The notes under the pieces: model-generated
The model's input: the letters and a program-made list of their open reading frames with translations, nothing else
Told to the model about the DNA's origin: nothing
Databases searched by the model: none
NCBI RefSeq assembly: GCF_021026335.1
Contig: NZ_JAJNCY010000008.1
Location: 162,298 to 226,297 of the forward strand
From: Rhizobium sp. C1
Lineage (GTDB): Bacteria > Pseudomonadota > Alphaproteobacteria > Rhizobiales > Rhizobiaceae
Length of the DNA: 64,000 nucleotides
Direction: 5' to 3'
Shown: piece after piece, positions 1 to 64,000 of the stretch
Numbering within the stretch: the first letter of the stretch is position 1
Layout of the letters: each line of letters starts with the position of its first letter
Program-made: the position numbers and the translations under genes

Positions 1-2
1 GG

Positions 3-596
3 CGCACGGTCGAGGAATATATTCAGGCCGGCGTCGCCGCCATCCATCTCGAAGACCAGCAGTTGCCGAAACGCTGCGGCCAGCGCGCCGGGGTGCGGGT
101 CATTTCGGCGGATGAGAACGTCCGCCGCCTGCGCTGCGCCATCGAGGCGCGGGGCGCTCATCCGCTGATGATCATCGCCCGGACCGATGCGATCCAGAGC
201 GAGGGGGTCGAGGAAGCCATTCGCCGGGCAAAGCTCTATCAGGATGCCGGCGCGGATCTGGTCTTTGTCGACGGGATCAAGAAGGTCGCTGAGGTGGAGG
301 CGGTGTCGAAAGGTGTCGCGGGCCCCAAGGTTGTGAGCATTGTCGATGGCAACGAAACGACGGCCCTGACGGCGAAGGACCTCGAGGACCTGGGCTTCAA
401 TGTCGCCTTCTATGCGCTCTCGGCGCTCTTTTCGGCGGTCAAGGCTGTGCGGGATACGCTGGACGTGCTGAAGGCTGAAGGTACTCCGAAAGCCCGTGCG
501 GCCCATATGGTCACCTATGCCGAGTTCAGCGCCGTGACCGGGCTGGCGGATTACGACGCGCTCGACGACCGCTTCGGCTGGCCGGAACAGCGATAG
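3..596 (+). CDS. Isocitrate lyase/PEP mutase family protein (5' end outside window)
   Basis: The 3' part of the gene (197 codons visible) is open from the left edge to a TAG stop. The protein carries the superfamily core LEDQQLPKRCGQ, where the family usually reads KRCGH and the Cys is the catalytic-loop residue, then MIIARTDA and AGADLVFVDG, typical of the (methyl)isocitrate lyase/phosphoenolpyruvate mutase TIM barrel. Such enzymes cleave or form C-C or P-C bonds next to a carboxylate, using Mg2+. The exact substrate (2-methylisocitrate, dimethylmalate, oxaloacetate or other) cannot be told from this fragment. The His to Gln change after KRCG argues against a classical isocitrate lyase. The next gene is 370 bp away and functionally unrelated. 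Confidence 0.8.
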   Translation, partial: RTVEEYIQAGVAAIHLEDQQLPKRCGQRAGVRVISADENVRRLRCAIEARGAHPLMIIARTDAIQSEGVEEAIRRAKLYQDAGADLVFVDGIKKVAEVEAVSKGVAGPKVVSIVDGNETTALTAKDLEDLGFNVAFYALSALFSAVKAVRDTLDVLKAEGTPKARAAHMVTYAEFSAVTGLADYDALDDRFGWPEQR

Positions 597-601
597 CGGC
601 G

Positions 602-619
602 GCGGCGCAGATGCGCCGC
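602..619. terminator. Short GC-rich hairpin after the lyase gene
   Basis: GCGGCGCA and TGCGCCGC form a near-continuous palindrome five bases after the stop codon of the lyase gene. It is followed by AAAAG rather than a T-run, so it is a weak candidate for an intrinsic terminator; it may just protect the 3' end. Confidence 0.35.
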
Positions 620-896
620 AAAAGAATTTACGCGATTTCAGCAGGATAGAGAGACCCCGCTTGGCATACCCTTGCCACATTGCGGGGCTCTTGCCGTTGC
701 GGTTTCAGACCTGGTGTGCCGCTGTCATCTTCGCCGCCCGCAAGGCGAGACCATGGGGTCCTCCCGCTGCTGAAGGCAGCATGACGCCGTTTCGGACGTC
801 TATTTCAGCATTTTTTACAGAACAGCTTTCGGTTCGTCAGAGTCCAATTCTGGTTCGCTCTTCTCCAAGCCATCGTCCGCCAAACCGAAATAAATA

Positions 897-911
897 TGAT
901 AAAAATAGTCA
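897..911 (+). promoter_or_regulatory. IRO-like operator before rhtX (TGA-N9-TCA)
   Basis: TGA-TAAAAATAG-TCA matches the TGA-N9-TCA core described for RirA-bound iron-responsive (IRO) boxes of rhizobia and lies about 55 bp before the rhtX start, in AT-rich DNA. A related sequence (shared ATGA, then AAATAGTC, then G) occurs before rhtA at 11732-11749, which makes chance less likely. Iron repression of the operon through RirA is an inference. Confidence 0.55.
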
Positions 912-966
912 AGTTTATCCCCGTCTTCTGGCCTGGCCGGCGCGGCGTAGAGAGGTTCATCAGACA

Positions 967-2241
967 ATGGGTTCATCGAAAGTGGCGGTGCTCGATCTAT
1001 CCGGAACCGGCGCCGCTTTGCTCAAAAACAAGATCTATCCCATTCTGGGCGGACTCTATCTCGCGCAGGGCATTCCAACCTATCTGCTGCTCGTCGCCCT
1101 GCCGCCGATGATGCGCGAAGGCGGTGCGTCGCGAACCGCCATCGGGCTGTTTTCGCTTCTGATGCTGCCGCTCGTCCTGAAGTTCGCGGTTGCGCCTTTC
1201 GTGGATCGTTTTGCGCTCGTGCCCTTTCTCGGTCATCGCCGCGGCTGGATCATCCCCACGCAGCTGCTGGTGAGCCTCGGCATCGCCGTCATGGCCTTCG
1301 TCGAGCCGCACCAGACGGGTACGCTTTTTGTGGTCGCGCTGTTCATCACGCTGCTGTCATCGGTGCAGGACATTGCAACGGATGGCTTTGCGGTGCGCCG
1401 TCTGACGGCTCAGACGCGCGCGCTTGGCAATGCCATACAGGCCGGAGCGGTTGCGCTCGGTGTGATCATCGGCGGAACCTCGGCGCTCGTGCTTTATAGC
1501 AAGATCGGCTGGACGGCGACCATTCTGACCGTTGCCGCTCTGTCGCTGCTGCCGCTGATTGCCGCCTTCTGGATGGATGAGGCCGCACCGCTCGAGAGGC
1601 CCAAAGGTGAAACAAAGGCGCGGATAGGCCTGCTGCAATTCTTCCGTCGGCCAAACGCATGGCTGATCCTGGCGTTTGCCCTGAGCTATCGCGCCAGCGA
1701 AGGGCTGGTGCGTGGCATGGAAGGGACCTATCTCGTCGACATCAAGGTTCCGACCGAGTGGATCGGTTATGTTTCGGGTGCGGCGGCGGCCACGGCCGGT
1801 CTTCTGGGCGCTGCCGTTGCCGCCCTGATCATCCGCAAGGCGGGGCTTCCGGCGACGCTCATCCTGCTCGGCGGGTTGCGCAGCCTGTGCTTTCTGGCCT
1901 TCGCGCTCAACGCCTTTGGCATCTGGCCGGGCATCGCCGTGGCGCTTTCGGCCTCGGCCTTCCAGACATTCATCCGCTACATGGAGCTTGTCGCGATCTA
2001 TTCCTTCTTCATGGCCTCGTCCTCCGACAGCCAGCCGGGCACGGATTTCACCCTGCTAAGCTGCGCGGAACTGGTCATCTATCTCATCGGCGCGTCGGTT
2101 GCCGGCTATGTCGCCGACAAACTCGGCTTCCCCGCCCTTTTCACGATCTCCACGCTCATCTCGGTTCTCGGTGTCGGGCTTTCGGTCTGGATCCTCGGGA
2201 AGATGAAGCCTGACGCTGCGGCGGCGCCAGCCGCCGGTTGA
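967..2241 (+). CDS. rhtX: Rhizobactin-type siderophore permease RhtX (MFS)
   Basis: A 424-residue polytopic inner-membrane protein with about 12 hydrophobic segments; it begins with YPILGGLYLAQGIPTYLLL and contains the MFS-like loop DRFALVPFLGHRRGW. Length and position, first gene before the rhb biosynthesis genes, match RhtX of S. meliloti, a single-protein transporter that takes ferric rhizobactin 1021 across the inner membrane without an ABC system. The start at 967 (MGSSKVAV) was chosen because the frame upstream is not protein-like; GAGAGG lies a little far upstream as ribosome site. rhbA follows after 43 bp, so it is probably co-transcribed with the biosynthesis genes. Confidence 0.85.
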   Translation: MGSSKVAVLDLSGTGAALLKNKIYPILGGLYLAQGIPTYLLLVALPPMMREGGASRTAIGLFSLLMLPLVLKFAVAPFVDRFALVPFLGHRRGWIIPTQLLVSLGIAVMAFVEPHQTGTLFVVALFITLLSSVQDIATDGFAVRRLTAQTRALGNAIQAGAVALGVIIGGTSALVLYSKIGWTATILTVAALSLLPLIAAFWMDEAAPLERPKGETKARIGLLQFFRRPNAWLILAFALSYRASEGLVRGMEGTYLVDIKVPTEWIGYVSGAAAATAGLLGAAVAALIIRKAGLPATLILLGGLRSLCFLAFALNAFGIWPGIAVALSASAFQTFIRYMELVAIYSFFMASSSDSQPGTDFTLLSCAELVIYLIGASVAGYVADKLGFPALFTISTLISVLGVGLSVWILGKMKPDAAAAPAAG

Positions 2242-2284
2242 GCCCTCACGTCCTTATTGAAACCAACAGAACGGAGCCCAAGCC

Positions 2285-3640
2285 ATGGAAACCGCTGCCT
2301 CTTTGCGCAATGAATTCTATCTGTCGCGCCAGTCCGACCGGGAATCGAATGCCCGCAGCTATCCGCGGCGCTTCCCGCTGGCGCTGAAAACGGCGAAGGG
2401 CTGCACCGTCACCGATGTCGAAGGGCGCAGCTACCTCGATTGCCTGGCGGGTGCGGGCACGCTGGCGCTCGGGCATAATCATCCGGAGGTGATTGCCATC
2501 TTGAAGGATGTGCTGTCCTCGGGCCTGCCGCTTCATACGCTCGACCTGACGACCCCCGTCAAGGACGGGTTCGTCTCGGCGCTTTTCGACACCTTGCCGG
2601 AGGGATTGCGCCGCGAGGCGAAGATCCAGTTCTGCTCACCCAGCGGTTCGGACGCGGTCGAGGCCGCTATCAAGCTCGCCAAGACGGCGACCGGGCGCAC
2701 GGATATCGTGGCATTCACCGGAGCCTATCATGGCATGTCTCAGGGCTCGCTGTCGCTGATGGGGTCTCTCGGTCCCAAGGCCGCGGTCGGGCAGCTGGTT
2801 CCGGGAACGCATTTCTTCCCCTATCCCTACAGCTATCGTTGCCCCTTCGGTCGCGGCGGCGAGGAGACGGCGAAGCTCGCCGGCGATTATTTCGAACGCG
2901 CGCTGAAGGACCCGGAAGGCGGGATCAACCGGCCGGCCGCAGTGATCCTCGAAGCGGTTCAGGGCGAGGGCGGTGTGATCCCGGCGCCGGTCGAATGGCT
3001 GCGCAAGGTCCGCGCTGTGACCGCCGAACTCGGCATTCCCCTGATCCTTGACGAGGTGCAGAGCGGCGTTGGCCGCACCGGCAGCTTCTACGCGTTCGAA
3101 AGGGCGGGCATCGTTCCGGATATTGTCGTTCTGTCCAAGGCGATCGGCGGTGGCCTGCCGCTCGCCGTCGTCGTCTACCGATCGGGCCTCGATGTCTGGA
3201 AGCCGGGCGCTCATGCCGGCACGTTCCGCGGCAATCAGCTCGCCATGGCAGCCGGACAGAAGACGTTTGACATCATTGCGCGTGACGGGCTCGTCGCGCG
3301 CGCCGCCGAAGCCGGCGAGAGGCTGCGCGGCCATCTTGAGGCCATTGCGCATCGTTCCGCCTATGTCGGCGAAGTGCGCGGCGCAGGTCTGATGCTCGGC
3401 ATCGAAGTAATCGATCCGCTGGGTTGCAGGGACAGCGCCGGCCGGTTGCCTGCCTCCACCGAGGCCGCCGGCGCGGTGCAGGCAGAGGCCTTCCGCCAGG
3501 GGCTCATCCTGGAAACGGGCGGCCGCTTCGGCAGCGTCCTGCGGCTCCTGCCGCCGCTGATCATTTCGAATGCCGAGATCGATCGCGTCGCTGATATTCT
3601 CGCAAGCGCCTTCGATCGTCTCGAGAGAAAGGCGGCCTGA
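2285..3640 (+). CDS. rhbA: Diaminobutyrate-2-oxoglutarate aminotransferase RhbA
   Basis: A 451-residue class-III PLP aminotransferase. Visible motifs are the PLP phosphate region SGSDAVEAAIKLAK (about 120-130), the AYHGMSQG loop, ILDEVQSGVGRTG with the PLP-binding Asp, and LSKAIGGGLPL with the Schiff-base Lys (about 285). It should make L-2,4-diaminobutyrate from aspartate semialdehyde and glutamate, the first step to the 1,3-diaminopropane backbone of rhizobactin 1021. The ATG has GGAG about 8 bases upstream. The gene ends two bases before rhbB, so translation is tightly coupled. Confidence 0.92.
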   Translation: METAASLRNEFYLSRQSDRESNARSYPRRFPLALKTAKGCTVTDVEGRSYLDCLAGAGTLALGHNHPEVIAILKDVLSSGLPLHTLDLTTPVKDGFVSALFDTLPEGLRREAKIQFCSPSGSDAVEAAIKLAKTATGRTDIVAFTGAYHGMSQGSLSLMGSLGPKAAVGQLVPGTHFFPYPYSYRCPFGRGGEETAKLAGDYFERALKDPEGGINRPAAVILEAVQGEGGVIPAPVEWLRKVRAVTAELGIPLILDEVQSGVGRTGSFYAFERAGIVPDIVVLSKAIGGGLPLAVVVYRSGLDVWKPGAHAGTFRGNQLAMAAGQKTFDIIARDGLVARAAEAGERLRGHLEAIAHRSAYVGEVRGAGLMLGIEVIDPLGCRDSAGRLPASTEAAGAVQAEAFRQGLILETGGRFGSVLRLLPPLIISNAEIDRVADILASAFDRLERKAA

Positions 3641-3642
3641 GA

Positions 3643-5118
3643 ATGAACGCGCCTTTCAACGCCCGGCTCGCCACGTCGCCCGACGTTTTTGCTTCGGTTC
3701 TGGGGCCTGATGCCGCCTCGCGCGACAGCTACCGGCGCGCCATGATGCAGGCCGTCGATGTCGCGCTGGAAAACGCCCATGTCCATGATCGGCCCTATGC
3801 CGGGAACCGTCTGGAAGACCTGATGGGGCTCGTCGACAGCATCGAGCCGTTCCCGGATACGGGTCTCGGCACGGCCACCATCATCGACGAGGTCGGCCGA
3901 TTAGCCGTCCGGCACGCGCTGGCGGTGAGCCACCCGCGCGCCGTGGCACATCTGCATTGCCCGGTCGCTGTTCCGGCGCTCGCCGCCGAGGCGCTGATTT
4001 CCGTCACCAACCAGTCGCTCGATTCCTGGGACCAGTCGCCCTTCGCGACGCTGGTCGAGGAGCGTGTGGTGCGGTGGCTCGCTGCCGAAGCCGGACTGGG
4101 CGAGGCGGCAAGCGGCAGTTTTACAAGCGGGGCCAGCCAGTCCAACATGACGGCGCTTCACCTGGCGGCGGAGCGTTGCGGACTGGCCGCGCGGCACACG
4201 GGAGTCATCTTCACATCGGCGCATGCGCATTTCAGCGTTGTCAAAAGCGCCCGCATCCTCGGCTTCGCGGCCGATGCCGTCGTCACGGTCGATGTCGACA
4301 GCGAGGGGCGGATGCGTCCCGAAGCGCTGTCGGCGGGGATCGAAAAGGCCATTCAGGCGGGGCGTCCAGTGGTCGCTATCGTTGCAACGGCGGGAACGAC
4401 CGATCTCGGCGCGATTGATCCGCTCGAGGCAATTGCCGATCTGGCAGACCGCCACGGCATCTTTCTGCATGTCGATGCGGCCTATGGCGGCGGCCTTCTG
4501 TTTTCGCGCCACAAGAAGCGTCTCGCCGGACTTGAACGAGCCCGGTCCATTGCGCTCGATTTTCACAAGATGCTCTTCCAGCCGATCAGCTGCGGCGTTC
4601 TTCTGGTCGCTGATAAAGCGGACTTTCTGCCGCTTGGCATGAAGGCGGATTATCTCAATCCTGAAGAGGCCGTCTTTGAAGGCGCGCCGAACCTGGTGGA
4701 GCACTCGTTCCAGACCACCCGGCGCGCCGATGCGCTCAAGGTTCTGATGACGGCGCGGGCGCTTGGCCGGGACGGGCTCGACGCGCTGATCTGCCGGACG
4801 CTGGAAAATGCCTCAGCCGCGGCAGAAGCCGTCACGGCCAGAGCCTATCTCGAGCTTGCCCGGCAGCCGTCGCTCTCGACTGTCGTCTTCCGCACCGTTT
4901 CGGCATCCAGCCCCGAAGACGCCGATGAGAAGACAAACCGGATCAGGGCCCGCCTCTTCGAGACCGGCGTCGCGGCGCTCGCCACGACCGTTCTCGACGG
5001 CCGGGTTCATTTCAAACTGACGCTTCTCAATCCCCGCTCGACGCCCGACGTCGTCAATCGCGTTCTCGACGCGATCGGCGATGTTGCCAAAGACATGGAG
5101 ACAAACAATGCAGACTGA
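3643..5118 (+). CDS. rhbB: L-2,4-diaminobutyrate decarboxylase RhbB
   Basis: A 491-residue group II PLP decarboxylase (glutamate/DABA/aromatic amino acid family). It shows FTSGASQSNMTAL in the PLP-phosphate region, HVDAAYGGG with the cofactor Asp, and ALDFHKMLFQPISCG with the cofactor Lys next to His. It should convert L-2,4-diaminobutyrate to 1,3-diaminopropane, following RhbA. Its 3' end overlaps the start of rhbC by 11 bp. Length and order fit S. meliloti RhbB. Confidence 0.92.
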   Translation: MNAPFNARLATSPDVFASVLGPDAASRDSYRRAMMQAVDVALENAHVHDRPYAGNRLEDLMGLVDSIEPFPDTGLGTATIIDEVGRLAVRHALAVSHPRAVAHLHCPVAVPALAAEALISVTNQSLDSWDQSPFATLVEERVVRWLAAEAGLGEAASGSFTSGASQSNMTALHLAAERCGLAARHTGVIFTSAHAHFSVVKSARILGFAADAVVTVDVDSEGRMRPEALSAGIEKAIQAGRPVVAIVATAGTTDLGAIDPLEAIADLADRHGIFLHVDAAYGGGLLFSRHKKRLAGLERARSIALDFHKMLFQPISCGVLLVADKADFLPLGMKADYLNPEEAVFEGAPNLVEHSFQTTRRADALKVLMTARALGRDGLDALICRTLENASAAAEAVTARAYLELARQPSLSTVVFRTVSASSPEDADEKTNRIRARLFETGVAALATTVLDGRVHFKLTLLNPRSTPDVVNRVLDAIGDVAKDMETNNAD

Positions 5119-6865
5119 TATGGCCGCCGAACTGGCGTTGCGCTCGCTGCTGAACTGCGTGACCCGCGAATACGGCACCCTCATCACCTGGAAAGATCAT
5201 ATCGGCGGAGAACGGCTGGATATCGCCTTCCCGAAAGCGCGCGGCACGATATCGGTGCCGGTCATTTATCGCTCCATGACCGGCCATCACCTCTTTGCAG
5301 ATCAGATCATCCTGCGCGATCAGGGCGGCGAAAGGCGTCTGACGCCTCGCGAAGCCCTCGAGGTTCTGGTCGATCGGCTGGAAAGCGATGACGCCTTCCG
5401 CGCCGGGAAGGAAGACCTGCGCAACCGTGTTCTGGCAAGCCGCCGGTTCATTGAGCAAACATTGGCGGAACGGCAGAACGACCTTATCGATCTCATCGGT
5501 CCAAAGGTGACGTTCATTGAGGCCGAACAGGGGCTGATCGCCGGTCATGGCGTCCATCCCTGCCCCAAGAGCCGGGAAGGTATGGACGAGGACGAGGCGC
5601 GCCGCTACTCGCCCGAATTCGCCACGGGCTTTGCCCTGCGCTGGTTCGCGGTCAACCGGCGCCTGGCGCATGCCGGGCATTCCGCCGGCGCGCCATCGCC
5701 CGAAGCCTGGATCGACGAGGTGTGCGGCGACGAGCTTGCCGCACTCCGGTCCGCCTATCCGCGCGACGCCTATCTTCTCCTGCCGGTCCATCCGTGGCAG
5801 GCCGTCCATATGCTGGCCGATCCTGCCGTTGCGAAGCTGGTCGAGGACGGGCTGATCATCGATGGCGGGGAGGCCGGCGGCCTATGGTATCCGACATCGT
5901 CGGTGCGCACGCTCTACCGGCCCGATGCGCCATTCATGCTCAAGCTGTCGCTCGGGATCGGGATTACCAACTCGGTGCGCGTCAACCTGGCACGGGAGCT
6001 TTTGCGTGGCGACGACATGTACCGCTTCCGCAACAGCCCGCTTTGGCAGGATTTCCGCGCCCGATATCCCGGGCTCGGCCTGATTGCCGATCCGGCCTAT
6101 CTCGGCGTGATCAGCCAGGGCGAGGTCATCGACGGCCTATCCGTTTCGCTGCGGGAAAATCCGTTCCACGGGGCGGAAGCGCAACGGAACGTCACGCTTC
6201 TCGCAGCGCTTTGCGAACATCTTCCGCAGCGCGGAAGCCGGATCGGCGCGCTGATCCGGGATCTGGCCGAAAAGGAGCATCGGCCTGTCGAGACGGTCGC
6301 CATCGACTGGTTCGGGCGGCTTCTCAAGGTCTTCGCGCGTCCCGTCTTCGGCCTTTATCTCAGGCACGGCATCGCCATGGAGGCGCATCAGCAGAACATG
6401 CTGGTCGAGATCGGGGACGGCTATCCGGTCGGGACCTTCTACCGGGACAATCAGGGCTTCTTCCATCATCACCGCGGTCACGAGGCACTTGCGGCAGCGC
6501 TTCCAGGGCTGGGCGTCGCCAGCGAGTCCGTCTTTGGCGAAGAGGCCGTCGACGAGCGGATCCTCTATTACGCCTTCATCAATTCGATGCTCGGCATGGT
6601 TGGCGCGCTCGGGCGAGAAGGGCTCGCCGACGAGGCCGTGCTTCTCGATCTCCTGAGGCAGGAGTTGAAAGCGCTGCATTTGGCGGAAGGCGGAATGTCC
6701 GGGCTGATTGCCAAGATGCTGGCGCCGCGCCTCCTGACCAAGGGCAATCTCAGAACCCGGTTCGCGCAGATGGATGAGCTGGTCGGGCCGCTCGAAACCC
6801 AGTCGGTCTATCTGGCGATCGATAATCCGCTGGCTGTCCGCGTTCCGGAGCCGGCCGATGCATAA
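5108..6865 (+). CDS. rhbC: NIS siderophore synthetase RhbC (IucA/IucC family)
   Basis: A 585-residue NRPS-independent siderophore synthetase. It carries the family signature LLPVHPWQ (about 228-235), [10 protein letters not shown], the nucleotide-site segment [16 protein letters not shown], and the C-terminal IucA/IucC-type [16 protein letters not shown] with [16 protein letters not shown]. These cytosolic enzymes use ATP to couple a citrate carboxylate to an amine or hydroxylamine. Together with RhbF it should join the two diaminopropane arms to citrate. The ATG at 5108 was chosen over an in-frame upstream codon at 5081 because GGAG sits 6 bases ahead. It overlaps rhbB and rhbD. Confidence 0.92.
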
Positions 6866-7448
6866 GTTGGCGCAGTCCCGGAGCGATTTCGTCTATTCAC
6901 GCTATGACGAAACCATCGGCCGCACGATCAGCTTCCGCCTGCTCGACAAGAAGGCGGATGCTGAGCGCCTGTGGCGCTGGATGAACCAGGCGCATGTCGT
7001 GCCGCAATGGAAGATGGCCAAGCCGATCGAAGAGATCGAGCGCTATATCGACACCAATCTGGCCGATCCGCATCAGGATCCCTTCATCGGCTTCATCGAC
7101 GGAGAGCCGATGAGCTACTGGGAAGCCTATTGGGCCAAGGACGACATTCTCGGCCGCTATTATCCCGCCGAGGACAAGGACCGGGGCTGGCACATGCTGG
7201 TCGGCGAGCCGGCCTTTTTCGGGCGTGGCATTGCCCCGGCCATCATTCGCGCCTTCACGCGCTATCTCTTTCTCGACGATCCGGCGACCGCGAAGGTCGT
7301 CGGTGAGCCGAGTGTGCAGGCGCGGCGCCTGCTGCGCTATGCGCCGCTTTGCGCCTTTGAGGAGCAAGGCGAGATCGACCTTCCCGACAAGCGGGCAAAG
7401 CTGATGTTTTGCCATCGCCAACGTTTCATCGAACAGTTCGGATTGTGA
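6858..7448 (+). CDS. rhbD: Siderophore N-acyltransferase RhbD (IucB-like)
   Basis: A 196-residue GNAT-fold acetyltransferase of the IucB/RhbD group. It contains [29 protein letters not shown] and [21 protein letters not shown], the acyl-CoA-binding part. It should acetylate the N-hydroxylated diaminopropane to form the hydroxamate. The start overlaps the rhbC stop by 8 bp, which indicates translational coupling. A longer paralogue with the same C-terminal domain lies downstream of rhtA. Confidence 0.9.
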
Positions 7449-7449
7449 C

Positions 7450-8808
7450 ATGACCTCCTATGACATTGCCGGCATCGGCATCGGCCCGTTCAATCTGGGT
7501 CTGGCGGCCCTTCTGTCGTCCCACCCCGAGGTGAGCGGCGTTTTCCTGGAAAAGAAACCCAGCTTTCGCTGGCATGAAGGACTGATCCTTCCCGGCACGA
7601 CGCTGCAGGTTCCCTTCATGGCGGATCTCGTCACCATGGTCGAGCCGACCCATCCCTTGAGCTTCCTGAACTATCTCGCCGCACATGACCGGCTTTACCG
7701 GTTCTATTTCTATGAAAACTTCATGATCCCGCGCGAGGAATACGACCACTATTGCCGCTGGGCCTCGCAGCGTCTGCCGTCCTGCCGTTTCGGCGAGCCG
7801 GTTGCCGACGTGACCTATAGCCGCGACACGCAGCGCTTTACCGTCGAGACGAAAACCGATGCCGGCAAGATGCGCCGCTATGACACCCGCAACATCGCGC
7901 TCGGGATCGGTACCGCGCCCCATCTGCCGCAATGGGCGCGGCGGGAGACGCGGGCGCCGCTCATGCATTCCAGCGAATTCGGCAAGCGTCGGCAGGAGCT
8001 TTCCAGGCGACGGCGCATCACCGTGGTCGGTTCGGGCCAAAGTGCGGCCGAATGCGTGCTGGCGCTGTTTTCCGATCTGACGCCGGAGGCCGTCGCGGCC
8101 GGGTTTTCGATCCACTGGATCACCCGCTCGCCCGGCTTCTTCCCGATGGAATATTCCAAGCTGGGTCTCGAATATTTCACCCCCGACTACATGCGGCATT
8201 TCCATCGCCTGGGTGCCGAGCAGCGCCGGAAGGTCGTCGCCGGCCAGGATCTCCTGCACAAGGGCATCAGTTTCTCGACAATCGGCGAAATCTTCGACCT
8301 GCTTTATCACCGTTCCGCCGCCGGCCGGAATCCGGGTCTGACGCTCACCTCCAATTGCGCAGTCGAAACGCTCGAGGATACGCCGCTGGGCTTCCGTCTC
8401 GGCATCCGCCACAACGATCTGGGCGAGGGCGGTTTTCTCGAAACGGACGCCGTCATCGCGGCGACGGGATATCGGCACCAATGGCCCGCCTGGCTCGATG
8501 CGCTGAAGGGCGAGGTGCTCGCCACCGATCCGAAGGGCGATCTGATCGTTGGCGACGATTTCCGGGCCGCGCGTGCGGACGATCGCGCGGGCGTCGTTTT
8601 CGTGCAGAACGCCGAAACCTTCCATCATGGCGTCGGCTCGCCCGATCTCGGGCTCGGCGCCTTCCGCAACGCCACGATCATCAACCAGCTGCTGGGCCGC
8701 GAGCGCTATCGCGTCCGGTCCAACGTCGCCTTTCAGAATTTCGGCTTGCCCCAGGATGTGGATCGCGGGGCGGAAACCACGGGAGAATCCTATGAACGCG
8801 CCTTTTGA
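7450..8808 (+). CDS. rhbE: Diaminopropane/lysine-type N-monooxygenase RhbE
   Basis: A 452-residue flavin-dependent N-hydroxylating monooxygenase of the IucD/SidA family. GIGIGPFNLGLAAL at the N-terminus is the FAD-binding glycine motif, VVGSGQSAAECVLAL (about 195) binds NADPH, and DAVIAATGYRHQWP near 340 is the conserved ATGY-type motif of this family. It should hydroxylate the primary amine of 1,3-diaminopropane before acylation by RhbD. It starts one base after the rhbD stop and overlaps rhbF by 17 bp. Confidence 0.92.
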   Translation: MTSYDIAGIGIGPFNLGLAALLSSHPEVSGVFLEKKPSFRWHEGLILPGTTLQVPFMADLVTMVEPTHPLSFLNYLAAHDRLYRFYFYENFMIPREEYDHYCRWASQRLPSCRFGEPVADVTYSRDTQRFTVETKTDAGKMRRYDTRNIALGIGTAPHLPQWARRETRAPLMHSSEFGKRRQELSRRRRITVVGSGQSAAECVLALFSDLTPEAVAAGFSIHWITRSPGFFPMEYSKLGLEYFTPDYMRHFHRLGAEQRRKVVAGQDLLHKGISFSTIGEIFDLLYHRSAAGRNPGLTLTSNCAVETLEDTPLGFRLGIRHNDLGEGGFLETDAVIAATGYRHQWPAWLDALKGEVLATDPKGDLIVGDDFRAARADDRAGVVFVQNAETFHHGVGSPDLGLGAFRNATIINQLLGRERYRVRSNVAFQNFGLPQDVDRGAETTGESYERAF

Positions 8809-10597
8809 CAACCGCGCTGCGCGCGCCTTTTCGACAGAGGTCTGGCACCGCGCCGCCTCGAAATTGCTGGCCAAGGTGATCGAGGAATTCGCCTATGAAC
8901 GCGTGTTCGACGCGGTTTGCGAAAAGCCCGGTCACTATTGCATCCAGCTCGGAAGCGCCGCCATCCGCTTTCGCGCGAAACGCTATGTCTTCGACAATCT
9001 TTCGATCGAACCCGACAGCATCGTCAGGCAGGACGGCGATGTCGTGACGTCGATCTCCGATCCGCTCGCCTTTTGCGCGGAATTCCTGCCGCAGCTGGGC
9101 GTCAAGCCGATGACCGTGGCCCATTTCATCAAGGAACTGGGCAATACGCTGCTGTCCGATGCCCATATCGTTGCGCGCGCCGACAAGACCGCAGCCGAAC
9201 TTGCCGAACTGGATGACATCAGGATGGAGGGCGAAACGACCGGGCATCCCTGGGTAACGGTCAGCAAGGGCCGCATCGGCCTCGGCTATCGCGACTATCT
9301 GGCCTTCACGCCGGAAAACCAGACACCGGTCAGGATTTCCTGGCTGGGCGTCAGCCGGAAGCGCGCCACGTTCGTTGCCGAGGAGGGGCTTACCAACGCG
9401 AAGCTCGCCGAAGAAGCCATCGGCGCGGATCGCTACCGCGCCTTCATGCAAACTTTGGCTGCCGCCGGAGGCTCAGCTCAAACGCACCTGCTGATGCCTG
9501 TCCATCCGTGGCAATGGGACCATATGATCGTGCCGCATTTCGCGGCGGACATCGCCGCCGGGCATATCGTGTTTCTGGGTGAGGGCGATGACCTCTACCT
9601 GCCGCAACAGTCGGTCCGGACGCTTTCCAACGTCACGCGGCCGGACGCATCGACGCTGAAGCTCTGCATGACCATCCTCAACACCGCCGTCTATCGCGGC
9701 ATTCCAGGTAAGCGCGCGCTGACGGCCGCGCCGTTGACCAGCTGGCTGGATGGCCTTCTGACGCGTGACACCTTCCTCCGCGACACCTGCGGTCTGGCTC
9801 TTCTCGGCGAGCGGGCGGGCATGCATTACGTCCACCCGCAATTCTCTATGGTTGAGGGCGCACCTTATCAGTTCAACGAGATGCTGGGTTGCCTTTGGCG
9901 CGACAGCCTTGCCAGCCATCTGAAGGAAGGCGAAACGGGCATTCCGTTGGCCGGGTTGCTGCATGCCGGTGCCGACGGACGTCCGGTGATCGAGGCGCTG
10001 GCCGACAAGGCGGGACTGTCGGTGGAAGAATGGCTCACACTGTTCTTCGACGCGGTCATTCCGCCGGTCTATCATCTGCTGTGCAAGCATGGTCTGGCCT
10101 TCTCCGCCCATGGTCAGAATGCGACCCTGATCCTGGAGAACGGGCGGCCCAAGCGTCTGGCGCTGCGCGATTTCATCGACGATGTGATCGTCTGCGATCT
10201 CGATTTTCCCGAGACCGCCAGCCTTCCGCATTCCGTCCGTGCAGTGCTGCTGAGCTTGCCGCCAGATTTTCTGGTTCACTTCATCCAGACGACGCTGTTC
10301 ATCTGCGTTTTCCGCTACATGTCGGTGCTGCTCGATCAGCGATCGGGTCTCAAGGAAAGCACGTTCTGGGGGCTCGCGCGCGATGCGGTGCTTCGCTATC
10401 AGCGCCGCTTCCCGGACCTGAGTGACCGCTTCGAAATCTTCGATCTCTTCGGCGAGGAATATCCGCGCCTGTGCCTCAATCGGGTGCGCCTGTTCACGCA
10501 TGGCTATGCGGATGACGATGAGCGTCCGGTTCCCGATTTCCAGGGCGCGGTCGACAATCCGCTCGTCGCCTTCTGGCGGCAGAGCAACGCGGCCTGA
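8792..10597 (+). CDS. rhbF: NIS siderophore synthetase RhbF (IucA/IucC family)
   Basis: A 601-residue second IucA/IucC-family synthetase. Key segments are LLMPVHPWQWDH, LYLPQQSVRTLSNVTRPDASTLKLCMTILNT and LCKHGLAFSAHGQNATLILENGRPKRLALRDF. With RhbC it completes the citrate-diaminopropane hydroxamate scaffold; which arm it adds cannot be decided here. The start at 8792 (MNAPFDNR) lies inside the end of rhbE with GGGAGAA just upstream; the frame ahead of it is a shadow of rhbE. It is the last gene of the rhtX-rhbABCDEF operon and converges on rhrA. Confidence 0.92.
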   Translation: MNAPFDNRAARAFSTEVWHRAASKLLAKVIEEFAYERVFDAVCEKPGHYCIQLGSAAIRFRAKRYVFDNLSIEPDSIVRQDGDVVTSISDPLAFCAEFLPQLGVKPMTVAHFIKELGNTLLSDAHIVARADKTAAELAELDDIRMEGETTGHPWVTVSKGRIGLGYRDYLAFTPENQTPVRISWLGVSRKRATFVAEEGLTNAKLAEEAIGADRYRAFMQTLAAAGGSAQTHLLMPVHPWQWDHMIVPHFAADIAAGHIVFLGEGDDLYLPQQSVRTLSNVTRPDASTLKLCMTILNTAVYRGIPGKRALTAAPLTSWLDGLLTRDTFLRDTCGLALLGERAGMHYVHPQFSMVEGAPYQFNEMLGCLWRDSLASHLKEGETGIPLAGLLHAGADGRPVIEALADKAGLSVEEWLTLFFDAVIPPVYHLLCKHGLAFSAHGQNATLILENGRPKRLALRDFIDDVIVCDLDFPETASLPHSVRAVLLSLPPDFLVHFIQTTLFICVFRYMSVLLDQRSGLKESTFWGLARDAVLRYQRRFPDLSDRFEIFDLFGEEYPRLCLNRVRLFTHGYADDDERPVPDFQGAVDNPLVAFWRQSNAA

Positions 10598-10614
10598 CGG
10601 GTCCCATCGACAAA

Positions 10615-10644
10615 GGCGAACGGATGAGGGCCTATCCGTTCGCC
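10615..10644. terminator. Hairpin between convergent rhbF and rhrA
   Basis: A perfect 11-bp stem (GGCGAACGGAT and ATCCGTTCGCC) with an 8-base loop lies between the stop codons of rhbF and rhrA. T-runs are short (TTTG on the minus side only), but position and symmetry fit a bidirectional terminator. Confidence 0.65.
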
Positions 10645-10657
10645 GCGGCGGGTGCGC

Positions 10658-11647
10658 TCAGCCATCCTGGCCGGACAACCCTCCGAACTCGGTCTCGCCG
10701 TCCTGGCCCGCCGCAAGCTTGCGCCATTCCGATGGCTTCATGCCATAGCGGCTGCGGAAGGTCCGGTTGAAATAGGACAGGTCGTTGAAGCCGATGCCAT
10801 AGGCGACCTGACTGATCGGCTGGGTCGCGCCGTCGGCGATCATCATTGCCTTGGCAATGGCAAGGCGTCTTTCCAGAACGTAACGCGAGAATGTCGTCCC
10901 CTCCCGGCTGAAGAACTTCTGCACCGCGCGCGGCGTAATCCCTTCTGCATCCGCGACATCGCTGACGGAATAGCCGCTTTTGGCCAGATTGTCCTCGATC
11001 CTCGCCTTGATCGACTCCATCCGGGTCTGGCGCGCGGCAGGCCGTGGTGCATCGCCGAAATGCTGGGCGAGAACCGGCAGGAGATCGTGGAAATGCTGGA
11101 CCATCATGGCGGCATCCTCCCGGCTCTGCGCATCCTGGCGCAGCATGTAGCCGGCATAATTGGTCAGCAGCTGCAGCGGCAGGCAATCGGCCTTGATCGG
11201 CTTCAGCATCAGCGGCTTCAGGATATGTGCCCTGGCGGCGACCGAATGGGCGGGCAGATGCGCGATATCGAGCCGGCCGCCCTCTGGAAGGACCAGATCC
11301 ATCGCGTCGTCGGCGGGCGTGAAGATGACGTCGCTTTGGGCGACGCTGACCTTGCGTTTCCGGCGCCGGATCTCCAGTCGCCCCTCCATGGGACGCAGGA
11401 CGATGATGCTCTGGTCGGTCGCGCCCCTTGCCTGTACCGTCAGCGGCACTTTCGGCAGATAGATCGTCGCGAGCGAAAGCGAAACATAACGCCAGTACAG
11501 ACCGGTGAGACCTGCAAGATCACCGCCTGCCACGCAGATCGTCGCCTCTCCCATCATGTCGAAGAGAATGTTGCGGCACAGGAGCCGGCTGTCGCTGTCC
11601 GGCAATGACTGGGTGCCCAGTTTCAAGGGGCGGATCGTCTCCATCAA
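10658..11647 (-). CDS. rhrA: AraC-family activator of siderophore genes RhrA
   Basis: A 329-residue AraC/XylS regulator. The C-terminal ~100 residues hold two helix-turn-helix units: YSVSDVADAEGITPRAVQKFF and QPISQVAYGIGFNDLSYFNRTFRSRYGMKPSEW, the latter a classical AraC signature. The N-terminal part resembles the AraC-binding-like domain of regulators that sense the cognate ferric siderophore. It lies between the convergent rhb operon and the divergent receptor gene rhtA, the position of RhrA in S. meliloti, where it activates rhbABCDEF and rhtA under iron limitation. Confidence 0.88.
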   Translation of the reverse strand: MMETIRPLKLGTQSLPDSDSRLLCRNILFDMMGEATICVAGGDLAGLTGLYWRYVSLSLATIYLPKVPLTVQARGATDQSIIVLRPMEGRLEIRRRKRKVSVAQSDVIFTPADDAMDLVLPEGGRLDIAHLPAHSVAARAHILKPLMLKPIKADCLPLQLLTNYAGYMLRQDAQSREDAAMMVQHFHDLLPVLAQHFGDAPRPAARQTRMESIKARIEDNLAKSGYSVSDVADAEGITPRAVQKFFSREGTTFSRYVLERRLAIAKAMMIADGATQPISQVAYGIGFNDLSYFNRTFRSRYGMKPSEWRKLAAGQDGETEFGGLSGQDG

Positions 11648-11731
11648 GGCTCAGGCTTCCCTTCAAAGTTCGCGTCAGTCCAAATGAGGTTCGTCGTGAT
11701 CCAAGCAGGCCGATCCTTTACCTCATAAAAC

Positions 11732-11749
11732 ATGAGTTAAATAGTCTTG
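11732..11749 (+). promoter_or_regulatory. IRO-like site in the rhrA-rhtA divergent promoter
   Basis: The core TGA-N9-TCT here is one base off TGA-N9-TCA and shares ATGA...AAATAGTC..G with the site before rhtX (896-913). It overlaps a small palindrome CTCAT-AAAAC-ATGAG at 11722-11736. It lies about 60 bp before the rhtA start and about 85 bp from the rhrA start. A role for RirA or RhrA is inferred from position and the shared sequence. Confidence 0.5.
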
Positions 11750-11809
11750 TATTTGAAATTCTGGAGGCCTGATCCGCCGCCAGAGTATTTTTCGCATCTG
11801 GAGGCGTGA

Positions 11810-14056
11810 ATGATTAAGGGGCGTGGGGTACGCGTGCTGCTTTGGACGTCGGTCAGCTTGACCGCGTTGACATCGGGGGCCGTTGCACAGGAAAATCAGG
11901 CGGGGCAGGGCGCGCAAACGCCGGCCACCAGCCTTCAGGCCATCGTCGTCACCGGTTCCAGATCGCCGCAGCAGATCTCGGATACGGCCCAGACCATCTA
12001 TGTCGTCGATTCCAAGGAGATCGCGTCCGAAGCGAGATCCGGCAAGAGCCTGCAGCAGATCCTCGCCGACAAGGTTCCGAGCTTCGATCCGGCGAGCGTC
12101 GGCTCCAGAACCTCCTATGGCCAGAACCTGCGCGGCCGCACCGCGCTGATCCTGATCGACGGCGTTTCGATGAATTCCGCCCGCTCGCTTAGCCGCCAGT
12201 TCGATTCGATCGATCCGTTCAATATCGAGCGCGTCGAGGTCCTGTCCGGGGCGACGTCGATCTATGGCGGTAACGCGACGGGCGGCATCATCAACATCAT
12301 CACCAAGAAGGGCAAGGATGCCGAGCAGGGCTTCCATGCCGAGGTGACCGGCGGCCTGGGCTCCGGCTTTGGCGGCAGCAATGATCTCGACAGCAATGTC
12401 GGCGCGGCCGTGACCTACAACAGCGATGCCTGGGACGGCCGGCTTTCGATCTCGGGCAACAAGACCGGCGCCTTCTATGGCGGCGGCGGCAAGCTTCTGA
12501 TCCCGGACATCACGCAGACCTCGACGGCCTTCAACCAGCGCCTCGATCTCATGGGTTCGGTCGGCTTCCAGATCGACGACAATCGGCGTCTGGAGCTTTC
12601 GGGCCAGTATTTCGACAGTAAGCAGGAGTCTGATTACGGTCTCTTTTACGGTCTGAACTTTGCCGCACTTGCCAAGCCGTCCCTGTTCGAGACGCGGCCG
12701 GGTTACAAGTCAGACTTCAACCCGCAGACCACCCGCTCCATGTTCAACGTCACCTACACGGATGACGATTTCCTGGGGCAGAAGCTTTTGCTGCAGGGCG
12801 CCTTCCGTAGCGAGCGGCTGAAATTCAACCCGTTCCCGTCTTCCAGCGCCTTCACGGGCGCCTATTTCGCCGGCAGTTCACAGGACACCGACTATTACAG
12901 CGTCAAGGCGGCCCTGGTCTCCGAACCTCTGGACAGCCTGAAGATCACCTACGGGATCGATGCGGACCGAGATTCCTTCTCGTCGCGCCAGAACGTCTTC
13001 GACACGCTGACGGCCGCGAGAACCGGTGGCATGAACTTCCGCACGATGGGCATCACCGGGCTTTACCCGACCATCGATGTCTCCACCGTCGCGGGTTTCG
13101 TGGAGGCCTCCTATGAGGCGACCGACCGCCTGACGATCAGCGGCGGTCTGCGCTATCAGTTTGTCAACACCAAAGTGTCGAATTTCGTCGGTGCTGCGCA
13201 GCAGGTGGCGATCCTTCAGGGGCGCGCTCGTTCGGCAGCATCCATTCCCGGCGGCGAGGTCAACTACGACGCCTTGCTGGTCAATGCCGGCGCAACCTAT
13301 GAACTGGGCCCGGATCAGCAGATCTACGGCAATTTCAGCCAGGGCTTCGAGCTTCCTGATCCGGCGAAATATTACGGGGTCGGCTCCTACGTGCTCAGCG
13401 GCGGCGTGTTCAATCTCGTCAACAGCGTGAATGTCAGCTCATCGGCGCTGCAGGCGATCAAGACCAATTCCGTCGAATTCGGCTATCGTCTCGATGACGG
13501 CAAATACAATCTCGAGGCTGCCGCCTTCTATTCCTTCTCTGACAAATCTATCCAGCTCAACCGCTCGACGCTTGCCGTCGACGTTGTCAACCGCGACAGG
13601 CGGGTCTACGGGATCGAGGGCACGGCCGGGGTGAAGTTCGACAACGGCTTCAATGTCGGGGTTCTCGGCCAATGGGTCCAGACCGAGGTCAAGGGCAAGA
13701 ACGGCTGGGTGAACGACACGGTGGGAACGGCCAGCGTTTCCAAGCTCGGCGGCTATGTCGGCTGGACCAACGATGCGCTGTCGCTGCGGTTGTCCGGCCA
13801 GCACGTGTTCAGCCTGACAGACGCAGACAACTTCAAGATCGACGGCTATACGCTGTTCGATCTGGCGGGTAGCTACACGTTCGAAAACTCCAAGACGACC
13901 CTCAATTTCGGCGTCCAGAATGTTTTCGACACGCAGTACACGACCGTCTGGGGCTCCCGTGCGAAGGCGCTTTACGGTGCGCTCGCCGACAAGTCGGTCT
14001 TCGATTACAAGGGGCGCGGCCGCACCTTCGCAGTTTCGTTGACCAAGGTCTTCTGA
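11810..14056 (+). CDS. rhtA: TonB-dependent ferric-rhizobactin receptor RhtA
   Basis: A 748-residue outer-membrane receptor. Residues 1-26 form a signal peptide ending ALTSGAVAQ. A TonB-box-like segment (LQAIVVTGSR) follows at about 44-53, then the plug domain with YVVDSKEI, RGRTALILIDGV and IERVEVLSGATSIYGGNATGGIINIITKK, then a 22-strand-type barrel ending in the aromatic FAVSLTKVF. It should import the ferric siderophore across the outer membrane using TonB energy, passing it to RhtX. It is divergent from rhrA and heads a second transcription unit with the acyltransferase and reductase genes. Confidence 0.92.
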   Translation: MIKGRGVRVLLWTSVSLTALTSGAVAQENQAGQGAQTPATSLQAIVVTGSRSPQQISDTAQTIYVVDSKEIASEARSGKSLQQILADKVPSFDPASVGSRTSYGQNLRGRTALILIDGVSMNSARSLSRQFDSIDPFNIERVEVLSGATSIYGGNATGGIINIITKKGKDAEQGFHAEVTGGLGSGFGGSNDLDSNVGAAVTYNSDAWDGRLSISGNKTGAFYGGGGKLLIPDITQTSTAFNQRLDLMGSVGFQIDDNRRLELSGQYFDSKQESDYGLFYGLNFAALAKPSLFETRPGYKSDFNPQTTRSMFNVTYTDDDFLGQKLLLQGAFRSERLKFNPFPSSSAFTGAYFAGSSQDTDYYSVKAALVSEPLDSLKITYGIDADRDSFSSRQNVFDTLTAARTGGMNFRTMGITGLYPTIDVSTVAGFVEASYEATDRLTISGGLRYQFVNTKVSNFVGAAQQVAILQGRARSAASIPGGEVNYDALLVNAGATYELGPDQQIYGNFSQGFELPDPAKYYGVGSYVLSGGVFNLVNSVNVSSSALQAIKTNSVEFGYRLDDGKYNLEAAAFYSFSDKSIQLNRSTLAVDVVNRDRRVYGIEGTAGVKFDNGFNVGVLGQWVQTEVKGKNGWVNDTVGTASVSKLGGYVGWTNDALSLRLSGQHVFSLTDADNFKIDGYTLFDLAGSYTFENSKTTLNFGVQNVFDTQYTTVWGSRAKALYGALADKSVFDYKGRGRTFAVSLTKVF

Positions 14057-14071
14057 GGAGACTGAAAGGCC

Positions 14072-15139
14072 TTGCTCGTCACGCCCATCAAGCATGCTGT
14101 CCATGAAGGCTCCGCCCCGTATCGCTGCTTTACCGCCGATCCGGGGGCGAGCATCCACGTGACCCGCAAGGGTGCGCTTCTGGCGGCGGAGGACGGGCGT
14201 GGCAACAGGCTTGAGGCGGAACTTGCCAAGGGCGTGCTCTCCGCAAGGACATCAAATCATGAACTTGCGGACGGCGAGTGCCGGCGCTTCCTTTCGGCTC
14301 TCCTGGGTTTCGTCTTTTCGACGGAGCCGGAGGCCGAGAGGCTTGAACTCGCCGGCGACGGCTGGCAGCCGACCTCCACCGATCTGACAGCGATCGGTGG
14401 ACATGTCAGCGGCGGAGCCCTGAGCGTGAGGGCAGACATGTTCTGGCAGGTCGCGCGGCTCTGGACGCCCGCGCCGGCCTTGAACTACCCGCGACATGAA
14501 GTCTTCGACGGGCGCACGGTTCATCCCTTGCGGCCGCCGAAGCCTGAGGGCCGCGTTTATGCGCGTTTCATCCCCTGGCTTGGCGGAGACATCGCGCTGG
14601 ATGTGGCCACTCTCGAGGATCTTGCGGACATTCACCGCTGGATGAACCTGCCGCGCGTCGACGAATTCTGGCACGAGGCCGGCGACCTGACGCATCATCG
14701 GCGCTACCTCGCCGGCATGATCGCCGATCCGCATGTCATTCCTCTGATTGCCCGGTTCGACGGCCGGTCCTTCGGCTATTTCGAGGTCTATTGGGCCAAG
14801 GAAGATATTGTCGGCGGCTTCTGCGGAGCAGGCGATTACGACAGGGGCTGCCATGTCATCATCGGCGAGGACGCCTGCCGCGGGCGCAGTTGGTTCACCG
14901 CCTGGCTGCCTTCGCTTCTGCATTTCATGTTTCTGGACGAGCCGCGCACGGAGCGCATCGTTCAGGAGCCGGACGCGCGCCATAGCCGCCAGCTTCGCAA
15001 CCTCCAGCGTTCCGGATTCTGGCTGAGCGCCACGGTCGATCTGCCGGGCAAGCGCGCCGCCATCGTCGAGATATCCCGCCGCAAGTTCTTCGGCGCTCGT
15101 CTCTGGCACCCTGTGGACGACGATCGAAAGGAACCATGA
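14072..15139 (+). CDS. Long-form IucB/RhbD-like acyltransferase, candidate for the lipid tail
   Basis: A 355-residue protein. The C-terminal ~190 residues align by eye with RhbD: IHRWMNLPRVDEFW, GYFEVYWAKEDIVGGF, DRGCHVIIGEDACRGRSWFTAWLPSLLHFMFLDEP. The N-terminal ~165 residues are extra and resemble the extension of larger siderophore acyltransferases. Rhizobactin 1021 carries an (E)-2-decenoyl group, and a gene of this type near rhtA in S. meliloti has been suggested to add it, so this is the natural candidate here; that is inference. The start is TTG at 14072, 15 bp after the rhtA stop, with AAAGG close upstream. It overlaps the next gene by 4 bp. Confidence 0.75.
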   Translation: MLVTPIKHAVHEGSAPYRCFTADPGASIHVTRKGALLAAEDGRGNRLEAELAKGVLSARTSNHELADGECRRFLSALLGFVFSTEPEAERLELAGDGWQPTSTDLTAIGGHVSGGALSVRADMFWQVARLWTPAPALNYPRHEVFDGRTVHPLRPPKPEGRVYARFIPWLGGDIALDVATLEDLADIHRWMNLPRVDEFWHEAGDLTHHRRYLAGMIADPHVIPLIARFDGRSFGYFEVYWAKEDIVGGFCGAGDYDRGCHVIIGEDACRGRSWFTAWLPSLLHFMFLDEPRTERIVQEPDARHSRQLRNLQRSGFWLSATVDLPGKRAAIVEISRRKFFGARLWHPVDDDRKEP

Positions 15140-16164
15140 TGACGGCGAATTTTCCCACGGCCTTCCGTTTGAAGGCCCGCGCGAAACTGGTCGAACCCGA
15201 CCAGTGTCTGGAGCATCTGGTGGAGCACCTCAGAGAGCATGACGGGGAAATCCGGGAGGAGGAGGGCGCCTTTCTCGTGACCCTGCCGGATATTCGTGGC
15301 CGCATGTGGTGCGATGACGGGCTGCTTCATGTCGATGCCCGTTCCAGCGATGCGGAGACCGCCTATTTCGTCCGGACCTGGCTTGACGGCGTTTTCCGGC
15401 ATCTGGCCGGGACGGGGCCGGTGGAGATCGCCTGGAAAGAAGACTGGAATGCCGGCCATTTGCCGCCGAGCTTCTCGGTCCTCAAGGTTGAGGCGTTGCA
15501 AACGATCACCTCGCGCATGATGCGCGTCACGCTGAAATGTCCTGATGCCGCGCGGTTTGCCCGCGCCGATGCGCTGCATGTTCAGGTCCTCGTCAATTTC
15601 GCCGACATGGTCGCCGCGACAGGCGGCGCGCCTGCGCCGTTGATATGGCGTCGCTACACGGTGCGCGCAGTAGACCTTGCGGCAAGCATGATCGATATCG
15701 ACATCTTCCTGCATGGCGAAGCCGGGCCGGGCGCGGCATGGGTTCGCAGTCTTCGTGTCGGCGATCTGGTGGGCGTTGCGGGCCCGAATGGCGGCGGCAT
15801 CGGCCAGGCTGAGCGTTTTCTGATTGCCGGCGACGAGACGGCGCTTCCCGCAATCGCCCGGATCATGGGCCTGCTTCCGCAGCATTGCGTTGGAGATGTG
15901 TGGATCGAGACCGAGGAAAGTGCAGAAAGACTTCCCCTTGAAGTCCCCCCCGGCATCACGCTGACCTGGCTTGCGCGGGAGAATGATGCAGGCGCAGCAC
16001 TGGAGTGCGCTATCAACGGCGCTCTTGCCCGAAGGACGGCGGAAAAGACGTTCGTCTGGGTTGCCTGCGAGGCGAGCGCCGCCTCGCGGATACGCAAACA
16101 TGTCAGGGTCGCCGCGCTGCATGACAACCTTGATCATCTGATCGCCGGATATTGGAAAAGGTAA
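15136..16164 (+). CDS. DUF2218 plus siderophore-interacting FAD reductase (SIP/ViuB family)
   Basis: A 342-residue two-part protein. Residues 1-95 look like a DUF2218 domain (EHLREHDGEIREEEGAFLV, ending VEIAWKEDW). The remainder is a SIP-type FAD-binding ferredoxin-reductase fold with RRYTVRAVD (flavin-binding RxYT motif), DIFLHGEAGPGAAWVRSLRVGDLVGVAGP, LIAGDETALPAIARI and VWVACEASAASRIRKHV. It should reduce Fe(III)-siderophore in the cytosol to release iron after import by RhtA and RhtX. It is the third gene of the rhtA unit, starting within the stop of the acyltransferase gene with GAAAGGAA as ribosome site. Confidence 0.85.
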   Translation: MMTANFPTAFRLKARAKLVEPDQCLEHLVEHLREHDGEIREEEGAFLVTLPDIRGRMWCDDGLLHVDARSSDAETAYFVRTWLDGVFRHLAGTGPVEIAWKEDWNAGHLPPSFSVLKVEALQTITSRMMRVTLKCPDAARFARADALHVQVLVNFADMVAATGGAPAPLIWRRYTVRAVDLAASMIDIDIFLHGEAGPGAAWVRSLRVGDLVGVAGPNGGGIGQAERFLIAGDETALPAIARIMGLLPQHCVGDVWIETEESAERLPLEVPPGITLTWLARENDAGAALECAINGALARRTAEKTFVWVACEASAASRIRKHVRVAALHDNLDHLIAGYWKR

Positions 16165-16236
16165 GCGTCTACCTTCCTCGTGCCCATGGCCTGGGTAAGC
16201 GCCGGACGCTGCCCGATATTTCGATGAGGGAATGGC

Positions 16237-16265
16237 AAAGCCCGCACCGTACGGCGCGGGCTTTT
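16237..16265. terminator. Intrinsic terminator after the reductase gene (probably bidirectional)
   Basis: AAAGCCCGC pairs with GCGGGCTTT around an inner CCG-TA-CGG stem, followed on the plus strand by a short T-run. It lies between the convergent siderophore-reductase and chemoreceptor genes. Confidence 0.8.
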
Positions 16266-16333
16266 GAGGTCAGATATGCCGCCATCGAAGGGCTGCCGGC
16301 CGGAAAGCCCAGCAAACGCCTTCACAGGCTGCA

Positions 16334-18385
16334 TCAGGCGATTTGTCTGAAGTCGGAATCGTCGGCATCCGGTCCACCCATCGTCATGTCGAGCATCAGG
16401 CCCCTCACGCGCGCCTGTTGTCTTGCGACCGTCTGGCCGACCTTGGGGGACGCTGCCGCTGGCTTCCTTGCCGCAACATTGCTTCTGGGCTGGGCCTTGG
16501 GCGCTTGTTTGAGCAATGGCTGGGCTTTGGCGCTCTCGGTGTTGTCGACCTTGAAGAAGGCGATCGAGTTCTGAAGTTCCTCGGCCTGTGCGGCCAGTTC
16601 TTCGGAGGTTGCCGACATCTCTTCCGATGCCCCGGCGTTCTGCTGGGTCACCTTGTCGAGCTGTTGGATTGCTTCATTGATCTGGCCGGCACCGATATCC
16701 TGTTCGCGGCAGGCTGCGGAAATTTCGGCGACCAGTTCTGCCGTCTTGCGGATGTCCGGCACGAGGCGGGCCAGCATGGCGCCTGCCTCCGTCGCAACGC
16801 TGACGGTCTCGCCCGAGAGGCCGCTGATTTCGGCCGCCGCCGCCTGGCTGCGTTCCGCAAGCTTGCGCACTTCGGAGGCAACGACCGCGAAGCCTTTGCC
16901 ATGTTCGCCTGCGCGGGCTGCTTCCACCGCGGCATTCAGGGCGAGAAGGTCGGTCTGACGCGCGATTTCCTGCACGATGGAAATCTTCTCGGCGATCTTG
17001 CGCATCGCCGAGACCGCCCGGTTGACGGCGTCGCCCGACGCTTCGGCATCCTTGGAAGATTGACGCGCGATCTTTTCGGTCTGGGCGGCGTTATCGGCAT
17101 TCTGCTTGATGTTCGACGCCATCTGTTCCATCGAGGCCGCCGCTTCTTCCGCCGACGCTGCCTGCTCCGTCGCACCTTGCGAAAGCTGTTCCGAACCGGA
17201 CGACAGCTGCTGCGAGCCCGCCGAAACATTTTCGCTTGCGGTCAGGGCATCGGCAACGACACCGCGAAGCCGTTCGACCATAGAGAGAAGAGCAACCCCC
17301 AGCGTGTCGTTTTCGGAAAGCGGCTCGGGCTGCACGGTCAGGTCGCCGTTGGAGATCTGGTCTGCAATGTCTGCCGTGTTGCGCAGGTTGTCGATCAGAC
17401 TGTTGATCGCATTCTTCATGCGCTCATGATCGCCGTCGCATGCGATGTCCACGCGTTGCGTGAGATCGCCGACACTCACCTGGCGAAGCACACGGTTACC
17501 TTCGGAGATCGGAAGAATGATCGCGTCGAGCATGCCGTTGATGCCGGAGACCAGTTTGCCGAAATCGCCGACGAAACGGTCCGCAGCGCCGCGCTCGGAG
17601 AGCTGGCCCGCCGTGGAGGCTGCGATCAGTCGCTGAAGCTCGCTGGTGATGGCCCGCAGGTTTCCGCGCAGCGTCTCGATCGTGTCGTTGATGAAGGCCT
17701 TCTTGCCGGGGAACTGCTCGAGCGGGGCATCGAAATTGCCTTCGCCGAGCTGCTTGATGCAGGCCATCGCCTTCTTCTTGACCGCGATATGGCCGGCAAC
17801 CATGTCGTTGATGCCCCGGGCCATGATGCCGAAGTCGCCCTTGAAGCGATCGACGGGGACGAAGACGTCGATGTCTCCCTTGTCGTGCTCGGAGGACATC
17901 TTGTTCATTTCGCTGATCAACCCGCGCAGGTTTCCGCGCAGCGTCTCGATCGTGTCGTTGATGAAGGCCTTCTTGCCGGGGAATGGCTCGAGCGGCGCAT
18001 CGAAATTGCCTTCGCCCAGCTCCTTGACGCAGGCCATGGCCTTTTTCTTGACCGCGATATGGCCGCCTACCATGGTATTGATGCCCTTGGCCATCGTTGC
18101 AAAGTCGCCCTTGTACTCATCCGGTCGCAACATCACATCAATGTCGCCCGCATCATGTTCCGTTGACATGTGCGCGATGGAAGACGCAATTTTCTGCATG
18201 GGCTGGACGCCCGCATCAAGCAGAGCGTTGACAGCTTCGAGCATCTCTCTGGCGTCGCCGGTTGCCAGATCGAGGTTTGCGCGTTCAGAGAGGTTTCCAC
18301 CCGAAAGGCCGGCACAAACGCGCTGTATTTCCGACAGGGCTACCTGTGATCTGGAGGATTTCTTCATTTGCGTGTAGAAAGACAT
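16334..18385 (-). CDS. Soluble methyl-accepting chemotaxis protein with duplicated HAMP-like modules
   Basis: A 683-residue chemoreceptor without signal peptide or transmembrane helix. The N-terminal half holds repeated HAMP/linker-like modules; two neighbouring copies share [22 protein letters not shown] and [20 protein letters not shown]. The signalling hairpin tip reads [51 protein letters not shown]. It should signal to CheA/CheW from the cytoplasm, like the TM-less McpY/IcpA receptors of rhizobia. The C-terminus (DFRQIA) lacks an obvious CheR-binding pentapeptide of the NWETF type. The start at 18385 is supported by AGGGGA upstream. No other che genes are nearby, so it is an orphan receptor. 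Confidence 0.88.
17655..17983 (-). repeat. Direct 59-bp DNA repeat within the chemoreceptor gene (270 bp apart)
   Basis: Positions 17655-17713 and 17925-17983 are identical over 59 bases and are offset by exactly 270 bp (90 codons). The encoded modules are alike well beyond the identical block. This indicates a recent in-frame duplication or gene conversion within the receptor. Confidence 0.85.
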
Positions 18386-18711
18386 TCTATTTCCCCTTGC
18401 CGCCTGCACCCTACGGTAGCGGTCAATAAAACTCGGCCCCGGAATGTGTTAGAGGTTCGCGTCATGCGAGGTGGCAACATAACCATCTGTTGCGCAACCA
18501 TAATTAGAATTTTTAAACGTTAATCATGCCCTAAAGTGGCATCGTTATTTTTAGTGATTGCTTATTATAGGGATCGCGTAAAGAGATTTTGGCCGCAGGG
18601 GAGACGAGAAAACTTACCGCCATTTTTGGCGCATGTCGCCGAACAGCACGCGGACTTTCCTCAGTGGACACGGCGTGTTGAGACAAGGGTGAAACGGCAC
18701 AGGCCCGCCGT
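18386..18711. other. Intergenic region between chemoreceptor and response regulator genes
   Basis: This 326-bp gap should hold the promoter of the chemoreceptor gene and the 3' flank of the response-regulator gene. It is AT-rich around 18490-18600. A small inverted repeat ATGCC-N7-GGCAT lies near 18527-18543. I see no open frame that looks coding and no convincing terminator. Confidence 0.4.
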
Positions 18712-19353
18712 CTAATCTCCTCGCCGGATGGGCATCACACCCGCCGCCTTCAGCACACCGGCGAGTTCAACGGCATTTCGGGCACCCATCTTTTCGAGCA
18801 ATCGCGCACGATGAACCTCCACGGTGCGTATGGAAATCGACAGATCGTCGGCGATCTGCTTGTTCAACCGTCCTTCCAACATCAGGTTGAGTACCGCGAT
18901 CTCCCTGTCGGACAGGCTTTTCAACTTTCTGGCGAGCTCATCGCGCTCGGCTGTCTCGCAAAGCTCTTCGCTGCGGCGGAGCAGGCAATCGGCGACGATA
19001 TCGACAAGCTGGTTGTCGTTGAAGGGCTTCTCGACGAAATCAGCCGCGCCCTTTTTGAGTGCCTCGACGGCGATGGGTACGTCGCCATGACCCGTCAGGA
19101 AGACGACCGGCAGTGTCACGCCTGCCGCTTTCAGGCGGTCGAATGTTTCAAGACCGGTGAGGCCATCCATCCGCATATCCATCACGATGCAGCCTAGCGG
19201 CCGCAATGGCAGGGCGGCCAGAAGCGCCTCTCCGCTGGGGAATTCCGCCACCGCGAGTTTGCGGGAGCGAAAGAGAAAGGCCAGCGCATCGCGGATCGCC
19301 TCGTCGTCGTCGACCAGATAGACCAGGGCGTCCTCATGTCGTGTAAACGTCAT
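18712..19353 (-). CDS. FixJ/DctR-type response regulator for the adjacent TRAP transporter
   Basis: A 213-residue response regulator. The receiver domain (1-125) has the acidic pocket YLVDDDEAIRD, the phospho-Asp in CIVMDMRMDG, the Thr/Ser position FLTGHGDVP and the Lys in FVEKPFND. A LuxR-type helix-turn-helix follows at about 145-200 (LSDREIAVLNLMLEGRLNKQIADDLSISIRTVEVHRARLLEKM). It resembles DctR of Rhodobacter, which with DctS controls dctPQM. Its start overlaps the kinase gene by 4 bp. Confidence 0.88.
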   Translation of the reverse strand: MTFTRHEDALVYLVDDDEAIRDALAFLFRSRKLAVAEFPSGEALLAALPLRPLGCIVMDMRMDGLTGLETFDRLKAAGVTLPVVFLTGHGDVPIAVEALKKGAADFVEKPFNDNQLVDIVADCLLRRSEELCETAERDELARKLKSLSDREIAVLNLMLEGRLNKQIADDLSISIRTVEVHRARLLEKMGARNAVELAGVLKAAGVMPIRRGD

Positions 19354-21311
19354 GCTGCGCGCTCCGCACTGGCGCTGTCGAGCGGCAGTTTCAGTGAGAA
19401 GACGGCGCCGCCGCCCTCATGGTGCCGGTGTGACAGATGGCCCTGATGCAGCTCGACGATGGTCCGGCAAATATTAAGGCCCATGCCCATGCCGTCGCTC
19501 TTGCTGGTCACGAAGGGTTCGAAGATGCGGCGTGCGATATCGTCCTGAATGCCGGGCCCATAATCCTTCACCTCGATCGTGCCCCATCCGTCGCGCCCGG
19601 TTACGCTAATCTGCAGCGTCTTCTGTTCCGGCGCGACGGACTGCATCGCCTCGATGCCATTGCGCATCAGATTCAGCAGGACCTGTTCCAGAAGAATACG
19701 GTCGGCGCGGACGGAAGGCAGGCCCGGTTCGATTTCGGTTTCGATCTTGGCTTGATGACTGCGCGCATCGGCCGCCAGAAACTGCGTCGTGTCGATCACG
19801 ACGGAGGCGAGGTCGACGGTTTCGAACTTGGGATCGCGCTTGCGCACGAAGTCCTGGATACGCCGAATGATCTCGCCCGCGCGCGCCGCCTGCACCGCAA
19901 GCTTTTCCAGTGCGCCGGAGACCGTTTCCTTGGGCGCGCTCGCATCTTTCAGAATGTTGAGCGAACCGGCGGCGTAGCTCGCGATCGCGGCCAGCGGCTG
20001 GTTCAGCTCATGGGCAAGCGAGGAGGCCATCTCGCCGAGGGCAACAAGTCGCCCCGTTCTCTGCAGGCTTTCGTCCTGCAGGCGGGCGTTCTGGGCGGCC
20101 TTCTTCTGCTCCGTGATGTCGATGATCGAACCCATCCAGCCGTGGTGCTTGCCGTCGGCATCGATCAGCGGTGCTTCGAAGACCTGAATGTCGAGTTCCA
20201 TTCCGTCCTTGCGGCAGAAGCGTGTCTCGAAGCTCTGATTTTTTGGCCCGCCGGCATTGAGGGCGGCATGCCGGCTGAGCGTCTCCTCGACGCGATCCTT
20301 GGGCCAGTAGGGCATAGGCGGCAGGCGGCCAATCAGCTCGTCCTGCGAAAAACCCGTCATGCGGCAGAATGCGTTGTTTACATAAAGCACCCGGCCCTGA
20401 TGGTCGCGCGCCCGCAGGCCGACGGTCAGGCTCTCCTCCATCGACCGCCGAAAGGCCATTTCAGCGCTGAGGCGAGCTTCCGCCTGACGCCGCCGGCCCG
20501 CGTGGCGGTAGAGAATGATCAGGGACAACATGACGAAGACGGACAGCGCGAGAATGGCTCCGATCAGCAACCGATAAGTCGGCTCGCTGCCCACCCGGTA
20601 GCTGGCGATAGAGAGCCAGGTTCCCGCGAGCGGCGGGTCGAACGCGACCTTGTAGACCAGATCGTCATCGACCGGCTCCACCCGCGTCTTTTCCGAAAGC
20701 ACCGCGTTACCGGCATCGACCAGCTGGACGGCGTATTTCTGCGTGATCCACCAGGGGATCTGCCGGGCGATCAGGGATTTGACGGAGACGGTGGCGACGA
20801 TGGTGCCGCGGTTTCCGGCATGGATCGACATGTCGGTGAGAAGTTCGCCATCCACCGTGTAGAGCGGACTGTAGACGGGTTTCAAGGTTCGTGCCGCGAT
20901 CTTCGGCAGCATGGCGGGCACATGTTCAGAGCCGCTGGGAACCGAAACGACCTGCGCCCCATCGTCGGCAATCAGTGCCATGCGCAGGACTTCCGGGTTG
21001 TTCTGCAGATGGATGCGCATGCGGTTGCGCAGACTTTCTTCCGTCACATCGACCTGCTCGGTGTCCAGCGCCAGACGCTGCACCGCGTCCTCATCGGTCG
21101 AAAGCTGGAAGCGCAGTGTCTGCTCCACCCACAGCGCATCGGAAATCAGCGTCGAACGCAGACTGTCCGTGGCATTGCGGTTAATGAACCACAGGAGCGC
21201 CGCGACGAGAGCGACAAGAATGAACATGGTTGCCAGCGGCACGACCTGGATCAGGTCGAAGCCCCTTGGCTCCCCACGGTTTTCCGGCAGCACCGTTCTT
21301 CTGTTCAGCAA
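19350..21311 (-). CDS. DctS-like PAS sensor histidine kinase
   Basis: A 653-residue membrane kinase. A first transmembrane helix (about 25-48) is followed by a periplasmic sensor region of roughly 230 residues, a second helix near 270-290 (LLIGAILALSVFVMLSLIILY), a PAS domain with PAC (VLYVNNAFCRMTGFSQDELIG to HHGWMGSIIDITEQKKAAQ), the phospho-His region ALGEMASSLAHELNQPLAAIASY, and a HATPase (NLMRNGIEAM, DYGPGIQDDI, SKSDGMGMGLNICRTIVELHQG). It most likely senses a C4-dicarboxylate. A TTG start at 21311 with GGAAGGG upstream was preferred; the frame is open to 21422. It is divergent from dctP. Confidence 0.85.
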   Translation of the reverse strand: MLNRRTVLPENRGEPRGFDLIQVVPLATMFILVALVAALLWFINRNATDSLRSTLISDALWVEQTLRFQLSTDEDAVQRLALDTEQVDVTEESLRNRMRIHLQNNPEVLRMALIADDGAQVVSVPSGSEHVPAMLPKIAARTLKPVYSPLYTVDGELLTDMSIHAGNRGTIVATVSVKSLIARQIPWWITQKYAVQLVDAGNAVLSEKTRVEPVDDDLVYKVAFDPPLAGTWLSIASYRVGSEPTYRLLIGAILALSVFVMLSLIILYRHAGRRRQAEARLSAEMAFRRSMEESLTVGLRARDHQGRVLYVNNAFCRMTGFSQDELIGRLPPMPYWPKDRVEETLSRHAALNAGGPKNQSFETRFCRKDGMELDIQVFEAPLIDADGKHHGWMGSIIDITEQKKAAQNARLQDESLQRTGRLVALGEMASSLAHELNQPLAAIASYAAGSLNILKDASAPKETVSGALEKLAVQAARAGEIIRRIQDFVRKRDPKFETVDLASVVIDTTQFLAADARSHQAKIETEIEPGLPSVRADRILLEQVLLNLMRNGIEAMQSVAPEQKTLQISVTGRDGWGTIEVKDYGPGIQDDIARRIFEPFVTSKSDGMGMGLNICRTIVELHQGHLSHRHHEGGGAVFSLKLPLDSASAERAA

Positions 21312-21526
21312 TATCGTCCCTTCCCCCCGAACTGAAATTGACCTGTGGCGGAGAGAAAGACAAGTCCGCAAGATCCGGAAACACCTTAAACGGTGACCTG
21401 CGAAGCCGATGTGGAAATCCACAATAGAAAAACCATCAGTTGCAACTTATCAAACGGACAGGCCGGAGGAAGCGCGGGTGGGGACCTGCAGCGCGCCGCC
21501 GGGCGTATTTGGAGGAGGAATATTCC

Positions 21527-22543
21527 ATGATCAATCGTCGCAATTTCATCAAGTCAACGACCGTTGCCGCCGGCATTCTGGCATTCGGTCTTTCGGCCGG
21601 CATGGCGCTCGCCGCCGACCCGATCGTCATCAAGTTCAGCCACGTCGTGGCGCCGAACACGCCCAAGGGCAAGGGTGCGGACAAGTTCAAGGAACTGGCC
21701 GAAAAATACACCAATGGCGCGGTGAAGGTGGAGATCTACCCGAACTCGCAGCTTCTGAAGGACAAGGAAGAACTGGAAGCGCTGCAGCTCGGCGCCGTCC
21801 AGATGCTCGCCCCGTCGCTCGCCAAGTTCGGCCCGCTCGGTATCAAGGAGTTCGAAGTCTTCGATCTTCCCTACATTTTCCCGGACTACGATTCGCTGCA
21901 CAAGGTGACGAAGGGCGCCGTTGGCAAGGAACTGCTCGACAAGCTCGGCGAAAAGGGCATCCAGGGTCTCGCCTATTGGGACAATGGCTTCAAGATCATG
22001 AGCGCGAACTCCAAGATCAACAAGCCGGAAGATTTCCTCGGCCTGAAGCTGCGCATCCAGTCCTCCAAGGTGCTCGAAGCGCAGATGAATGCGCTGGGTG
22101 CCGTGCCGCAGGTCATGGCCTTCTCGGAGGTCTATCAGGCGCTGCAGACCGGCGTCGTCGACGGCACTGAAAATCCGCCGTCCAACATGTATACGCAGAA
22201 GATGCACGAGGTGCAGAAGTTCGCGACGCTGACCAATCATGGTTATCTCGGCTATGCGGTCATCGTGAACAAGAAGTTCTGGGATGGCCTGCCGCAGGAT
22301 GTGCGCGCTTCGCTGACCAAGGCCATGGACGAGTCGACCGACTATGCCAACGGCATTGCCAAGGAAGAGAACGACAAGGCGCTGGAAGCGATGAAGGCTG
22401 CCGGTACGACGCAGTTCCATACGCTGACGGATGACGAGCTGAAGACGTGGCGCTCGACGCTTGCCCCGGTTCGCAAGCAGATGGCAGACCGCATCGGCGC
22501 AGACCTCGTCAAACGCACCGAAGCGGCTGCAGGGACGAAATAA
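21527..22543 (+). CDS. dctP: TRAP transporter solute-binding protein DctP
   Basis: A 338-residue periplasmic binding protein. It has a twin-basic N-terminus (MINRRNFIK) and a signal peptide ending GMALA-ADP. The DctP family core includes IKFSHVVAPNTPKGKGADKFKELAEKYTNGAVKVEIYPNSQL, GLKLRIQSSKVLEAQMNALGAVPQ with the carboxylate-binding Arg, and YQALQTGVVDGTENPPSNMY. It should bind a C4-dicarboxylate such as malate, succinate or fumarate and deliver it to DctQM. The start at 21527 has GGAGGAGGAA upstream. It is followed by a strong stem-loop before dctQ. Confidence 0.9.
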   Translation: MINRRNFIKSTTVAAGILAFGLSAGMALAADPIVIKFSHVVAPNTPKGKGADKFKELAEKYTNGAVKVEIYPNSQLLKDKEELEALQLGAVQMLAPSLAKFGPLGIKEFEVFDLPYIFPDYDSLHKVTKGAVGKELLDKLGEKGIQGLAYWDNGFKIMSANSKINKPEDFLGLKLRIQSSKVLEAQMNALGAVPQVMAFSEVYQALQTGVVDGTENPPSNMYTQKMHEVQKFATLTNHGYLGYAVIVNKKFWDGLPQDVRASLTKAMDESTDYANGIAKEENDKALEAMKAAGTTQFHTLTDDELKTWRSTLAPVRKQMADRIGADLVKRTEAAAGTK

Positions 22544-22555
22544 CCCGCGTCGGTG

Positions 22556-22591
22556 AACGGGCCTGCCCTTAGACCCCGGCAGGCCCGTTTT
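22556..22591 (+). terminator. Stem-loop with T-run between dctP and dctQ (attenuator-like)
   Basis: AACGGGCCTGCC and GGCAGGCCCGTT form a perfect 12-bp stem with a 10-base loop, ending in TTTT. It lies inside the operon, 13 bp after dctP. It fits partial termination or 3'-end protection that yields more binding protein than permease. Confidence 0.8.
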
Positions 22592-22626
22592 CCAGTTTCA
22601 GCGTCATTCTTTCAGGACAACATATC

Positions 22627-23268
22627 ATGCTGCGCCTATTGGACCGGCTTGAGGAAATCCTCATTGCCACGTTGATTGCGGCCGCGACCGCGATCATTTT
22701 CGCCTCGGTTACCCACCGCTACGCACTGAGCGGCCTCGCCGCCCTCATCACCTACGCCCGCGTCCACGATTTCGGCCTGCTGATGAGCATGGCGAGATCG
22801 TCCTATTTCGGTCTGAAGGCCGTCAATCTGATCTGGGCGCAGGAACTCTGCATCATCATGTTCGTCTGGATGGCGAAGTTCGGTGCGGCCTATGGCGTCC
22901 GGACGGGCATCCATGTCGGCATTGACGTGGTCATCAACCGGCTGAGCCCGGAGCGCCGCTTCGCCTTCATCCTGTTCGGCCTGTGTGCCGGCGCCTTTTT
23001 CACGGGCACGATTGCCGCGCTCGGCGCTAATTTCGTCTGGCACATGTACAGCGTGTCGTCGATCTCGCCCGATCTCGAATTGCCGATGTGGATCGTCTAT
23101 CTGGCCATCCCGCTGGGCTCGTCGCTGATGTGCTTCCGCTTCCTGCAGGTTGCCTATGTCTATCTGCGCACCGGCGAGTTGCCGCATCACGACCATGGCC
23201 ATGTCGATGGCATGGACGAGATCGAAGACGCCATCAATCACAGCCCGCTGACCCCAAAGGATCGCTAA
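22627..23268 (+). CDS. dctQ: TRAP transporter small membrane subunit DctQ
   Basis: A 213-residue protein with four predicted transmembrane segments (about 12-32, 72-92, 120-140, 155-175) and the DctQ signature WAQELCIIMFVWMAKFGAAYGVRTGIHVGIDVVINRLSP. It pairs with DctM in the Na+-coupled secondary transport of the solute brought by DctP. It is somewhat longer than the usual ~170-190 residues because of an extended first loop and a His/Asp-rich C-terminus (HHDHGHVDGMDE). dctM starts two bases after the stop. Confidence 0.88.
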   Translation: MLRLLDRLEEILIATLIAAATAIIFASVTHRYALSGLAALITYARVHDFGLLMSMARSSYFGLKAVNLIWAQELCIIMFVWMAKFGAAYGVRTGIHVGIDVVINRLSPERRFAFILFGLCAGAFFTGTIAALGANFVWHMYSVSSISPDLELPMWIVYLAIPLGSSLMCFRFLQVAYVYLRTGELPHHDHGHVDGMDEIEDAINHSPLTPKDR

Positions 23269-23269
23269 G

Positions 23270-24595
23270 ATGACCGCAGCCATTATTTTCGGCGGTCTGA
23301 TCGCCCTCATGCTCACGGGCATGCCGATCTCGATCGCACTCGGCCTTACCGTTCTGGCCTTCATGTATCTCATGACCTCCGTGCCGGTGGACACGGTGGC
23401 CCTTAAGCTCTTCACCGGCATCGAGAAGTTCGAGATCATGGCGATCCCGTTCTTCATCTTGGCCGGCAACTTCCTAACCCATGGCGGGGTCGCCAAGCGC
23501 ATGATCAACTTCGCCTCATCGATGGTGGGGCATTGGTATGGCGGCCTGGGTCTTGCAGGCGTCATGGCCTGCGCGCTCTTCGCCGCCGTGTCCGGTTCGT
23601 CGCCGGCGACGGTCGTCGCGATTGGCTCGGTCATCCTGCCGGCCATGGTCAGGCAGGGTTTCCCGAAGCAGTTCGGGGCAGGGGTGATCACCACGTCCGG
23701 CGCGCTGGGCATCCTCATCCCGCCATCCATCGTCATGGTCATGTATTCGGTGGCGACATCGGGCATCACCGCGACGGGTCCGGACGGTAAGGTCGTCTCT
23801 GCCGCTTCCGTCGGCCAGCTCTTCATCGCCGGCGTCATCCCCGGCCTGATCCTTGCCGGTGTTCTGGCAGCCGTGACCTGGTGGATTGCCTGGCGCAACG
23901 ATTATCCTCGCCTGACAAAAGCCAGCTGGGGTGAGCGTCTGATCACCTTCCGCAAGGCGGCCTGGGGCCTGCTGCTGATCGTCATCGTCATCGGCGGCAT
24001 CTATACCGGCGCCTTCACGCCGACCGAGGCCGCTGCCATGAGCGCCGTCTATGCCTTCGTGATCTCGGTCTTCGTCTACAAGGACCTGAAGCTCTCGGAC
24101 GTGCCGCGCGTGCTCCTGTCGTCCGCCAACATGTCGGCGATGCTGCTCTACATCATCACCAACGCCGTACTGTTCTCCTATCTCATGACCAGCGAGAACA
24201 TTCCGCAGGCGCTGGGCGAATGGATGGTGAATTCCGGCCTGAACTGGTGGATGTTCCTGATTGCCGTCAACCTGCTGCTGCTGGCCGCCGGCAACTTCAT
24301 GGAGCCATCCTCCATCGTGCTGATCATGGCGCCGATCCTCTTCCCCGTCGCTATCAAGCTCGGCATCGACCCGGTCCATTTCGGCATCATGATCGTGGTC
24401 AACATGGAAGTCGGCATGTGCCATCCGCCGGTGGGGCTCAATCTCTACGTGGCCTCGGGCATCACGCGCATGGGGATAACCGAGCTCACGGTCGCCGTCA
24501 TGCCCTGGCTTCTCGCCATGCTCGTCTTCCTGCTGTTCATCACCTATGTGCCGGCCATTTCGACCATTCTGCCGCGCATGCTGGGCATGATGTAG
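23270..24595 (+). CDS. dctM: TRAP transporter large permease subunit DctM
   Basis: A 441-residue protein with about 12 hydrophobic segments. DctM landmarks are GMPISIALGLTVLAFM, EIMAIPFFILAGNFLTHGGVAKRMINFASSMVGHWYGGLGLAGVMACALFAAVSGSSPATVVAIGSV, TSGALGILIPPSIVMVMY, YTGAFTPTEAAA and GMCHPPVGLNLYVASGI. It forms the transport channel with DctQ. AAAGGA before the ATG and the 1-base gap to dctQ indicate coupling. Confidence 0.92.
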   Translation: MTAAIIFGGLIALMLTGMPISIALGLTVLAFMYLMTSVPVDTVALKLFTGIEKFEIMAIPFFILAGNFLTHGGVAKRMINFASSMVGHWYGGLGLAGVMACALFAAVSGSSPATVVAIGSVILPAMVRQGFPKQFGAGVITTSGALGILIPPSIVMVMYSVATSGITATGPDGKVVSAASVGQLFIAGVIPGLILAGVLAAVTWWIAWRNDYPRLTKASWGERLITFRKAAWGLLLIVIVIGGIYTGAFTPTEAAAMSAVYAFVISVFVYKDLKLSDVPRVLLSSANMSAMLLYIITNAVLFSYLMTSENIPQALGEWMVNSGLNWWMFLIAVNLLLLAAGNFMEPSSIVLIMAPILFPVAIKLGIDPVHFGIMIVVNMEVGMCHPPVGLNLYVASGITRMGITELTVAVMPWLLAMLVFLLFITYVPAISTILPRMLGMM

Positions 24596-24621
24596 CAGGC
24601 GACCCGACATCCCTGACGAGA

Positions 24622-24656
24622 TTGGCCCCGCTGCTCCGCAGTGGGGTCAATTTTTT
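24622..24656 (+). terminator. Intrinsic terminator of dctPQM
   Basis: TTGGCCCCGCTGC pairs with GCAGTGGGGTCAA (13 bp including two G-U pairs in RNA, loop TCC), immediately followed by six T. This is a strong rho-independent terminator 26 bp after dctM. Confidence 0.9.
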
Positions 24657-24730
24657 CGCCGCGTCCGCCGCGTAACCGGAAGCGCACGAATTTTCAGGCT
24701 CAGCGATTCCGGTGGTGGAAATTATGCGCT

Positions 24731-24783
24731 AAAGCAAAGCATGATCTTCGCTTCCGAAGGATTCGATGATCATGCTTTGCTTT
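24731..24783. repeat. Rhizobiales-type palindromic intergenic repeat
   Basis: Perfect 16-bp inverted arms AAAGCAAAGCATGATC and GATCATGCTTTGCTTT are separated by 21 bases. Similar GCATGATC...GATCATGC elements occur in many copies between genes of Rhizobium, Agrobacterium and Brucella relatives. It lies between the dctM terminator and the next gene and overlaps the 5' extension of that gene's reading frame, so the gene must start downstream. Confidence 0.75.
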
Positions 24784-24872
24784 CGTGTTTGAGCCTTCCG
24801 CGCGAGATGACCGATCTTTGCAGCGCTGCGGCGAGACACGGCCCCGATATCTCGATGAAAAGTCCGGAAGAC

Positions 24873-25694
24873 ATGAGCCAGAACTCCTATTTCACCGCCT
24901 ATGGCGGCCTGCCGCCTCAAACGCAATTGTTGTCCGGCAAGGCGGTCTTCAAGACGGCCTATGCAGTCATTCCCAAGGGCGTGATGAGCGATATCGTCAC
25001 CAGCCTCCTGCCGCATTGGGACAAGACCCGCGCCTGGATCATCGCCCGGCCGATGACCGGATTTTCCGAGACGTTCTCCCAATATGTCATGGAGGTTCAG
25101 GCTGGAGGCGGCAGCGCCAAGCCGGAGCCGGATGCGCGCGCGCAGGGCGCGATCTTCGTGATCGAGGGTTCGATGACGATTACGCTGGATGGCACCGCGC
25201 ATGATGTCAGGGCGGGTTCGTTTGCCTTCCTTCCCGCCGGTTCGGCATGGTCGGTCCAGAACAGGAGCGACGCCATCGCCAGGTTCCATTGGGTCAGGAA
25301 AGCCTTCCAGCCCGTCGAGGGGCTGGAGCCGCCGCCGGCGATCTTTACGCATGAAGACGAGCACGAGATCGCCATGATGCCGGATACGGGGGGAGCCTGG
25401 GGAACGACGCGCTTCATTGACCCCAACGATATCCGCTACGATTTTCACCTGAACATCGTCACCTTCCAGCCGGGCGGCATTATCCCCTTCATGGAGACCC
25501 ATGTGATGGAGCACGGCCTCTATGTGCTGGAGGGCAAGGCTGTCTATCGGCTCAACGATGACTGGGTCGAGGTGGAAGCGGGCGACTTCATGTGGCTGCG
25601 TGCCTTCTGCCCACAGGCCTGCTATGCCGGCGGCCCGGGCCGGTTCCGCTATCTGCTTTACAAGGACGTCAATCGACACGCCCGCCTCTGGTAG
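24873..25694 (+). CDS. allE: (S)-Ureidoglycine aminohydrolase (bicupin, AllE/UGlyAH)
   Basis: A 273-residue double cupin. The N-terminal cupin spans about 55-135 (FSQYVMEVQAGGGSAKPEPDARAQGAIFVIEGSMTITLDG). The C-terminal cupin carries the metal site: NIVTFQPGGIIPFMETHVMEHGLYVLEGKAVYRLNDDWVEVEAGDFMWLRAFCPQACYAGG, with Glu, His, His and Gln ligands. The enzyme releases ammonia from ureidoglycine in allantoin/purine breakdown, giving ureidoglycolate. The start at MSQNSYFTAYGGLPPQ matches family N-termini; a Met at 24855 is possible. No other purine-catabolism gene is visible nearby, so it stands alone between the TRAP operon and an AI-2E-type gene. Confidence 0.85.
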   Translation: MSQNSYFTAYGGLPPQTQLLSGKAVFKTAYAVIPKGVMSDIVTSLLPHWDKTRAWIIARPMTGFSETFSQYVMEVQAGGGSAKPEPDARAQGAIFVIEGSMTITLDGTAHDVRAGSFAFLPAGSAWSVQNRSDAIARFHWVRKAFQPVEGLEPPPAIFTHEDEHEIAMMPDTGGAWGTTRFIDPNDIRYDFHLNIVTFQPGGIIPFMETHVMEHGLYVLEGKAVYRLNDDWVEVEAGDFMWLRAFCPQACYAGGPGRFRYLLYKDVNRHARLW

Positions 25695-25776
25695 GCGTTC
25701 GGCGCGATACGCGTCGCCAATACGGCCAGTACAAAGGCCCGGAAACGGTTCTCAGGGCCTTTGAAGACGTTGAACG

Positions 25777-26919
25777 CTACTGATTGCCAGCCTTCGGGGC
25801 ATCGAGTTCGCGCAGCCACTCACGCCAAATGGCGACCAGGATTGCCATCAGGACCGGCCCGATGAAGAGGCCCAAGAGCCCCATTGTCTTGACGCCGCCC
25901 ACGAGGCCGAAAAATGTGGGAAGAAACGGCAATTGGATGGGCCCGCCGACTATCCTCGGTCGAAGCGTCTTGTCGACGATGAAGAGTTCTGTTGTTCCCC
26001 AAGCGAAAAGCGCCACGGCGGCGACCGGTGATCCGGTTCCGAGGAGGTAGAGGGACACCAGCGAGAAAGACAGCGGCGCCCCGCCCGGGATGAGCGCCAT
26101 GATACCAGTCAGGACGCCCAGTGTGATCGGGGAGGGCGCTCCCGCAATCCAGTATGCCACGCCGAGCACAACCCCTTCGCCGACGGCGATCAGCGTCATT
26201 CCGGTAACCGTGGCACTGACGGTTTGCGGCACGATCCGCGAAAACCGTTCCCAGCGTCTCGGCAGAACCCGTTCTCCCAACTTGTCGATCTGCAACGCGA
26301 AATTCTCGCCGTCGCGATAGACGCAAAACAGAACGATCATCATGAAGATCAGTGTCAGCAGGAAGTTGAAAACGCCTGCGCTGGTCATGAGGACGAGATG
26401 ATAAATGGCACCGATATTGCTGCCGGTCACGATCTGGATAAGCTCGCCGATGCCGCCAGGGTGGGCAAAAAGCCGGGTCCATTCCTCATTGGCCCACTCG
26501 CCTATTATCGGCAAGTTTGCGAGCCAGCCGGGTGTCGCGGCTCCGGTCTTGTTCGCTTCAACGGCCCATCGCACCCATCGGCTGAGTTCCCGCAGCGTGT
26601 AGCTCGACGCCAGGAAAACGGGAACGATGACGAAAACCACGATCATCAGGACCGCGAGGCTTGCGGCAATCGTTCGCTGGCCATTGACGCGCGCTTTCAG
26701 GATCTTGAAAAGCGGCCAGCTCGCAAAGCCGATGACCAGCGCGCCGAGTATCGGAACCACGAAGCCATAAAAGAAATAGACGCCGAGAGCGATGACCAGC
26801 ACCAGCAGCCAGCGGGCAATGGACAGCGGCGTTACGATTGCTGCGCCCGAGGATTTGGCAGAGCCTAGCCAGCGCTGCATTTCCACCGGCTCGGATCGGG
26901 TCGCTTTTTCCAGTTCCAT
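25777..26919 (-). CDS. AI-2E/PerM-family membrane protein
   Basis: A 380-residue integral membrane protein of the AI-2E transporter (UPF0118/PerM, YdiK-like) family. It shows two N-terminal helices (LLVLVIALGVYFFYGFVVPILGALVIGFASWP), a helix near 95, a soluble loop, and the typical C-terminal cluster GVVLGVAYWIAGAPSPITLGVLTGIMALIPGGAPLSF and LRPRIVGGPIQLPFLPTFFGLVGGVKTMGLLGLFIGPVLMAIL. Members export signals or act as Na+(K+)/H+ antiporters; the substrate cannot be told from sequence. The start at 26919 (MELEKATRSE) was preferred to the open frame back to 27030. Confidence 0.8.
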   Translation of the reverse strand: MELEKATRSEPVEMQRWLGSAKSSGAAIVTPLSIARWLLVLVIALGVYFFYGFVVPILGALVIGFASWPLFKILKARVNGQRTIAASLAVLMIVVFVIVPVFLASSYTLRELSRWVRWAVEANKTGAATPGWLANLPIIGEWANEEWTRLFAHPGGIGELIQIVTGSNIGAIYHLVLMTSAGVFNFLLTLIFMMIVLFCVYRDGENFALQIDKLGERVLPRRWERFSRIVPQTVSATVTGMTLIAVGEGVVLGVAYWIAGAPSPITLGVLTGIMALIPGGAPLSFSLVSLYLLGTGSPVAAVALFAWGTTELFIVDKTLRPRIVGGPIQLPFLPTFFGLVGGVKTMGLLGLFIGPVLMAILVAIWREWLRELDAPKAGNQ

Positions 26920-27345
26920 CCCAGATGATGTCCTATTTTTTTGTTTTCCAGAACCAGCAATGCCGCCCGTTCCGCTATGGCACAGAACATAGGGAGAGAC
27001 CGATGTTATGTCCATGCGGCAGCGGTCCAAACGTCTGTTGGTCAGATGGCACGCTCGTTTGAGACTTCATAAGCCGCTGTCAATATACAGGCCTTATGTG
27101 AAACCGTTGGGATTTTATTGGGATTGCATGAAGTTTTCGTGAGTGTCGGTCCGGCCTTTGGGGCGTTCCGGGCCGGCGTGTGCCCGGATATGGGGACGAA
27201 GGCGTAGTCGCTTCCCGAAAGGCCTTCGTCGGGAACCGCCGATGCGTTGCAGGTTATGCATTCGAACTGCCACACCAGGTGATTGGATTGTCGAATGCCG
27301 GCCCAGAAAAATCTGTTCGATCCGTTCCCCGAAACCCTTGAGCCC
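26920..27345. other. Intergenic region before the catalase remnant
   Basis: About 425 bp without a credible gene. It should carry the promoter of the AI-2E-type gene (AT-rich around 26930-26950 and 27060-27130). Short open frames on both strands are not protein-like. I looked for the missing N-terminal part of the catalase here and did not recognise it. Confidence 0.4.
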
Positions 27346-28040
27346 GTCCACCCTGCCATTCCGCGTTCCTTCCGCTTCAAGGAGGGCTTCGGGGTTCATA
27401 ACTTCCGGTTTGTGAATGCGAAGGACGAATCCAACTTCGCCAATTTCCAGCAGGATGGCCACATGGCGATGCGCAACCCTGTTGGCAGGGTCAATTATCA
27501 GCCGAACTCGTTTGGCGAGGGGCCGCGGGAATCGCCGGAGCGGGGCTATCGGCATTTCCCGGCAGAAGAGCAGGGTGCGAAGGCTCGCCTGCGGCCCGAA
27601 AGCTTCGCCGACCATGACAGCCAAGCAAGGCAGTTCTACATCAGCCAGACGCCGCCCTGACATTTGAATTGAGCAAGGTGGAAACGGCCTCCATCCGTGA
27701 ACGCATGATCGCGCATCACATGGTCGACGGCGGGCCGTCCGTACTTTTCGACGCCGTCGCGCTGCTGACTTCGGCGGCGGCCATGGCAGATCTTGTCCAG
27801 GAGGCAACCGCCCGCGATTTTGTCGCCGACGCCTTCCAGCATTGCAAGTTCATCGGCTACGACGCATCGGCCATGCCGCTTCTCGAAAAGGCAGGCATGG
27901 CGGATGCTCTCGATTAGGGTGTGATTGCCTTGCCCGGTGAGGAGCGCCCGACCGGTTTCGTCTCGATGCTCGGGACCTTGCGGATTTGGGGACGGGAACC
28001 TTCGGTCAAAATCGGCCAGGCCTCATCAATGGGTAAGTGA
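27346..28040 (+). pseudogene. katE: Decayed large-subunit catalase (katE) with deletions, frameshift and stop
   Basis: Four blocks of a KatE-type (HPII, clade 2) catalase remain in order. Block 1 is [22 protein letters not shown]. Block 2 is [23 protein letters not shown] to [19 protein letters not shown]. After a frame change near 27655 comes block 3, [22 protein letters not shown]. Block 4 is the end of the C-terminal domain, GGPSVLFDAVALL to HCKFIGYDASAMPLLEKAGMADALD, then an in-frame TAG at 27915 where the family has Glu, then GVIALPG to LRIWGREPSVK and a final TGA at 28038. The N-terminal catalytic His region, the segment with the haem-ligand Tyr, and most of the C-terminal domain are gone. 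It cannot make an active catalase. Confidence 0.88.
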
Positions 28041-28140
28041 GCCTTTCCCGACGGTTTCACCGCCCTGCTGAAATCGCCGGACTGACGACCGGTGTATCCG
28101 CCAACCCTGAACAGAATTGGCGACGTCCCGCCCGGCAGCC

Positions 28141-29151
28141 TCAAACCGAGGAAATCTTGAGCATCCGTGCCAGCTCGCCGACAACACCACGGCGGAAGAG
28201 GAGCACGCTGACGATGAAGATCGCGCCGATGACCACCTGCACCCAGGAGCCGATATCCGCCAGGTAGTGCTGCAGCGTGATGATGACGACCGAGCCGACG
28301 ACCGGGCCGAAGATCGTGCCCATGCCGCCGATCAGCGTCATGAGGATGACTTCGCCCGACATCTGCCAATGCGCATCGGTGAGCGAGGCGAACTGGAAGA
28401 CGATGGCCTTGGTCGAGCCCGCCACGCCGGCCAGCGATGCGGAGAGCACGAAGGCGATCAGCTTGAAACGGTCGACATTGTAGCCGAGCGAGCGGGCGCG
28501 GGGCTCGTTCTCGCGGATCGCCTGCAGCACCTGCCCGAAGGGCGAGTGGATGGTGCGATAGATGATCAGGAAACCGGCCAGGAAGATCGCCGCGACGAAA
28601 TAATACATCGGCAGCGGGTCGTTCAGGTCGAAGAGACCGAACAGCGTGCCGCGCGGAATGCCCTGCAACCCGTTTTCGCCGCCGGTGAAGGGTAATTGCA
28701 GGGCGAGGAAGTAGACGATCTGGGCGAGCGCCAGCGTGATCATGGCGAAATAGATGCCCTGACGGCGGATGGCGAGCGAGCCGACGACATAGCCGAGAGC
28801 GGCCGCAAAGACGCCACCGGCGAGAATGCCGACAAGCGGCGGCAGGCCCCAGACCTTCACCACATGGCCGCAGATATAGGCAGCCCCGCCGAAGAAGGCC
28901 GCATGGCCGAAGGAGAGAAGGCCGGTGAAGCCGATCAGCAGGTTGAAGGCGCAGGCAAAGAGCGCGAAGCAGAGAAGCTGCATCACGAAGACGGGATAGA
29001 GCACGGCGGGTGCCAAGAGCACCGCCGCGATCAGCACTACCCAGAGCACGGCCTGTGCGGCGCGGCTGCGGGCGAGCTTTTCATGGGGCACGCTTTCGGC
29101 GAATTCGCCGGCTTCATCGAGGGTCTGATGGGACGTGGCAGGTTTCGTCAT
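28141..29151 (-). CDS. livM: Branched-chain amino acid-type ABC permease LivM
   Basis: A 336-residue permease. After a cytoplasmic N-terminus (about 30 residues) come the LivM landmarks ALFACAFNLLIGFTGLLSFGHAAFFGGAAYICGHV, LAIRRQGIYFAMITLALAQIVYFLALQ, FTGGENGLQGIPRGTLFG and AFVLSASLAGVAGSTKAIVFQFASLTDAHWQMSGEVILMTLIGGMGTIFGPVVGS. The frame is open far upstream through livH, but the ATG at 29151 lies 5 bp after the livH stop. It is the last gene of the livK-G-F-H-M cluster. It forms the membrane channel with LivH. Confidence 0.9.
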   Translation of the reverse strand: MTKPATSHQTLDEAGEFAESVPHEKLARSRAAQAVLWVVLIAAVLLAPAVLYPVFVMQLLCFALFACAFNLLIGFTGLLSFGHAAFFGGAAYICGHVVKVWGLPPLVGILAGGVFAAALGYVVGSLAIRRQGIYFAMITLALAQIVYFLALQLPFTGGENGLQGIPRGTLFGLFDLNDPLPMYYFVAAIFLAGFLIIYRTIHSPFGQVLQAIRENEPRARSLGYNVDRFKLIAFVLSASLAGVAGSTKAIVFQFASLTDAHWQMSGEVILMTLIGGMGTIFGPVVGSVVIITLQHYLADIGSWVQVVIGAIFIVSVLLFRRGVVGELARMLKISSV

Positions 29152-29156
29152 GTCGC

Positions 29157-30053
29157 TTATCCCTCGCGCCCGAACAGGCCTGACGGCCGCACCAGCAGCA
29201 CGATGACCATGAGGAAGAAAATCACCGTATTGGCGGCGGGGGCATAGAAGACCTTTGTTACGCCCTCGATGAGGCCGAGCGCGATGCCGGAGACGACCGC
29301 GCCCATGATCGAGCCCATGCCGCCGATGACGACAACCGCAAAGATGATGATGATGAGATCGGCACCCATCAGCGGGCTGACCGAATAGATCGGCGCGGCC
29401 AGCACGCCGGCGAGCCCGGCAAGCCCGGTGCCGAAGCCGAAGGTGAGCGTCACCATCAGCGGCACGTTGACGCCGAAGGCCTTCACCAGTTCCGGGTTTT
29501 CCGTGCCGGCGCGCAATAGCGCCCCGACCTTGGTCCGCTCGATCACATACCAGACGATCAGGCAGACGATGAGCGAGAAGACGATGGCGAAGAGGCGGAA
29601 CTTCGGAAACATCATGAAGCCGAGATTGACCACGCCCTTCAGCGCATCCGGCATTCCGGGATAGGGCGTGCCCGAGGCGCTGAAGATGTTGACGAACAGG
29701 CCCTGCAGGACAAGCGTAACGCCGAAGGTCAGAAGCAGCGAATAGATCGGGTCGAACTTGTAGAGCCAGCGCAGCAGAAAGCGCTCGATCAATATGCCGA
29801 AGCCGCCGACGATGATGGGCGTGAGGATCAGCGCCGGCCAGAAGCCGATGTGAAAGCCGCTCATCCCGAACCACAGGCCGACATAGGAATAGAGGATCAG
29901 CGCCACGAAGGCGCCGAGCATGTAGAGCGCGCCATGGGCGAAATTCACCACATTGAGAAGCCCGAAGATGACGGCAAGGCCGAGGCTCATCATGGCGTAG
30001 AAGACGCCGTTGTTGAGGCCCAGCATGCCCTGGGCGAGCAGAAGCTTCAGCAT
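29157..30053 (-). CDS. livH: Branched-chain amino acid-type ABC permease LivH
   Basis: A 298-residue permease with about eight hydrophobic segments. LivH landmarks are the N-terminal GLNNGVFYAMMSLGLAVIFGLLNVVNFAHGALYMLGAF, ERFLLRWLYKFDPIYSLLLTFGVTLVLQGLF, RAGTENPELVKAFGVNVPLMVTLTFGFGTGLAGLAGVLAAPI and VVIGGMGSIMGAVVSGIALGLIEG. It pairs with LivM. It lies 12 bp after livF. Confidence 0.9.
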   Translation of the reverse strand: MLKLLLAQGMLGLNNGVFYAMMSLGLAVIFGLLNVVNFAHGALYMLGAFVALILYSYVGLWFGMSGFHIGFWPALILTPIIVGGFGILIERFLLRWLYKFDPIYSLLLTFGVTLVLQGLFVNIFSASGTPYPGMPDALKGVVNLGFMMFPKFRLFAIVFSLIVCLIVWYVIERTKVGALLRAGTENPELVKAFGVNVPLMVTLTFGFGTGLAGLAGVLAAPIYSVSPLMGADLIIIIFAVVVIGGMGSIMGAVVSGIALGLIEGVTKVFYAPAANTVIFFLMVIVLLVRPSGLFGREG

Positions 30054-30065
30054 GTTTTCGCCTTT

Positions 30066-30776
30066 CTACACACTCAGGTAATGGTTGAGCCGGTCCATGC
30101 TGGCGGCGACCTCGCCGCCCTCGATGCGGTCGATCACCCGGCCGTGCTCGATGACGTAGTGACGATCGGCCAAGGGTGCTGCGAAGCGGAAATTCTGCTC
30201 GACCAGCACGATCGTATAGCCTTGCGCCTTCAGCCGCATGATCGCCTCGCCGAGCGCCTTGACGATGACCGGGGCGAGCCCCTCGGTGATCTCGTCGAGC
30301 AGCAGGAGCTTCGCGCCGGTGCGCAGGATGCGGGCAATGGCCAGCATCTGCTGTTCACCGCCGGAAAGCCGCGTGCCCATGCGCTTGCGCACCTCTTTCA
30401 GGTTCGGGAACATGCGGTAAATCTCGTCAAGGCTCATGCCGTCCTTCCCGACGCTGGGCGGCAGCATCAGGTTTTCCTCGACATTGAGGCTCGCGAAAAT
30501 GCCGCGCTCTTCCGGGCAATAGCCGATGCCGCCAAGCGGCGCGATGCGATGATCGGCAACGTCGATGAACTCGCGGCCGCGGATCGTCACCGAGCCGGTG
30601 CGGCGCGACACCATGCCCATGATGGCGCGCAGCGTCGTGGTGCGGCCGGCGCCATTGCGGCCGAGAAGGGTGATCAGCTCGCCCTCGGCAATTTCGATAT
30701 CGACGCCGTGGAGCACATGGGACTCGCCATACCACGCATTGAGCCCGCTGGTTTTCAGAAGCGGCGCGGCCATCAT
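30066..30776 (-). CDS. livF: ABC ATP-binding protein LivF (variant Walker A)
   Basis: A 236-residue ABC ATPase of the LivF group. It contains VLHGVDIEIAEGELITLLGRNGAGRTTTLRAIMG, RLSGGEQQMLAIARILRTGAKLLLLDEITEGLAPVIV (signature and Walker B) and the LivF-type C-terminus VIEHGRVIDRIEGGEV. The Walker A reads GRNGAGRTT: the nearly invariant Lys is Arg (codon CGC). Arg at this site occurs in some LivF proteins and may still allow transport with LivG as partner, but it deserves checking. It overlaps livG by 4 bp. Confidence 0.88.
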   Translation of the reverse strand: MMAAPLLKTSGLNAWYGESHVLHGVDIEIAEGELITLLGRNGAGRTTTLRAIMGMVSRRTGSVTIRGREFIDVADHRIAPLGGIGYCPEERGIFASLNVEENLMLPPSVGKDGMSLDEIYRMFPNLKEVRKRMGTRLSGGEQQMLAIARILRTGAKLLLLDEITEGLAPVIVKALGEAIMRLKAQGYTIVLVEQNFRFAAPLADRHYVIEHGRVIDRIEGGEVAASMDRLNHYLSV

Positions 30777-31534
30777 GCCACCTCCTCGGCCTTGATGCCC
30801 ATATAGGCTTCCATGACGGCGGGGTTCTTCGACACCTGTTCGTAGGTTCCTTCGGCGAGAACCTCGCCACGGCTCAGGACCGTGATGGAATCGGCGAGCT
30901 TGGAGACGACGCCGAGATTGTGCTCGACCATGATGATGGTACGGCCCACCGAAACCCGCTTGATGAGATCGGCAACCTGGCCGACATCTTCCGAGCCCAT
31001 GCCCTGCGTCGGCTCATCCAGCAGCATGAGTTCCGGTTCGAGCCCGAGCGTGGTGGCAATTTCGAGCGCCCGCTTGCGGCCATAGGGAAGCTCGACCGCC
31101 GGCACATGGGCGAAGCGCTTCAGCCCGACCTGATCGAGCCGCGCCAGCGCTTCGTCATCCAGCGTCGACAGGATCTTGCGCGAGCGCCAGAACTGATAGC
31201 TGACATCGAGCCGCTTCTGCAGCGCGATGCGGACATTTTCGAGCGCCGTCAGATGCGGGAACACTGCAGAGATCTGGAACGACCGGACGATGCCCAGATT
31301 GGCGATCTCCTCCGGTTTCAGATGCGTGATGTTGCGTCCGTTGAAGGTGATCGTGCCGGAGCTTGGCGTGATGAATTTGGTGAGAAGATTGAACATGGTC
31401 GTCTTGCCGGCGCCGTTCGGGCCGATCAGCGCATGGATGGAGCCGCGCGCAATCTTCAGATTGACGTTTCTGACCGCCATGAAGCCGCCGAAGCTGCGGC
31501 TGAGGTCAGTCGCTTCGAGGATGAAATCGCTCAT
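30773..31534 (-). CDS. livG: ABC ATP-binding protein LivG
   Basis: A 253-residue ABC ATPase of the LivG group: SFGGFMAVRNVNLKIARGSIHALIGPNGAGKTTMFNLLTKFITPSSG (intact Walker A), IVRSFQISAVFPHLTALENVRIALQ, ELPYGRKRALEIATTLGLEPELMLLDEPTQGMG (signature and Walker B) and IIMVEHNLGVVSKLADSITVL. It powers uptake together with LivF. The start at 31534 (MSDFILEA) is preferred over the open frame to 31573. It is preceded by the stem-loop after livK. Confidence 0.9.
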   Translation of the reverse strand: MSDFILEATDLSRSFGGFMAVRNVNLKIARGSIHALIGPNGAGKTTMFNLLTKFITPSSGTITFNGRNITHLKPEEIANLGIVRSFQISAVFPHLTALENVRIALQKRLDVSYQFWRSRKILSTLDDEALARLDQVGLKRFAHVPAVELPYGRKRALEIATTLGLEPELMLLDEPTQGMGSEDVGQVADLIKRVSVGRTIIMVEHNLGVVSKLADSITVLSRGEVLAEGTYEQVSKNPAVMEAYMGIKAEEVA

Positions 31535-31582
31535 GATGGTCCTTCGGCAAGACGTGGAGCAGGTCGTTGGCAAGGAATGGCA

Positions 31583-31610
31583 GGGTGGACGGCAAACAAG
31601 CCGCCCACCC
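31583..31610 (-). terminator. Stem-loop between livK and livG
   Basis: On the minus strand GGGTGGGCGGC pairs with GCCGTCCACCC (one G-U) around a TTGTTT loop, 12 bp after the livK stop codon. There is no T-run. This looks like a 3'-end-stabilising hairpin or attenuator between binding-protein and ATPase genes. Confidence 0.6.
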
Positions 31611-31622
31611 CGCAGAGAGCGC

Positions 31623-32837
31623 TTATTTCACCAGCGGGCAGCCGCCGTCCTTCAGCGAGGCATAGGCCTGGTTGCCGGGAATGGTCTCGACGACCTTCAC
31701 GACATCCCACGGGTCCTTCGTCGCATCCTGCACCTGCACGAGATACATGTCATGCTCGAGCAGGCCATCGGGACGGATCTGGCCGCCCTTGGCGAAGAAA
31801 TCGTCGATTTTCATCTTGCCAAGCTCGGCGCGCACGGCGTCCGGATCATCCGTGCCGGCCGCCTTGACGGCCTTGAGATAGGCCATGGTCAGCGAATAGT
31901 CGGCGGCGTGGATAAAGGTCGGGGCGGCACCGTTGGAATACTTCATGTACTTTTCCTTCCAGGCGCGCGAGGCATCGTCCTGGTTCCAGTACCAGCCGAC
32001 GGTGAAGTTCAGGCCCTTGGCGACATCGGTGCCGAGCGCCTTGACGTCGGCGATCGTGACCAGCATGCCAGCAAGCTGCTGGCCGGCCGAGGTGAGGCCG
32101 AATTCATGCGCCTGCTTGATCGAGTTCACCGTGTCCTGGCCGGCATTGGCAAGGCCGACGACCTTGGCGCCCGAAGACTGTGCCTGCAGGAGATAGGAGG
32201 AGAAGTCGGTCGAGGCGAGCGGCACGTCGGAACTGCCGAGCACCTTGCCGCCCATCTTCTCGACCACGGCGGTCGTGGCCTTCTGCAGCGCATGGCCGAA
32301 GGCATAATCGGCGGTGATAAAATACCAGCTGTCGCCGCCATTCTTCACCACGGCCGAGGCCGTGCCGGTGGAGAGCGCATTGGTGTCGTAGCCGTAGTGA
32401 ATGCCGTATTTCGTGCAGGCCTTGCCAGTGAGATCGGCACTCGCCGAGCCCGTGTTCATGGTGATGACCTTCTTTTCCGACGCCAGCTGTTGCACGGCAA
32501 GGCCGACGGCCGAGTTGGTCAGGTCGGTGATCATGTCGACATGATCCTGGTCGATCCACTGGCGCGCCGTGGCGGAGGCGACATCCGCCTTGTTCTGGTG
32601 GTCGGCGGAGATCACCTCGATCTTCTTGCCGAGAACCGTGCCGCCGAAATCCTCGACCGCCATCTTCACGGCTGCCACCGCGCCATCGCCGCTGAAGCCG
32701 GTGGAATAGACGCCCGACATGTCGCCGAGAACGCCGATCTTGACGACATCGTTGGAAATGCCGCCGGCAAGGGCTGTCGTTGCCGCAAGGGCGACCGCCG
32801 CTGCGCTGACCGTTCCGTACAGAAATGCTTTCATCAC
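31623..32837 (-). CDS. livK: Branched-chain amino acid-type periplasmic binding protein LivK
   Basis: A 404-residue class I binding protein. A signal peptide (MMKAFLYGTVSAAAVALAATTALAG) is followed by the Peripla_BP_6 fold: VVKIGVLGDMSGVYSTGFSGDGAVAAVKMAVEDFGGTVLGKKIEVISADHQNKADVASATARQWIDQDHVDMITDLTNSAVGLAVQQ and WYFITADYAFGHALQKATTAVVEKMGG. It supplies substrate to LivHMGF. The true ligand may be an amino acid, amide or aromatic acid; proteins of this subgroup are diverse. It is the first gene of the cluster. Confidence 0.88.
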   Translation of the reverse strand: MMKAFLYGTVSAAAVALAATTALAGGISNDVVKIGVLGDMSGVYSTGFSGDGAVAAVKMAVEDFGGTVLGKKIEVISADHQNKADVASATARQWIDQDHVDMITDLTNSAVGLAVQQLASEKKVITMNTGSASADLTGKACTKYGIHYGYDTNALSTGTASAVVKNGGDSWYFITADYAFGHALQKATTAVVEKMGGKVLGSSDVPLASTDFSSYLLQAQSSGAKVVGLANAGQDTVNSIKQAHEFGLTSAGQQLAGMLVTIADVKALGTDVAKGLNFTVGWYWNQDDASRAWKEKYMKYSNGAAPTFIHAADYSLTMAYLKAVKAAGTDDPDAVRAELGKMKIDDFFAKGGQIRPDGLLEHDMYLVQVQDATKDPWDVVKVVETIPGNQAYASLKDGGCPLVK

Positions 32838-32969
32838 TCTTCCTCCTTGAGTTGCGGGCTTAAGCGTGTCCCGCGCGATTGACAGATGGTCTGTCTTTAA
32901 AACGGACCCTTCACCGCTGCGCCTTTCCGGCTGTCTGCGGGCTTGACCCGGTCTCCTCCATGCACCCGC

Positions 32970-34685
32970 TCAGCGGGATCTCTGCGCCTGTGGCCAGTCG
33001 GCCTCCGGTTGTCTTTCCTTGCGCGCCTTCTCCTCCAGAATCAGGCTAGCGGCTTTCTCTGCAATCATCAATGTGGGCGAATTGGTGTTGCCACTGGTGA
33101 TGGCTGGCATGACGCCGGCATCCACCACGCGCAAACCGCGCACACCATAAACCCGGAGCCGGCTGTCGACCACGGCGAGCGGATCGTCCGCGCGCCCCAT
33201 CTTCGTCGTGCCGACGGGATGAAAGATCGTGCTGGCAATGTCGCCGGCGAGCTTCGCCAATTCCTCGTCGCTCTGGAACTCGACACCCGGTTTCCACTCG
33301 ACCGGCGCGTAGCGGGATAGCGCCGGCTGCGACACGATATGGCGGGCCTGACGGATGCTGTCGGCTGCGATGCGCCGATCTTCCGGCGTCGTCAGATAGT
33401 TTGGCGCAATCGCCGGTGCATCCTTGGGATTTACCGAGCGGATGCGCACCGTACCACGGCTGGTCGGGTTGAGATTGCAGACGCTGACGGTAAAGGCGGG
33501 CTCGCGATGCAGCGGCTGGCCGAAGGCCTCAAGGCTCAGCGGCTGGACGTGATATTCGAGATTGGCGTAGGGCTGGCTGTCGTCAGAGCGGGTGAACGCG
33601 CCGAGCTGCGAGGGCGACATGCTCATCGGGCCGCTGCGCTTCAGCGCATATTCCATGCCGATCGCCACCTTGCCGAAGAGACTGGCGGTCAGTGCGTTCA
33701 GCGTCTTTGCACCCGTCACCTTGAAGACGGTTCGGATTTGCAGGTGGTCCTGCAGATTGCCGCCGACGCCGGGAAGGTCGGCCACCGGCTCGATGCCGAG
33801 GCTCTTCAGGAAGGACGGATCGCCAAGCCCGCTCAGCTGCATGATCTGCGGTGAGCCAATAGCCCCCGCCGACAGGATGACTTCGGCGATCGCGCCCACC
33901 TCTACAGTTTCGCCGGCGCGATTGAGCCGCGCGCCCGAGCAGCGTAAACCGCCATCGTCGTCCGTCTCGAACAGCAGGCGTTCGACCTGCGCCTCGGTCC
34001 ACACCGTCAAGTTGGGTCGCGACAGGGCAGGGCGTAGAAAGGCCTTCGACGTGTTCCAGCGCCAGCCATTGCGCTGGTTGACGTCGAAATAGCCCACGCC
34101 CTCGTTGTCGCCGCTGTTGAAATCGTCAGTCTTGGGCACGCCGGCCTGAACGGCGGCATCGGCAAAGGCATCCAGCAGATCCCAGCGGAGTCGCTGCTTT
34201 TCCACCCGCCACTCGCCGCCATGGCCGTGGAGATCTGAAAAGCGGCTGTTGCCGCCGGTCGTCGGGTCCTGGCCGTCGTCGAGCCGGTAGTGATCCTCAT
34301 GTGCCTTGAAATGCGACAGTACATTTTCCCATCGCCAGCTGTCGTCTCCGGTGACGGCCGCCCAATGATCGTAATCGCGTGCCTGGCCGCGCATGTAGAT
34401 CATGCCGTTGATGGAGGAGCAGCCACCCAGCGTCTTGCCGCGCGGATAGATGAGGCTGCGGCCGTTGAGGCCGGCTTCGGATTCGGTCTTGTAAAGCCAG
34501 TCGGTGCGGGGATTGCCGATGCAATAGAGATAGCCGACGGGGATGTGGATCCAGTGGTAATCATCCTTGCGGCCTGCTTCGAGAAGCAGCACGCGGGCCT
34601 CAGGGTCACGGCTCAGCCGATTGGCGAGCAGGCAGCCCGCCGAACCTCCCCCGATAATAATGTAATCGAATGCTTTCGCAGCCAA
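32970..34685 (-). CDS. GMC-family FAD oxidoreductase (choline/alcohol dehydrogenase-like)
   Basis: A 571-residue GMC flavoenzyme. The N-terminal FAD site is FDYIIIGGGSAGCLLANRLSRDPEARVLLLEAG. GMC signature 1 is in GKTLGGCSSINGMIYMRGQARDYDHWA, and signature 2 is GAIGSPQIMQLSGLG. The catalytic C-terminus is STIFHPVGTTKMGRADDPLAVVDSRLRVYGVRGLRVVDAGVMPAITSGNTNSPTLMIAEKAA with the active-site His. It should oxidise an alcohol; choline is only one option and no betaine aldehyde dehydrogenase is adjacent. A TTG start at 34685, 7 bases after GGGAGG, is preferred. It is divergent from the LysR gene, which may control it. Confidence 0.88.
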   Translation of the reverse strand: MAAKAFDYIIIGGGSAGCLLANRLSRDPEARVLLLEAGRKDDYHWIHIPVGYLYCIGNPRTDWLYKTESEAGLNGRSLIYPRGKTLGGCSSINGMIYMRGQARDYDHWAAVTGDDSWRWENVLSHFKAHEDHYRLDDGQDPTTGGNSRFSDLHGHGGEWRVEKQRLRWDLLDAFADAAVQAGVPKTDDFNSGDNEGVGYFDVNQRNGWRWNTSKAFLRPALSRPNLTVWTEAQVERLLFETDDDGGLRCSGARLNRAGETVEVGAIAEVILSAGAIGSPQIMQLSGLGDPSFLKSLGIEPVADLPGVGGNLQDHLQIRTVFKVTGAKTLNALTASLFGKVAIGMEYALKRSGPMSMSPSQLGAFTRSDDSQPYANLEYHVQPLSLEAFGQPLHREPAFTVSVCNLNPTSRGTVRIRSVNPKDAPAIAPNYLTTPEDRRIAADSIRQARHIVSQPALSRYAPVEWKPGVEFQSDEELAKLAGDIASTIFHPVGTTKMGRADDPLAVVDSRLRVYGVRGLRVVDAGVMPAITSGNTNSPTLMIAEKAASLILEEKARKERQPEADWPQAQRSR

Positions 34686-34858
34686 TCCCAAGCCTCCCGA
34701 TGCCGATATCACCCGATCAGAACCTCGCGCGGCAGCGCAAGAGCCTGAAAAAGCTGAACCGGCATGTTAAGCGTCCTCCCGCTTGATACGCAGGCTAAAC
34801 GCGAAGTTGGCGAGAAATCCAATGACAAATTCGAGAGAGAATTATAAGCAGGATTAAT

Positions 34859-35791
34859 ATGGCTGACTTCGATCTGAAGACATTGCGGGCCTTTGTGGCG
34901 GTCGCGCGCGAGGGCAATGTGACCCGCGCGGCCGAGCAATTGCGTGTGACGCAGCCGGCGCTCAGCCTGCAGCTGAAACGTCTGGCGACAGAGACCGGCG
35001 TCGAGCTCTTCCGCCGCACCGCGCGGGGGCTGGAGCTGACCCATGACGGGGCGCTGCTGGCCGCCAAGGCGGAGCTCATCTTCGCCTCGCTGATGGATTT
35101 CGGACAGACAGCGCGCAGTCTGGTGACGCAAATCCGCGGCTCGCTGCGCATTGGCACGATCATCGATCCGGAATTCACCCGACTGGGGGCCTTCCTGAAG
35201 GCGTTGGTTGAAAGCGCGCCCAGCGTCGAGACGGAGCTGCGTCACGGTATCAGCGGGCAGGTGCCGGAGGGGCTGAAGCGCAACGAGCTGGATGTCGGCT
35301 TCTTTCTTGGCGATATCCGCGATTTCGATCCGCTGGCGGGGCAGGGGCTTGGTCCGGAAGAAAACCTGTTCCATGTGCTGGAACTGGCGCCCCTGACCTA
35401 TCGTGTCGTAGCACCGGCAGCGCTTGGCCCCTATGTGCGCGACAAGAGCTGGGCGGAACTGGCAGCTCTTCCCTGGATCGGCACGCCGCCGGCCTCGGTG
35501 CACAATCGGCTTCTGGGCCGCATTTTCGGTACGCTTGGCGTCCGGCAGAATGTCGTGGCGCTGATCGATCAGGAAATGTCCATGCTGGCCATGGTCCGCG
35601 CCGGTGTGGGCTTAAGCCTCTGTCGCGAATCCATTGCGCTGCACGAGCAGCAATCGAACGGCCTGATCATCGCCAATGCCGTGAAGGTTGAAACCGCGCT
35701 CAGTTTCATTGCCCTCAAGGCGCGTATGCACGATCCAGCCGTTTCCCATGTCTTCGCTGTTGCGCGGCGCACCTGGGAGCAGAAGAGCTGA
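34859..35791 (+). CDS. LysR-family transcriptional regulator
   Basis: A 310-residue LysR regulator. The winged helix-turn-helix covers residues 1-60 (DLKTLRAFVAVAREGNVTRAAEQLRVTQPALSLQLKRLATETGVELFRRTARGLELTHDGALLAAKAE), followed by a periplasmic-binding-like effector domain from about 90 (LRIGTIIDPEFTRLGAFLKALVESAP). It is divergent from the GMC oxidoreductase gene and therefore its probable regulator, by the usual LysR arrangement. The effector is unknown. The start has AGGA 6 bases upstream. Confidence 0.85.
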   Translation: MADFDLKTLRAFVAVAREGNVTRAAEQLRVTQPALSLQLKRLATETGVELFRRTARGLELTHDGALLAAKAELIFASLMDFGQTARSLVTQIRGSLRIGTIIDPEFTRLGAFLKALVESAPSVETELRHGISGQVPEGLKRNELDVGFFLGDIRDFDPLAGQGLGPEENLFHVLELAPLTYRVVAPAALGPYVRDKSWAELAALPWIGTPPASVHNRLLGRIFGTLGVRQNVVALIDQEMSMLAMVRAGVGLSLCRESIALHEQQSNGLIIANAVKVETALSFIALKARMHDPAVSHVFAVARRTWEQKS

Positions 35792-35865
35792 ATTCCCCAT
35801 GATGAAACCTGGCTTGGCCGCCGCTTCGGAGCCCTTCGAGACGATGCGAGATCAGGTGATGGAAG

Positions 35866-35886
35866 GGCGCCGGTTGAACCGGCGCC
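35866..35886. terminator. Perfect hairpin between convergent lysR and monooxygenase genes
   Basis: GGCGCCGGT-TGA-ACCGGCGCC is a 9-bp perfect stem with a 3-base loop lying between the converging stop codons. There is no long T-run, so it is a probable bidirectional terminator or transcription barrier. Confidence 0.65.
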
Positions 35887-35896
35887 TCTCGTCATT

Positions 35897-37699
35897 TCAG
35901 GACAGGTGATGCGGCTTCGTCATGCCGTAGACCGGCGTGTCGATGCCGGCCTGACGGGCCTTCAGCTGCAGCGAGAGATATTGCGAATAGTGGCGCGACT
36001 GGTGCAGGTTGCCGCCGTGGAACCAGAGCGCCTCCTGCGGCGTCGGCTTCCACATGTTGCGCTGCTCTCCCTCCCAAGGGCCGGGGTCCTTGGTCGTGTT
36101 GGAGCCGAGGCCCCAGCACTTGCCCACCTTGTCCGCGACCTCGCGCGAGATAAGGTCCGCGGCCCAGCCGTTCATCGAGCCGTAGCCGGTGGCGTAGACG
36201 ACGAGATCGGCGGGAAGCTCGGTGCCATCCTTCAGCACCACCGCGTTTTCGGTGAGATGCGACACGTCGGAACCGGATTTCAGCTTAATCGACCCGTCGA
36301 TGACGAGATCGCAGGCGCCGACATCAATGTAATAGCCAGACCCGCGGCGCAGGTATTTCATGAACAGGCCGGAGTCGTCGTCGCCGAAATCCAGCATGAA
36401 CCCGGCCTTTTCGAGCGCCTTGTAGAAGTCCGCATCCTTTTCCCGGATCTGGTTGTAAATCGGGATCTGGAACTCATGCATGATCCGGTAGGGGAGCGAG
36501 GCGAAGATGAGGTCGGCCTTGCGTGTGGTCATGCCACCCTGAACGGCGCGCTCCGAATAGAGATCGCCCAGCCCGATTTCCATCAGCGAGTCCGACTTGA
36601 CGATATGGGTGGACGAACGCTGGAGCATTGTTACATCCGCACCGGCTTCCCAGAGTGCCGCGCAGATATCATGCGCCGAGTTGTTGGAGCCGATGACGAC
36701 GACCTTTTTGCCGGCATAGGCATCCGGGCCCGGATGCTGCGAGGAATGCTGCTGCTCGCCCTTGAAGATATCCTGGCCCGGGATTTTCGGCACATTGGCC
36801 TTGCCGGACATGCCGGTCGCCAGCACCAGCTGCTTGGGCTTGAGGATGACTTCCTCGCCGGCGCGGTCGACGATCACGGTCCATTCGCCGGTCTTCTCGT
36901 CGAACTGTGCCGATTTGGCCGTCGTGGAGCCCCAATAGTTCAGCTCCATGACCTTGGTGTACATTTCCAGCCAGTCGCCGACCTTGTCCTTGGGCGTGAA
37001 GACCGGCCAGTTTTCCGGGAAGGGGATGTAGGGCAGGTGATCGTACCAGACGGGATCGTGCAGGCAGAGCGACTTGTAGCGCTTGCGCCAGCTGTCGCCG
37101 GGGCGCTCGTTCTTCTCGATGATGATCGTCGGCACGCCGAGCTGGCGCAGCCGCGCGCCGAGCGCAATGCCGCCCTGGCCACCGCCGATGATGACGACAT
37201 AGGGCTGGGTGGAATAGCCGAGTTCGGCGGCCTCCGTTTCGCGCTTTTCCTTCCAGGTTCTGCGGTTGCGGTCATGGCCGTGTTCGGCGCCCATCGGACG
37301 GCGCACGCCCTTCGGCTCCTCATGGCCCTTCAGTTCCGTCATGGTGGTGAGCAGCGTCCAGATCAGTCCGTCCTTCAGGCGGATATGGCCATAGCCGCGT
37401 GCCACGCCGGTCTCGAACTCGAACCAGCCTTCGGTGACGCCGCCGGCTTCTGACGCGGCCTCCTTCGTGTCCTGCACGAAATTGGACGGCTTGGTGGCGG
37501 CAAGCTGGCTTTCCAGCATGTCGCGCACCTGTTCATGGCCTTCCATAGTCTTCAGGTTCCAGGTGAAGGTCACCAGATCGCGCCAATAGCACTCGGCCTG
37601 AAACAGGTTGACGGCGGCGTCGATATTGCCGCTGGCGAGCGCGTCGCCAAGCTTGGCAAGGATCGTGTCGATTTTGGTTCCGGGGCTGACATCAAGCAT
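35897..37699 (-). CDS. Flavin-containing monooxygenase with N-terminal SnoaL-like domain
   Basis: A 600-residue protein. Residues 1-125 resemble a SnoaL/NTF2-like domain (LASGNIDAAVNLFQAECYWRDLVTFTWNLKTMEGHEQVRDML). From about 165 it is a class B flavoprotein monooxygenase: VVIIGGGQGGIALGARLRQLGVPTIIIEKNERPGDSWRKRYKSLCLHDP (FAD), FKGEQQHSSQ in place of the FMO/BVMO fingerprint, VVVIGSNNSAHDICAALWEAGADVTMLQRSS (NADPH), and VVYATGYGSM. It is YUCCA/FMO-like; hydroxylation, N-oxidation or Baeyer-Villiger oxidation are all possible. It follows the alcohol dehydrogenase gene by 123 bp, probably in one sigma-54-driven unit. Confidence 0.82.
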   Translation of the reverse strand: MLDVSPGTKIDTILAKLGDALASGNIDAAVNLFQAECYWRDLVTFTWNLKTMEGHEQVRDMLESQLAATKPSNFVQDTKEAASEAGGVTEGWFEFETGVARGYGHIRLKDGLIWTLLTTMTELKGHEEPKGVRRPMGAEHGHDRNRRTWKEKRETEAAELGYSTQPYVVIIGGGQGGIALGARLRQLGVPTIIIEKNERPGDSWRKRYKSLCLHDPVWYDHLPYIPFPENWPVFTPKDKVGDWLEMYTKVMELNYWGSTTAKSAQFDEKTGEWTVIVDRAGEEVILKPKQLVLATGMSGKANVPKIPGQDIFKGEQQHSSQHPGPDAYAGKKVVVIGSNNSAHDICAALWEAGADVTMLQRSSTHIVKSDSLMEIGLGDLYSERAVQGGMTTRKADLIFASLPYRIMHEFQIPIYNQIREKDADFYKALEKAGFMLDFGDDDSGLFMKYLRRGSGYYIDVGACDLVIDGSIKLKSGSDVSHLTENAVVLKDGTELPADLVVYATGYGSMNGWAADLISREVADKVGKCWGLGSNTTKDPGPWEGEQRNMWKPTPQEALWFHGGNLHQSRHYSQYLSLQLKARQAGIDTPVYGMTKPHHLS

Positions 37700-37739
37700 G
37701 GTTTTCTCCTCCGTAAATGCTTGGGGTAGGTGGTCTTGG

Positions 37740-37756
37740 AACGCCCGCGCGGGGCG
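37740..37756 (-). other. Small hairpin between dehydrogenase and monooxygenase genes
   Basis: ACGCCC-GCGCG-GGGCGT is a 6-bp stem in the 123-bp gap between the two genes, without a T-run. It could be a processing or attenuation element, or meaningless in GC-rich DNA. Confidence 0.3.
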
Positions 37757-37822
37757 TCCCCAAAGCCTTGCCGCATAATCCTGCCGGGCTCCTCTCCCGG
37801 TGCAGGCGATGGCGGCGAGGGC

Positions 37823-38896
37823 TTATTTCGAGAGATCGATCAGGATCTTGAGTTGTGTGCCGGCCGGATCGAGCAGGACGTCGAAGCCCTCCTTCACCGC
37901 CGTCTCCAGCGTGATGCGCTTGGTGACGATCTTCGTCGCCGGCAGAAGGCCGGAGGCGATCAGCCGGATGACACGCGGCCAGTAATGCGTCGGATAGGCC
38001 CAGGAACCCTTGATCTCGAGGTCGCGGAACGTGACCTGGAACCAGTCGATGGGGTTTTCATGGGGGTGGAGGCCAGTCTGGACCACGACACCCTGCTTAC
38101 GCGCGGCATCGACGCAGGCTTTCAGCGCATGCTCGTTGCCGACGCATTCGATGGCGACATCACAGCCGACATTGCCTTCCGTCAGCAAGCGGACGACATC
38201 GCCGACATTGTCGCGCTTCGGGTTGATGGTGATGACATCCGGCACGACGCTTTTCGCCAGTTCAAGCCGCGCGTCGTTGAGGTCGGAGACGAAAAGCTGC
38301 GCCGCGCCGGCCGCCCTTGCAGCCAGAAGCGTCAGCATGCCGATCGGGCCGGCGCCGGTGACGAGAACGCTGTTGCCGGCAGTCACGCCGCCGCGGTCGC
38401 AGGCATAGACGGCAACGGCGGTCGGCTCGACAAGGGCTGCTTCCTCATCGGTCATCTCGTCCGGGATTTTCTGGACGTTATACTCGTTGACGAGGGCCGC
38501 TTCCGCCATTCCGCCGCCCTCCCAGCTCAGACCCACAAGGGCGAGCTGTGTGCTGAGATGAAAAAGGCCACGATCGGCGAAATAGTCGCCCTTGCGCGGC
38601 ATGACGAGCGGCTGGATCGACACGCGGTCGCCGGCCCTGACGGAGGTCACGCCCTCGCCGATCGCCTCGACAACGCCGCCGAATTCGTGGCCGAGAACTT
38701 GCGGACCGTGGGCTCCCGTGAACGGATGCGGCTCGGTCGGTATGAAGATCGGACCGTAGCTGTATTCGTGAAGATCGGTCCCGCAAATACCGACGAAGCG
38801 GTTGCGGACCAGAATCTGGCCTGGACCCGGCTTTCCGGGCTCGGCAATGTTCTCGAGACGCAGGTCCTTGGCTGCATGAAATCGGAGCGCGCGCAT
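37823..38896 (-). CDS. Zinc-type medium-chain alcohol dehydrogenase (2,3-butanediol dehydrogenase-like)
   Basis: A 357-residue MDR dehydrogenase. Catalytic zinc ligands are visible in VGICGTDLHEY (Cys) and GHEFGGVVEAIGEGV (His, Glu). The Rossmann motif is VLVTGAGPIGMLTLLAARAAGA. It resembles butanediol/sorbitol-type dehydrogenases. The lobe that normally holds four Cys for the structural zinc (here QPLVMPRKGDYFADRGLFHL) has none, so only the catalytic zinc is expected. The AcoR-like regulator gene lies directly upstream, and a sigma-54 promoter with palindromic sites precedes this gene, which fits induction by acetoin, butanediol or a related alcohol. Confidence 0.85.
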   Translation of the reverse strand: MRALRFHAAKDLRLENIAEPGKPGPGQILVRNRFVGICGTDLHEYSYGPIFIPTEPHPFTGAHGPQVLGHEFGGVVEAIGEGVTSVRAGDRVSIQPLVMPRKGDYFADRGLFHLSTQLALVGLSWEGGGMAEAALVNEYNVQKIPDEMTDEEAALVEPTAVAVYACDRGGVTAGNSVLVTGAGPIGMLTLLAARAAGAAQLFVSDLNDARLELAKSVVPDVITINPKRDNVGDVVRLLTEGNVGCDVAIECVGNEHALKACVDAARKQGVVVQTGLHPHENPIDWFQVTFRDLEIKGSWAYPTHYWPRVIRLIASGLLPATKIVTKRITLETAVKEGFDVLLDPAGTQLKILIDLSK

Positions 38897-38933
38897 GTTT
38901 CCTCCCTGGGCTGCTTTTGATGAAACTCAAGGG

Positions 38934-38950
38934 AGCAACGCCCATGCCAG
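38934..38950 (-). promoter_or_regulatory. Sigma-54 promoter (-24/-12) of the alcohol dehydrogenase gene
   Basis: The minus strand reads CTGGCATGGGCGTTGCT, matching YTGGCAYG-N4-TTGCW with the invariant GG and GC 10 bases apart. Transcription should start about 12 bases past the GC, roughly 25-30 bases before the ATG at 38896. The gene just upstream encodes a sigma-54 activator with an intact GAFTGA loop. Confidence 0.8.
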
Positions 38951-39011
38951 AGCGGCAGGGCAATGAGAGAAATTGAAAACATTGGGCTTTTCAACGCAAC
39001 CGCCGCCCTCT

Positions 39012-39052
39012 GCGCCACAGGTGTGGCGCTACGGCTGTGGCGGATGCCACAG
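39012..39052. promoter_or_regulatory. Two palindromes upstream of the sigma-54 promoter (activator sites)
   Basis: GCGCCACA-GG-TGTGGCGC (39012-39029) and CTGTGGC-GGAT-GCCACAG (39035-39052) share the half-site TGTGGC and have centres 23 bp apart. They sit about 75-105 bp upstream of the -24/-12 element, where enhancer-like sites of sigma-54 activators normally lie, directly beyond the end of the AcoR-like gene. Confidence 0.7.
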
Positions 39053-39059
39053 GCCGCGC

Positions 39060-40964
39060 TCAGTGGGGCCGGTCGATACCGAGCCGGCGCATGCGGCGAT
39101 GCAGGGTGGTGCGATCGATGCCGAGCCGCCTTGCGGCCTCCGAGACATTGCCCTTGCAGGCGGCGAGAACGGCGCGCAGATCCGCCTCGTCGCGGCCATG
39201 GCCGGTTTCGTTGGTGCTACCGCTCGGATCGGCACGCTGCGCCAACTGGTCCGGCAGATCCTCAACCTCGATCAAACCGTCGTCGCAGAGCGCCGCAGCG
39301 AAGGCGATGGCATTGTCGAGTTGACGGATATTGCCGGGCCAGCGATGGTTCAGGATCAGAAGCCTTGCCGCGCCGGCGAGCCGCAGGGGCCGCCCTGGCC
39401 GGCTGTGCTTTTCCAGCAGTCGGTCGAGAAGCCACGGGAAATCCTCGCGCTCGCAAAGCGGCGGCAGTGCCAGCACCGCCGCATTCAGCCGGTAATAGAG
39501 GTCTTCGCGGAACGTGCCGGCGGCGACCATATCCGCGAGCGGCCGGTGTGATGCCGACACGACGCGGAAATCGACCTTGCGCGGCTCCGAGCCACCCACG
39601 GGCAGAACTTCGCCTTCGGCCAGAACGCGCAGCAGCCGGCTTTGCGCGGCAAAGGGCATGTCGCCGATTTCATCGAGAAAGAGCGTGCCGCCCTCGGCCT
39701 CTTCGATCAGCCCCTTGCGTCCCTTGGCAAGAGCGCCGGTAAAGGCGCCCGGCGTATAGCCGAAGAGTTCGCTTTCGATCAGCTGTTCGGGGATTGCCGC
39801 GCAGTTGACCGCGACGAAGCGGCCGGAAACGCCGCTCGCCTCATGGACGATGCGCGCCAGATATTCCTTGCCGGTTCCGGTCTGACCCTGAAGCAGGATG
39901 GGCAGGCGGCTGGGAGCAAGCTTTTCCACCTTGCGCCGCAGAGCATCGATGCCGGGCACGCTGCCGCCCAGTCTTGCCAGGGCCGGAATCGGCCGCGCCG
40001 CTCGCGCGATCGCCACGCCCGAGACCCGCTGCTGCGGTTCGATCGCATGGGCATAGAGCAGGCTGCCGTCGCGCACGGCGATGCGCCGGTCCTGCGGCAG
40101 GCTGGCGCGGGTTAGCGAGGCCAGCTCGTCGAGCCCTGCGTCGAAGAAATCCGTCACCGGCCGGCCGATCAGGTGCTCTGGGCTTCGCCAGTCCACGCCG
40201 CCGGAATTGGCCAGCAGCCGTGCGCCGCCATGCGTCATGCCGGTGATGCAGCCGTTGCCATCAACGGAAATTGCCGCTTCCGGATCGACATCGAGAAATT
40301 CCGGCGCGCCGGCAAAGCGTAGAACCAGATCGTGACGGCTATTGGCCATGAGATTGGCAAGCTCGATCCGCCGCACGGTGGAGGAGACGAGATGGCGCGC
40401 CATGTTCTGGCTCGCCTTCAGGATCGGCGAACTGAGGAGCGAAATGTCGAGCACGGCGGCAAGTGCGCCTTGCGTGTCATAGATGGGCGCCGCCGTGCAG
40501 GAGAGCGGGGTATGGGTGATGTCGAAATGGTCGGTCTGGTGGATTGTCAGCGCCTCGCCGGTGGCGATGCAGGCGCCCACGGCACAGGTGCCGGCGCGGG
40601 GCTCCGACCATTCGGAGCCGAGATAGAGTCCTGCCTTGCGCAAGTTGTTGTTGAACGAGGCATCGCCCAGAAATTCGACCGTGACGCCCTGACGATCCGA
40701 CAGAAGGAGCACGTAATTCTGCTCGGCGACCTGCCTGTAGAGGCGCTCCAGACCGGACCGGGCGATATGCACGAGATCTTCGGCCTGCTGGCGGTGCTCG
40801 CGCAGCCGGGTTTCGGACACGATGACGGCTTCCTGCGGGCGCGTCGGGTCAAGCTGATAGGTCGCCAGACAGCGCCGCCAGGAGTCCACGACGATGGCGT
40901 CGCGCCCGGTATTGCTGCCTCGCCAGACCCGCTCGATTTCCTTGATGTGATCTGAAAAACCCAT
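39060..40964 (-). CDS. AcoR-like sigma-54-dependent transcriptional activator
   Basis: A 634-residue regulator. The N-terminal region (SWRRC, then a GAF domain around 80-200 with GVTVEFLGD and GTCAVGACIATGEALTIHQTDHF) is typical of AcoR. A PAS-like part follows, then the AAA+ domain from about 325: GQTGTGKEYLAR (Walker A), GYTPGAFTGALAKGRKG (intact GAFTGA sigma-54 contact), EGGTLFLDEIGDM (Walker B) and HRWPGNIRQLDNAI. The C-terminal Fis-type helix-turn-helix is GNVSEAARRLGIDRTTLHRRM. It should activate the dehydrogenase-monooxygenase genes in response to a small alcohol or ketone. A GTG at 40970 is an alternative start. Confidence 0.88.
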   Translation of the reverse strand: MGFSDHIKEIERVWRGSNTGRDAIVVDSWRRCLATYQLDPTRPQEAVIVSETRLREHRQQAEDLVHIARSGLERLYRQVAEQNYVLLLSDRQGVTVEFLGDASFNNNLRKAGLYLGSEWSEPRAGTCAVGACIATGEALTIHQTDHFDITHTPLSCTAAPIYDTQGALAAVLDISLLSSPILKASQNMARHLVSSTVRRIELANLMANSRHDLVLRFAGAPEFLDVDPEAAISVDGNGCITGMTHGGARLLANSGGVDWRSPEHLIGRPVTDFFDAGLDELASLTRASLPQDRRIAVRDGSLLYAHAIEPQQRVSGVAIARAARPIPALARLGGSVPGIDALRRKVEKLAPSRLPILLQGQTGTGKEYLARIVHEASGVSGRFVAVNCAAIPEQLIESELFGYTPGAFTGALAKGRKGLIEEAEGGTLFLDEIGDMPFAAQSRLLRVLAEGEVLPVGGSEPRKVDFRVVSASHRPLADMVAAGTFREDLYYRLNAAVLALPPLCEREDFPWLLDRLLEKHSRPGRPLRLAGAARLLILNHRWPGNIRQLDNAIAFAAALCDDGLIEVEDLPDQLAQRADPSGSTNETGHGRDEADLRAVLAACKGNVSEAARRLGIDRTTLHRRMRRLGIDRPH

Positions 40965-41328
40965 ACACACACCGGCTAGAGGGCCGCCTCCCGTGATCCT
41001 CGGGTGGGATCATAGCGGGAACCCGACGCCTTGCCTAATGCTTCGACAGGCGGCGTTTCATCTTTTTGCGGTCTTATGTATCAAAAGCGCCATAAAACAG
41101 AAGGAATCCGAACGCCAGTCATTACAATTGACCGTATGAAACCAGCGCGCACGGACACCTTTGAACACACGATAACCGGCCTTTGCCATCAGATAAGGTA
41201 ACGCAGTCTTGCCGCCGGCTGGGTGACGTCGCTCAGGTCGCATCTCTTTATTGTGTATCTCAGCAAGCCATGCGGATTCGATTGGAAAATCTGGGCGAGT
41301 TGTGACGCTTAGACATGGTGCGTTTGTA
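40965..41328. other. Intergenic region upstream of the AcoR-like gene
   Basis: About 360 bp with the promoter region of the activator gene and the 3' flank of the peptide transporter operon. A small inverted repeat TGATCC-N7-GGATCA lies at 40994-41012. A 61-codon minus-strand frame (41058-41243) lacks protein-like composition and a ribosome site. No terminator for the transporter operon was recognised. Confidence 0.4.
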
Positions 41329-42840
41329 TCAGTTCTTCACCGTGTCTTCGAGGAAGAAGCGGCCGAGAGGGTTCTGGTAGAAATTGGTGACGTTCTTGCG
41401 CATCACGTTGATATAGGGGCTGTAATAGAGGTCGATCCAGTTGACGTCGGCCTTGGCCATCTTCTGCAGATCGACATACATCGCCTCGCGCTTGGCCGGG
41501 TCTGTTTCGAGACGGGCGGCGGCGACCAGTTCCTTGACCTTTTCATTCTTGTAGCGGGTCATGTAATTCATGTTCGAGTCATCGCCGAGTACGAAGGTCG
41601 TCTTCTGGTCCGGGTCGAGAATATCGTTCGTCCAGTACATGACCGAGATGTCGTAATCGCCGGCGATCAGCATGTCCCAGCTCTGGCTTGGATCGACCTT
41701 CTGGAGATTGGCGGTGACGCCAGCCTTGGCGAGCTGCTGCTGAATGAGAACGGCGATCTGCTCGTCGGTTTCCTTGCCGGCATTGACCACATAGTTCAGT
41801 GTCAGGCCCTCGGCGTCGGCGGCTTTCAGCATCTGCTTGGCCTTTTCCGGGTCGTAGGGACGCTGCAAGTTGTCGGCGTAGTGGTAGAGAGCGCCCTTCG
41901 GAATGTAGGAATTGGCGACTTCGCCGAGACCGAAGGTGGCGGCCTCTACAATGGCCTTCTTGTCGATGGCGAGATCGAGCGCCTCGCGCACTTCCTTCTT
42001 GGCAAGCGCGCCGTGCTGGTGGTTGATCAGCAGATGATCCTCCCGCGTCGAAGGATCCATGCGCACGGTGAGATCCGGGTTTTTCTTCATCTCGGCAACG
42101 CGCGAGAAGGGGACGGTGATCGCCACGTCGATCTGACCGGTCTGGACGTCCAGCATGCGAGTATTGTCGTCCGGAATGACGATCCATTCGACGCCATCAA
42201 GGCTGACATGGCCGGCGTCCCAGTAGTTCGGGTTCTTCTTCAGGATGACGCGGTCGCCGCGCTTCCAGTCTGCCACGGTGAAGGCGCCGGAGCCGACGGG
42301 CTTTTCGGCAAAGGCATCGGGATTGGCCTCGACGATCTTCTTCGGCAGGACCGAGGCATTCGGCAGCGCCATCATCGTGATGAAGGGAACCGATTTGCTC
42401 TTCAGCTTGACGACGAGGGTCTTGTCGTCCGCAGCCGTCGCGGTGTCGATGATCTTGAAGCTGTCAGCCCAGAGCGAACCCTTGTCGTCGCGGATGCGGG
42501 TGAGCGAGAAGGCGGCGTCGCCGGCGGTCACCGGGCTACCGTCCGAGAATTTGGCGTCGCGCAGCTTGAACGTATAGGTCAGACCGTCGTCGGATACGGT
42601 CCAGCTTTCGGCAAGGCCGGGCACGAGCTTGGTGCCCGTGGCATCGACACGGACGAGCACGTCGAAGACGTTGGAGAAGACCCAGTTGTCGACATTCTGC
42701 GCCGACTTGATCGGATCGAAGGTGGTGGAGTCCTCGTTACGGCCGATGGTCAGCACGCCTGCGGCTTCCGCATAGGAGGCCGAAAGGGACAGGACGGCCG
42801 CGAAGGCGGCGATTTTGGCTTTCGTCATCTTGAACTGCAT
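41329..42840 (-). CDS. Peptide ABC transporter substrate-binding protein (family 5) in the pip operon
   Basis: A 503-residue SBP_bac_5 protein. A signal peptide (MTKAKIAAFAAVLSLSASYAEA) is followed by DSTTFDPIKSAQNVDNWVFSNVFDVLVRVDATGTKLVPGLAESWTVSDDGLTYTFKLRDAKFSDGSPVTAGDAAFSL, and RPYDPEKAKQML in the middle lobe. It binds an oligopeptide, opine or peptide-like signal in the periplasm for the adjoining permeases. It is the last gene of the operon that starts with an iminopeptidase-like gene next to the LuxR solo. GAGGAT precedes the ATG. Confidence 0.88.
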   Translation of the reverse strand: MQFKMTKAKIAAFAAVLSLSASYAEAAGVLTIGRNEDSTTFDPIKSAQNVDNWVFSNVFDVLVRVDATGTKLVPGLAESWTVSDDGLTYTFKLRDAKFSDGSPVTAGDAAFSLTRIRDDKGSLWADSFKIIDTATAADDKTLVVKLKSKSVPFITMMALPNASVLPKKIVEANPDAFAEKPVGSGAFTVADWKRGDRVILKKNPNYWDAGHVSLDGVEWIVIPDDNTRMLDVQTGQIDVAITVPFSRVAEMKKNPDLTVRMDPSTREDHLLINHQHGALAKKEVREALDLAIDKKAIVEAATFGLGEVANSYIPKGALYHYADNLQRPYDPEKAKQMLKAADAEGLTLNYVVNAGKETDEQIAVLIQQQLAKAGVTANLQKVDPSQSWDMLIAGDYDISVMYWTNDILDPDQKTTFVLGDDSNMNYMTRYKNEKVKELVAAARLETDPAKREAMYVDLQKMAKADVNWIDLYYSPYINVMRKNVTNFYQNPLGRFFLEDTVKN

Positions 42841-42866
42841 GGGATCGATCCTCTGGTGGTTGTTAT

Positions 42867-44543
42867 TTATGGGTTGGAGTGTCTCGACAGCGGCCGGTCC
42901 GGGTCGATGTCGGGAATGGCGTCGATGAGGCCGGCGGTATAGGCCTCACGGGGGTTGGCGAAGACAGCATCCGACGGGCCTTCCTCGACGATACGGCCGT
43001 GATGCATCACGATAACCCGCTGGCAGAGCGAGCGAACGACCGGGAGGTCATGGGCGATGAAGACCAGCGTCAGGTCCATGGTCGCAACCAGCTTGCGGAA
43101 GAGGGCGACGATCTGCGCCTGGATGGTGACGTCGAGCGCGGCAATGCACTCGTCGGCCACTATGACTCGCGGATCGATGGCGAGCGCCCGGGCGATGCCG
43201 GCGCGCTGACATTGCCCGCCGCTCATCGTGCGCGGCTTGCGCTGCGCAAAGCTGCGGTCGAGTTCGACAAGGTCGAGAAGTTCGTTCACTCGATCCGGTA
43301 TTTGCACCGCCGGGATCTTCTTCTGAACCGTCAGCACTTCGGAGAGCATCTCGCCGATCGTCATGCGCGGATTGAGCGAATTGTAGGGGTCCTGGAAGAC
43401 CATCGCCGCCTGGGTGCGAAGAGCCTGCAGCGCCTGTGTCCGCTGCAGGCGGAGGCTCGAACCGTTGAAGCTGACATGGCCGGAGGAGGCGGGTGTCAGA
43501 CCAAGCATCGCCCGCGCCAGTGTCGACTTGCCCGAGCCGCTTTCGCCAACGATACCAACCGTCTCACCCGGCCAGATTTGCAGCGATACGCCGTCGACCG
43601 CGCTGAAATGCTTGCGCTTCGAAAACAGCCCGCCACCCGTCTGGAACCGCACGGCAAGATCGTCGATCTCGATCAGCGGCCGAACGTCCGCCGACCTTGC
43701 GGCAGGCGCGACGGTGGCCGCATCTGGTTGCACCGGCATGGAGGGGTGGCTCGAGATCAGCGTCTTCGTATACTCGGCCTGCGGGGCTTTCAGGATCTGC
43801 CGCTTCCTGCCGGTCTCAACGATGCGGCCCTGGCGCATGACCGCAATCCGGTCGCAGGTCTGGGCGACGACGCCGAGATCATGCGTCACCAGAATGATGG
43901 AGAGGCCTCGCTTGTCGCGCAAGTCCAGCAGGAGATGCAGTATCTGCGCCTGGATCGTCACGTCGAGCGCCGTTGTCGGCTCGTCGGCGATCAGGATTTC
44001 CGGATTGCAGGCAAGCGCAATGGCGATCATCGCCCGCTGCCGCATACCGCCCGAAAATTCATGTGCATAGCTCGAAAACTGGCGGGGCGGATCGGTGAAG
44101 CCGACCTGGCCCATGATGTCGAGCGCCAGCGATTTGGCCGCTTCGCGCGAGAGGCGTTGATGGAAGACGACGCCTTCCACGATCTGGTCGCCGATGCGCA
44201 TGACCGGATCGAGATGGCTTGTCGGGTTCTGGAAGATCATACCGATGCGGGCGCCGCGGATCGCCTGCAGCGCCGCCTCGTCCGCGCCGGCGATCTCCTG
44301 CCCGTCGAGCAGGATGGAACCGCCACTGCGATGAATTGCGCGTGACGGCATGAGGCCGACCAGCGTCCGGCAAAGAAGGCTCTTGCCTGAACCGCTTTCG
44401 CCGACGAGACCAAGTACCTCGCCACGGGCGAGATCGACCGAGACGCTGTCCAGAAGGATGCGTTCCCCATCCAGTGCATCGACGGCGACGGTCAGATCGC
44501 GGACGGCGAGAAGCGGATGGATGGAATTCAGTTGCACGGTCAT
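42867..44543 (-). CDS. Fused two-domain peptide ABC transporter ATPase (DppD-DppF type)
   Basis: A 558-residue protein with two complete nucleotide-binding domains. Domain 1 has [30 protein letters not shown] and [12 protein letters not shown]. Domain 2, from about 300, has [35 protein letters not shown] and [12 protein letters not shown]. Each has the Cys- and Arg-containing C-terminal oligopeptide-transporter extension region. The fusion replaces separate DppD and DppF subunits. The start at 44543 overlaps the permease stop (ATGA); the open frame further upstream is a shadow. Confidence 0.9.
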
Positions 44544-45361
44544 CCGTTCACTCCCAGCCGCTCGGCAAGCCCGTCGCCTATGAGGGAAAATCCGAAAGCG
44601 AGCACGACGATGGACAGACCCGGAAAGAGCGTGATCCACCAGGCCTGCGTGACGAAGCTCTGCCCTTCCGCAACCATCACACCCCATTCGGCGGTCGGCG
44701 GCTGGACGCCAAGCCCGAGATAGCTGATGGCCGCGCCCGAGAGCAGGACCAGCACGACATCGGACATGGAAAAGACGATGGAGCCGGCCACCGCATTGGG
44801 CAGGAGATGCCGGAAGAGAATGCGCAGGCGCGAGAAGCCGAGGCTCTGGGCGGCCATGGCATAATCGCTGTTCTTGAGAACGAGGATCTGTGCGCGAATC
44901 AGGCGGGCATAGGAGACCCAGCCGACCAGTGCCATCGCGATGTAGAAGCTCGTGAGCCCCGGTCCCAGAATGGCGATGATGGAAAGCATCAGCACGAGAA
45001 ACGGAAAGGCGAGGATCACGTCAATCAGCCGCATGAGAACCGCATCAACGAAGCCGCCGAGGAAGCCGGAAACGGCCCCGATGACCGTCCCGATGGCGAA
45101 GGGGAAGGCAACCCCGATCAGCGCCATCTGGAGATCGATACGTGCCGAATGCATGACGCGAGAGAGGATGTCGCGGCCGAAATTGTCGGTGCCGAAGGGG
45201 TGCGCAAGGCTCGGACCTTTCAGCCGCGCCGCCGCATCCTGAAAGATCGGATCGTAGGGCGCGACAAGCGGGGCCAGCAGCGCCATCAGCACGAAGAGGC
45301 CGAAGATGGCGAGCCCGGCATAAAGCGTTGCGTTGCGTGTCCTGATCATGCCGCCGCTCAT
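44540..45361 (-). CDS. Peptide ABC transporter permease (DppC type)
   Basis: A 273-residue permease with a first helix at about 13-33, the DppC-type linker HPFGTDNFGRDILSRVMHSARIDLQMALIGVAF, and the BPD permease loop YAMAAQSLGFSRLRILFRHLLPNAVAGSIVFS. It forms the inner-membrane pore with the DppB-type partner. It overlaps both neighbours by 4 bp, so the operon is translationally coupled. Confidence 0.9.
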   Translation of the reverse strand: MSGGMIRTRNATLYAGLAIFGLFVLMALLAPLVAPYDPIFQDAAARLKGPSLAHPFGTDNFGRDILSRVMHSARIDLQMALIGVAFPFAIGTVIGAVSGFLGGFVDAVLMRLIDVILAFPFLVLMLSIIAILGPGLTSFYIAMALVGWVSYARLIRAQILVLKNSDYAMAAQSLGFSRLRILFRHLLPNAVAGSIVFSMSDVVLVLLSGAAISYLGLGVQPPTAEWGVMVAEGQSFVTQAWWITLFPGLSIVVLAFGFSLIGDGLAERLGVNG

Positions 45362-46299
45362 AGCTTCACCCGCGGGTCTGCGGCGACGGTGGCGATGTCG
45401 GCCAGGAAGTTGACGAAGACGGTGGCGCAGGCAAAGACCATCGCCACGCCCTGAACCACCATATAGTCGCGCGAGAAGATGGCGCGCACCAGCAATTGCC
45501 CCATGCCCGGCAGCGCGAAGACGCTTTCGACCACGACCGTGCCGCCGATCAGCCAGCCGATATTGACGGCCAGGAGGTTGATCGTCGGGACGACGGAATT
45601 GGGCACGACATGGCGCCAGAACACGATTCGCTCAGGCATGCCGCGGGCGCGTGCTGCTGTCGCCACATCCGATTTCAGCCAGTCGATCATCGCCGCGCGC
45701 AGCGAGCGCATCAGCACGGTGGAGAGCGAGAGCGCAATGGTCAGCGACGGCAGTACGAGATGCACGAGCTTGTCCGACAGCGTGTTGCCGTAGCCCGAGA
45801 CGGGCAGGAGCGGAATGCTGACCGAAAGCAGCAGGATCAGCATGAGCGCCAGCCAGAAGGAGGGAAAGCCGATGCCGAAGGTGGAGACCACGCGCACGGC
45901 ATGATCGACAAACCTGCCCTCGTTGCGCGCAGCGACTGCGGCCAGAGGCACTGCAATCAGGACGGAGAGAAGCACCGAGCAAAATACCAGCGCCAGCGTC
46001 GGCTCGATGCGGGTGACGATCAGCTGCAGCACATCGATCTTGAAGATGATCGAGCGGCCCATTTCGCCATGCAGGAGGTTTTTGACGAAGTAGAAATATT
46101 GCTGCCACATCGGCAGATCGAGCCCGAACTGCGAACGGATATTGGCGATGGCCTCGGGGGTTGCCTTGGTGCCGAGGAGTACGCGCGCCGGGTCTCCGGG
46201 AATGAGCCGGACGAGCACGAAAGTGATGATGGAAACGCCAAGGATCACCGGCAGAAACTGCAGGGGTCTGGTCAGTATGAAGCGATAGCGGTGCAGCAT
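45358..46299 (-). CDS. Peptide ABC transporter permease (DppB type)
   Basis: A 313-residue permease of the DppB/OppB type: ILGVSIITFVLVRLIPGDPARVLLGTKATPEAIANIRSQFGLDLPMWQQYFYFVKNLLHGEMGRSI, and the EAA-like loop ATAARARGMPERIVFWRHVVPNSVVPTINLLAVNIGWLIGGTVVVESVFALPGMGQLLVRAIFSRDY. It starts on the stop codon of the iminopeptidase-like gene (TAATG overlap), so hydrolase and transporter are made from one message. Confidence 0.9.
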   Translation of the reverse strand: MLHRYRFILTRPLQFLPVILGVSIITFVLVRLIPGDPARVLLGTKATPEAIANIRSQFGLDLPMWQQYFYFVKNLLHGEMGRSIIFKIDVLQLIVTRIEPTLALVFCSVLLSVLIAVPLAAVAARNEGRFVDHAVRVVSTFGIGFPSFWLALMLILLLSVSIPLLPVSGYGNTLSDKLVHLVLPSLTIALSLSTVLMRSLRAAMIDWLKSDVATAARARGMPERIVFWRHVVPNSVVPTINLLAVNIGWLIGGTVVVESVFALPGMGQLLVRAIFSRDYMVVQGVAMVFACATVFVNFLADIATVAADPRVKL

Positions 46300-47189
46300 T
46301 AGCCCGACACGTCCTTGAGGAAGGAAAGCAGCGGCGGATAATAGCCCTGCGGGTTTTCATAGAAGGGCATGTGGCTGGCATTGCGCACCACATTGATCCG
46401 CGCGCCTTCCGGCAGGGCATTCTTCATGCGCAGCGCGCAGGCCGGCGTCAGTTCGTCATGCTCGCCGACGACGATCAGCACGGGCGCGGAAATCTTTGGC
46501 AGGTCCGGAATGCGGTTCCAGTCCTTCAGATTGCCGATATAGAGAAATTCGTTCGGTCCCTGCATGGTCATGTAGGCCCCCATGTTCCAGTCTTCGAGCG
46601 AGCGGTTGACCGGAGCTGGCCATTCCGGCAGGCGGCAGACATGGCGGTAGTTCAAAAGCGTGACGGCCGCCATATATTCCGGATGATCATAGGTCCCGGC
46701 AGCCTCATGCGCCTGCATCATCGCCACGGTTTCGGACCCGAGCGCGGCGCGCAGACGCTCCAGTTCGCTCGCCAGATGTGGCATGTCGGCGACGGTGTCG
46801 GCCAAGATGAGGCTCTTGATGGCCTCAGGATAGGTCAGCGCATAGTCGATGGCGAGCCAGCCGCCCCAGGAATGACCGAGCAGATGAACGGCCCCGAGAC
46901 CGAGCGCTTGGCGCACCGCTTCCGTCTCCTCGACATAGCGTTCGATGGTCCAGAGGCTGGCGTCATCTGGGCGGTCGGATGCGCCCGTGCCGAGCTGGTC
47001 GAAGGCGACAACCCGGAAACCCTCGTCTGCCAGACAGGAATGCGCCTCACGCAGATAATCGCAGGGCAGACCTGGTCCGCCATTCAGGCAAAGCAGGGTT
47101 TCCGGGCCGTTGCCGAAGACATAGGCCACGACGCGGTAGCCCTGGATTGTCAGCTCGTGCCTCTCGTCCGGTTCGATTTCGCGCCACAT
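46299..47189 (-). CDS. Proline iminopeptidase-like alpha/beta hydrolase (pip 1, operon leader)
   Basis: A 296-residue S33-type hydrolase. It has the oxyanion-hole motif LCLNGGPGLPCDYL, AFDQLGTGASDRP, the nucleophile elbow HLLGHSWGGWLAIDYAL (Ser about 107), the acid in VVGEHDELTP and the His in NASHMPFYENP. Members release N-terminal proline or hydrolyse amino acid amides; those beside LuxR solos in plant-associated bacteria are of this type. The start at 47189 (MWREIEPDERH) was chosen because AAGGCGAA lies just upstream. It leads the peptide transporter operon and is divergent from the LuxR gene, with a lux-box-like palindrome in the promoter. Confidence 0.88.
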   Translation of the reverse strand: MWREIEPDERHELTIQGYRVVAYVFGNGPETLLCLNGGPGLPCDYLREAHSCLADEGFRVVAFDQLGTGASDRPDDASLWTIERYVEETEAVRQALGLGAVHLLGHSWGGWLAIDYALTYPEAIKSLILADTVADMPHLASELERLRAALGSETVAMMQAHEAAGTYDHPEYMAAVTLLNYRHVCRLPEWPAPVNRSLEDWNMGAYMTMQGPNEFLYIGNLKDWNRIPDLPKISAPVLIVVGEHDELTPACALRMKNALPEGARINVVRNASHMPFYENPQGYYPPLLSFLKDVSG

Positions 47190-47258
47190 GGTTTCGCCTT
47201 TGCATTTGCACAACATTTATGCAGGGTTATTTCTAGAGCAATTGAGGCTCCACACTAG

Positions 47259-47274
47259 CTATCAGAAGTGATAG
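47259..47274. promoter_or_regulatory. lux-box-like palindrome in the pip 1/luxR divergent promoter
   Basis: CTATCA-GAAG-TGATAG is a perfect 6+4+6 palindrome. Toward pip 1 a -10-like TAGAAA (minus strand, about 47235-47230) puts the palindrome centre near -43, the class II LuxR position. The same arms with a different spacer recur before pip 2 at 48106-48121. Confidence 0.75.
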
Positions 47275-47326
47275 GGTGAAGCTGTCCGAGGGGCAGGTTT
47301 GGAAATTCGGCGCGAAAGAGGTTGGC

Positions 47327-48094
47327 ATGAACGTCACAGGCATCGAGGATCGTTTTGCAGCGGCAACCAGCCTCGACCTTCAGATCGACGAGCTTTTCCT
47401 GGCCATGCAGGACTATGGCTTCGATACGCTGATCTACGACTACACGCCGGGCCGCTACGACCTCAGCGGCGAACTCATGATCCCGACGGTTCTGGAGCTG
47501 CGCAATGTCGATGAGACGATGCGCGACTACTGGTGCCGGCGCGGCTATTTCCGTCACGATCCCGTGCAGCATGTGGCGCTCGGCACCACGGCCCCCTTCT
47601 TCTGGAACTACGATCCCAAGGCGCAGACGCTCATTCATGCCTTCATGAACGAGGAAACGGCGCCCGTGGCCGAATTTCTGTGGGAGCGCGGGCTAACGGC
47701 CGGCGTGACCGTGCCGATCCATCTGCCGGGCGGTGACTATGCGACCGTCACCGGCATTCGCGCCGGCGATCCTGTGCGGCTTGAGCGCGACGTGCGGCTC
47801 TGCATGGGCGATTTCAGCCTGATGGCACATCTCTTCCAGCGGACTGCAGCGCTGCGCATTGCCGGAGAACAGGCGCTCTCCGGCTTGCCGCGCCTCACCA
47901 TGCGCGAGCGCGAATGCCTGCGCTATTCGGCGGAAGGCTATTCGGCCAAGGAGATCTCCCGGCTGATCGACCGTTCGGTGCCCACCGTGGTCATGCATCT
48001 CAACGCCGCGACCCGCAAGCTCGGCGCGCGAAACCGCACCCAGGCCGTGGCCCGCGCCGCGCATCTGCGCATGTTCGATCAGCCGCGCAGCTGA
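47327..48094 (+). CDS. LuxR solo of the plant-signal-responsive (OryR/PipR/NesR) subfamily
   Basis: A 255-residue protein with an N-terminal autoinducer-binding domain (about 15-165) and a C-terminal LuxR helix-turn-helix (LTMRERECLRYSAEGYSAKEISRLIDRSVPTVVMHLNAATRKLGARNRTQAVARA). Aligning HDPVQHV with TraR Asp70 places Met at position 57 and Trp at 61, with Asp70 and Trp85 conserved. W57M and Y61W are the hallmark of LuxR solos that answer plant compounds instead of acyl-homoserine lactones. No luxI gene is present. The start at 47327 has AAAGAGG upstream; an ATG at 47276 is less likely because it abuts the palindrome. Flanking hydrolase genes are its probable targets. Confidence 0.9.
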   Translation: MNVTGIEDRFAAATSLDLQIDELFLAMQDYGFDTLIYDYTPGRYDLSGELMIPTVLELRNVDETMRDYWCRRGYFRHDPVQHVALGTTAPFFWNYDPKAQTLIHAFMNEETAPVAEFLWERGLTAGVTVPIHLPGGDYATVTGIRAGDPVRLERDVRLCMGDFSLMAHLFQRTAALRIAGEQALSGLPRLTMRERECLRYSAEGYSAKEISRLIDRSVPTVVMHLNAATRKLGARNRTQAVARAAHLRMFDQPRS

Positions 48095-48105
48095 AGCCAG
48101 ATACC

Positions 48106-48121
48106 CTATCAGTTGTGATAG
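48106..48121. promoter_or_regulatory. lux-box-like palindrome before pip 2
   Basis: CTATCA-GTTG-TGATAG has arms identical to the site at 47259-47274. A -10-like TATTCT at 48146-48151 would place its centre near -44. It lies 11 bp after the luxR stop codon. Confidence 0.75.
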
Positions 48122-48187
48122 CTGCCGCCTCGGCAGTCGCACGCCTATTCTATGCTCCGAATGACTTTCAATCCAAGGAGCGTCCCA

Positions 48188-49099
48188 TTGCTGTCCGTCG
48201 AAACCCGCGAAGGCTTCCTGCCATTCCGAGACTACCAGACCTGGTACCGCGTCACCGGCAATCTCGATAGCGGCAGGCTGCCGCTGGTCGTGGCCCACGG
48301 TGGTCCCGGCTGCACACATGATTATGTCGACAGCTTCAAGGGCATTGCCGCGCTCGATGGACGCGCAGTGATACATTACGATCAGCTCGGCAGCGGCAAG
48401 TCTACGCATCTGCCGGACAAGGGTCCCGATTTCTGGACGGTCTCACTGTTTCTTGAAGAGCTGGATGCGCTGCTGTCGCATCTCGGCATTGCGGATCGCT
48501 ACGCCTTCCTCGGCCAGTCCTGGGGCGGCATGCTGGGCGCGGAACATGCGGTGCGGCAGCCGGAGGGCCTGAAGGCGCTGGTCATCGCCAATTCGCCGGC
48601 CAACATGCATACCTGGGTCGCGGAAGCGAACCGTCTGCGCCGCGATCTTCCGGCCGATGTGCAGGCAACGCTTCTGGCGCATGAAGAAGCAGGCACGCTG
48701 ACGCATCCCGATTATATCGCCGCGTCACGCGTGTTCTACGACCGGCATGTCTGCCGCGTCACGCCGTGGCCCGAGGACGTTGCGCGCACCTTTGCTGCCA
48801 TGGACGAGGATAACACCGTCTATCGCAACATGAACGGCCCGACCGAATTCCACGTCATCGGCACGATGAAGGACTGGACGATCGAGGATCGGCTCGACCG
48901 TATCAAGGCGCCGACGCTGTTGATTTCCGGTGCTTACGACGAAGCGACGCCGGAAGTCGTGCGCCCCTATCGCGAGCGCGTTCCAGATATCTGCTGGGTG
49001 CTCTTCGAGCATTCCAGCCACATGCCGCATGTCGAGGAAAAGGAACTGTGCCTGAAGACAGTTTCCGATTTTCTCGCAGCTCACGACGAGCGCTCCTGA
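48188..49099 (+). CDS. Proline iminopeptidase-like alpha/beta hydrolase (pip 2)
   Basis: A 303-residue S33-type hydrolase. It has [24 protein letters not shown], the nucleophile elbow [17 protein letters not shown] (Ser about 111), a cap domain, the acid in [10 protein letters not shown] and the His in [11 protein letters not shown]. It resembles proline iminopeptidase and L-amino acid amidase and is a divergent paralogue of pip 1, not a recent copy. A TTG start at 48188, 7 bases after AAGGAG, fits a promoter whose -10 is near 48148; the frame is open to an ATG at 48152, which would lie at or before the predicted transcript start. Confidence 0.87.
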
Positions 49100-49107
49100 T
49101 CCACGCG

Positions 49108-49151
49108 AAACCCGGCAGCGCGGTAAGGCAGCGGACCGCGCTGCCGGGTTT
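49108..49151. terminator. Long hairpin after pip 2
   Basis: AAACCCGGCAGCGCGGT and ACCGCGCTGCCGGGTTT form a perfect 17-bp stem with a 10-base loop, 8 bp after the pip 2 stop. It ends in TTT and can act on both strands, separating this gene from the converging GAF gene. Confidence 0.85.
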
Positions 49152-49314
49152 CCGATGACATTGGCGCAGAGATATACGGTGCTGCAGCGTCCGCTCACTT
49201 GTACCAATCAAGGGACGGACCACTCCAATCGGCCAAATCAACGCGTGCCGTTACTGCCTCCAAAAACAACCGGGCAGTGATCCATTCAACCGAAAACGAT
49301 GGGTATAGCGCGCT

Positions 49315-49818
49315 TCAGAGCCCCTGTTTGCCGGCGACCATAAAGGCCAGCTTGGACGGGATGTTGAGGAGGCTCGTCGCGCGCTCGACCCGCTCCGGCG
49401 TGTAATGATGCGCGACGTCAAGGCAATTGACCGTGCCCAGCATCTCGCCGCCGATATAGACCGGCAGGTTGATGACGGATTCGCAGCCGAGCGACTTGAT
49501 CAGCTCATGGTCGGGGAAGACCTTGGCGATGTCCTCGATCGTGTTGGCGACGAAGGCGCGGCGTTCGCCGTGAACGATGTCGAACCATTCATTGCGATGC
49601 GTCGGCTTGGTGCCCGAAGCCGGATAGTTTGCCGGATCGGACGTATAGGCGCGGCGCGCAAGGCCTGCCTTCATGTCGGAAAGCATGACGGTGAAGAGCT
49701 TGGCGCCGATGACCTCGCGAACCAGCGTCTGCAGCGCGATCCAGGGTGCGTCGCCCGCCGTGTCATTGGCAATCGCGCTGTCGAAGGCGGCAAGGGCTGC
49801 CTGGTAGTTGTTTTCCAT
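49315..49818 (-). CDS. Stand-alone GAF-domain protein
   Basis: A 167-residue protein consisting of one GAF domain (about 25-160), with APWIALQTLVREVIGAKLFTVMLSDMKAGLARRAYTSDPANYPASGTKP and ESVINLPVYIGGEMLGTVNCLD. It has no output domain, signal peptide or membrane segment. It is the last gene of the second peptide transporter operon, 18 bp after an ATPase gene, with GGAGAA as ribosome site. It could bind a small molecule related to the transported compound; the function is unknown. Confidence 0.7.
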   Translation of the reverse strand: MENNYQAALAAFDSAIANDTAGDAPWIALQTLVREVIGAKLFTVMLSDMKAGLARRAYTSDPANYPASGTKPTHRNEWFDIVHGERRAFVANTIEDIAKVFPDHELIKSLGCESVINLPVYIGGEMLGTVNCLDVAHHYTPERVERATSLLNIPSKLAFMVAGKQGL

Positions 49819-49836
49819 GGGTGTTCTCCGGAATTG

Positions 49837-50577
49837 TCAGACGGCTGGAGGGGCAGAGAGCCTTAAGAGCTCCCGGCTGTATTCGTTCTGCAGATGCCCC
49901 TTTTTCAGCTTTTCGGCATCGGCGGTTTCGACGATCCGCCCGCCGCGCATGACGGCAAGACGGTCGCAAAGGAAGGAAACGATCGGCAGGTTATGCGTGA
50001 CCATGAGATAGGTCAGCCCGCGCTCGCGCCGCAATCGTTTGAGGAGGTTGAGGATCTCGGCCTGCACGGAGACGTCGAGCGCCGAGGTCGGTTCGTCCAG
50101 TAGCAGCAGCTTCGGCTCGACGATCAGCGCGCGGGCAATCGCCACGCGCTGGCGCTGGCCGCCGGAGAGCTGGTGCGGATAACGGAAGCGGAAGCGGTTA
50201 TCGAGGCCGACATCCTTCAGGATCGCGGCGATGCGCTCGTTGTGGTCGCTTAACCCTTGAATGTTCAGCGGCTCCATCAGCGTCGCGTCCACCGTCTTGC
50301 GCGGATGCAGCGACCCGTAAGGATCCTGGAAGACCATCTGGCAGGTGCGGGCAAATTCGGCTTCGATGCCGTGGCTGCGCGGCTTGCCGAAGATCTCGAT
50401 CGTGCCGCGCCACTCCGGCGCAAGGCCCGCAATCGCCTTCAGCACGGTCGACTTGCCCGAGCCGCTTTCGCCGACAAGGGCGAAGCTTCCGCCTTCCTCG
50501 ACGTCGATGGTCACGCCATGCGTGATCTGCGTTTCGCCATAGGAGACGTCGAGATTGTCGATATGGATCGCGGTCAT
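49837..50577 (-). CDS. Peptide ABC transporter ATPase (DppF type)
   Basis: A 246-residue ABC ATPase: [27 protein letters not shown] (Walker A), the Q-loop in CQMVFQDPYGSLHPRKTV, LSGGQRQRVAIARALIVEPKLLLLDEPTSALD (signature and Walker B) and the switch His in MVTHNLPIV. It energises the DppBC-type permeases of the same operon. It overlaps the preceding ATPase gene by 4 bp. Confidence 0.9.
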   Translation of the reverse strand: MTAIHIDNLDVSYGETQITHGVTIDVEEGGSFALVGESGSGKSTVLKAIAGLAPEWRGTIEIFGKPRSHGIEAEFARTCQMVFQDPYGSLHPRKTVDATLMEPLNIQGLSDHNERIAAILKDVGLDNRFRFRYPHQLSGGQRQRVAIARALIVEPKLLLLDEPTSALDVSVQAEILNLLKRLRRERGLTYLMVTHNLPIVSFLCDRLAVMRGGRIVETADAEKLKKGHLQNEYSRELLRLSAPPAV

Positions 50578-51410
50578 GTGGCGCTCCAGGTGGTGCGGTC
50601 GATGACCGGCAGTTCGTCGCGTGTCTCGTCAAGTCGCGGCTGGGCGGCGAGCAGGCCGCGTGTGTAGGGGTGTTGCGCGTTTTTCAGCTCGGACGCGGCG
50701 CAATCCTCGACCAACCGTCCGGAATTCATCACCAGCACGCGGTCGCAATAATGCGCCACGAGGTTCAAGTCGTGGCTGATCAGGATCAGCCCCATGCCCT
50801 TGTTGCGCACGAGGTCGTCTATGATATCGAGAACCTGCGCCTGCACGGACACGTCGAGCGCCGAGGTCGGTTCGTCGGCAATCAGGATATCCGGTTCGGG
50901 GATGAGCATCATCGCGATCATCACGCGCTGGCCCATGCCGCCGGAAATCTCGTGCGGATAGAGACCGGCAACGCGGTCCGGATCGTTGATGCGTACCGCC
51001 TCCAGCATGGCGCGGACGCGCGCGGCGATCTCGCGGCGCGGCAGCCGCTTGTGGGCGACAAGCGCCTCGGCGATCTGCTCGCCGACCGTCATGACCGGAT
51101 TGAGCGAGAATTTCGGGTCCTGCATGACCATGGAAATGCGCGCGCCACGGATCTTGCGCATGGCCTTTTCGCCCTGCTTCAGAAGATCCATGCCATCGAA
51201 TTCCAGCCGCGTGGCGCTGACCTTGCCGGGCGCACGCACGAGGCCGAGAATGGAGCGGCCGGTCATCGACTTGCCCGAGCCGCTTTCGCCGACAATGCCG
51301 AGGCGTTCGCGGCCGAGTGAGAAGGAAATGCCCTTGACCACATCCACCGGGCCGGACGGGCTGGGGAAGGTGACTTTCAGGTTTTCGACGGCAAGAAGGG
51401 GCGCGCTCAA
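50574..51410 (-). CDS. Peptide ABC transporter ATPase (DppD type)
   Basis: A 278-residue ABC ATPase: [21 protein letters not shown] (Walker A), [77 protein letters not shown], and the DppD-type C-terminus with NAQHPYTRGLLAAQP. The signature reads SGGMGQR instead of the usual SGGMRQR. The start is TTG at 51410 overlapping the permease stop (TTGA) with GGAGAA upstream; the frame upstream of it is a shadow. Confidence 0.87.
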   Translation of the reverse strand: MSAPLLAVENLKVTFPSPSGPVDVVKGISFSLGRERLGIVGESGSGKSMTGRSILGLVRAPGKVSATRLEFDGMDLLKQGEKAMRKIRGARISMVMQDPKFSLNPVMTVGEQIAEALVAHKRLPRREIAARVRAMLEAVRINDPDRVAGLYPHEISGGMGQRVMIAMMLIPEPDILIADEPTSALDVSVQAQVLDIIDDLVRNKGMGLILISHDLNLVAHYCDRVLVMNSGRLVEDCAASELKNAQHPYTRGLLAAQPRLDETRDELPVIDRTTWSAT

Positions 51411-52318
51411 TGCTTTTCTCCGCTCTTGGGGTCGAGAACGTCGCGCAAACCGTCGCCGAGGAAGCAGAAGCCGAGGCTGACAACGATGATGGCGAAGCCC
51501 GGCATGGTGGCGACCCACCATTGATCGAGAATGAAGGTGCGCCCGCGCGCGATCATCGCGCCCCATTCCGGCAGCGGCGGCTGCGCGCCAAGGCCGATGA
51601 AGCCAAGGCCGGCGGCAGTAAGGATGATGCCCGCCATGTCGAGCGTGACGCGGACGATCATCGAGGAGGTGCAGAGCGGCAGGATATGGCCGACGACGAT
51701 ACGAAGGCTCGATGCGCCCTGCAACCGGCTTGCGGCAATGAAATCGGCATTCTTGAAGGTGAGCGTTTCGGCCCGTGCGATGCGGGCATAGCTCGGCCAG
51801 GAGGTGACGGCGATGGCGAGAATGGCGTTTTCAATGCCGGGGCCGAGGGCTGCGACGAGCGCCAGCGCCAGGATGAGCTTCGGCATGGAGAGGAAGATGT
51901 CGGTGATGCCCATGAGGACGCGATCGACCCAGCCGCCGAGATAGCCGGCGGCAGCGCCGATCAGCAGACCCGCAGGCGCTGCGAGAACGGCGACCAGAAT
52001 GACGATGGCGAGCGTGATGCGCGCACCGAAGACGACGCGGGACCAGATATCGCGGCCCAGCTCGTCCGTGCCCATCCAGTTGGCAGCACTTGGCGGGCGC
52101 AGGCGCGCATAGGTATCCTGGGCGATCGGGTCATGCGTGGCGATCCAGGGCGCGAAGACGGCCATGGCGATCAGCGCCAGCACGATGACGAGGCCGACCA
52201 TGGCCAGCGCGTTGCCGCGAAAGGCAAGCGAGATGCGGAAGATGCGGCCCCAGCGGGCCTGCCGGCGCGAGGCGGGGCTTTCGTCGAGAAGCCAGTTGCG
52301 CATGTCAGCAAAGGCCAT
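51407..52318 (-). CDS. Peptide ABC transporter permease (DppC type)
   Basis: A 303-residue permease. It has FRGNALAMVGLVIVLALIAMAVFAPWIATHDP at the first helix, the DppC motif NWMGTDELGRDIWSRVVFGARITLAIVILVAV, and the EAA-like loop DFIAASRLQGASSLRIVVGHILPLCTSSMIVRV. It pairs with the DppB-type permease starting 1.1 kb upstream, whose stop is 5 bp before this gene. Confidence 0.9.
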   Translation of the reverse strand: MAFADMRNWLLDESPASRRQARWGRIFRISLAFRGNALAMVGLVIVLALIAMAVFAPWIATHDPIAQDTYARLRPPSAANWMGTDELGRDIWSRVVFGARITLAIVILVAVLAAPAGLLIGAAAGYLGGWVDRVLMGITDIFLSMPKLILALALVAALGPGIENAILAIAVTSWPSYARIARAETLTFKNADFIAASRLQGASSLRIVVGHILPLCTSSMIVRVTLDMAGIILTAAGLGFIGLGAQPPLPEWGAMIARGRTFILDQWWVATMPGFAIIVVSLGFCFLGDGLRDVLDPKSGEKH

Positions 52319-52323
52319 GCCGG

Positions 52324-53409
52324 TTACCTCGCGCGCGGGTCAAGCACGTCGTAAAGCGCGTCGCTGACCTTGTTGATGATGATGAAGACCGTGCCGATCA
52401 GCAGCGTCGCGCCGAGGACGGCGGCCATGTCGGCGTTGAGCAGCGCGACGGTCAGATAATTGCCAATGCCGGGCCAGGAGAAGATCGTCTCGATCATCAC
52501 CGAGCCTTCGAGAAGTGCGGCATAGGAGAGAGCGCAGACGGTGATGAGCGGCAAGAGGATCGGCCGGAAGGCGTGCCGCCAGATGACCACCCGCTCCGGC
52601 AGGCCCTTCACGCGGGCGGTCGTAATATACTCCTGCGCCAGCTGGTCGAGCATGAAGGACCGCGTCATGCGGGCTATGTAGGCAAGGCTGAAGAAGCCGA
52701 GAATGCAGGCCGGCAGCGCGAGATGGCCGATGGCGTTGAAGAAGATGTCCGTCTCGCCGGCGAGAAGGCTGTCGACAAGCATCAGGCCCGTGACCGGTGT
52801 GACGAGACCATCATAGGCGATATCGACGCGGCCGGGTCCGTCCACCCATTGCAGGCGCGCATAGAAGACCGCAAGCCCGACAAGACCGAGCCAGAAGGCG
52901 GGGATTGCATAGCCTGCAAGGCCTACGACACGGATGACCTGATCGGTCAGGCTCCCCTGTTTGGCGGCGGCATGAACGCCCATGGGCACGCCGAGCGCGA
53001 TGCCGATCAGGATGCCGAGTGTGGCCATTTCCAGCGTCGCGGGGAAGACTTCCTTGAGGTCCTGCAGAACCGGCCGCCCGGTCGAGACCGACATGCCCAG
53101 GTCGCCCGTCGCAACCGCCTTTACGTAAGTCACGAATTGCACGATCAGCGGCTTGTCGAGGCCAAGCTGCACGCGGGCGGCCTCATAGACCGCCTTCGGT
53201 GCACGGTCGCCGACCACGGCCAGCGCCGGGTCGATCGGCACGACGCGGCCGATGAAGAAGGTGATGGCGATGAGGCCGAGAAGCGTGACGATCAGCGAAA
53301 CAGCGATGCCGCCCAAATGCAGCGCCGCCTTGCGGGTGCGCCTGGCGCCGCCGCCGCGCTTGCGAGTGGCTTGGGCTCCCGCGTCGGGGAAGGGTGTGTC
53401 TGTCGCCAC
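52324..53409 (-). CDS. Peptide ABC transporter permease (DppB type)
   Basis: A 361-residue DppB/OppB-type permease. It carries an unusual basic N-terminal extension (ATRKRGGGARRTRKAAL) before the first helix (LGGIAVSLIVTLLGLIAITFFIGRVVPIDPALAVVGD), then EVFPATLEMATLGILIGIALGVPMG and the loop YITTARVKGLPERVVIWRHAFRPILLPLITVCALSYAALLEGSVMIETIFSWPGIGNYL. A GTG start at 53409 was chosen because GAGGAGG lies 6 bases upstream; an ATG at 53427 is the alternative but would place that ribosome site inside the gene. It is the first gene of the operon, divergent from the XRE-cupin regulator. Confidence 0.85.
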   Translation of the reverse strand: MATDTPFPDAGAQATRKRGGGARRTRKAALHLGGIAVSLIVTLLGLIAITFFIGRVVPIDPALAVVGDRAPKAVYEAARVQLGLDKPLIVQFVTYVKAVATGDLGMSVSTGRPVLQDLKEVFPATLEMATLGILIGIALGVPMGVHAAAKQGSLTDQVIRVVGLAGYAIPAFWLGLVGLAVFYARLQWVDGPGRVDIAYDGLVTPVTGLMLVDSLLAGETDIFFNAIGHLALPACILGFFSLAYIARMTRSFMLDQLAQEYITTARVKGLPERVVIWRHAFRPILLPLITVCALSYAALLEGSVMIETIFSWPGIGNYLTVALLNADMAAVLGATLLIGTVFIIINKVSDALYDVLDPRAR

Positions 53410-53440
53410 GCGCGGCCTCCTCGGCATAAAAATTTTCGTT

Positions 53441-53501
53441 CCAGTAAAATTCTGCTTGGAACATACAAATAATTTTGCTTTCATCAAACAAATTTTACTG
53501 G
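53441..53501. promoter_or_regulatory. Inverted repeat in the divergent promoter of the second peptide system
   Basis: CCAGTAAAATT (53441-53451) and AATTTTACTGG (53491-53501) are perfect 11-bp inverted arms, centres 50 bp apart, in very AT-rich DNA between the divergent permease and XRE-cupin genes. The layout suggests two operator half-regions bound by the XRE-cupin protein, possibly with looping. This is inferred from position. Confidence 0.6.
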
Positions 53502-53510
53502 TTTCCGAAG

Positions 53511-54128
53511 ATGACTGCTTCACCGCTCGCCTTGACGACACAAGAACCACAGGCGCCCAAGGTCGGCGCGCTGATACGCGCCCGTCGGCGGCAATTGCAG
53601 CTGACATTGCGCGACATCTGCGAAGCGGCGGGCATCACGCCCGGCTATCTCAGTCAGGTGGAGCGCGACCTTGCCACGCCTTCTCTCGGCACCTTGGCGC
53701 AGATCGCGCATAGCCTCAATGTCGGCGTCGATTACTTCATCGCCTCGCCTGGTGCCGACGATGCCTTGACCCGCCATGGTCAGCGCGAGACGTTTTCCGT
53801 GCCGGGTTCCGACGTGGTTTACGAGCGCGTGGCGGCTGACTTTGCCGGTAACCAGCTCTCATCCTTCGTGCTCAACATCCCGCCGGGTTTCCATTCCGAA
53901 ATCGTCAGCCACGAGGGCGAGGAAATCCTCTTCGTGCTCGAAGGCAAGCTGACGCAGATGCTGGACGGGGCGGAATATATCATGCGTCCCGGCGACAGCC
54001 TGCATTTTCGTGGCAACCGCCCGCATGCCTGGTGGAACGACAGCCAAGAGACAGTGCGCGTGCTCTGGACCGGCACTGTTCCCGTCTACCGCACCACCCC
54101 GCCGAAAGCCGGGGCAAAAGCCGAGTGA
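53511..54128 (+). CDS. XRE-family regulator with C-terminal cupin sensor
   Basis: A 205-residue regulator. The N-terminal helix-turn-helix is IRARRRQLQLTLRDICEAAGITPGYLSQVERDLATPSLGTLAQIAHSLNVGVDYF. The C-terminal cupin_2 domain is PPGFHSEIVSHEGEEILFVLEGKLTQMLDGAEYIMRPGDSLHFRGNRPHAWWN. It resembles the PuuR/SutR type, which repress transport or catabolic genes until the substrate binds the cupin. The start at 53511 (MTASPLAL) puts the first helix in the usual place; the frame is open to 53475. It probably controls both divergent halves of this peptide system. Confidence 0.87.
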   Translation: MTASPLALTTQEPQAPKVGALIRARRRQLQLTLRDICEAAGITPGYLSQVERDLATPSLGTLAQIAHSLNVGVDYFIASPGADDALTRHGQRETFSVPGSDVVYERVAADFAGNQLSSFVLNIPPGFHSEIVSHEGEEILFVLEGKLTQMLDGAEYIMRPGDSLHFRGNRPHAWWNDSQETVRVLWTGTVPVYRTTPPKAGAKAE

Positions 54129-54174
54129 CCCCAAACTAAGAACAAGAATATCCGAGAAAGAGGAGAACAAAGTC

Positions 54175-55767
54175 ATGAAACATTTGCACGCTGCCCTATT
54201 CGCCGCCACGGCACTTTTGCCGCTGACGGCCCTGCAGGCCCATGCCGCGACCCCAAAGGACACGCTGGTCGTGGCCGAAAACATCGACGACATCGTCAGC
54301 ATCGACCCCGCAGAGGCTTACGAATTCTCCTCCGGCGAATATGTGACCCAGACCTATGACCGTCTGGTGCAGTATGACGCGACCGACCTGCAGAAGCTTT
54401 CGCCCGGCCTTGCCACCAGCTGGAAGGCCGACGATGCGGCCAAGACGATCACCTTCACGCTGCGCGACGGCGTCAAGTTCTCCTCGGGCAATCCCCTGCG
54501 CGCCGAAGACGTCGTCTATTCCTTCAAGCGCGTCATCAAGCTCAACAAGGCGCCCGCCTTCCTGCTGACCCAGCTCGGCTGGACCGCCGACAATTTCGAC
54601 AGCATGGTCAAGGCTGACGGCAAGACGGTCACCATCAAGTATACGGGCGACTTCTCGTCCGCCTTCGTGCTCAACGTTCTCGCTTCGCGCCCGGCCTCGG
54701 TCGTCGACGGCAAGACGGTCGAAGCCAATGACAAGGGCGGCGATCTCGGCAATGCCTGGCTGAAGGCGAATTCCGCCGGCACCGGCCCCTTCGTGCTCAA
54801 GGCCTTCAAGCCCGGCCAACTGATCAATCTTGCCGCCAACCCGTCCTATTTCGGCGGCGCACCGGCCGTGAAGTCCGTCGCCATCCGCCATGTTGCGGAA
54901 TCGGCCACGCAGCAGCTCATGCTGAAGTCGGGCGATGTCGACATTGCCAAGAACCTGACGCCGGACCAGATTGCCGCCGTTGAGACCAGCGGCACGTTCA
55001 AGATCGAGACCTATCCGCAGGCCGCCGTCCACTTCCTCAGCCTTAACCAGAAGGACAAGGACCTGACCAACCCGGCCGTCTGGGAAGCCGCGCGTTATCT
55101 CGTCGACTACAAGGGCATGACCGACACGATCCTCAAGGGCCAGATGGAAATTCATCAGGCCTTCTGGCCGAAGGGCTTCCCCGGCGCGCTGAACGACACG
55201 CCCTACACCTATGATCCGGATAAGGCGAAGAAGATCCTCGCCGATGCCGGCATCAAGACGCCGATCACCGCGACGCTCGATGTCATCAACTCCTCGCCCT
55301 TCACCGATATGGCGCAGGCGCTGCAGGCAAGCTTTGCCAAGGGCGGCATCGACTTCAAGATCGTGCCCGGCACGGGCTCGCAGGTCATCACCAAGTATCG
55401 CGCCCGCACGCATGAGGCCATGCTGCTCTATTGGGGTCCGGACTTCATGGATCCGGATTCCAACGCGTCGGCCTTCGCCTACAATGCCGACAACAGCGAC
55501 GGTCACTACCAGTCGACCACGACATGGCGCAACGCCTGGGCCGTTCCGGACGACATGAACAAGGCGACCGTGGCCGCCCGCGCCGAAGCCGATCAGGCCA
55601 AGCGCGACGCGATGTATATCGACCTGCAGAAGAAGGTGCAGGCCAACTCGCCGATCGTCGTCATGTTCCAGGCTGCCAAGCAGGTTGCGCTTGCGAAGAA
55701 CGTCTCGGGCTATGTCAACGGCGCGCTGCCGGACTACGTCTTCTACCGTCTGGTCAAGAAGGACTGA
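54175..55767 (+). CDS. Peptide ABC transporter substrate-binding protein (family 5), second system
   Basis: A 530-residue SBP_bac_5 protein with signal peptide (MKHLHAALFAATALLPLTALQAHA). Family landmarks are SIDPAEAYEFSSGEYVTQTYDRLVQYDATDLQKLSPGLATSWKADDAAKTITFTLRDGVKFSSGNPLRAEDVVYSFKR, and DKAKKILADAG in the middle. It serves the DppBCDF-type components encoded on the other strand. GAAAGAGGAG precedes the ATG; the longer open frame back to 54010 overlaps the regulator gene and is rejected. Confidence 0.88.
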   Translation: MKHLHAALFAATALLPLTALQAHAATPKDTLVVAENIDDIVSIDPAEAYEFSSGEYVTQTYDRLVQYDATDLQKLSPGLATSWKADDAAKTITFTLRDGVKFSSGNPLRAEDVVYSFKRVIKLNKAPAFLLTQLGWTADNFDSMVKADGKTVTIKYTGDFSSAFVLNVLASRPASVVDGKTVEANDKGGDLGNAWLKANSAGTGPFVLKAFKPGQLINLAANPSYFGGAPAVKSVAIRHVAESATQQLMLKSGDVDIAKNLTPDQIAAVETSGTFKIETYPQAAVHFLSLNQKDKDLTNPAVWEAARYLVDYKGMTDTILKGQMEIHQAFWPKGFPGALNDTPYTYDPDKAKKILADAGIKTPITATLDVINSSPFTDMAQALQASFAKGGIDFKIVPGTGSQVITKYRARTHEAMLLYWGPDFMDPDSNASAFAYNADNSDGHYQSTTTWRNAWAVPDDMNKATVAARAEADQAKRDAMYIDLQKKVQANSPIVVMFQAAKQVALAKNVSGYVNGALPDYVFYRLVKKD

Positions 55768-55783
55768 CGAACACTTGCATGAC

Positions 55784-55809
55784 AGGCCGCCGGCGTTGTT
55801 CGGCGGCCT
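55784..55809 (+). terminator. Stem-loop between binding-protein and peptidase genes
   Basis: AGGCCGCCG and CGGCGGCCT form a 9-bp perfect stem with an 8-base loop, 17 bp after the binding-protein gene, followed by TTCCCC. It is probably a 3'-stabilising hairpin or attenuator inside the operon. Confidence 0.6.
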
Positions 55810-55838
55810 TCCCCTAACCTCATTGGATCACAGGAGCG

Positions 55839-56942
55839 ATGCCGATGTTCGAGGCGCGCATGAAACGGCTGACCGCGCGGATGACTGACACCAAGACCGA
55901 TGGCGTATTCGTCGGTCCGACCTCCAATATGAAGTGGCTGGCGGGGTTCGACCCGCATGGCGACGAGCGTCCGGTGATGCTGGTTGTCGGCCCGAAATCC
56001 GCCGCCTTCCTGATGCCGGCGCTGAATGCCGACAGCGCGCGCCAGCACACGGACCTTCCCTTCTTCACCTGGTCCGATGCCGAAGGTCCCGCGGATGCCT
56101 TCGCCACGCTGCTCTCGGAGACCGGCATTGCGGGTGTCGCAAACCCGTCTATCGCGCTCGATGAAACCATGCGCGCCGACTTCGCACTGATGGTCGTGGA
56201 CGCATTGCCTGGCGCGAAACGCGCGTTCCTTGCCGATACGGTAGGCGCACTTCGTGCAGCCAAGGACGAGAGCGAATACAAGCTTCTGAAGATGAACGCG
56301 CTGATCGATGACGAGACGATGCGTTCGGCCTTTGCGGCGCTCAAGCCCGGCATCAGCGAGCTGGAAGCCGCCGAGGTCATCAAGCAGCGCTTTCTGGCAC
56401 AGGGCGCCAAGGCCGAATTCGTCATCGTCTGCTTCGGCGAAAACGGTGCGTTCCCGCACCATCATTCCGGCGAGCGCCGCCTGAAGGCGGGCGATGCGAT
56501 CCTCGTCGATATCGGTGGCCGCAAGGATGGCTATCCGAGCGACATGACCCGCGTCGGCTATTGCGGCACGCCGCCGGAAGGCTTCGAGGAGGTCGTCTCC
56601 GTCGTCGAGCGCGCCGTGCAGGCGGCCGTGGCTGCCGCGCGCCCCGGCGTGAAGGCTTCAGACGTCGACCGCGCCGCCCACGAAACGATTGCGGCGGCCG
56701 GCTATGGCGACCGCTTCCTGCATCGCACTGGCCACGGTCTCGGCATCGACGTGCACGAGCGGCCCTATATCACCGCGACCTCCGATGTCGTGCTTCAGGC
56801 GGGGAACGTCTTCTCCATCGAACCCGGCATCTATCTCACCGACCGCTTCGGCGTGCGGCTGGAAGAGATCGTGATCCTCGGCAAGGACGGGGCTGAAGTC
56901 TTCTCCGAACTCTCCCGCAAGCCCTTCCACGTTGACGGCTGA
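55839..56942 (+). CDS. M24-family metallopeptidase (Xaa-Pro dipeptidase-like)
   Basis: A 367-residue pita-bread-fold peptidase. The N-terminal creatinase-type domain spans about 1-130. The C-terminal catalytic domain has all five metal ligands: Asp and Asp in ILVDIGGRKDGYPSDMTRVGYCG, His in HRTGHGLGIDVHERPYI, Glu in FSIEPGIYLTD and Glu in VRLEEIVIL. It should cleave Xaa-Pro or a related imide/amide bond of the imported compound in the cytosol. Its place behind a peptide-binding protein gene supports a role in dipeptide use. The ribosome site CAGGAG precedes the ATG. Confidence 0.88.
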   Translation: MPMFEARMKRLTARMTDTKTDGVFVGPTSNMKWLAGFDPHGDERPVMLVVGPKSAAFLMPALNADSARQHTDLPFFTWSDAEGPADAFATLLSETGIAGVANPSIALDETMRADFALMVVDALPGAKRAFLADTVGALRAAKDESEYKLLKMNALIDDETMRSAFAALKPGISELEAAEVIKQRFLAQGAKAEFVIVCFGENGAFPHHHSGERRLKAGDAILVDIGGRKDGYPSDMTRVGYCGTPPEGFEEVVSVVERAVQAAVAAARPGVKASDVDRAAHETIAAAGYGDRFLHRTGHGLGIDVHERPYITATSDVVLQAGNVFSIEPGIYLTDRFGVRLEEIVILGKDGAEVFSELSRKPFHVDG

Positions 56943-56954
56943 GAAGAGGCGGAG

Positions 56955-57461
56955 ATGTCCGGCATCGTCGTTCGCAGACCGAGAGCGGAAGACGGCGAGG
57001 ACATCGCCGCCATCTACGCTTTCGAGGAGGTGGTTGCATTCACCGCGCAGCTTCCTCATCGCGATGTCCAGTTCTGGCGGGATTTCTACCGCACGCGCGA
57101 CCCGGAAGGCGTGGAACTGGCAGCCGAAATCGATGGCCGCGTGGTCGGCCATCTCGGCATGATCCTCAACCGTTCGCCGCGCCGCAAGCATGTCGGCAGC
57201 TTCGGTATCTGCGTTCATCCTGAGTTCCACGGACGCGGTGTGGGGAAGGCGCTGATGTCGGAAATGATCAACCTTTCCGACAACTGGCTTAATCTCGTCC
57301 GCCTCGAATTGTCGGTGGCGTCTGAAAACAGCCGCGCCATCGCACTCTACCGAAGCTTCGGCTTCGAGATCGAGGGCGAGTTCAAGATGGATCTCTTCCG
57401 CAATGGCCGCTATGGCGATACGACCCAGATGGCGCGGCTGCGCCTACGCCCTGCTTGCTGA
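56955..57461 (+). CDS. GNAT-family acetyltransferase
   Basis: A 168-residue acetyltransferase: VRRPRAEDGEDIAAIYAFEEVVAFTAQLPHRD at the N-terminus, motif A GSFGICVHPEFHGRGVGKALMSEMINLSDNWLNLVRLELSVASENSRAIALYRSFGFEIEGEFK with the acetyl-CoA loop HGRGVGKAL. The substrate is unknown; an amino acid or amine released by the upstream peptidase is possible. It begins 12 bp after the peptidase stop and ends the operon. Confidence 0.83.
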   Translation: MSGIVVRRPRAEDGEDIAAIYAFEEVVAFTAQLPHRDVQFWRDFYRTRDPEGVELAAEIDGRVVGHLGMILNRSPRRKHVGSFGICVHPEFHGRGVGKALMSEMINLSDNWLNLVRLELSVASENSRAIALYRSFGFEIEGEFKMDLFRNGRYGDTTQMARLRLRPAC

Positions 57462-57622
57462 TTCCGTCTTTGAGGGTGATGCTCTGGGTCAGCGCCAAAA
57501 CCCGGGGCATTCAAACAGCGTCAATGTTTCCGTCGGTAAAGATGCTCGCCTGAGGCTTCATAATCCGCCTTGAGCGCGGCGGATGCCTTGTCGTTTGGCA
57601 GAATTCATATTCGCTCACTGCG

Positions 57623-58959
<1,337 letters not shown>

Positions 58960-58963
<4 letters not shown>

Positions 58964-60798
58964 GCACTCAGTCTCCCGCGATCCGCCTCGACGCGCGGCA
59001 GTTCGATGCGGAAGCCCGCGCCACCCAGCCGTGAGGGTAAGTAGGAGAGCCGGCCGTGATGGTCCGTGACGATGCGGTTCGCGGTTGCAAGCCCCAGACC
59101 GAGACCTTCGCCGGCGGCCTTGGTGGTGTGGAAAGGCTCGAAGAGCCGCGCCTGCTCGGCCGCATCGATGCCCGTGCCATTGTCTGAAACCGTGAGCGCA
59201 CAGGTCCCGTCGCCGACTTCGATGGTCACCTCGATTAGCGGATCCTCGACATTGCGGACAGCATCGACGGCGTTGTTCAGCAGATTAAGCACGACCTGAT
59301 CGAGCTGCGTTCCGCTGCCATGGACGATCACGCCCTCTTCCAGCCGGTCGATGGCGGTAATGCCGAGATCGGCGAAGCGAAATTTCAGCAGCGTCAGCGT
59401 GCGCCGAACCTGCAGACCGAGATCGAGCTCGACAAAATCCTCGTCCTTGCGCCGGGCGAGACGCTTGAGCTGGTTGGTCAGGTCCGACACCCGGCCGACG
59501 ATATCGCCCATCGTGTCGAGGTTCCCCTTCGCCACGTCGAGCTTTCCCCGCTCGACCAGAAGCCGGGTCGAAGCGATATAGGTCTGGAGTGCTGCGAGCG
59601 GCTGGTTGATCTCATGCGCGAGCCCGGCAAAGCTCTGGCCAATGGCCGCCAGCTTCTCGGCCTGCGTCAGGTTTGTGCGGGTCACGTCGAGCTGACGCTC
59701 GGCCTCCTGCCGCTCGGCAATTTCGGTGGCGAGGCGATCGTTTGTCTGGCGCAGCTCGCTCGTCCGTTCGTCGACCCGCGCCTCCAGAACCTCCATCGCG
59801 CGGCGGGCAACCGCCTGGGCCCTGCGCCTCTGCAGGAAGATCATCAGCGCCGCGGCGGCGAGCATCAGCGCCAGAACGGCGGCGAGCGCCAGCGTGTTCG
59901 CCAGCCGCTCCACGGAACCGAGATCGGCGAAATAGTTCAGCACCCAGCCGTCCGGGCCGAAGGATGCGGTGGCGCGCAGGCGCTGCGGCGCATCGGCACT
60001 CCCAAGCCGGGCCTTCTCATAGCCGCCTTCGTTTCTCAGCGTGATGCCCGCCGCGCCGATCGTCGCGTCACCGTAGCGCCTCTCCTCGGTCAGCTGCTTC
60101 AGTTGCGCGGGGCTCACCGCGCCGATGGCGGTGTAGCGCCATTGCGGTTCGGAGGAGAGGAAGATCACACCTTGGCTGTCATTCATCGCGACCATCTCGC
60201 CCGCGTCGCGCCATTGCTGCTCGACCGGGAGAAGATCGATCTTGACGATGGCGACCCCGGCGACGGCGCCATCCAGCGTGATGGGGGTCGCCAGGAAATA
60301 GCCCGGCTGGCCGGTGGTTGCGCCGACGGCGTAGTAGTTGCCGAAGCCCTTGGCGATCGCATCCAGGAAATAGGGCCGATAGCTGTAATTCTGCCCGATG
60401 AAGCTGCCGGGGCTGTCGAAATTGCTGGCGGCAATCGTCAGTCCGGTCCTGTCAGTGACGAAAAGCGCCATCGCGCCGGACGCATCGGAAATGCGCTTCA
60501 GAAGCAGGTTGGCCGCCAGGCCCTGCTCCGGCGTCGCGCTTTGGCGGAACAGGTCCTCGATTTCGCGAGAGCGGGCCACGACGTCCGGCAGATAGCGGAA
60601 GCGCTCGATACTGGTCGAAAGCGTGGCGGAGATGAGGCGCAGGCGCTCCTGCGCGGTGCGGGAAACGTCACGCGCGCCGTAATCGACTGCCACTGCCCGG
60701 ACCAGAAAGGCGGTGGCGGCCAGACACATCGCAAGCAACAGCAAGAGCGGCCAGTATCGGCGACGCAATCCCCATCCTCCACCCGTGTCCTCGCCCAT
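58960..60798 (-). CDS. DctB-like sensor histidine kinase
   Basis: A 612-residue membrane kinase. The first helix is LLLLLAMCLAATAFLVRAVAV, then a periplasmic double-PDC/dCache sensor with the DctB-type string NFDSPGSFIGQNYSYRPYFLDAIAKG...TTGQPGYFLATPI, a second helix near 300, a coiled coil (RRAMEVLEARVDERTSELRQ), the phospho-His in GQSFAGLAHEINQPLAAL and a HATPase (NLLNNAVDAV, DNGTGIDAAEQARLFEPFHTTKAAGEGLGLGLA). It likely senses an organic anion related to the ABC substrate. The ATG at 60798 lacks a ribosome site; a TTG at 60768 preceded by GGAGG may be the true start. Confidence 0.87.
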
Positions 60799-60841
60799 CA
60801 GGCGAAGATTGTCCGCACGGCCCCCTGCCGTGCGCTGTCCC

Positions 60842-61675
<834 letters not shown>

Positions 61676-61761
61676 GATGTCTCTCCTCCCGAGTTGATCT
61701 CTGCTCTCTTCGCCGATGAGCGGTCGGTGCGGGAGCCCGCCAAGACGGGCTCCGCGTCTCG

Positions 61762-62568
61762 TCAGGATTCGATGCCGCGATGCCAGCGCAGCAGGTGGTT
61801 ATTGACGCGGTTGACGCCGACATCGATGGCCAGACCCAGGAGGCCGATGGCGATCATCCCGGCGATCACCTTGTCGGACCACATGTATTCACGGGCCTCC
61901 AGGATGCGGTAACCGAGCCCGCTATTGACCGCGATCATCTCCGCCACGATGACGACGATGAAGGCCGTGCCGATGCCGATGCGCATGCCGGTGAGCACAT
62001 AGGGCGTGGCGGCCGGCAGGATGACGCGGCGGAACATGGTCATGCGGTCGGCACCGAGATTGGTCGCCGCGCGGACATAGATGCTGTCCACATTGCGCAC
62101 GCCGGTGATCGTGTTGATCAGCACGGGGAAGAAGGCCCCGATGGAGATCAGGAAGATCGCCGGCGGATCGCCGAGCCCGAACCACAGGATCGCCAGCGGA
62201 ATATAGGCGATCGGCGGGATCGGGCGCAGGAACTGCACCACCGGATTGAGATAGGCCTCGAACCGGCGATCCGTGCCCATCAGCAATCCGAGCGGCAGGG
62301 CAAGGCCTGCGCCCACGGCAAAGCCGAGGAGAACGCGGCGCATGCTGGCGACGAGGTCGCTCAGCAATTCGCTCGACCAGATCCAGTCGGAAAAGCCGGC
62401 GCTTTCCGCAAACGTCTGCGCAGGCAGGAGATAGGTCCAGAGCCTTTCGAGAATAGCGAGCGGCGAGGGCAGGATCACCGGCTTGATGAACCCGGACTGC
62501 GACAGCAGCTGCCACAGCACGAGGATCACGACCGGAACCGCCAGATTTCTGAAGAGCGTGCGCGCCAT
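61762..62568 (-). CDS. NitT/TauT-type ABC transporter permease
   Basis: A 268-residue permease of the SsuC/TauC type with about six helices: VPVVILVLWQLLSQSGF, RVLLGFAVGAGLALPLGLLMGTDRRFEAYLNPVVQFLRPIPPIAYIPLAILWFGLGDPPAIFLISIGAFFPVLINT, and the EAA loop AATNLGADRMTMFRRVILPAATPYVLTGMRIGIGTAFIVVIVAEMI. It lies 3 bp after the binding-protein gene. Confidence 0.9.
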   Translation of the reverse strand: MARTLFRNLAVPVVILVLWQLLSQSGFIKPVILPSPLAILERLWTYLLPAQTFAESAGFSDWIWSSELLSDLVASMRRVLLGFAVGAGLALPLGLLMGTDRRFEAYLNPVVQFLRPIPPIAYIPLAILWFGLGDPPAIFLISIGAFFPVLINTITGVRNVDSIYVRAATNLGADRMTMFRRVILPAATPYVLTGMRIGIGTAFIVVIVAEMIAVNSGLGYRILEAREYMWSDKVIAGMIAIGLLGLAIDVGVNRVNNHLLRWHRGIES

Positions 62569-62571
62569 GGC

Positions 62572-63531
62572 TTATTTCGCCTTCAATGCGTCGCTGAGCA
62601 GATCCGTCTTGACCCAGTCGGTTGCCTTGGGTGGATTGGCGAGCTTCCCAACGCCATACTTGACCATCAGGTCGGTCGTGATCTGCACATGCTCGGGTGT
62701 GATTTCATAGGAGTAGGGCGAGTTGCCGATCGCGTCCTTGAAGTCCTGGTCGGTGATCTGGCCCTTGAACATGTCGTTGATGACGTATTTTTCGGCCTCC
62801 GCCGGGTGGTCGATGAAATACTTCGTTGCTTCGACAAAAAGCTTCATCGTGCGCTCGGCGACATCCTTGTTCTTGTAGAAGCTTTCCGAGAAAACGAGGG
62901 AGCGGACGGGCATGCCCATCGGCGTGTCGTAGGGCTTGAGGATCTCGATGCCGAAGCCCTTGTTGACGGCCTGGCTGGCCTGCGGTTCCGACTGGCACAT
63001 GGCGTCGATATTGCCGGCCATCAGCGCCTGGTTGAGATCGGCGAAGGCCATGTAGACGAGCTGGACATCCTTGCCGGGCTTTTCAGACCAGGTGAGGCCC
63101 GCCTTGCTGAGTTCGGCCAGAAGCAGAAGCTCCTGTGCGCCGCCACGGGCAACACCCACCTTCTTGCCCTTGAAATCGGCAACCGACTTGATCCCGGTCT
63201 TGTCGCCGACGACGATGCGTGCACCGCCCTTGGCAAAGCCGGCAACCGCATAGATAGGCACACCCGAGGCGCGGCCGGCAATGGCGGCATCGACCGCACT
63301 GGCGGCCACATCGACTTCGCCAGCGACGATGGCCGGCAGGATGTCGATGCCCTTGGCGAAGAAGCGCTCTTCGATCTGCAGGTTATATTTGGGCGCCAGT
63401 TCCTTCATGTAGGAAATGGCCCCGTAATGGGCGAACTTGAGATTGCCGAGCCGGACCTTGTCGGCGGCATGGGCCGAGGTTGCAGCAACGACTGCAGCAG
63501 CCACCAGCAGGTGACGCATCAAAGACTTCAT
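62572..63531 (-). CDS. NitT/TauT-type ABC transporter substrate-binding protein
   Basis: A 319-residue NMT1/SsuA-like periplasmic binding protein. A signal peptide (MKSLMRHLLVAAAVVAATSAHA-AD) is followed by VRLGNLKFAHYGAISYMKELAPKYNLQIEERFFAKGIDILPAIVAGEVDVAASAVDAAIAGRASGVPIYAVAGFAKGGARIVV and DFKGKKVGVARGGAQELLLLAELSKAGL. The ligand is not predictable. It is the first gene of an operon that also holds the permease, ATPase, DctB-like kinase and DctD-like regulator, behind a sigma-54 promoter. Confidence 0.88.
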   Translation of the reverse strand: MKSLMRHLLVAAAVVAATSAHAADKVRLGNLKFAHYGAISYMKELAPKYNLQIEERFFAKGIDILPAIVAGEVDVAASAVDAAIAGRASGVPIYAVAGFAKGGARIVVGDKTGIKSVADFKGKKVGVARGGAQELLLLAELSKAGLTWSEKPGKDVQLVYMAFADLNQALMAGNIDAMCQSEPQASQAVNKGFGIEILKPYDTPMGMPVRSLVFSESFYKNKDVAERTMKLFVEATKYFIDHPAEAEKYVINDMFKGQITDQDFKDAIGNSPYSYEITPEHVQITTDLMVKYGVGKLANPPKATDWVKTDLLSDALKAK

Positions 63532-63577
63532 GATTTCCTCCCAAAAGAAAGACCCCTCCGTGGGTCAACCCGCCCCA

Positions 63578-63594
63578 TGCAGACGGCGTGCCAG
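63578..63594 (-). promoter_or_regulatory. Sigma-54 promoter (-24/-12) of the NitT/TauT-type operon
   Basis: The minus strand reads CTGGCACGCCGTCTGCA against consensus YTGGCACGRNNNTTGCW: the GG and GC are 10 bases apart and only two non-invariant positions differ. The expected start of transcription is about 35 bases before the ATG at 63531. The operon encodes its own DctD-like sigma-54 activator. Confidence 0.75.
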
Positions 63595-63676
63595 AACGGG
63601 AGGAAGAGGCAATCGCCATATCAACGCACTGGCACGAAAAGACTTTTTTGTCTGTAGTGGAGAGCACACCGTTTCA

Positions 63677-63720
63677 GTTCTTGCCCACCGGGGCAAGAAC
63701 TTGCTTCGGTGAGCAAGAAA
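63677..63720. promoter_or_regulatory. Two related palindromes, probable activator sites of the DctD-like regulator
   Basis: Site 1 (63677-63700) has 10-bp arms GTTCTTGCCC and GGGCAAGAAC around ACCG. Site 2 (63700-63717) has arms CTTGCT and AGCAAG around TCGGTG. Read on the other strand, site 2 repeats the TTCTTGC-yCACCG-rrGCAAG pattern of site 1. Centres are 20 bp apart and about 100-120 bp upstream of the -24/-12 element, as expected for tandem enhancer sites. Confidence 0.72.
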
Positions 63721-64000
63721 TTGCTGCCGCTCTGGACGCGATTGGGCAATCTCATGCCGCGGCCTCCGAAGCCGAAGACGGTTCCCCATGTCTGGAAATG
63801 GGCAGATCTCTTGTCGCTGGCGCAAAAAGGCGGGCGATCTCGTAGCTTTAGAGCGCTTCAGCATTAAACGGAAACACTGAAACGCTTGTCTTATGATTTT
63901 CTGGCTTCTTCGTGAGATAAAGAAGCGCCGGAGAGGACGGCCATCCTTCTCCGGCGATGGGGGACGGATCGTTGAAACGCAGGCCGCCATTCTTGCGAAT

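Follow-up and report, generated by a model that had tools for sequence, protein, structure and literature searches.

A LuxR solo of the PipR/NesR type lies between a divergent operon encoding a proline iminopeptidase (pip) and an ABC transporter and a second, downstream pip gene in Rhizobium sp. C1, and it probably activates both through two matching palindromes after binding a small amide- or peptide-like molecule that has been imported. We put the probability of this reading at about 0.75. Within the window (the whole 64,000-nt stretch of DNA analyzed), the locus makes up a complete Pip system: besides the LuxR solo, it encodes two proline iminopeptidases and an ABC transporter of the peptide type. 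The group to which it belongs is a known one, already known in Rhizobium as well; both Rhizobium and Agrobacterium appear in published surveys of the group (PMC10134790, PMC4338825).

Organization and conservation of the Pip locus

The solo gene (positions 47327–48094, plus strand), whose ATG start was taken from the preliminary description of this DNA, is open over 255 amino acids and is divergent from a minus-strand operon. This operon encodes, in order, a proline-iminopeptidase-family hydrolase that is the counterpart of aapA of Pseudomonas sp. GM79 (46299–47189), a DppB/NikB-type permease (45358–46299), a DppC/NikC-type permease (44540–45361), an ABC ATPase with two nucleotide-binding domains fused in one protein (42867–44543, start inferred, ORF open to 44687), and a periplasmic binding protein orthologous to AapF (41329–42840). 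Downstream of the solo, the plus strand encodes a second proline-iminopeptidase-family hydrolase, the counterpart of pipA (48188–49099). The upstream and downstream peptidases scored 270.7 and 260.4 bits, respectively, against TIGR01250, exceeding its cut-off of 167.65. The start of the upstream pip gene was taken at the ATG at 47189, in an ORF open to 47216, whereas that of the downstream pip gene was inferred to be a TTG following AAGGAG at 48175–48180, in an ORF open to the ATG at 48152. Among solved structures, the best match of the binding protein was AapF (7kz8/7kz9; E-value 1.7e−231, 70% identity, with 339 of 481 aligned residues identical to 7kz8), and the next match had an E-value of 3.3e−53. 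The structure listing gives the name alone, and we take this AapF to be the GM79 protein solved with HEHEAA.

Conservation was examined in 57 loci, i.e., the window and 56 alphaproteobacterial relatives (L006–L060 and L085), among them the laboratory strain R. johnstonii 3841 (L059); L061–L063 were dropped from the 58-locus set, their match being limited to a part that includes the DNA-binding region. The AapF ortholog was present in all 57 loci, and the upstream and downstream pip genes were each present in 56 (absent from L015 and L058, respectively), although these loci are related and counts over them are not independent. The ATPase was a single fused protein in the rhizobial relatives that were looked at and was encoded by two genes in Klebsiella and Rahnella. 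Two further loci (L084 and L089) had the same kind of solo and a pip gene; the fetched stretches contained no AapF-like binding protein, the binding proteins there being only 23% identical to AapF, and these solos possibly have different ligands. In a 67% identical relative of the solo (L071, genome G091), one TGA occurred inside the matched stretch or frame, which may reflect a pseudogene or a sequencing error.

The region at 49315–56942 contains a GAF-like ORF, an ABC transporter (49837–53607), an XRE-cupin-like regulator, a second binding protein, and an M24-like peptidase; the GAF, XRE, SBP, and M24 labels were given by eye from the ORFs, and the GAF-like ORF matched no NCBIfam model. We considered and rejected the second dipeptide-type ABC transporter (49837–55767) as a part of the system because the GAF-like, XRE-cupin-like, and M24-like neighbors were matched in none of the 55 loci L006–L060 (E-value 1e−20, fetched stretches).

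The LuxR solo and the residues that mark its family

The solo was aligned with TraR of A. fabrum C58 (L139), which served as the numbering reference. TraR positions 57, 61, 70, 71, 85, and 113 correspond to M65, W69, D78, P79, W93, and G126 of the solo, and the DNA-binding residues E178, L182, and G188 are all kept as E194, L198, and G204. In TraR numbering, the solo therefore reads M57, W61, D70, P71, Q73, W85, L105, G113, E178, L182, and G188. The autoinducer-binding domain (PF03472) was detected with 88.3 bits, and the LuxR-type helix-turn-helix was also matched. The preliminary description, anchored on Asp70 and Trp85, had assigned Met and Trp to positions 57 and 61 and had called the DNA-binding domain intact; the TraR alignment contains both anchors and bears out both statements, with M57/W61 in place of the W57 and Y61 pair of the AHL type. 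M57/W61 was present in all 60 alphaproteobacterial loci and in the best 120 of the 374 proteins nearest to the solo in a similarity search, and the signature is not due to chance.

It had also been stated that luxI is missing. This holds for the window and for contig C21, on which the solo lies, and fails for the genome, in which two luxI-type genes were found (C6:18604–19122 and C1:677730–678239). The protein is thus a solo by position, not a solo in a luxI-free organism. The genome encodes four further PF03472 proteins, two of which have W57 and Y61. On contig C6 (G000; L002 and L064), a TraR-like LuxR with W57/Y61 lies approximately 10 kb from the luxI gene and shares 95% identity with a protein from an Agrobacterium pusense plasmid; C6, which carries both genes, is probably a conjugative plasmid.

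To describe the family, 298 rows (290 distinct sequences and 279 distinct cores) were gathered by similarity and aligned, with the pip context of the rows checked for the fetched loci only. As a background, we used 37 LuxR proteins, comprising 29 loci from a domain search, four paralogs from the same genome, TraR, LasR, and two others; the 29 loci are the best-scoring ones from 61 genomes of the order, a biased draw. W61 was found in 275 of the 279 distinct family cores (three were gapped there and one had Gly), and Gln was found at TraR position 73 in all 279. In the background, Y61 was found in 35 proteins and neither W61 nor Gln73 in any. Because the two residues are near-universal in the family cores and absent from all 37 background proteins, W61 together with Gln73 is, as judged from these alignments, the marker of the family. 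Gln73 has already been noted as a subfamily trait (PMC3821632).

Position 57 is more variable: M57 was found in 208 of the 279 cores and W57 in 67, while three were gapped and one had Leu. The M57 rows are alphaproteobacterial and enterobacterial; the W57 rows are of the Pseudomonas type, the named ones being Pseudomonas and one Paucimonas. L087 is an exception, in that it has M57 although it is of the same family as L086. These counts agree with the literature, in which PipR is reported to retain the conserved Trp at position 57 (PMC4981722) and is listed as W and W (PMC7301841), and in which PsoR and PsaR2 are tabulated as W-W and OryR and NesR as M-W (PMC3909224). The preliminary description had taken W57M/Y61W as the mark of the OryR, XccR, PsoR, NesR, and PipR group; the W61 part of this mark stands, but the M57 part does not, and the list is wrong for PipR and PsoR because both are W57 in the published data and W57 recurs in the cores counted here.

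Phylogenetic position of the solo

A maximum-likelihood tree was constructed from 70 rows hand-chosen from 335 (298 family and 37 background rows). The rows include none named OryR, NesR, or PipR, and the gamma side of the family is represented by Pseudomonas, Kosakonia, Dickeya, Klebsiella, Rahnella, and others. All 47 family rows fell on one side of a single branch, with 100/100 support and in 200 of 200 bootstrap trees; several of the background rows form long branches. The solo groups with Pseudomonas, enterobacterial, and rhizobial relatives in one clade across genera, and its nearest rows in the tree are Rhizobiales isolate L006, Rhizobium straminoryzae, Agrobacterium cavarae, and Rhizobium sp. 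CSW-27. The clade, W61, the pip genes on both sides, and the AapF-type transporter together strongly support placing the solo in the OryR/NesR/PipR group.

Two palindromes as predicted operators of both pip promoters

A palindrome of the family form CTAT(C/A)A-N4-T(G/T)ATAG precedes both peptidase genes. Site 1 (CTATCAGAAGTGATAG, 47259–47274) is the predicted operator of the divergent pip-transporter operon, with its center 77.5 bp before the start codon taken here, and site 2 (CTATCAGTTGTGATAG, 48106–48121) is that of the downstream pip gene, with its center 74.5 bp before the start codon taken here. The inner four bases of the sites are not symmetrical; the sites were missed by a generic palindrome finder, read by eye, and then scored. 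Apart from these two, the genome has no exact copy of CTATCA-N4-TGATAG, and the wider pattern CTATMA-N4-TGATAG likewise matches only there (backwards control, 0). When up to two mismatches were allowed, 35 places in the genome were matched compared with 51 for a control pattern, so these matches are regarded as background; two one-mismatch places (L068 and L069) lie inside stop-free frames. A genome-wide regulon beyond the locus was rejected, and no further targets are claimed. When only the window was shuffled, two matches at up to two mismatches were reached in 17 of 100 shuffles, whereas the real sites are exact.

Site 1 was found in all 57 alphaproteobacterial loci and site 2 in 55, one copy of the latter (L013) having TTATAG. 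The downstream pip gene and site 2 are missing together from L058, and L015, which is missing the upstream pip gene, keeps the transporter operon with site 1 before it; the sites go with their targets. In L056, a metagenome-derived genome, site 2 is one base short and the corresponding pip gene matches in two pieces. A footprint of the window and 24 relatives chosen from the 56 (23 for site 2), compared ungapped, showed both sites to be near-fully conserved amid diverged sequence. Among the six genomes of the genus that were compared, the exact site pair occurred in the two with the solo gene and in none of the other four; the locus is accessory, as it occurs in only two of the six. Across 31 relatives, the wider pattern was matched in 12, of which 4 had the match beside a solo (G000, G452, G462, and G466) and 8 had no solo in the surrounding 3-kb stretch. 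Because of these eight, a single copy means little, and it is the pair that counts.

Beyond each site lies a predicted −10 box, TAGAAA on the minus strand (47230–47235), 23 bp beyond site 1 with a predicted transcription start at 47223, and TATTCT on the plus strand (48146–48151), 24 bp beyond site 2 with a predicted start at 48158. TATnnT exactly 24 bp past site 2 was found in 51 of 55 loci, and TAnAA(A/T) exactly 23 bp past site 1 on the minus strand in 52 of 57, the motifs having been picked after inspection of the footprint. The same motifs directed towards luxR were found in at most 1 of the 57 loci at any gap from 0 to 49. The conserved −10-like boxes therefore point to the two pip genes and not to luxR, and autoregulation of luxR was rejected since no −10 box towards luxR is conserved. 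With the end of the box at −7, the centers of site 2 and site 1 are predicted to lie at approximately −44.5 and −43.5, respectively, close to the −42.5 reported for the center of the lux box (PMC4471428). A sigma-70 scan of 47180–48200 returned neither promoters nor terminators (means of 0.4 and 0.5 in shuffles), an outcome that agrees, if weakly, with promoters that need an activator.

A further seven relatives were searched with the pattern CTAKMA-N4-TKMTAG, and at 0–2 mismatches downstream sites were found in all seven and upstream sites in six (not L084), two-mismatch matches being weak evidence. Sites resembling CTAGCA-N4-TGCTAG occur at the same places in the gamma relatives, and five gamma-type loci (L082, L083, L086, L088, and L090) have a TAnnnT box 23 or 24 bp past the downstream site; none was seen at the single site examined in each of L084 and L089. 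Measured from the start equivalent to that of the window, the site centers of two Pseudomonas relatives (L086 and L090) lie approximately 74 bp before pip and 93.5 bp before the divergent peptidase gene. The GM79 sites are reported at −71.5 (pipA) and −91.5 (aapA), and two base changes in the pipA site abolished PipR-dependent expression (PMC4981722). This agreement in distance with a tested PipR site is the strongest reason for calling the rhizobial palindromes operators of the solo. The palindrome is not universal in the wider group because a lux-box palindrome is reportedly missing from the pip promoter next to psoR (PMC7683790). In the literature searched, no match to the operator strings or to "luxXc box" was found. 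In L082, a two-mismatch counterpart of the "pip box" described for Kosakonia PsrR (PMC7301841) lies at 7763–7782 and has no clear dyad symmetry, while CTAGCATTTTTGCTAG lies upstream of it (7721–7736) at the family-conserved position; the published Kosakonia box may be misplaced.

Comparison with characterized systems

The closest likeness is to the PipR/AapF-PipA system of Pseudomonas sp. GM79 (PMC4981722), which, as described, resembles the window in having peptidase genes and a peptide ABC operon around the solo, an AapF-type binding protein, W61, and an inverted repeat before each of the two peptidase genes at like distances. Q73 is a further likeness to the PipR type, seen here in Pseudomonas relatives among which the GM79 sequence is not included. 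The systems differ in that the window solo has M57 and PipR W57, in that site 1 lies between genes in the window but overlaps the regulator gene in GM79, and in the fusion of the two ATPases in the window; the half-site is CTAT(C/A)A in the window and of the CTAG type in the Pseudomonas relatives. NesR of Sinorhizobium meliloti, known here by description (PMC10134790, PMC3909224), has the same M57/W61 and the same arrangement of a pip gene and peptide transporter on one side and a pip gene on the other. For OryR/XccR of Xanthomonas, which belong to another bacterial class and were likewise compared by description, M57/W61 in OryR, an adjacent pip gene, and an inverted repeat at the pip promoter are reported (PMC3909224, PMC7683790). 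PsrR of Kosakonia is described with adjoining pip and opp-type genes (PMC7301841), and a Kosakonia relative in our alignment (P0195) has the same M57/W61 as the window solo.

Signals to which the solo may respond

The preliminary description had concluded that the organism senses a host plant signal through this protein, a claim that goes beyond the sequence. The plant response of NesR, the nearest rhizobial model, was described as still untried when PMC3821632 was written, and in the case of Kosakonia PsrR, pip was reportedly induced by neither HEHEAA nor rice root macerate, although the authors allow for assay failure (PMC7301841). It is possible, if on the unlikely side, that the solo is a nutrient switch that responds to ordinary peptides or amino-alcohol amides of any source and controls peptide scavenging. 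A PipR response was elicited by protein hydrolysates and by the tripeptide Ser-His-Ser, but leaf macerates also activated PipR (PMC4981722). The operon's products include a peptide-type transporter and aminopeptidases, and the genome contains a gene for an EutB-type ethanolamine ammonia-lyase. Related loci occur in Pseudaminobacter manganicus, in Ancylobacter, and in a genome from a pond metagenome, of which the last two suit such a role. In contrast, a plant, root, or nodule was named in 42 of the 48 family-level plasmid records shown (a spread of 60 of 189), a share that also reflects sampling because rhizobia are mostly sampled on plants.

The remaining alternatives concern the class of signal and the identity of the regulator. 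Eavesdropping on AHLs, either the organism's own or those of neighbors, is extremely improbable: the two luxI-type genes elsewhere in the genome could supply such signals and D70, P71, W85, and G113 are kept in the solo, yet its pocket is changed by Y61W, V73Q, and A105L, and AHLs are reported to elicit no response from PipR (PMC4981722) or OryR (PMC4471428). That the palindromes serve another regulator while the solo acts elsewhere is very unlikely. In its favor, the half-site here is CTA and not the CTG of the classical lux box, and genomes lacking an adjacent solo can contain single copies of the pattern. Against it, within the genus the pair is found only where the solo gene is present, the distance equals that of the mutated PipR site, and CTAGCA-N4-TGCTAG-like sites occupy the corresponding positions in gamma relatives.

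Under the reading of a solo that activates both flanking promoters, the AapF-type transporter would import the ligand, which would fit the W61/Q73 pocket of the solo. The ligand-bound dimer would then occupy the positions near −43.5 and −44.5, from which an activator can make up for the lack of a −35 element, and both promoters would be activated so that import and the peptidases rise together, until hydrolysis of the ligand by the peptidases ends the response. Because matching sites precede both peptidase genes, the solo likely activates import and the peptidases together as a feedback loop. In GM79, a transporter mutant was unresponsive and peptidase mutants over-responded, while the aapA promoter was weakly responsive (PMC4981722); because of this weak response, strong control of the transporter in the rhizobial layout is a guess.

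By homology of the binding protein only, the likeliest ligands would be amides derived from ethanolamine, or analogues resembling peptides, and the best-grounded candidate would be HEHEAA. A solved transporter protein is reported to be needed for HEHEAA import, and failure to bind HEHEAA is reported for a protein closely homologous to the transporter protein of the PipR system (PMC10134790). The EutB-type enzyme is compatible with ethanolamine use but not specific to it. A bolder version of the scheme is doubtful. In this version, the locus would be a self-contained import-sense-degrade switch, in which the solo at approximately −44 on both promoters raises the importer (positive feedback) and the amidases (negative feedback), giving a brief all-or-none pulse in response to an ethanolamine-derived amide that is not necessarily made by plants; W61 and Gln73, rather than Met57, would form the family-wide pocket, and M57 versus W57 would set which amide is read.

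Plant-responsive LuxR solos are widespread, and PipR is described in a review as the one solo tied to a defined small ligand together with its importer (PMC10134790). The locus analyzed here belongs to a known family and, as far as its predicted features indicate, is well preserved, with a clean regulatory map. The analysis adds a precise predicted promoter map for the rhizobial branch, a corrected residue signature, and an AapF ortholog. With these, the question of whether the family reads one ligand or many can be addressed directly, by comparing receptors that have M57 with those that have W57, along with the binding proteins of each.
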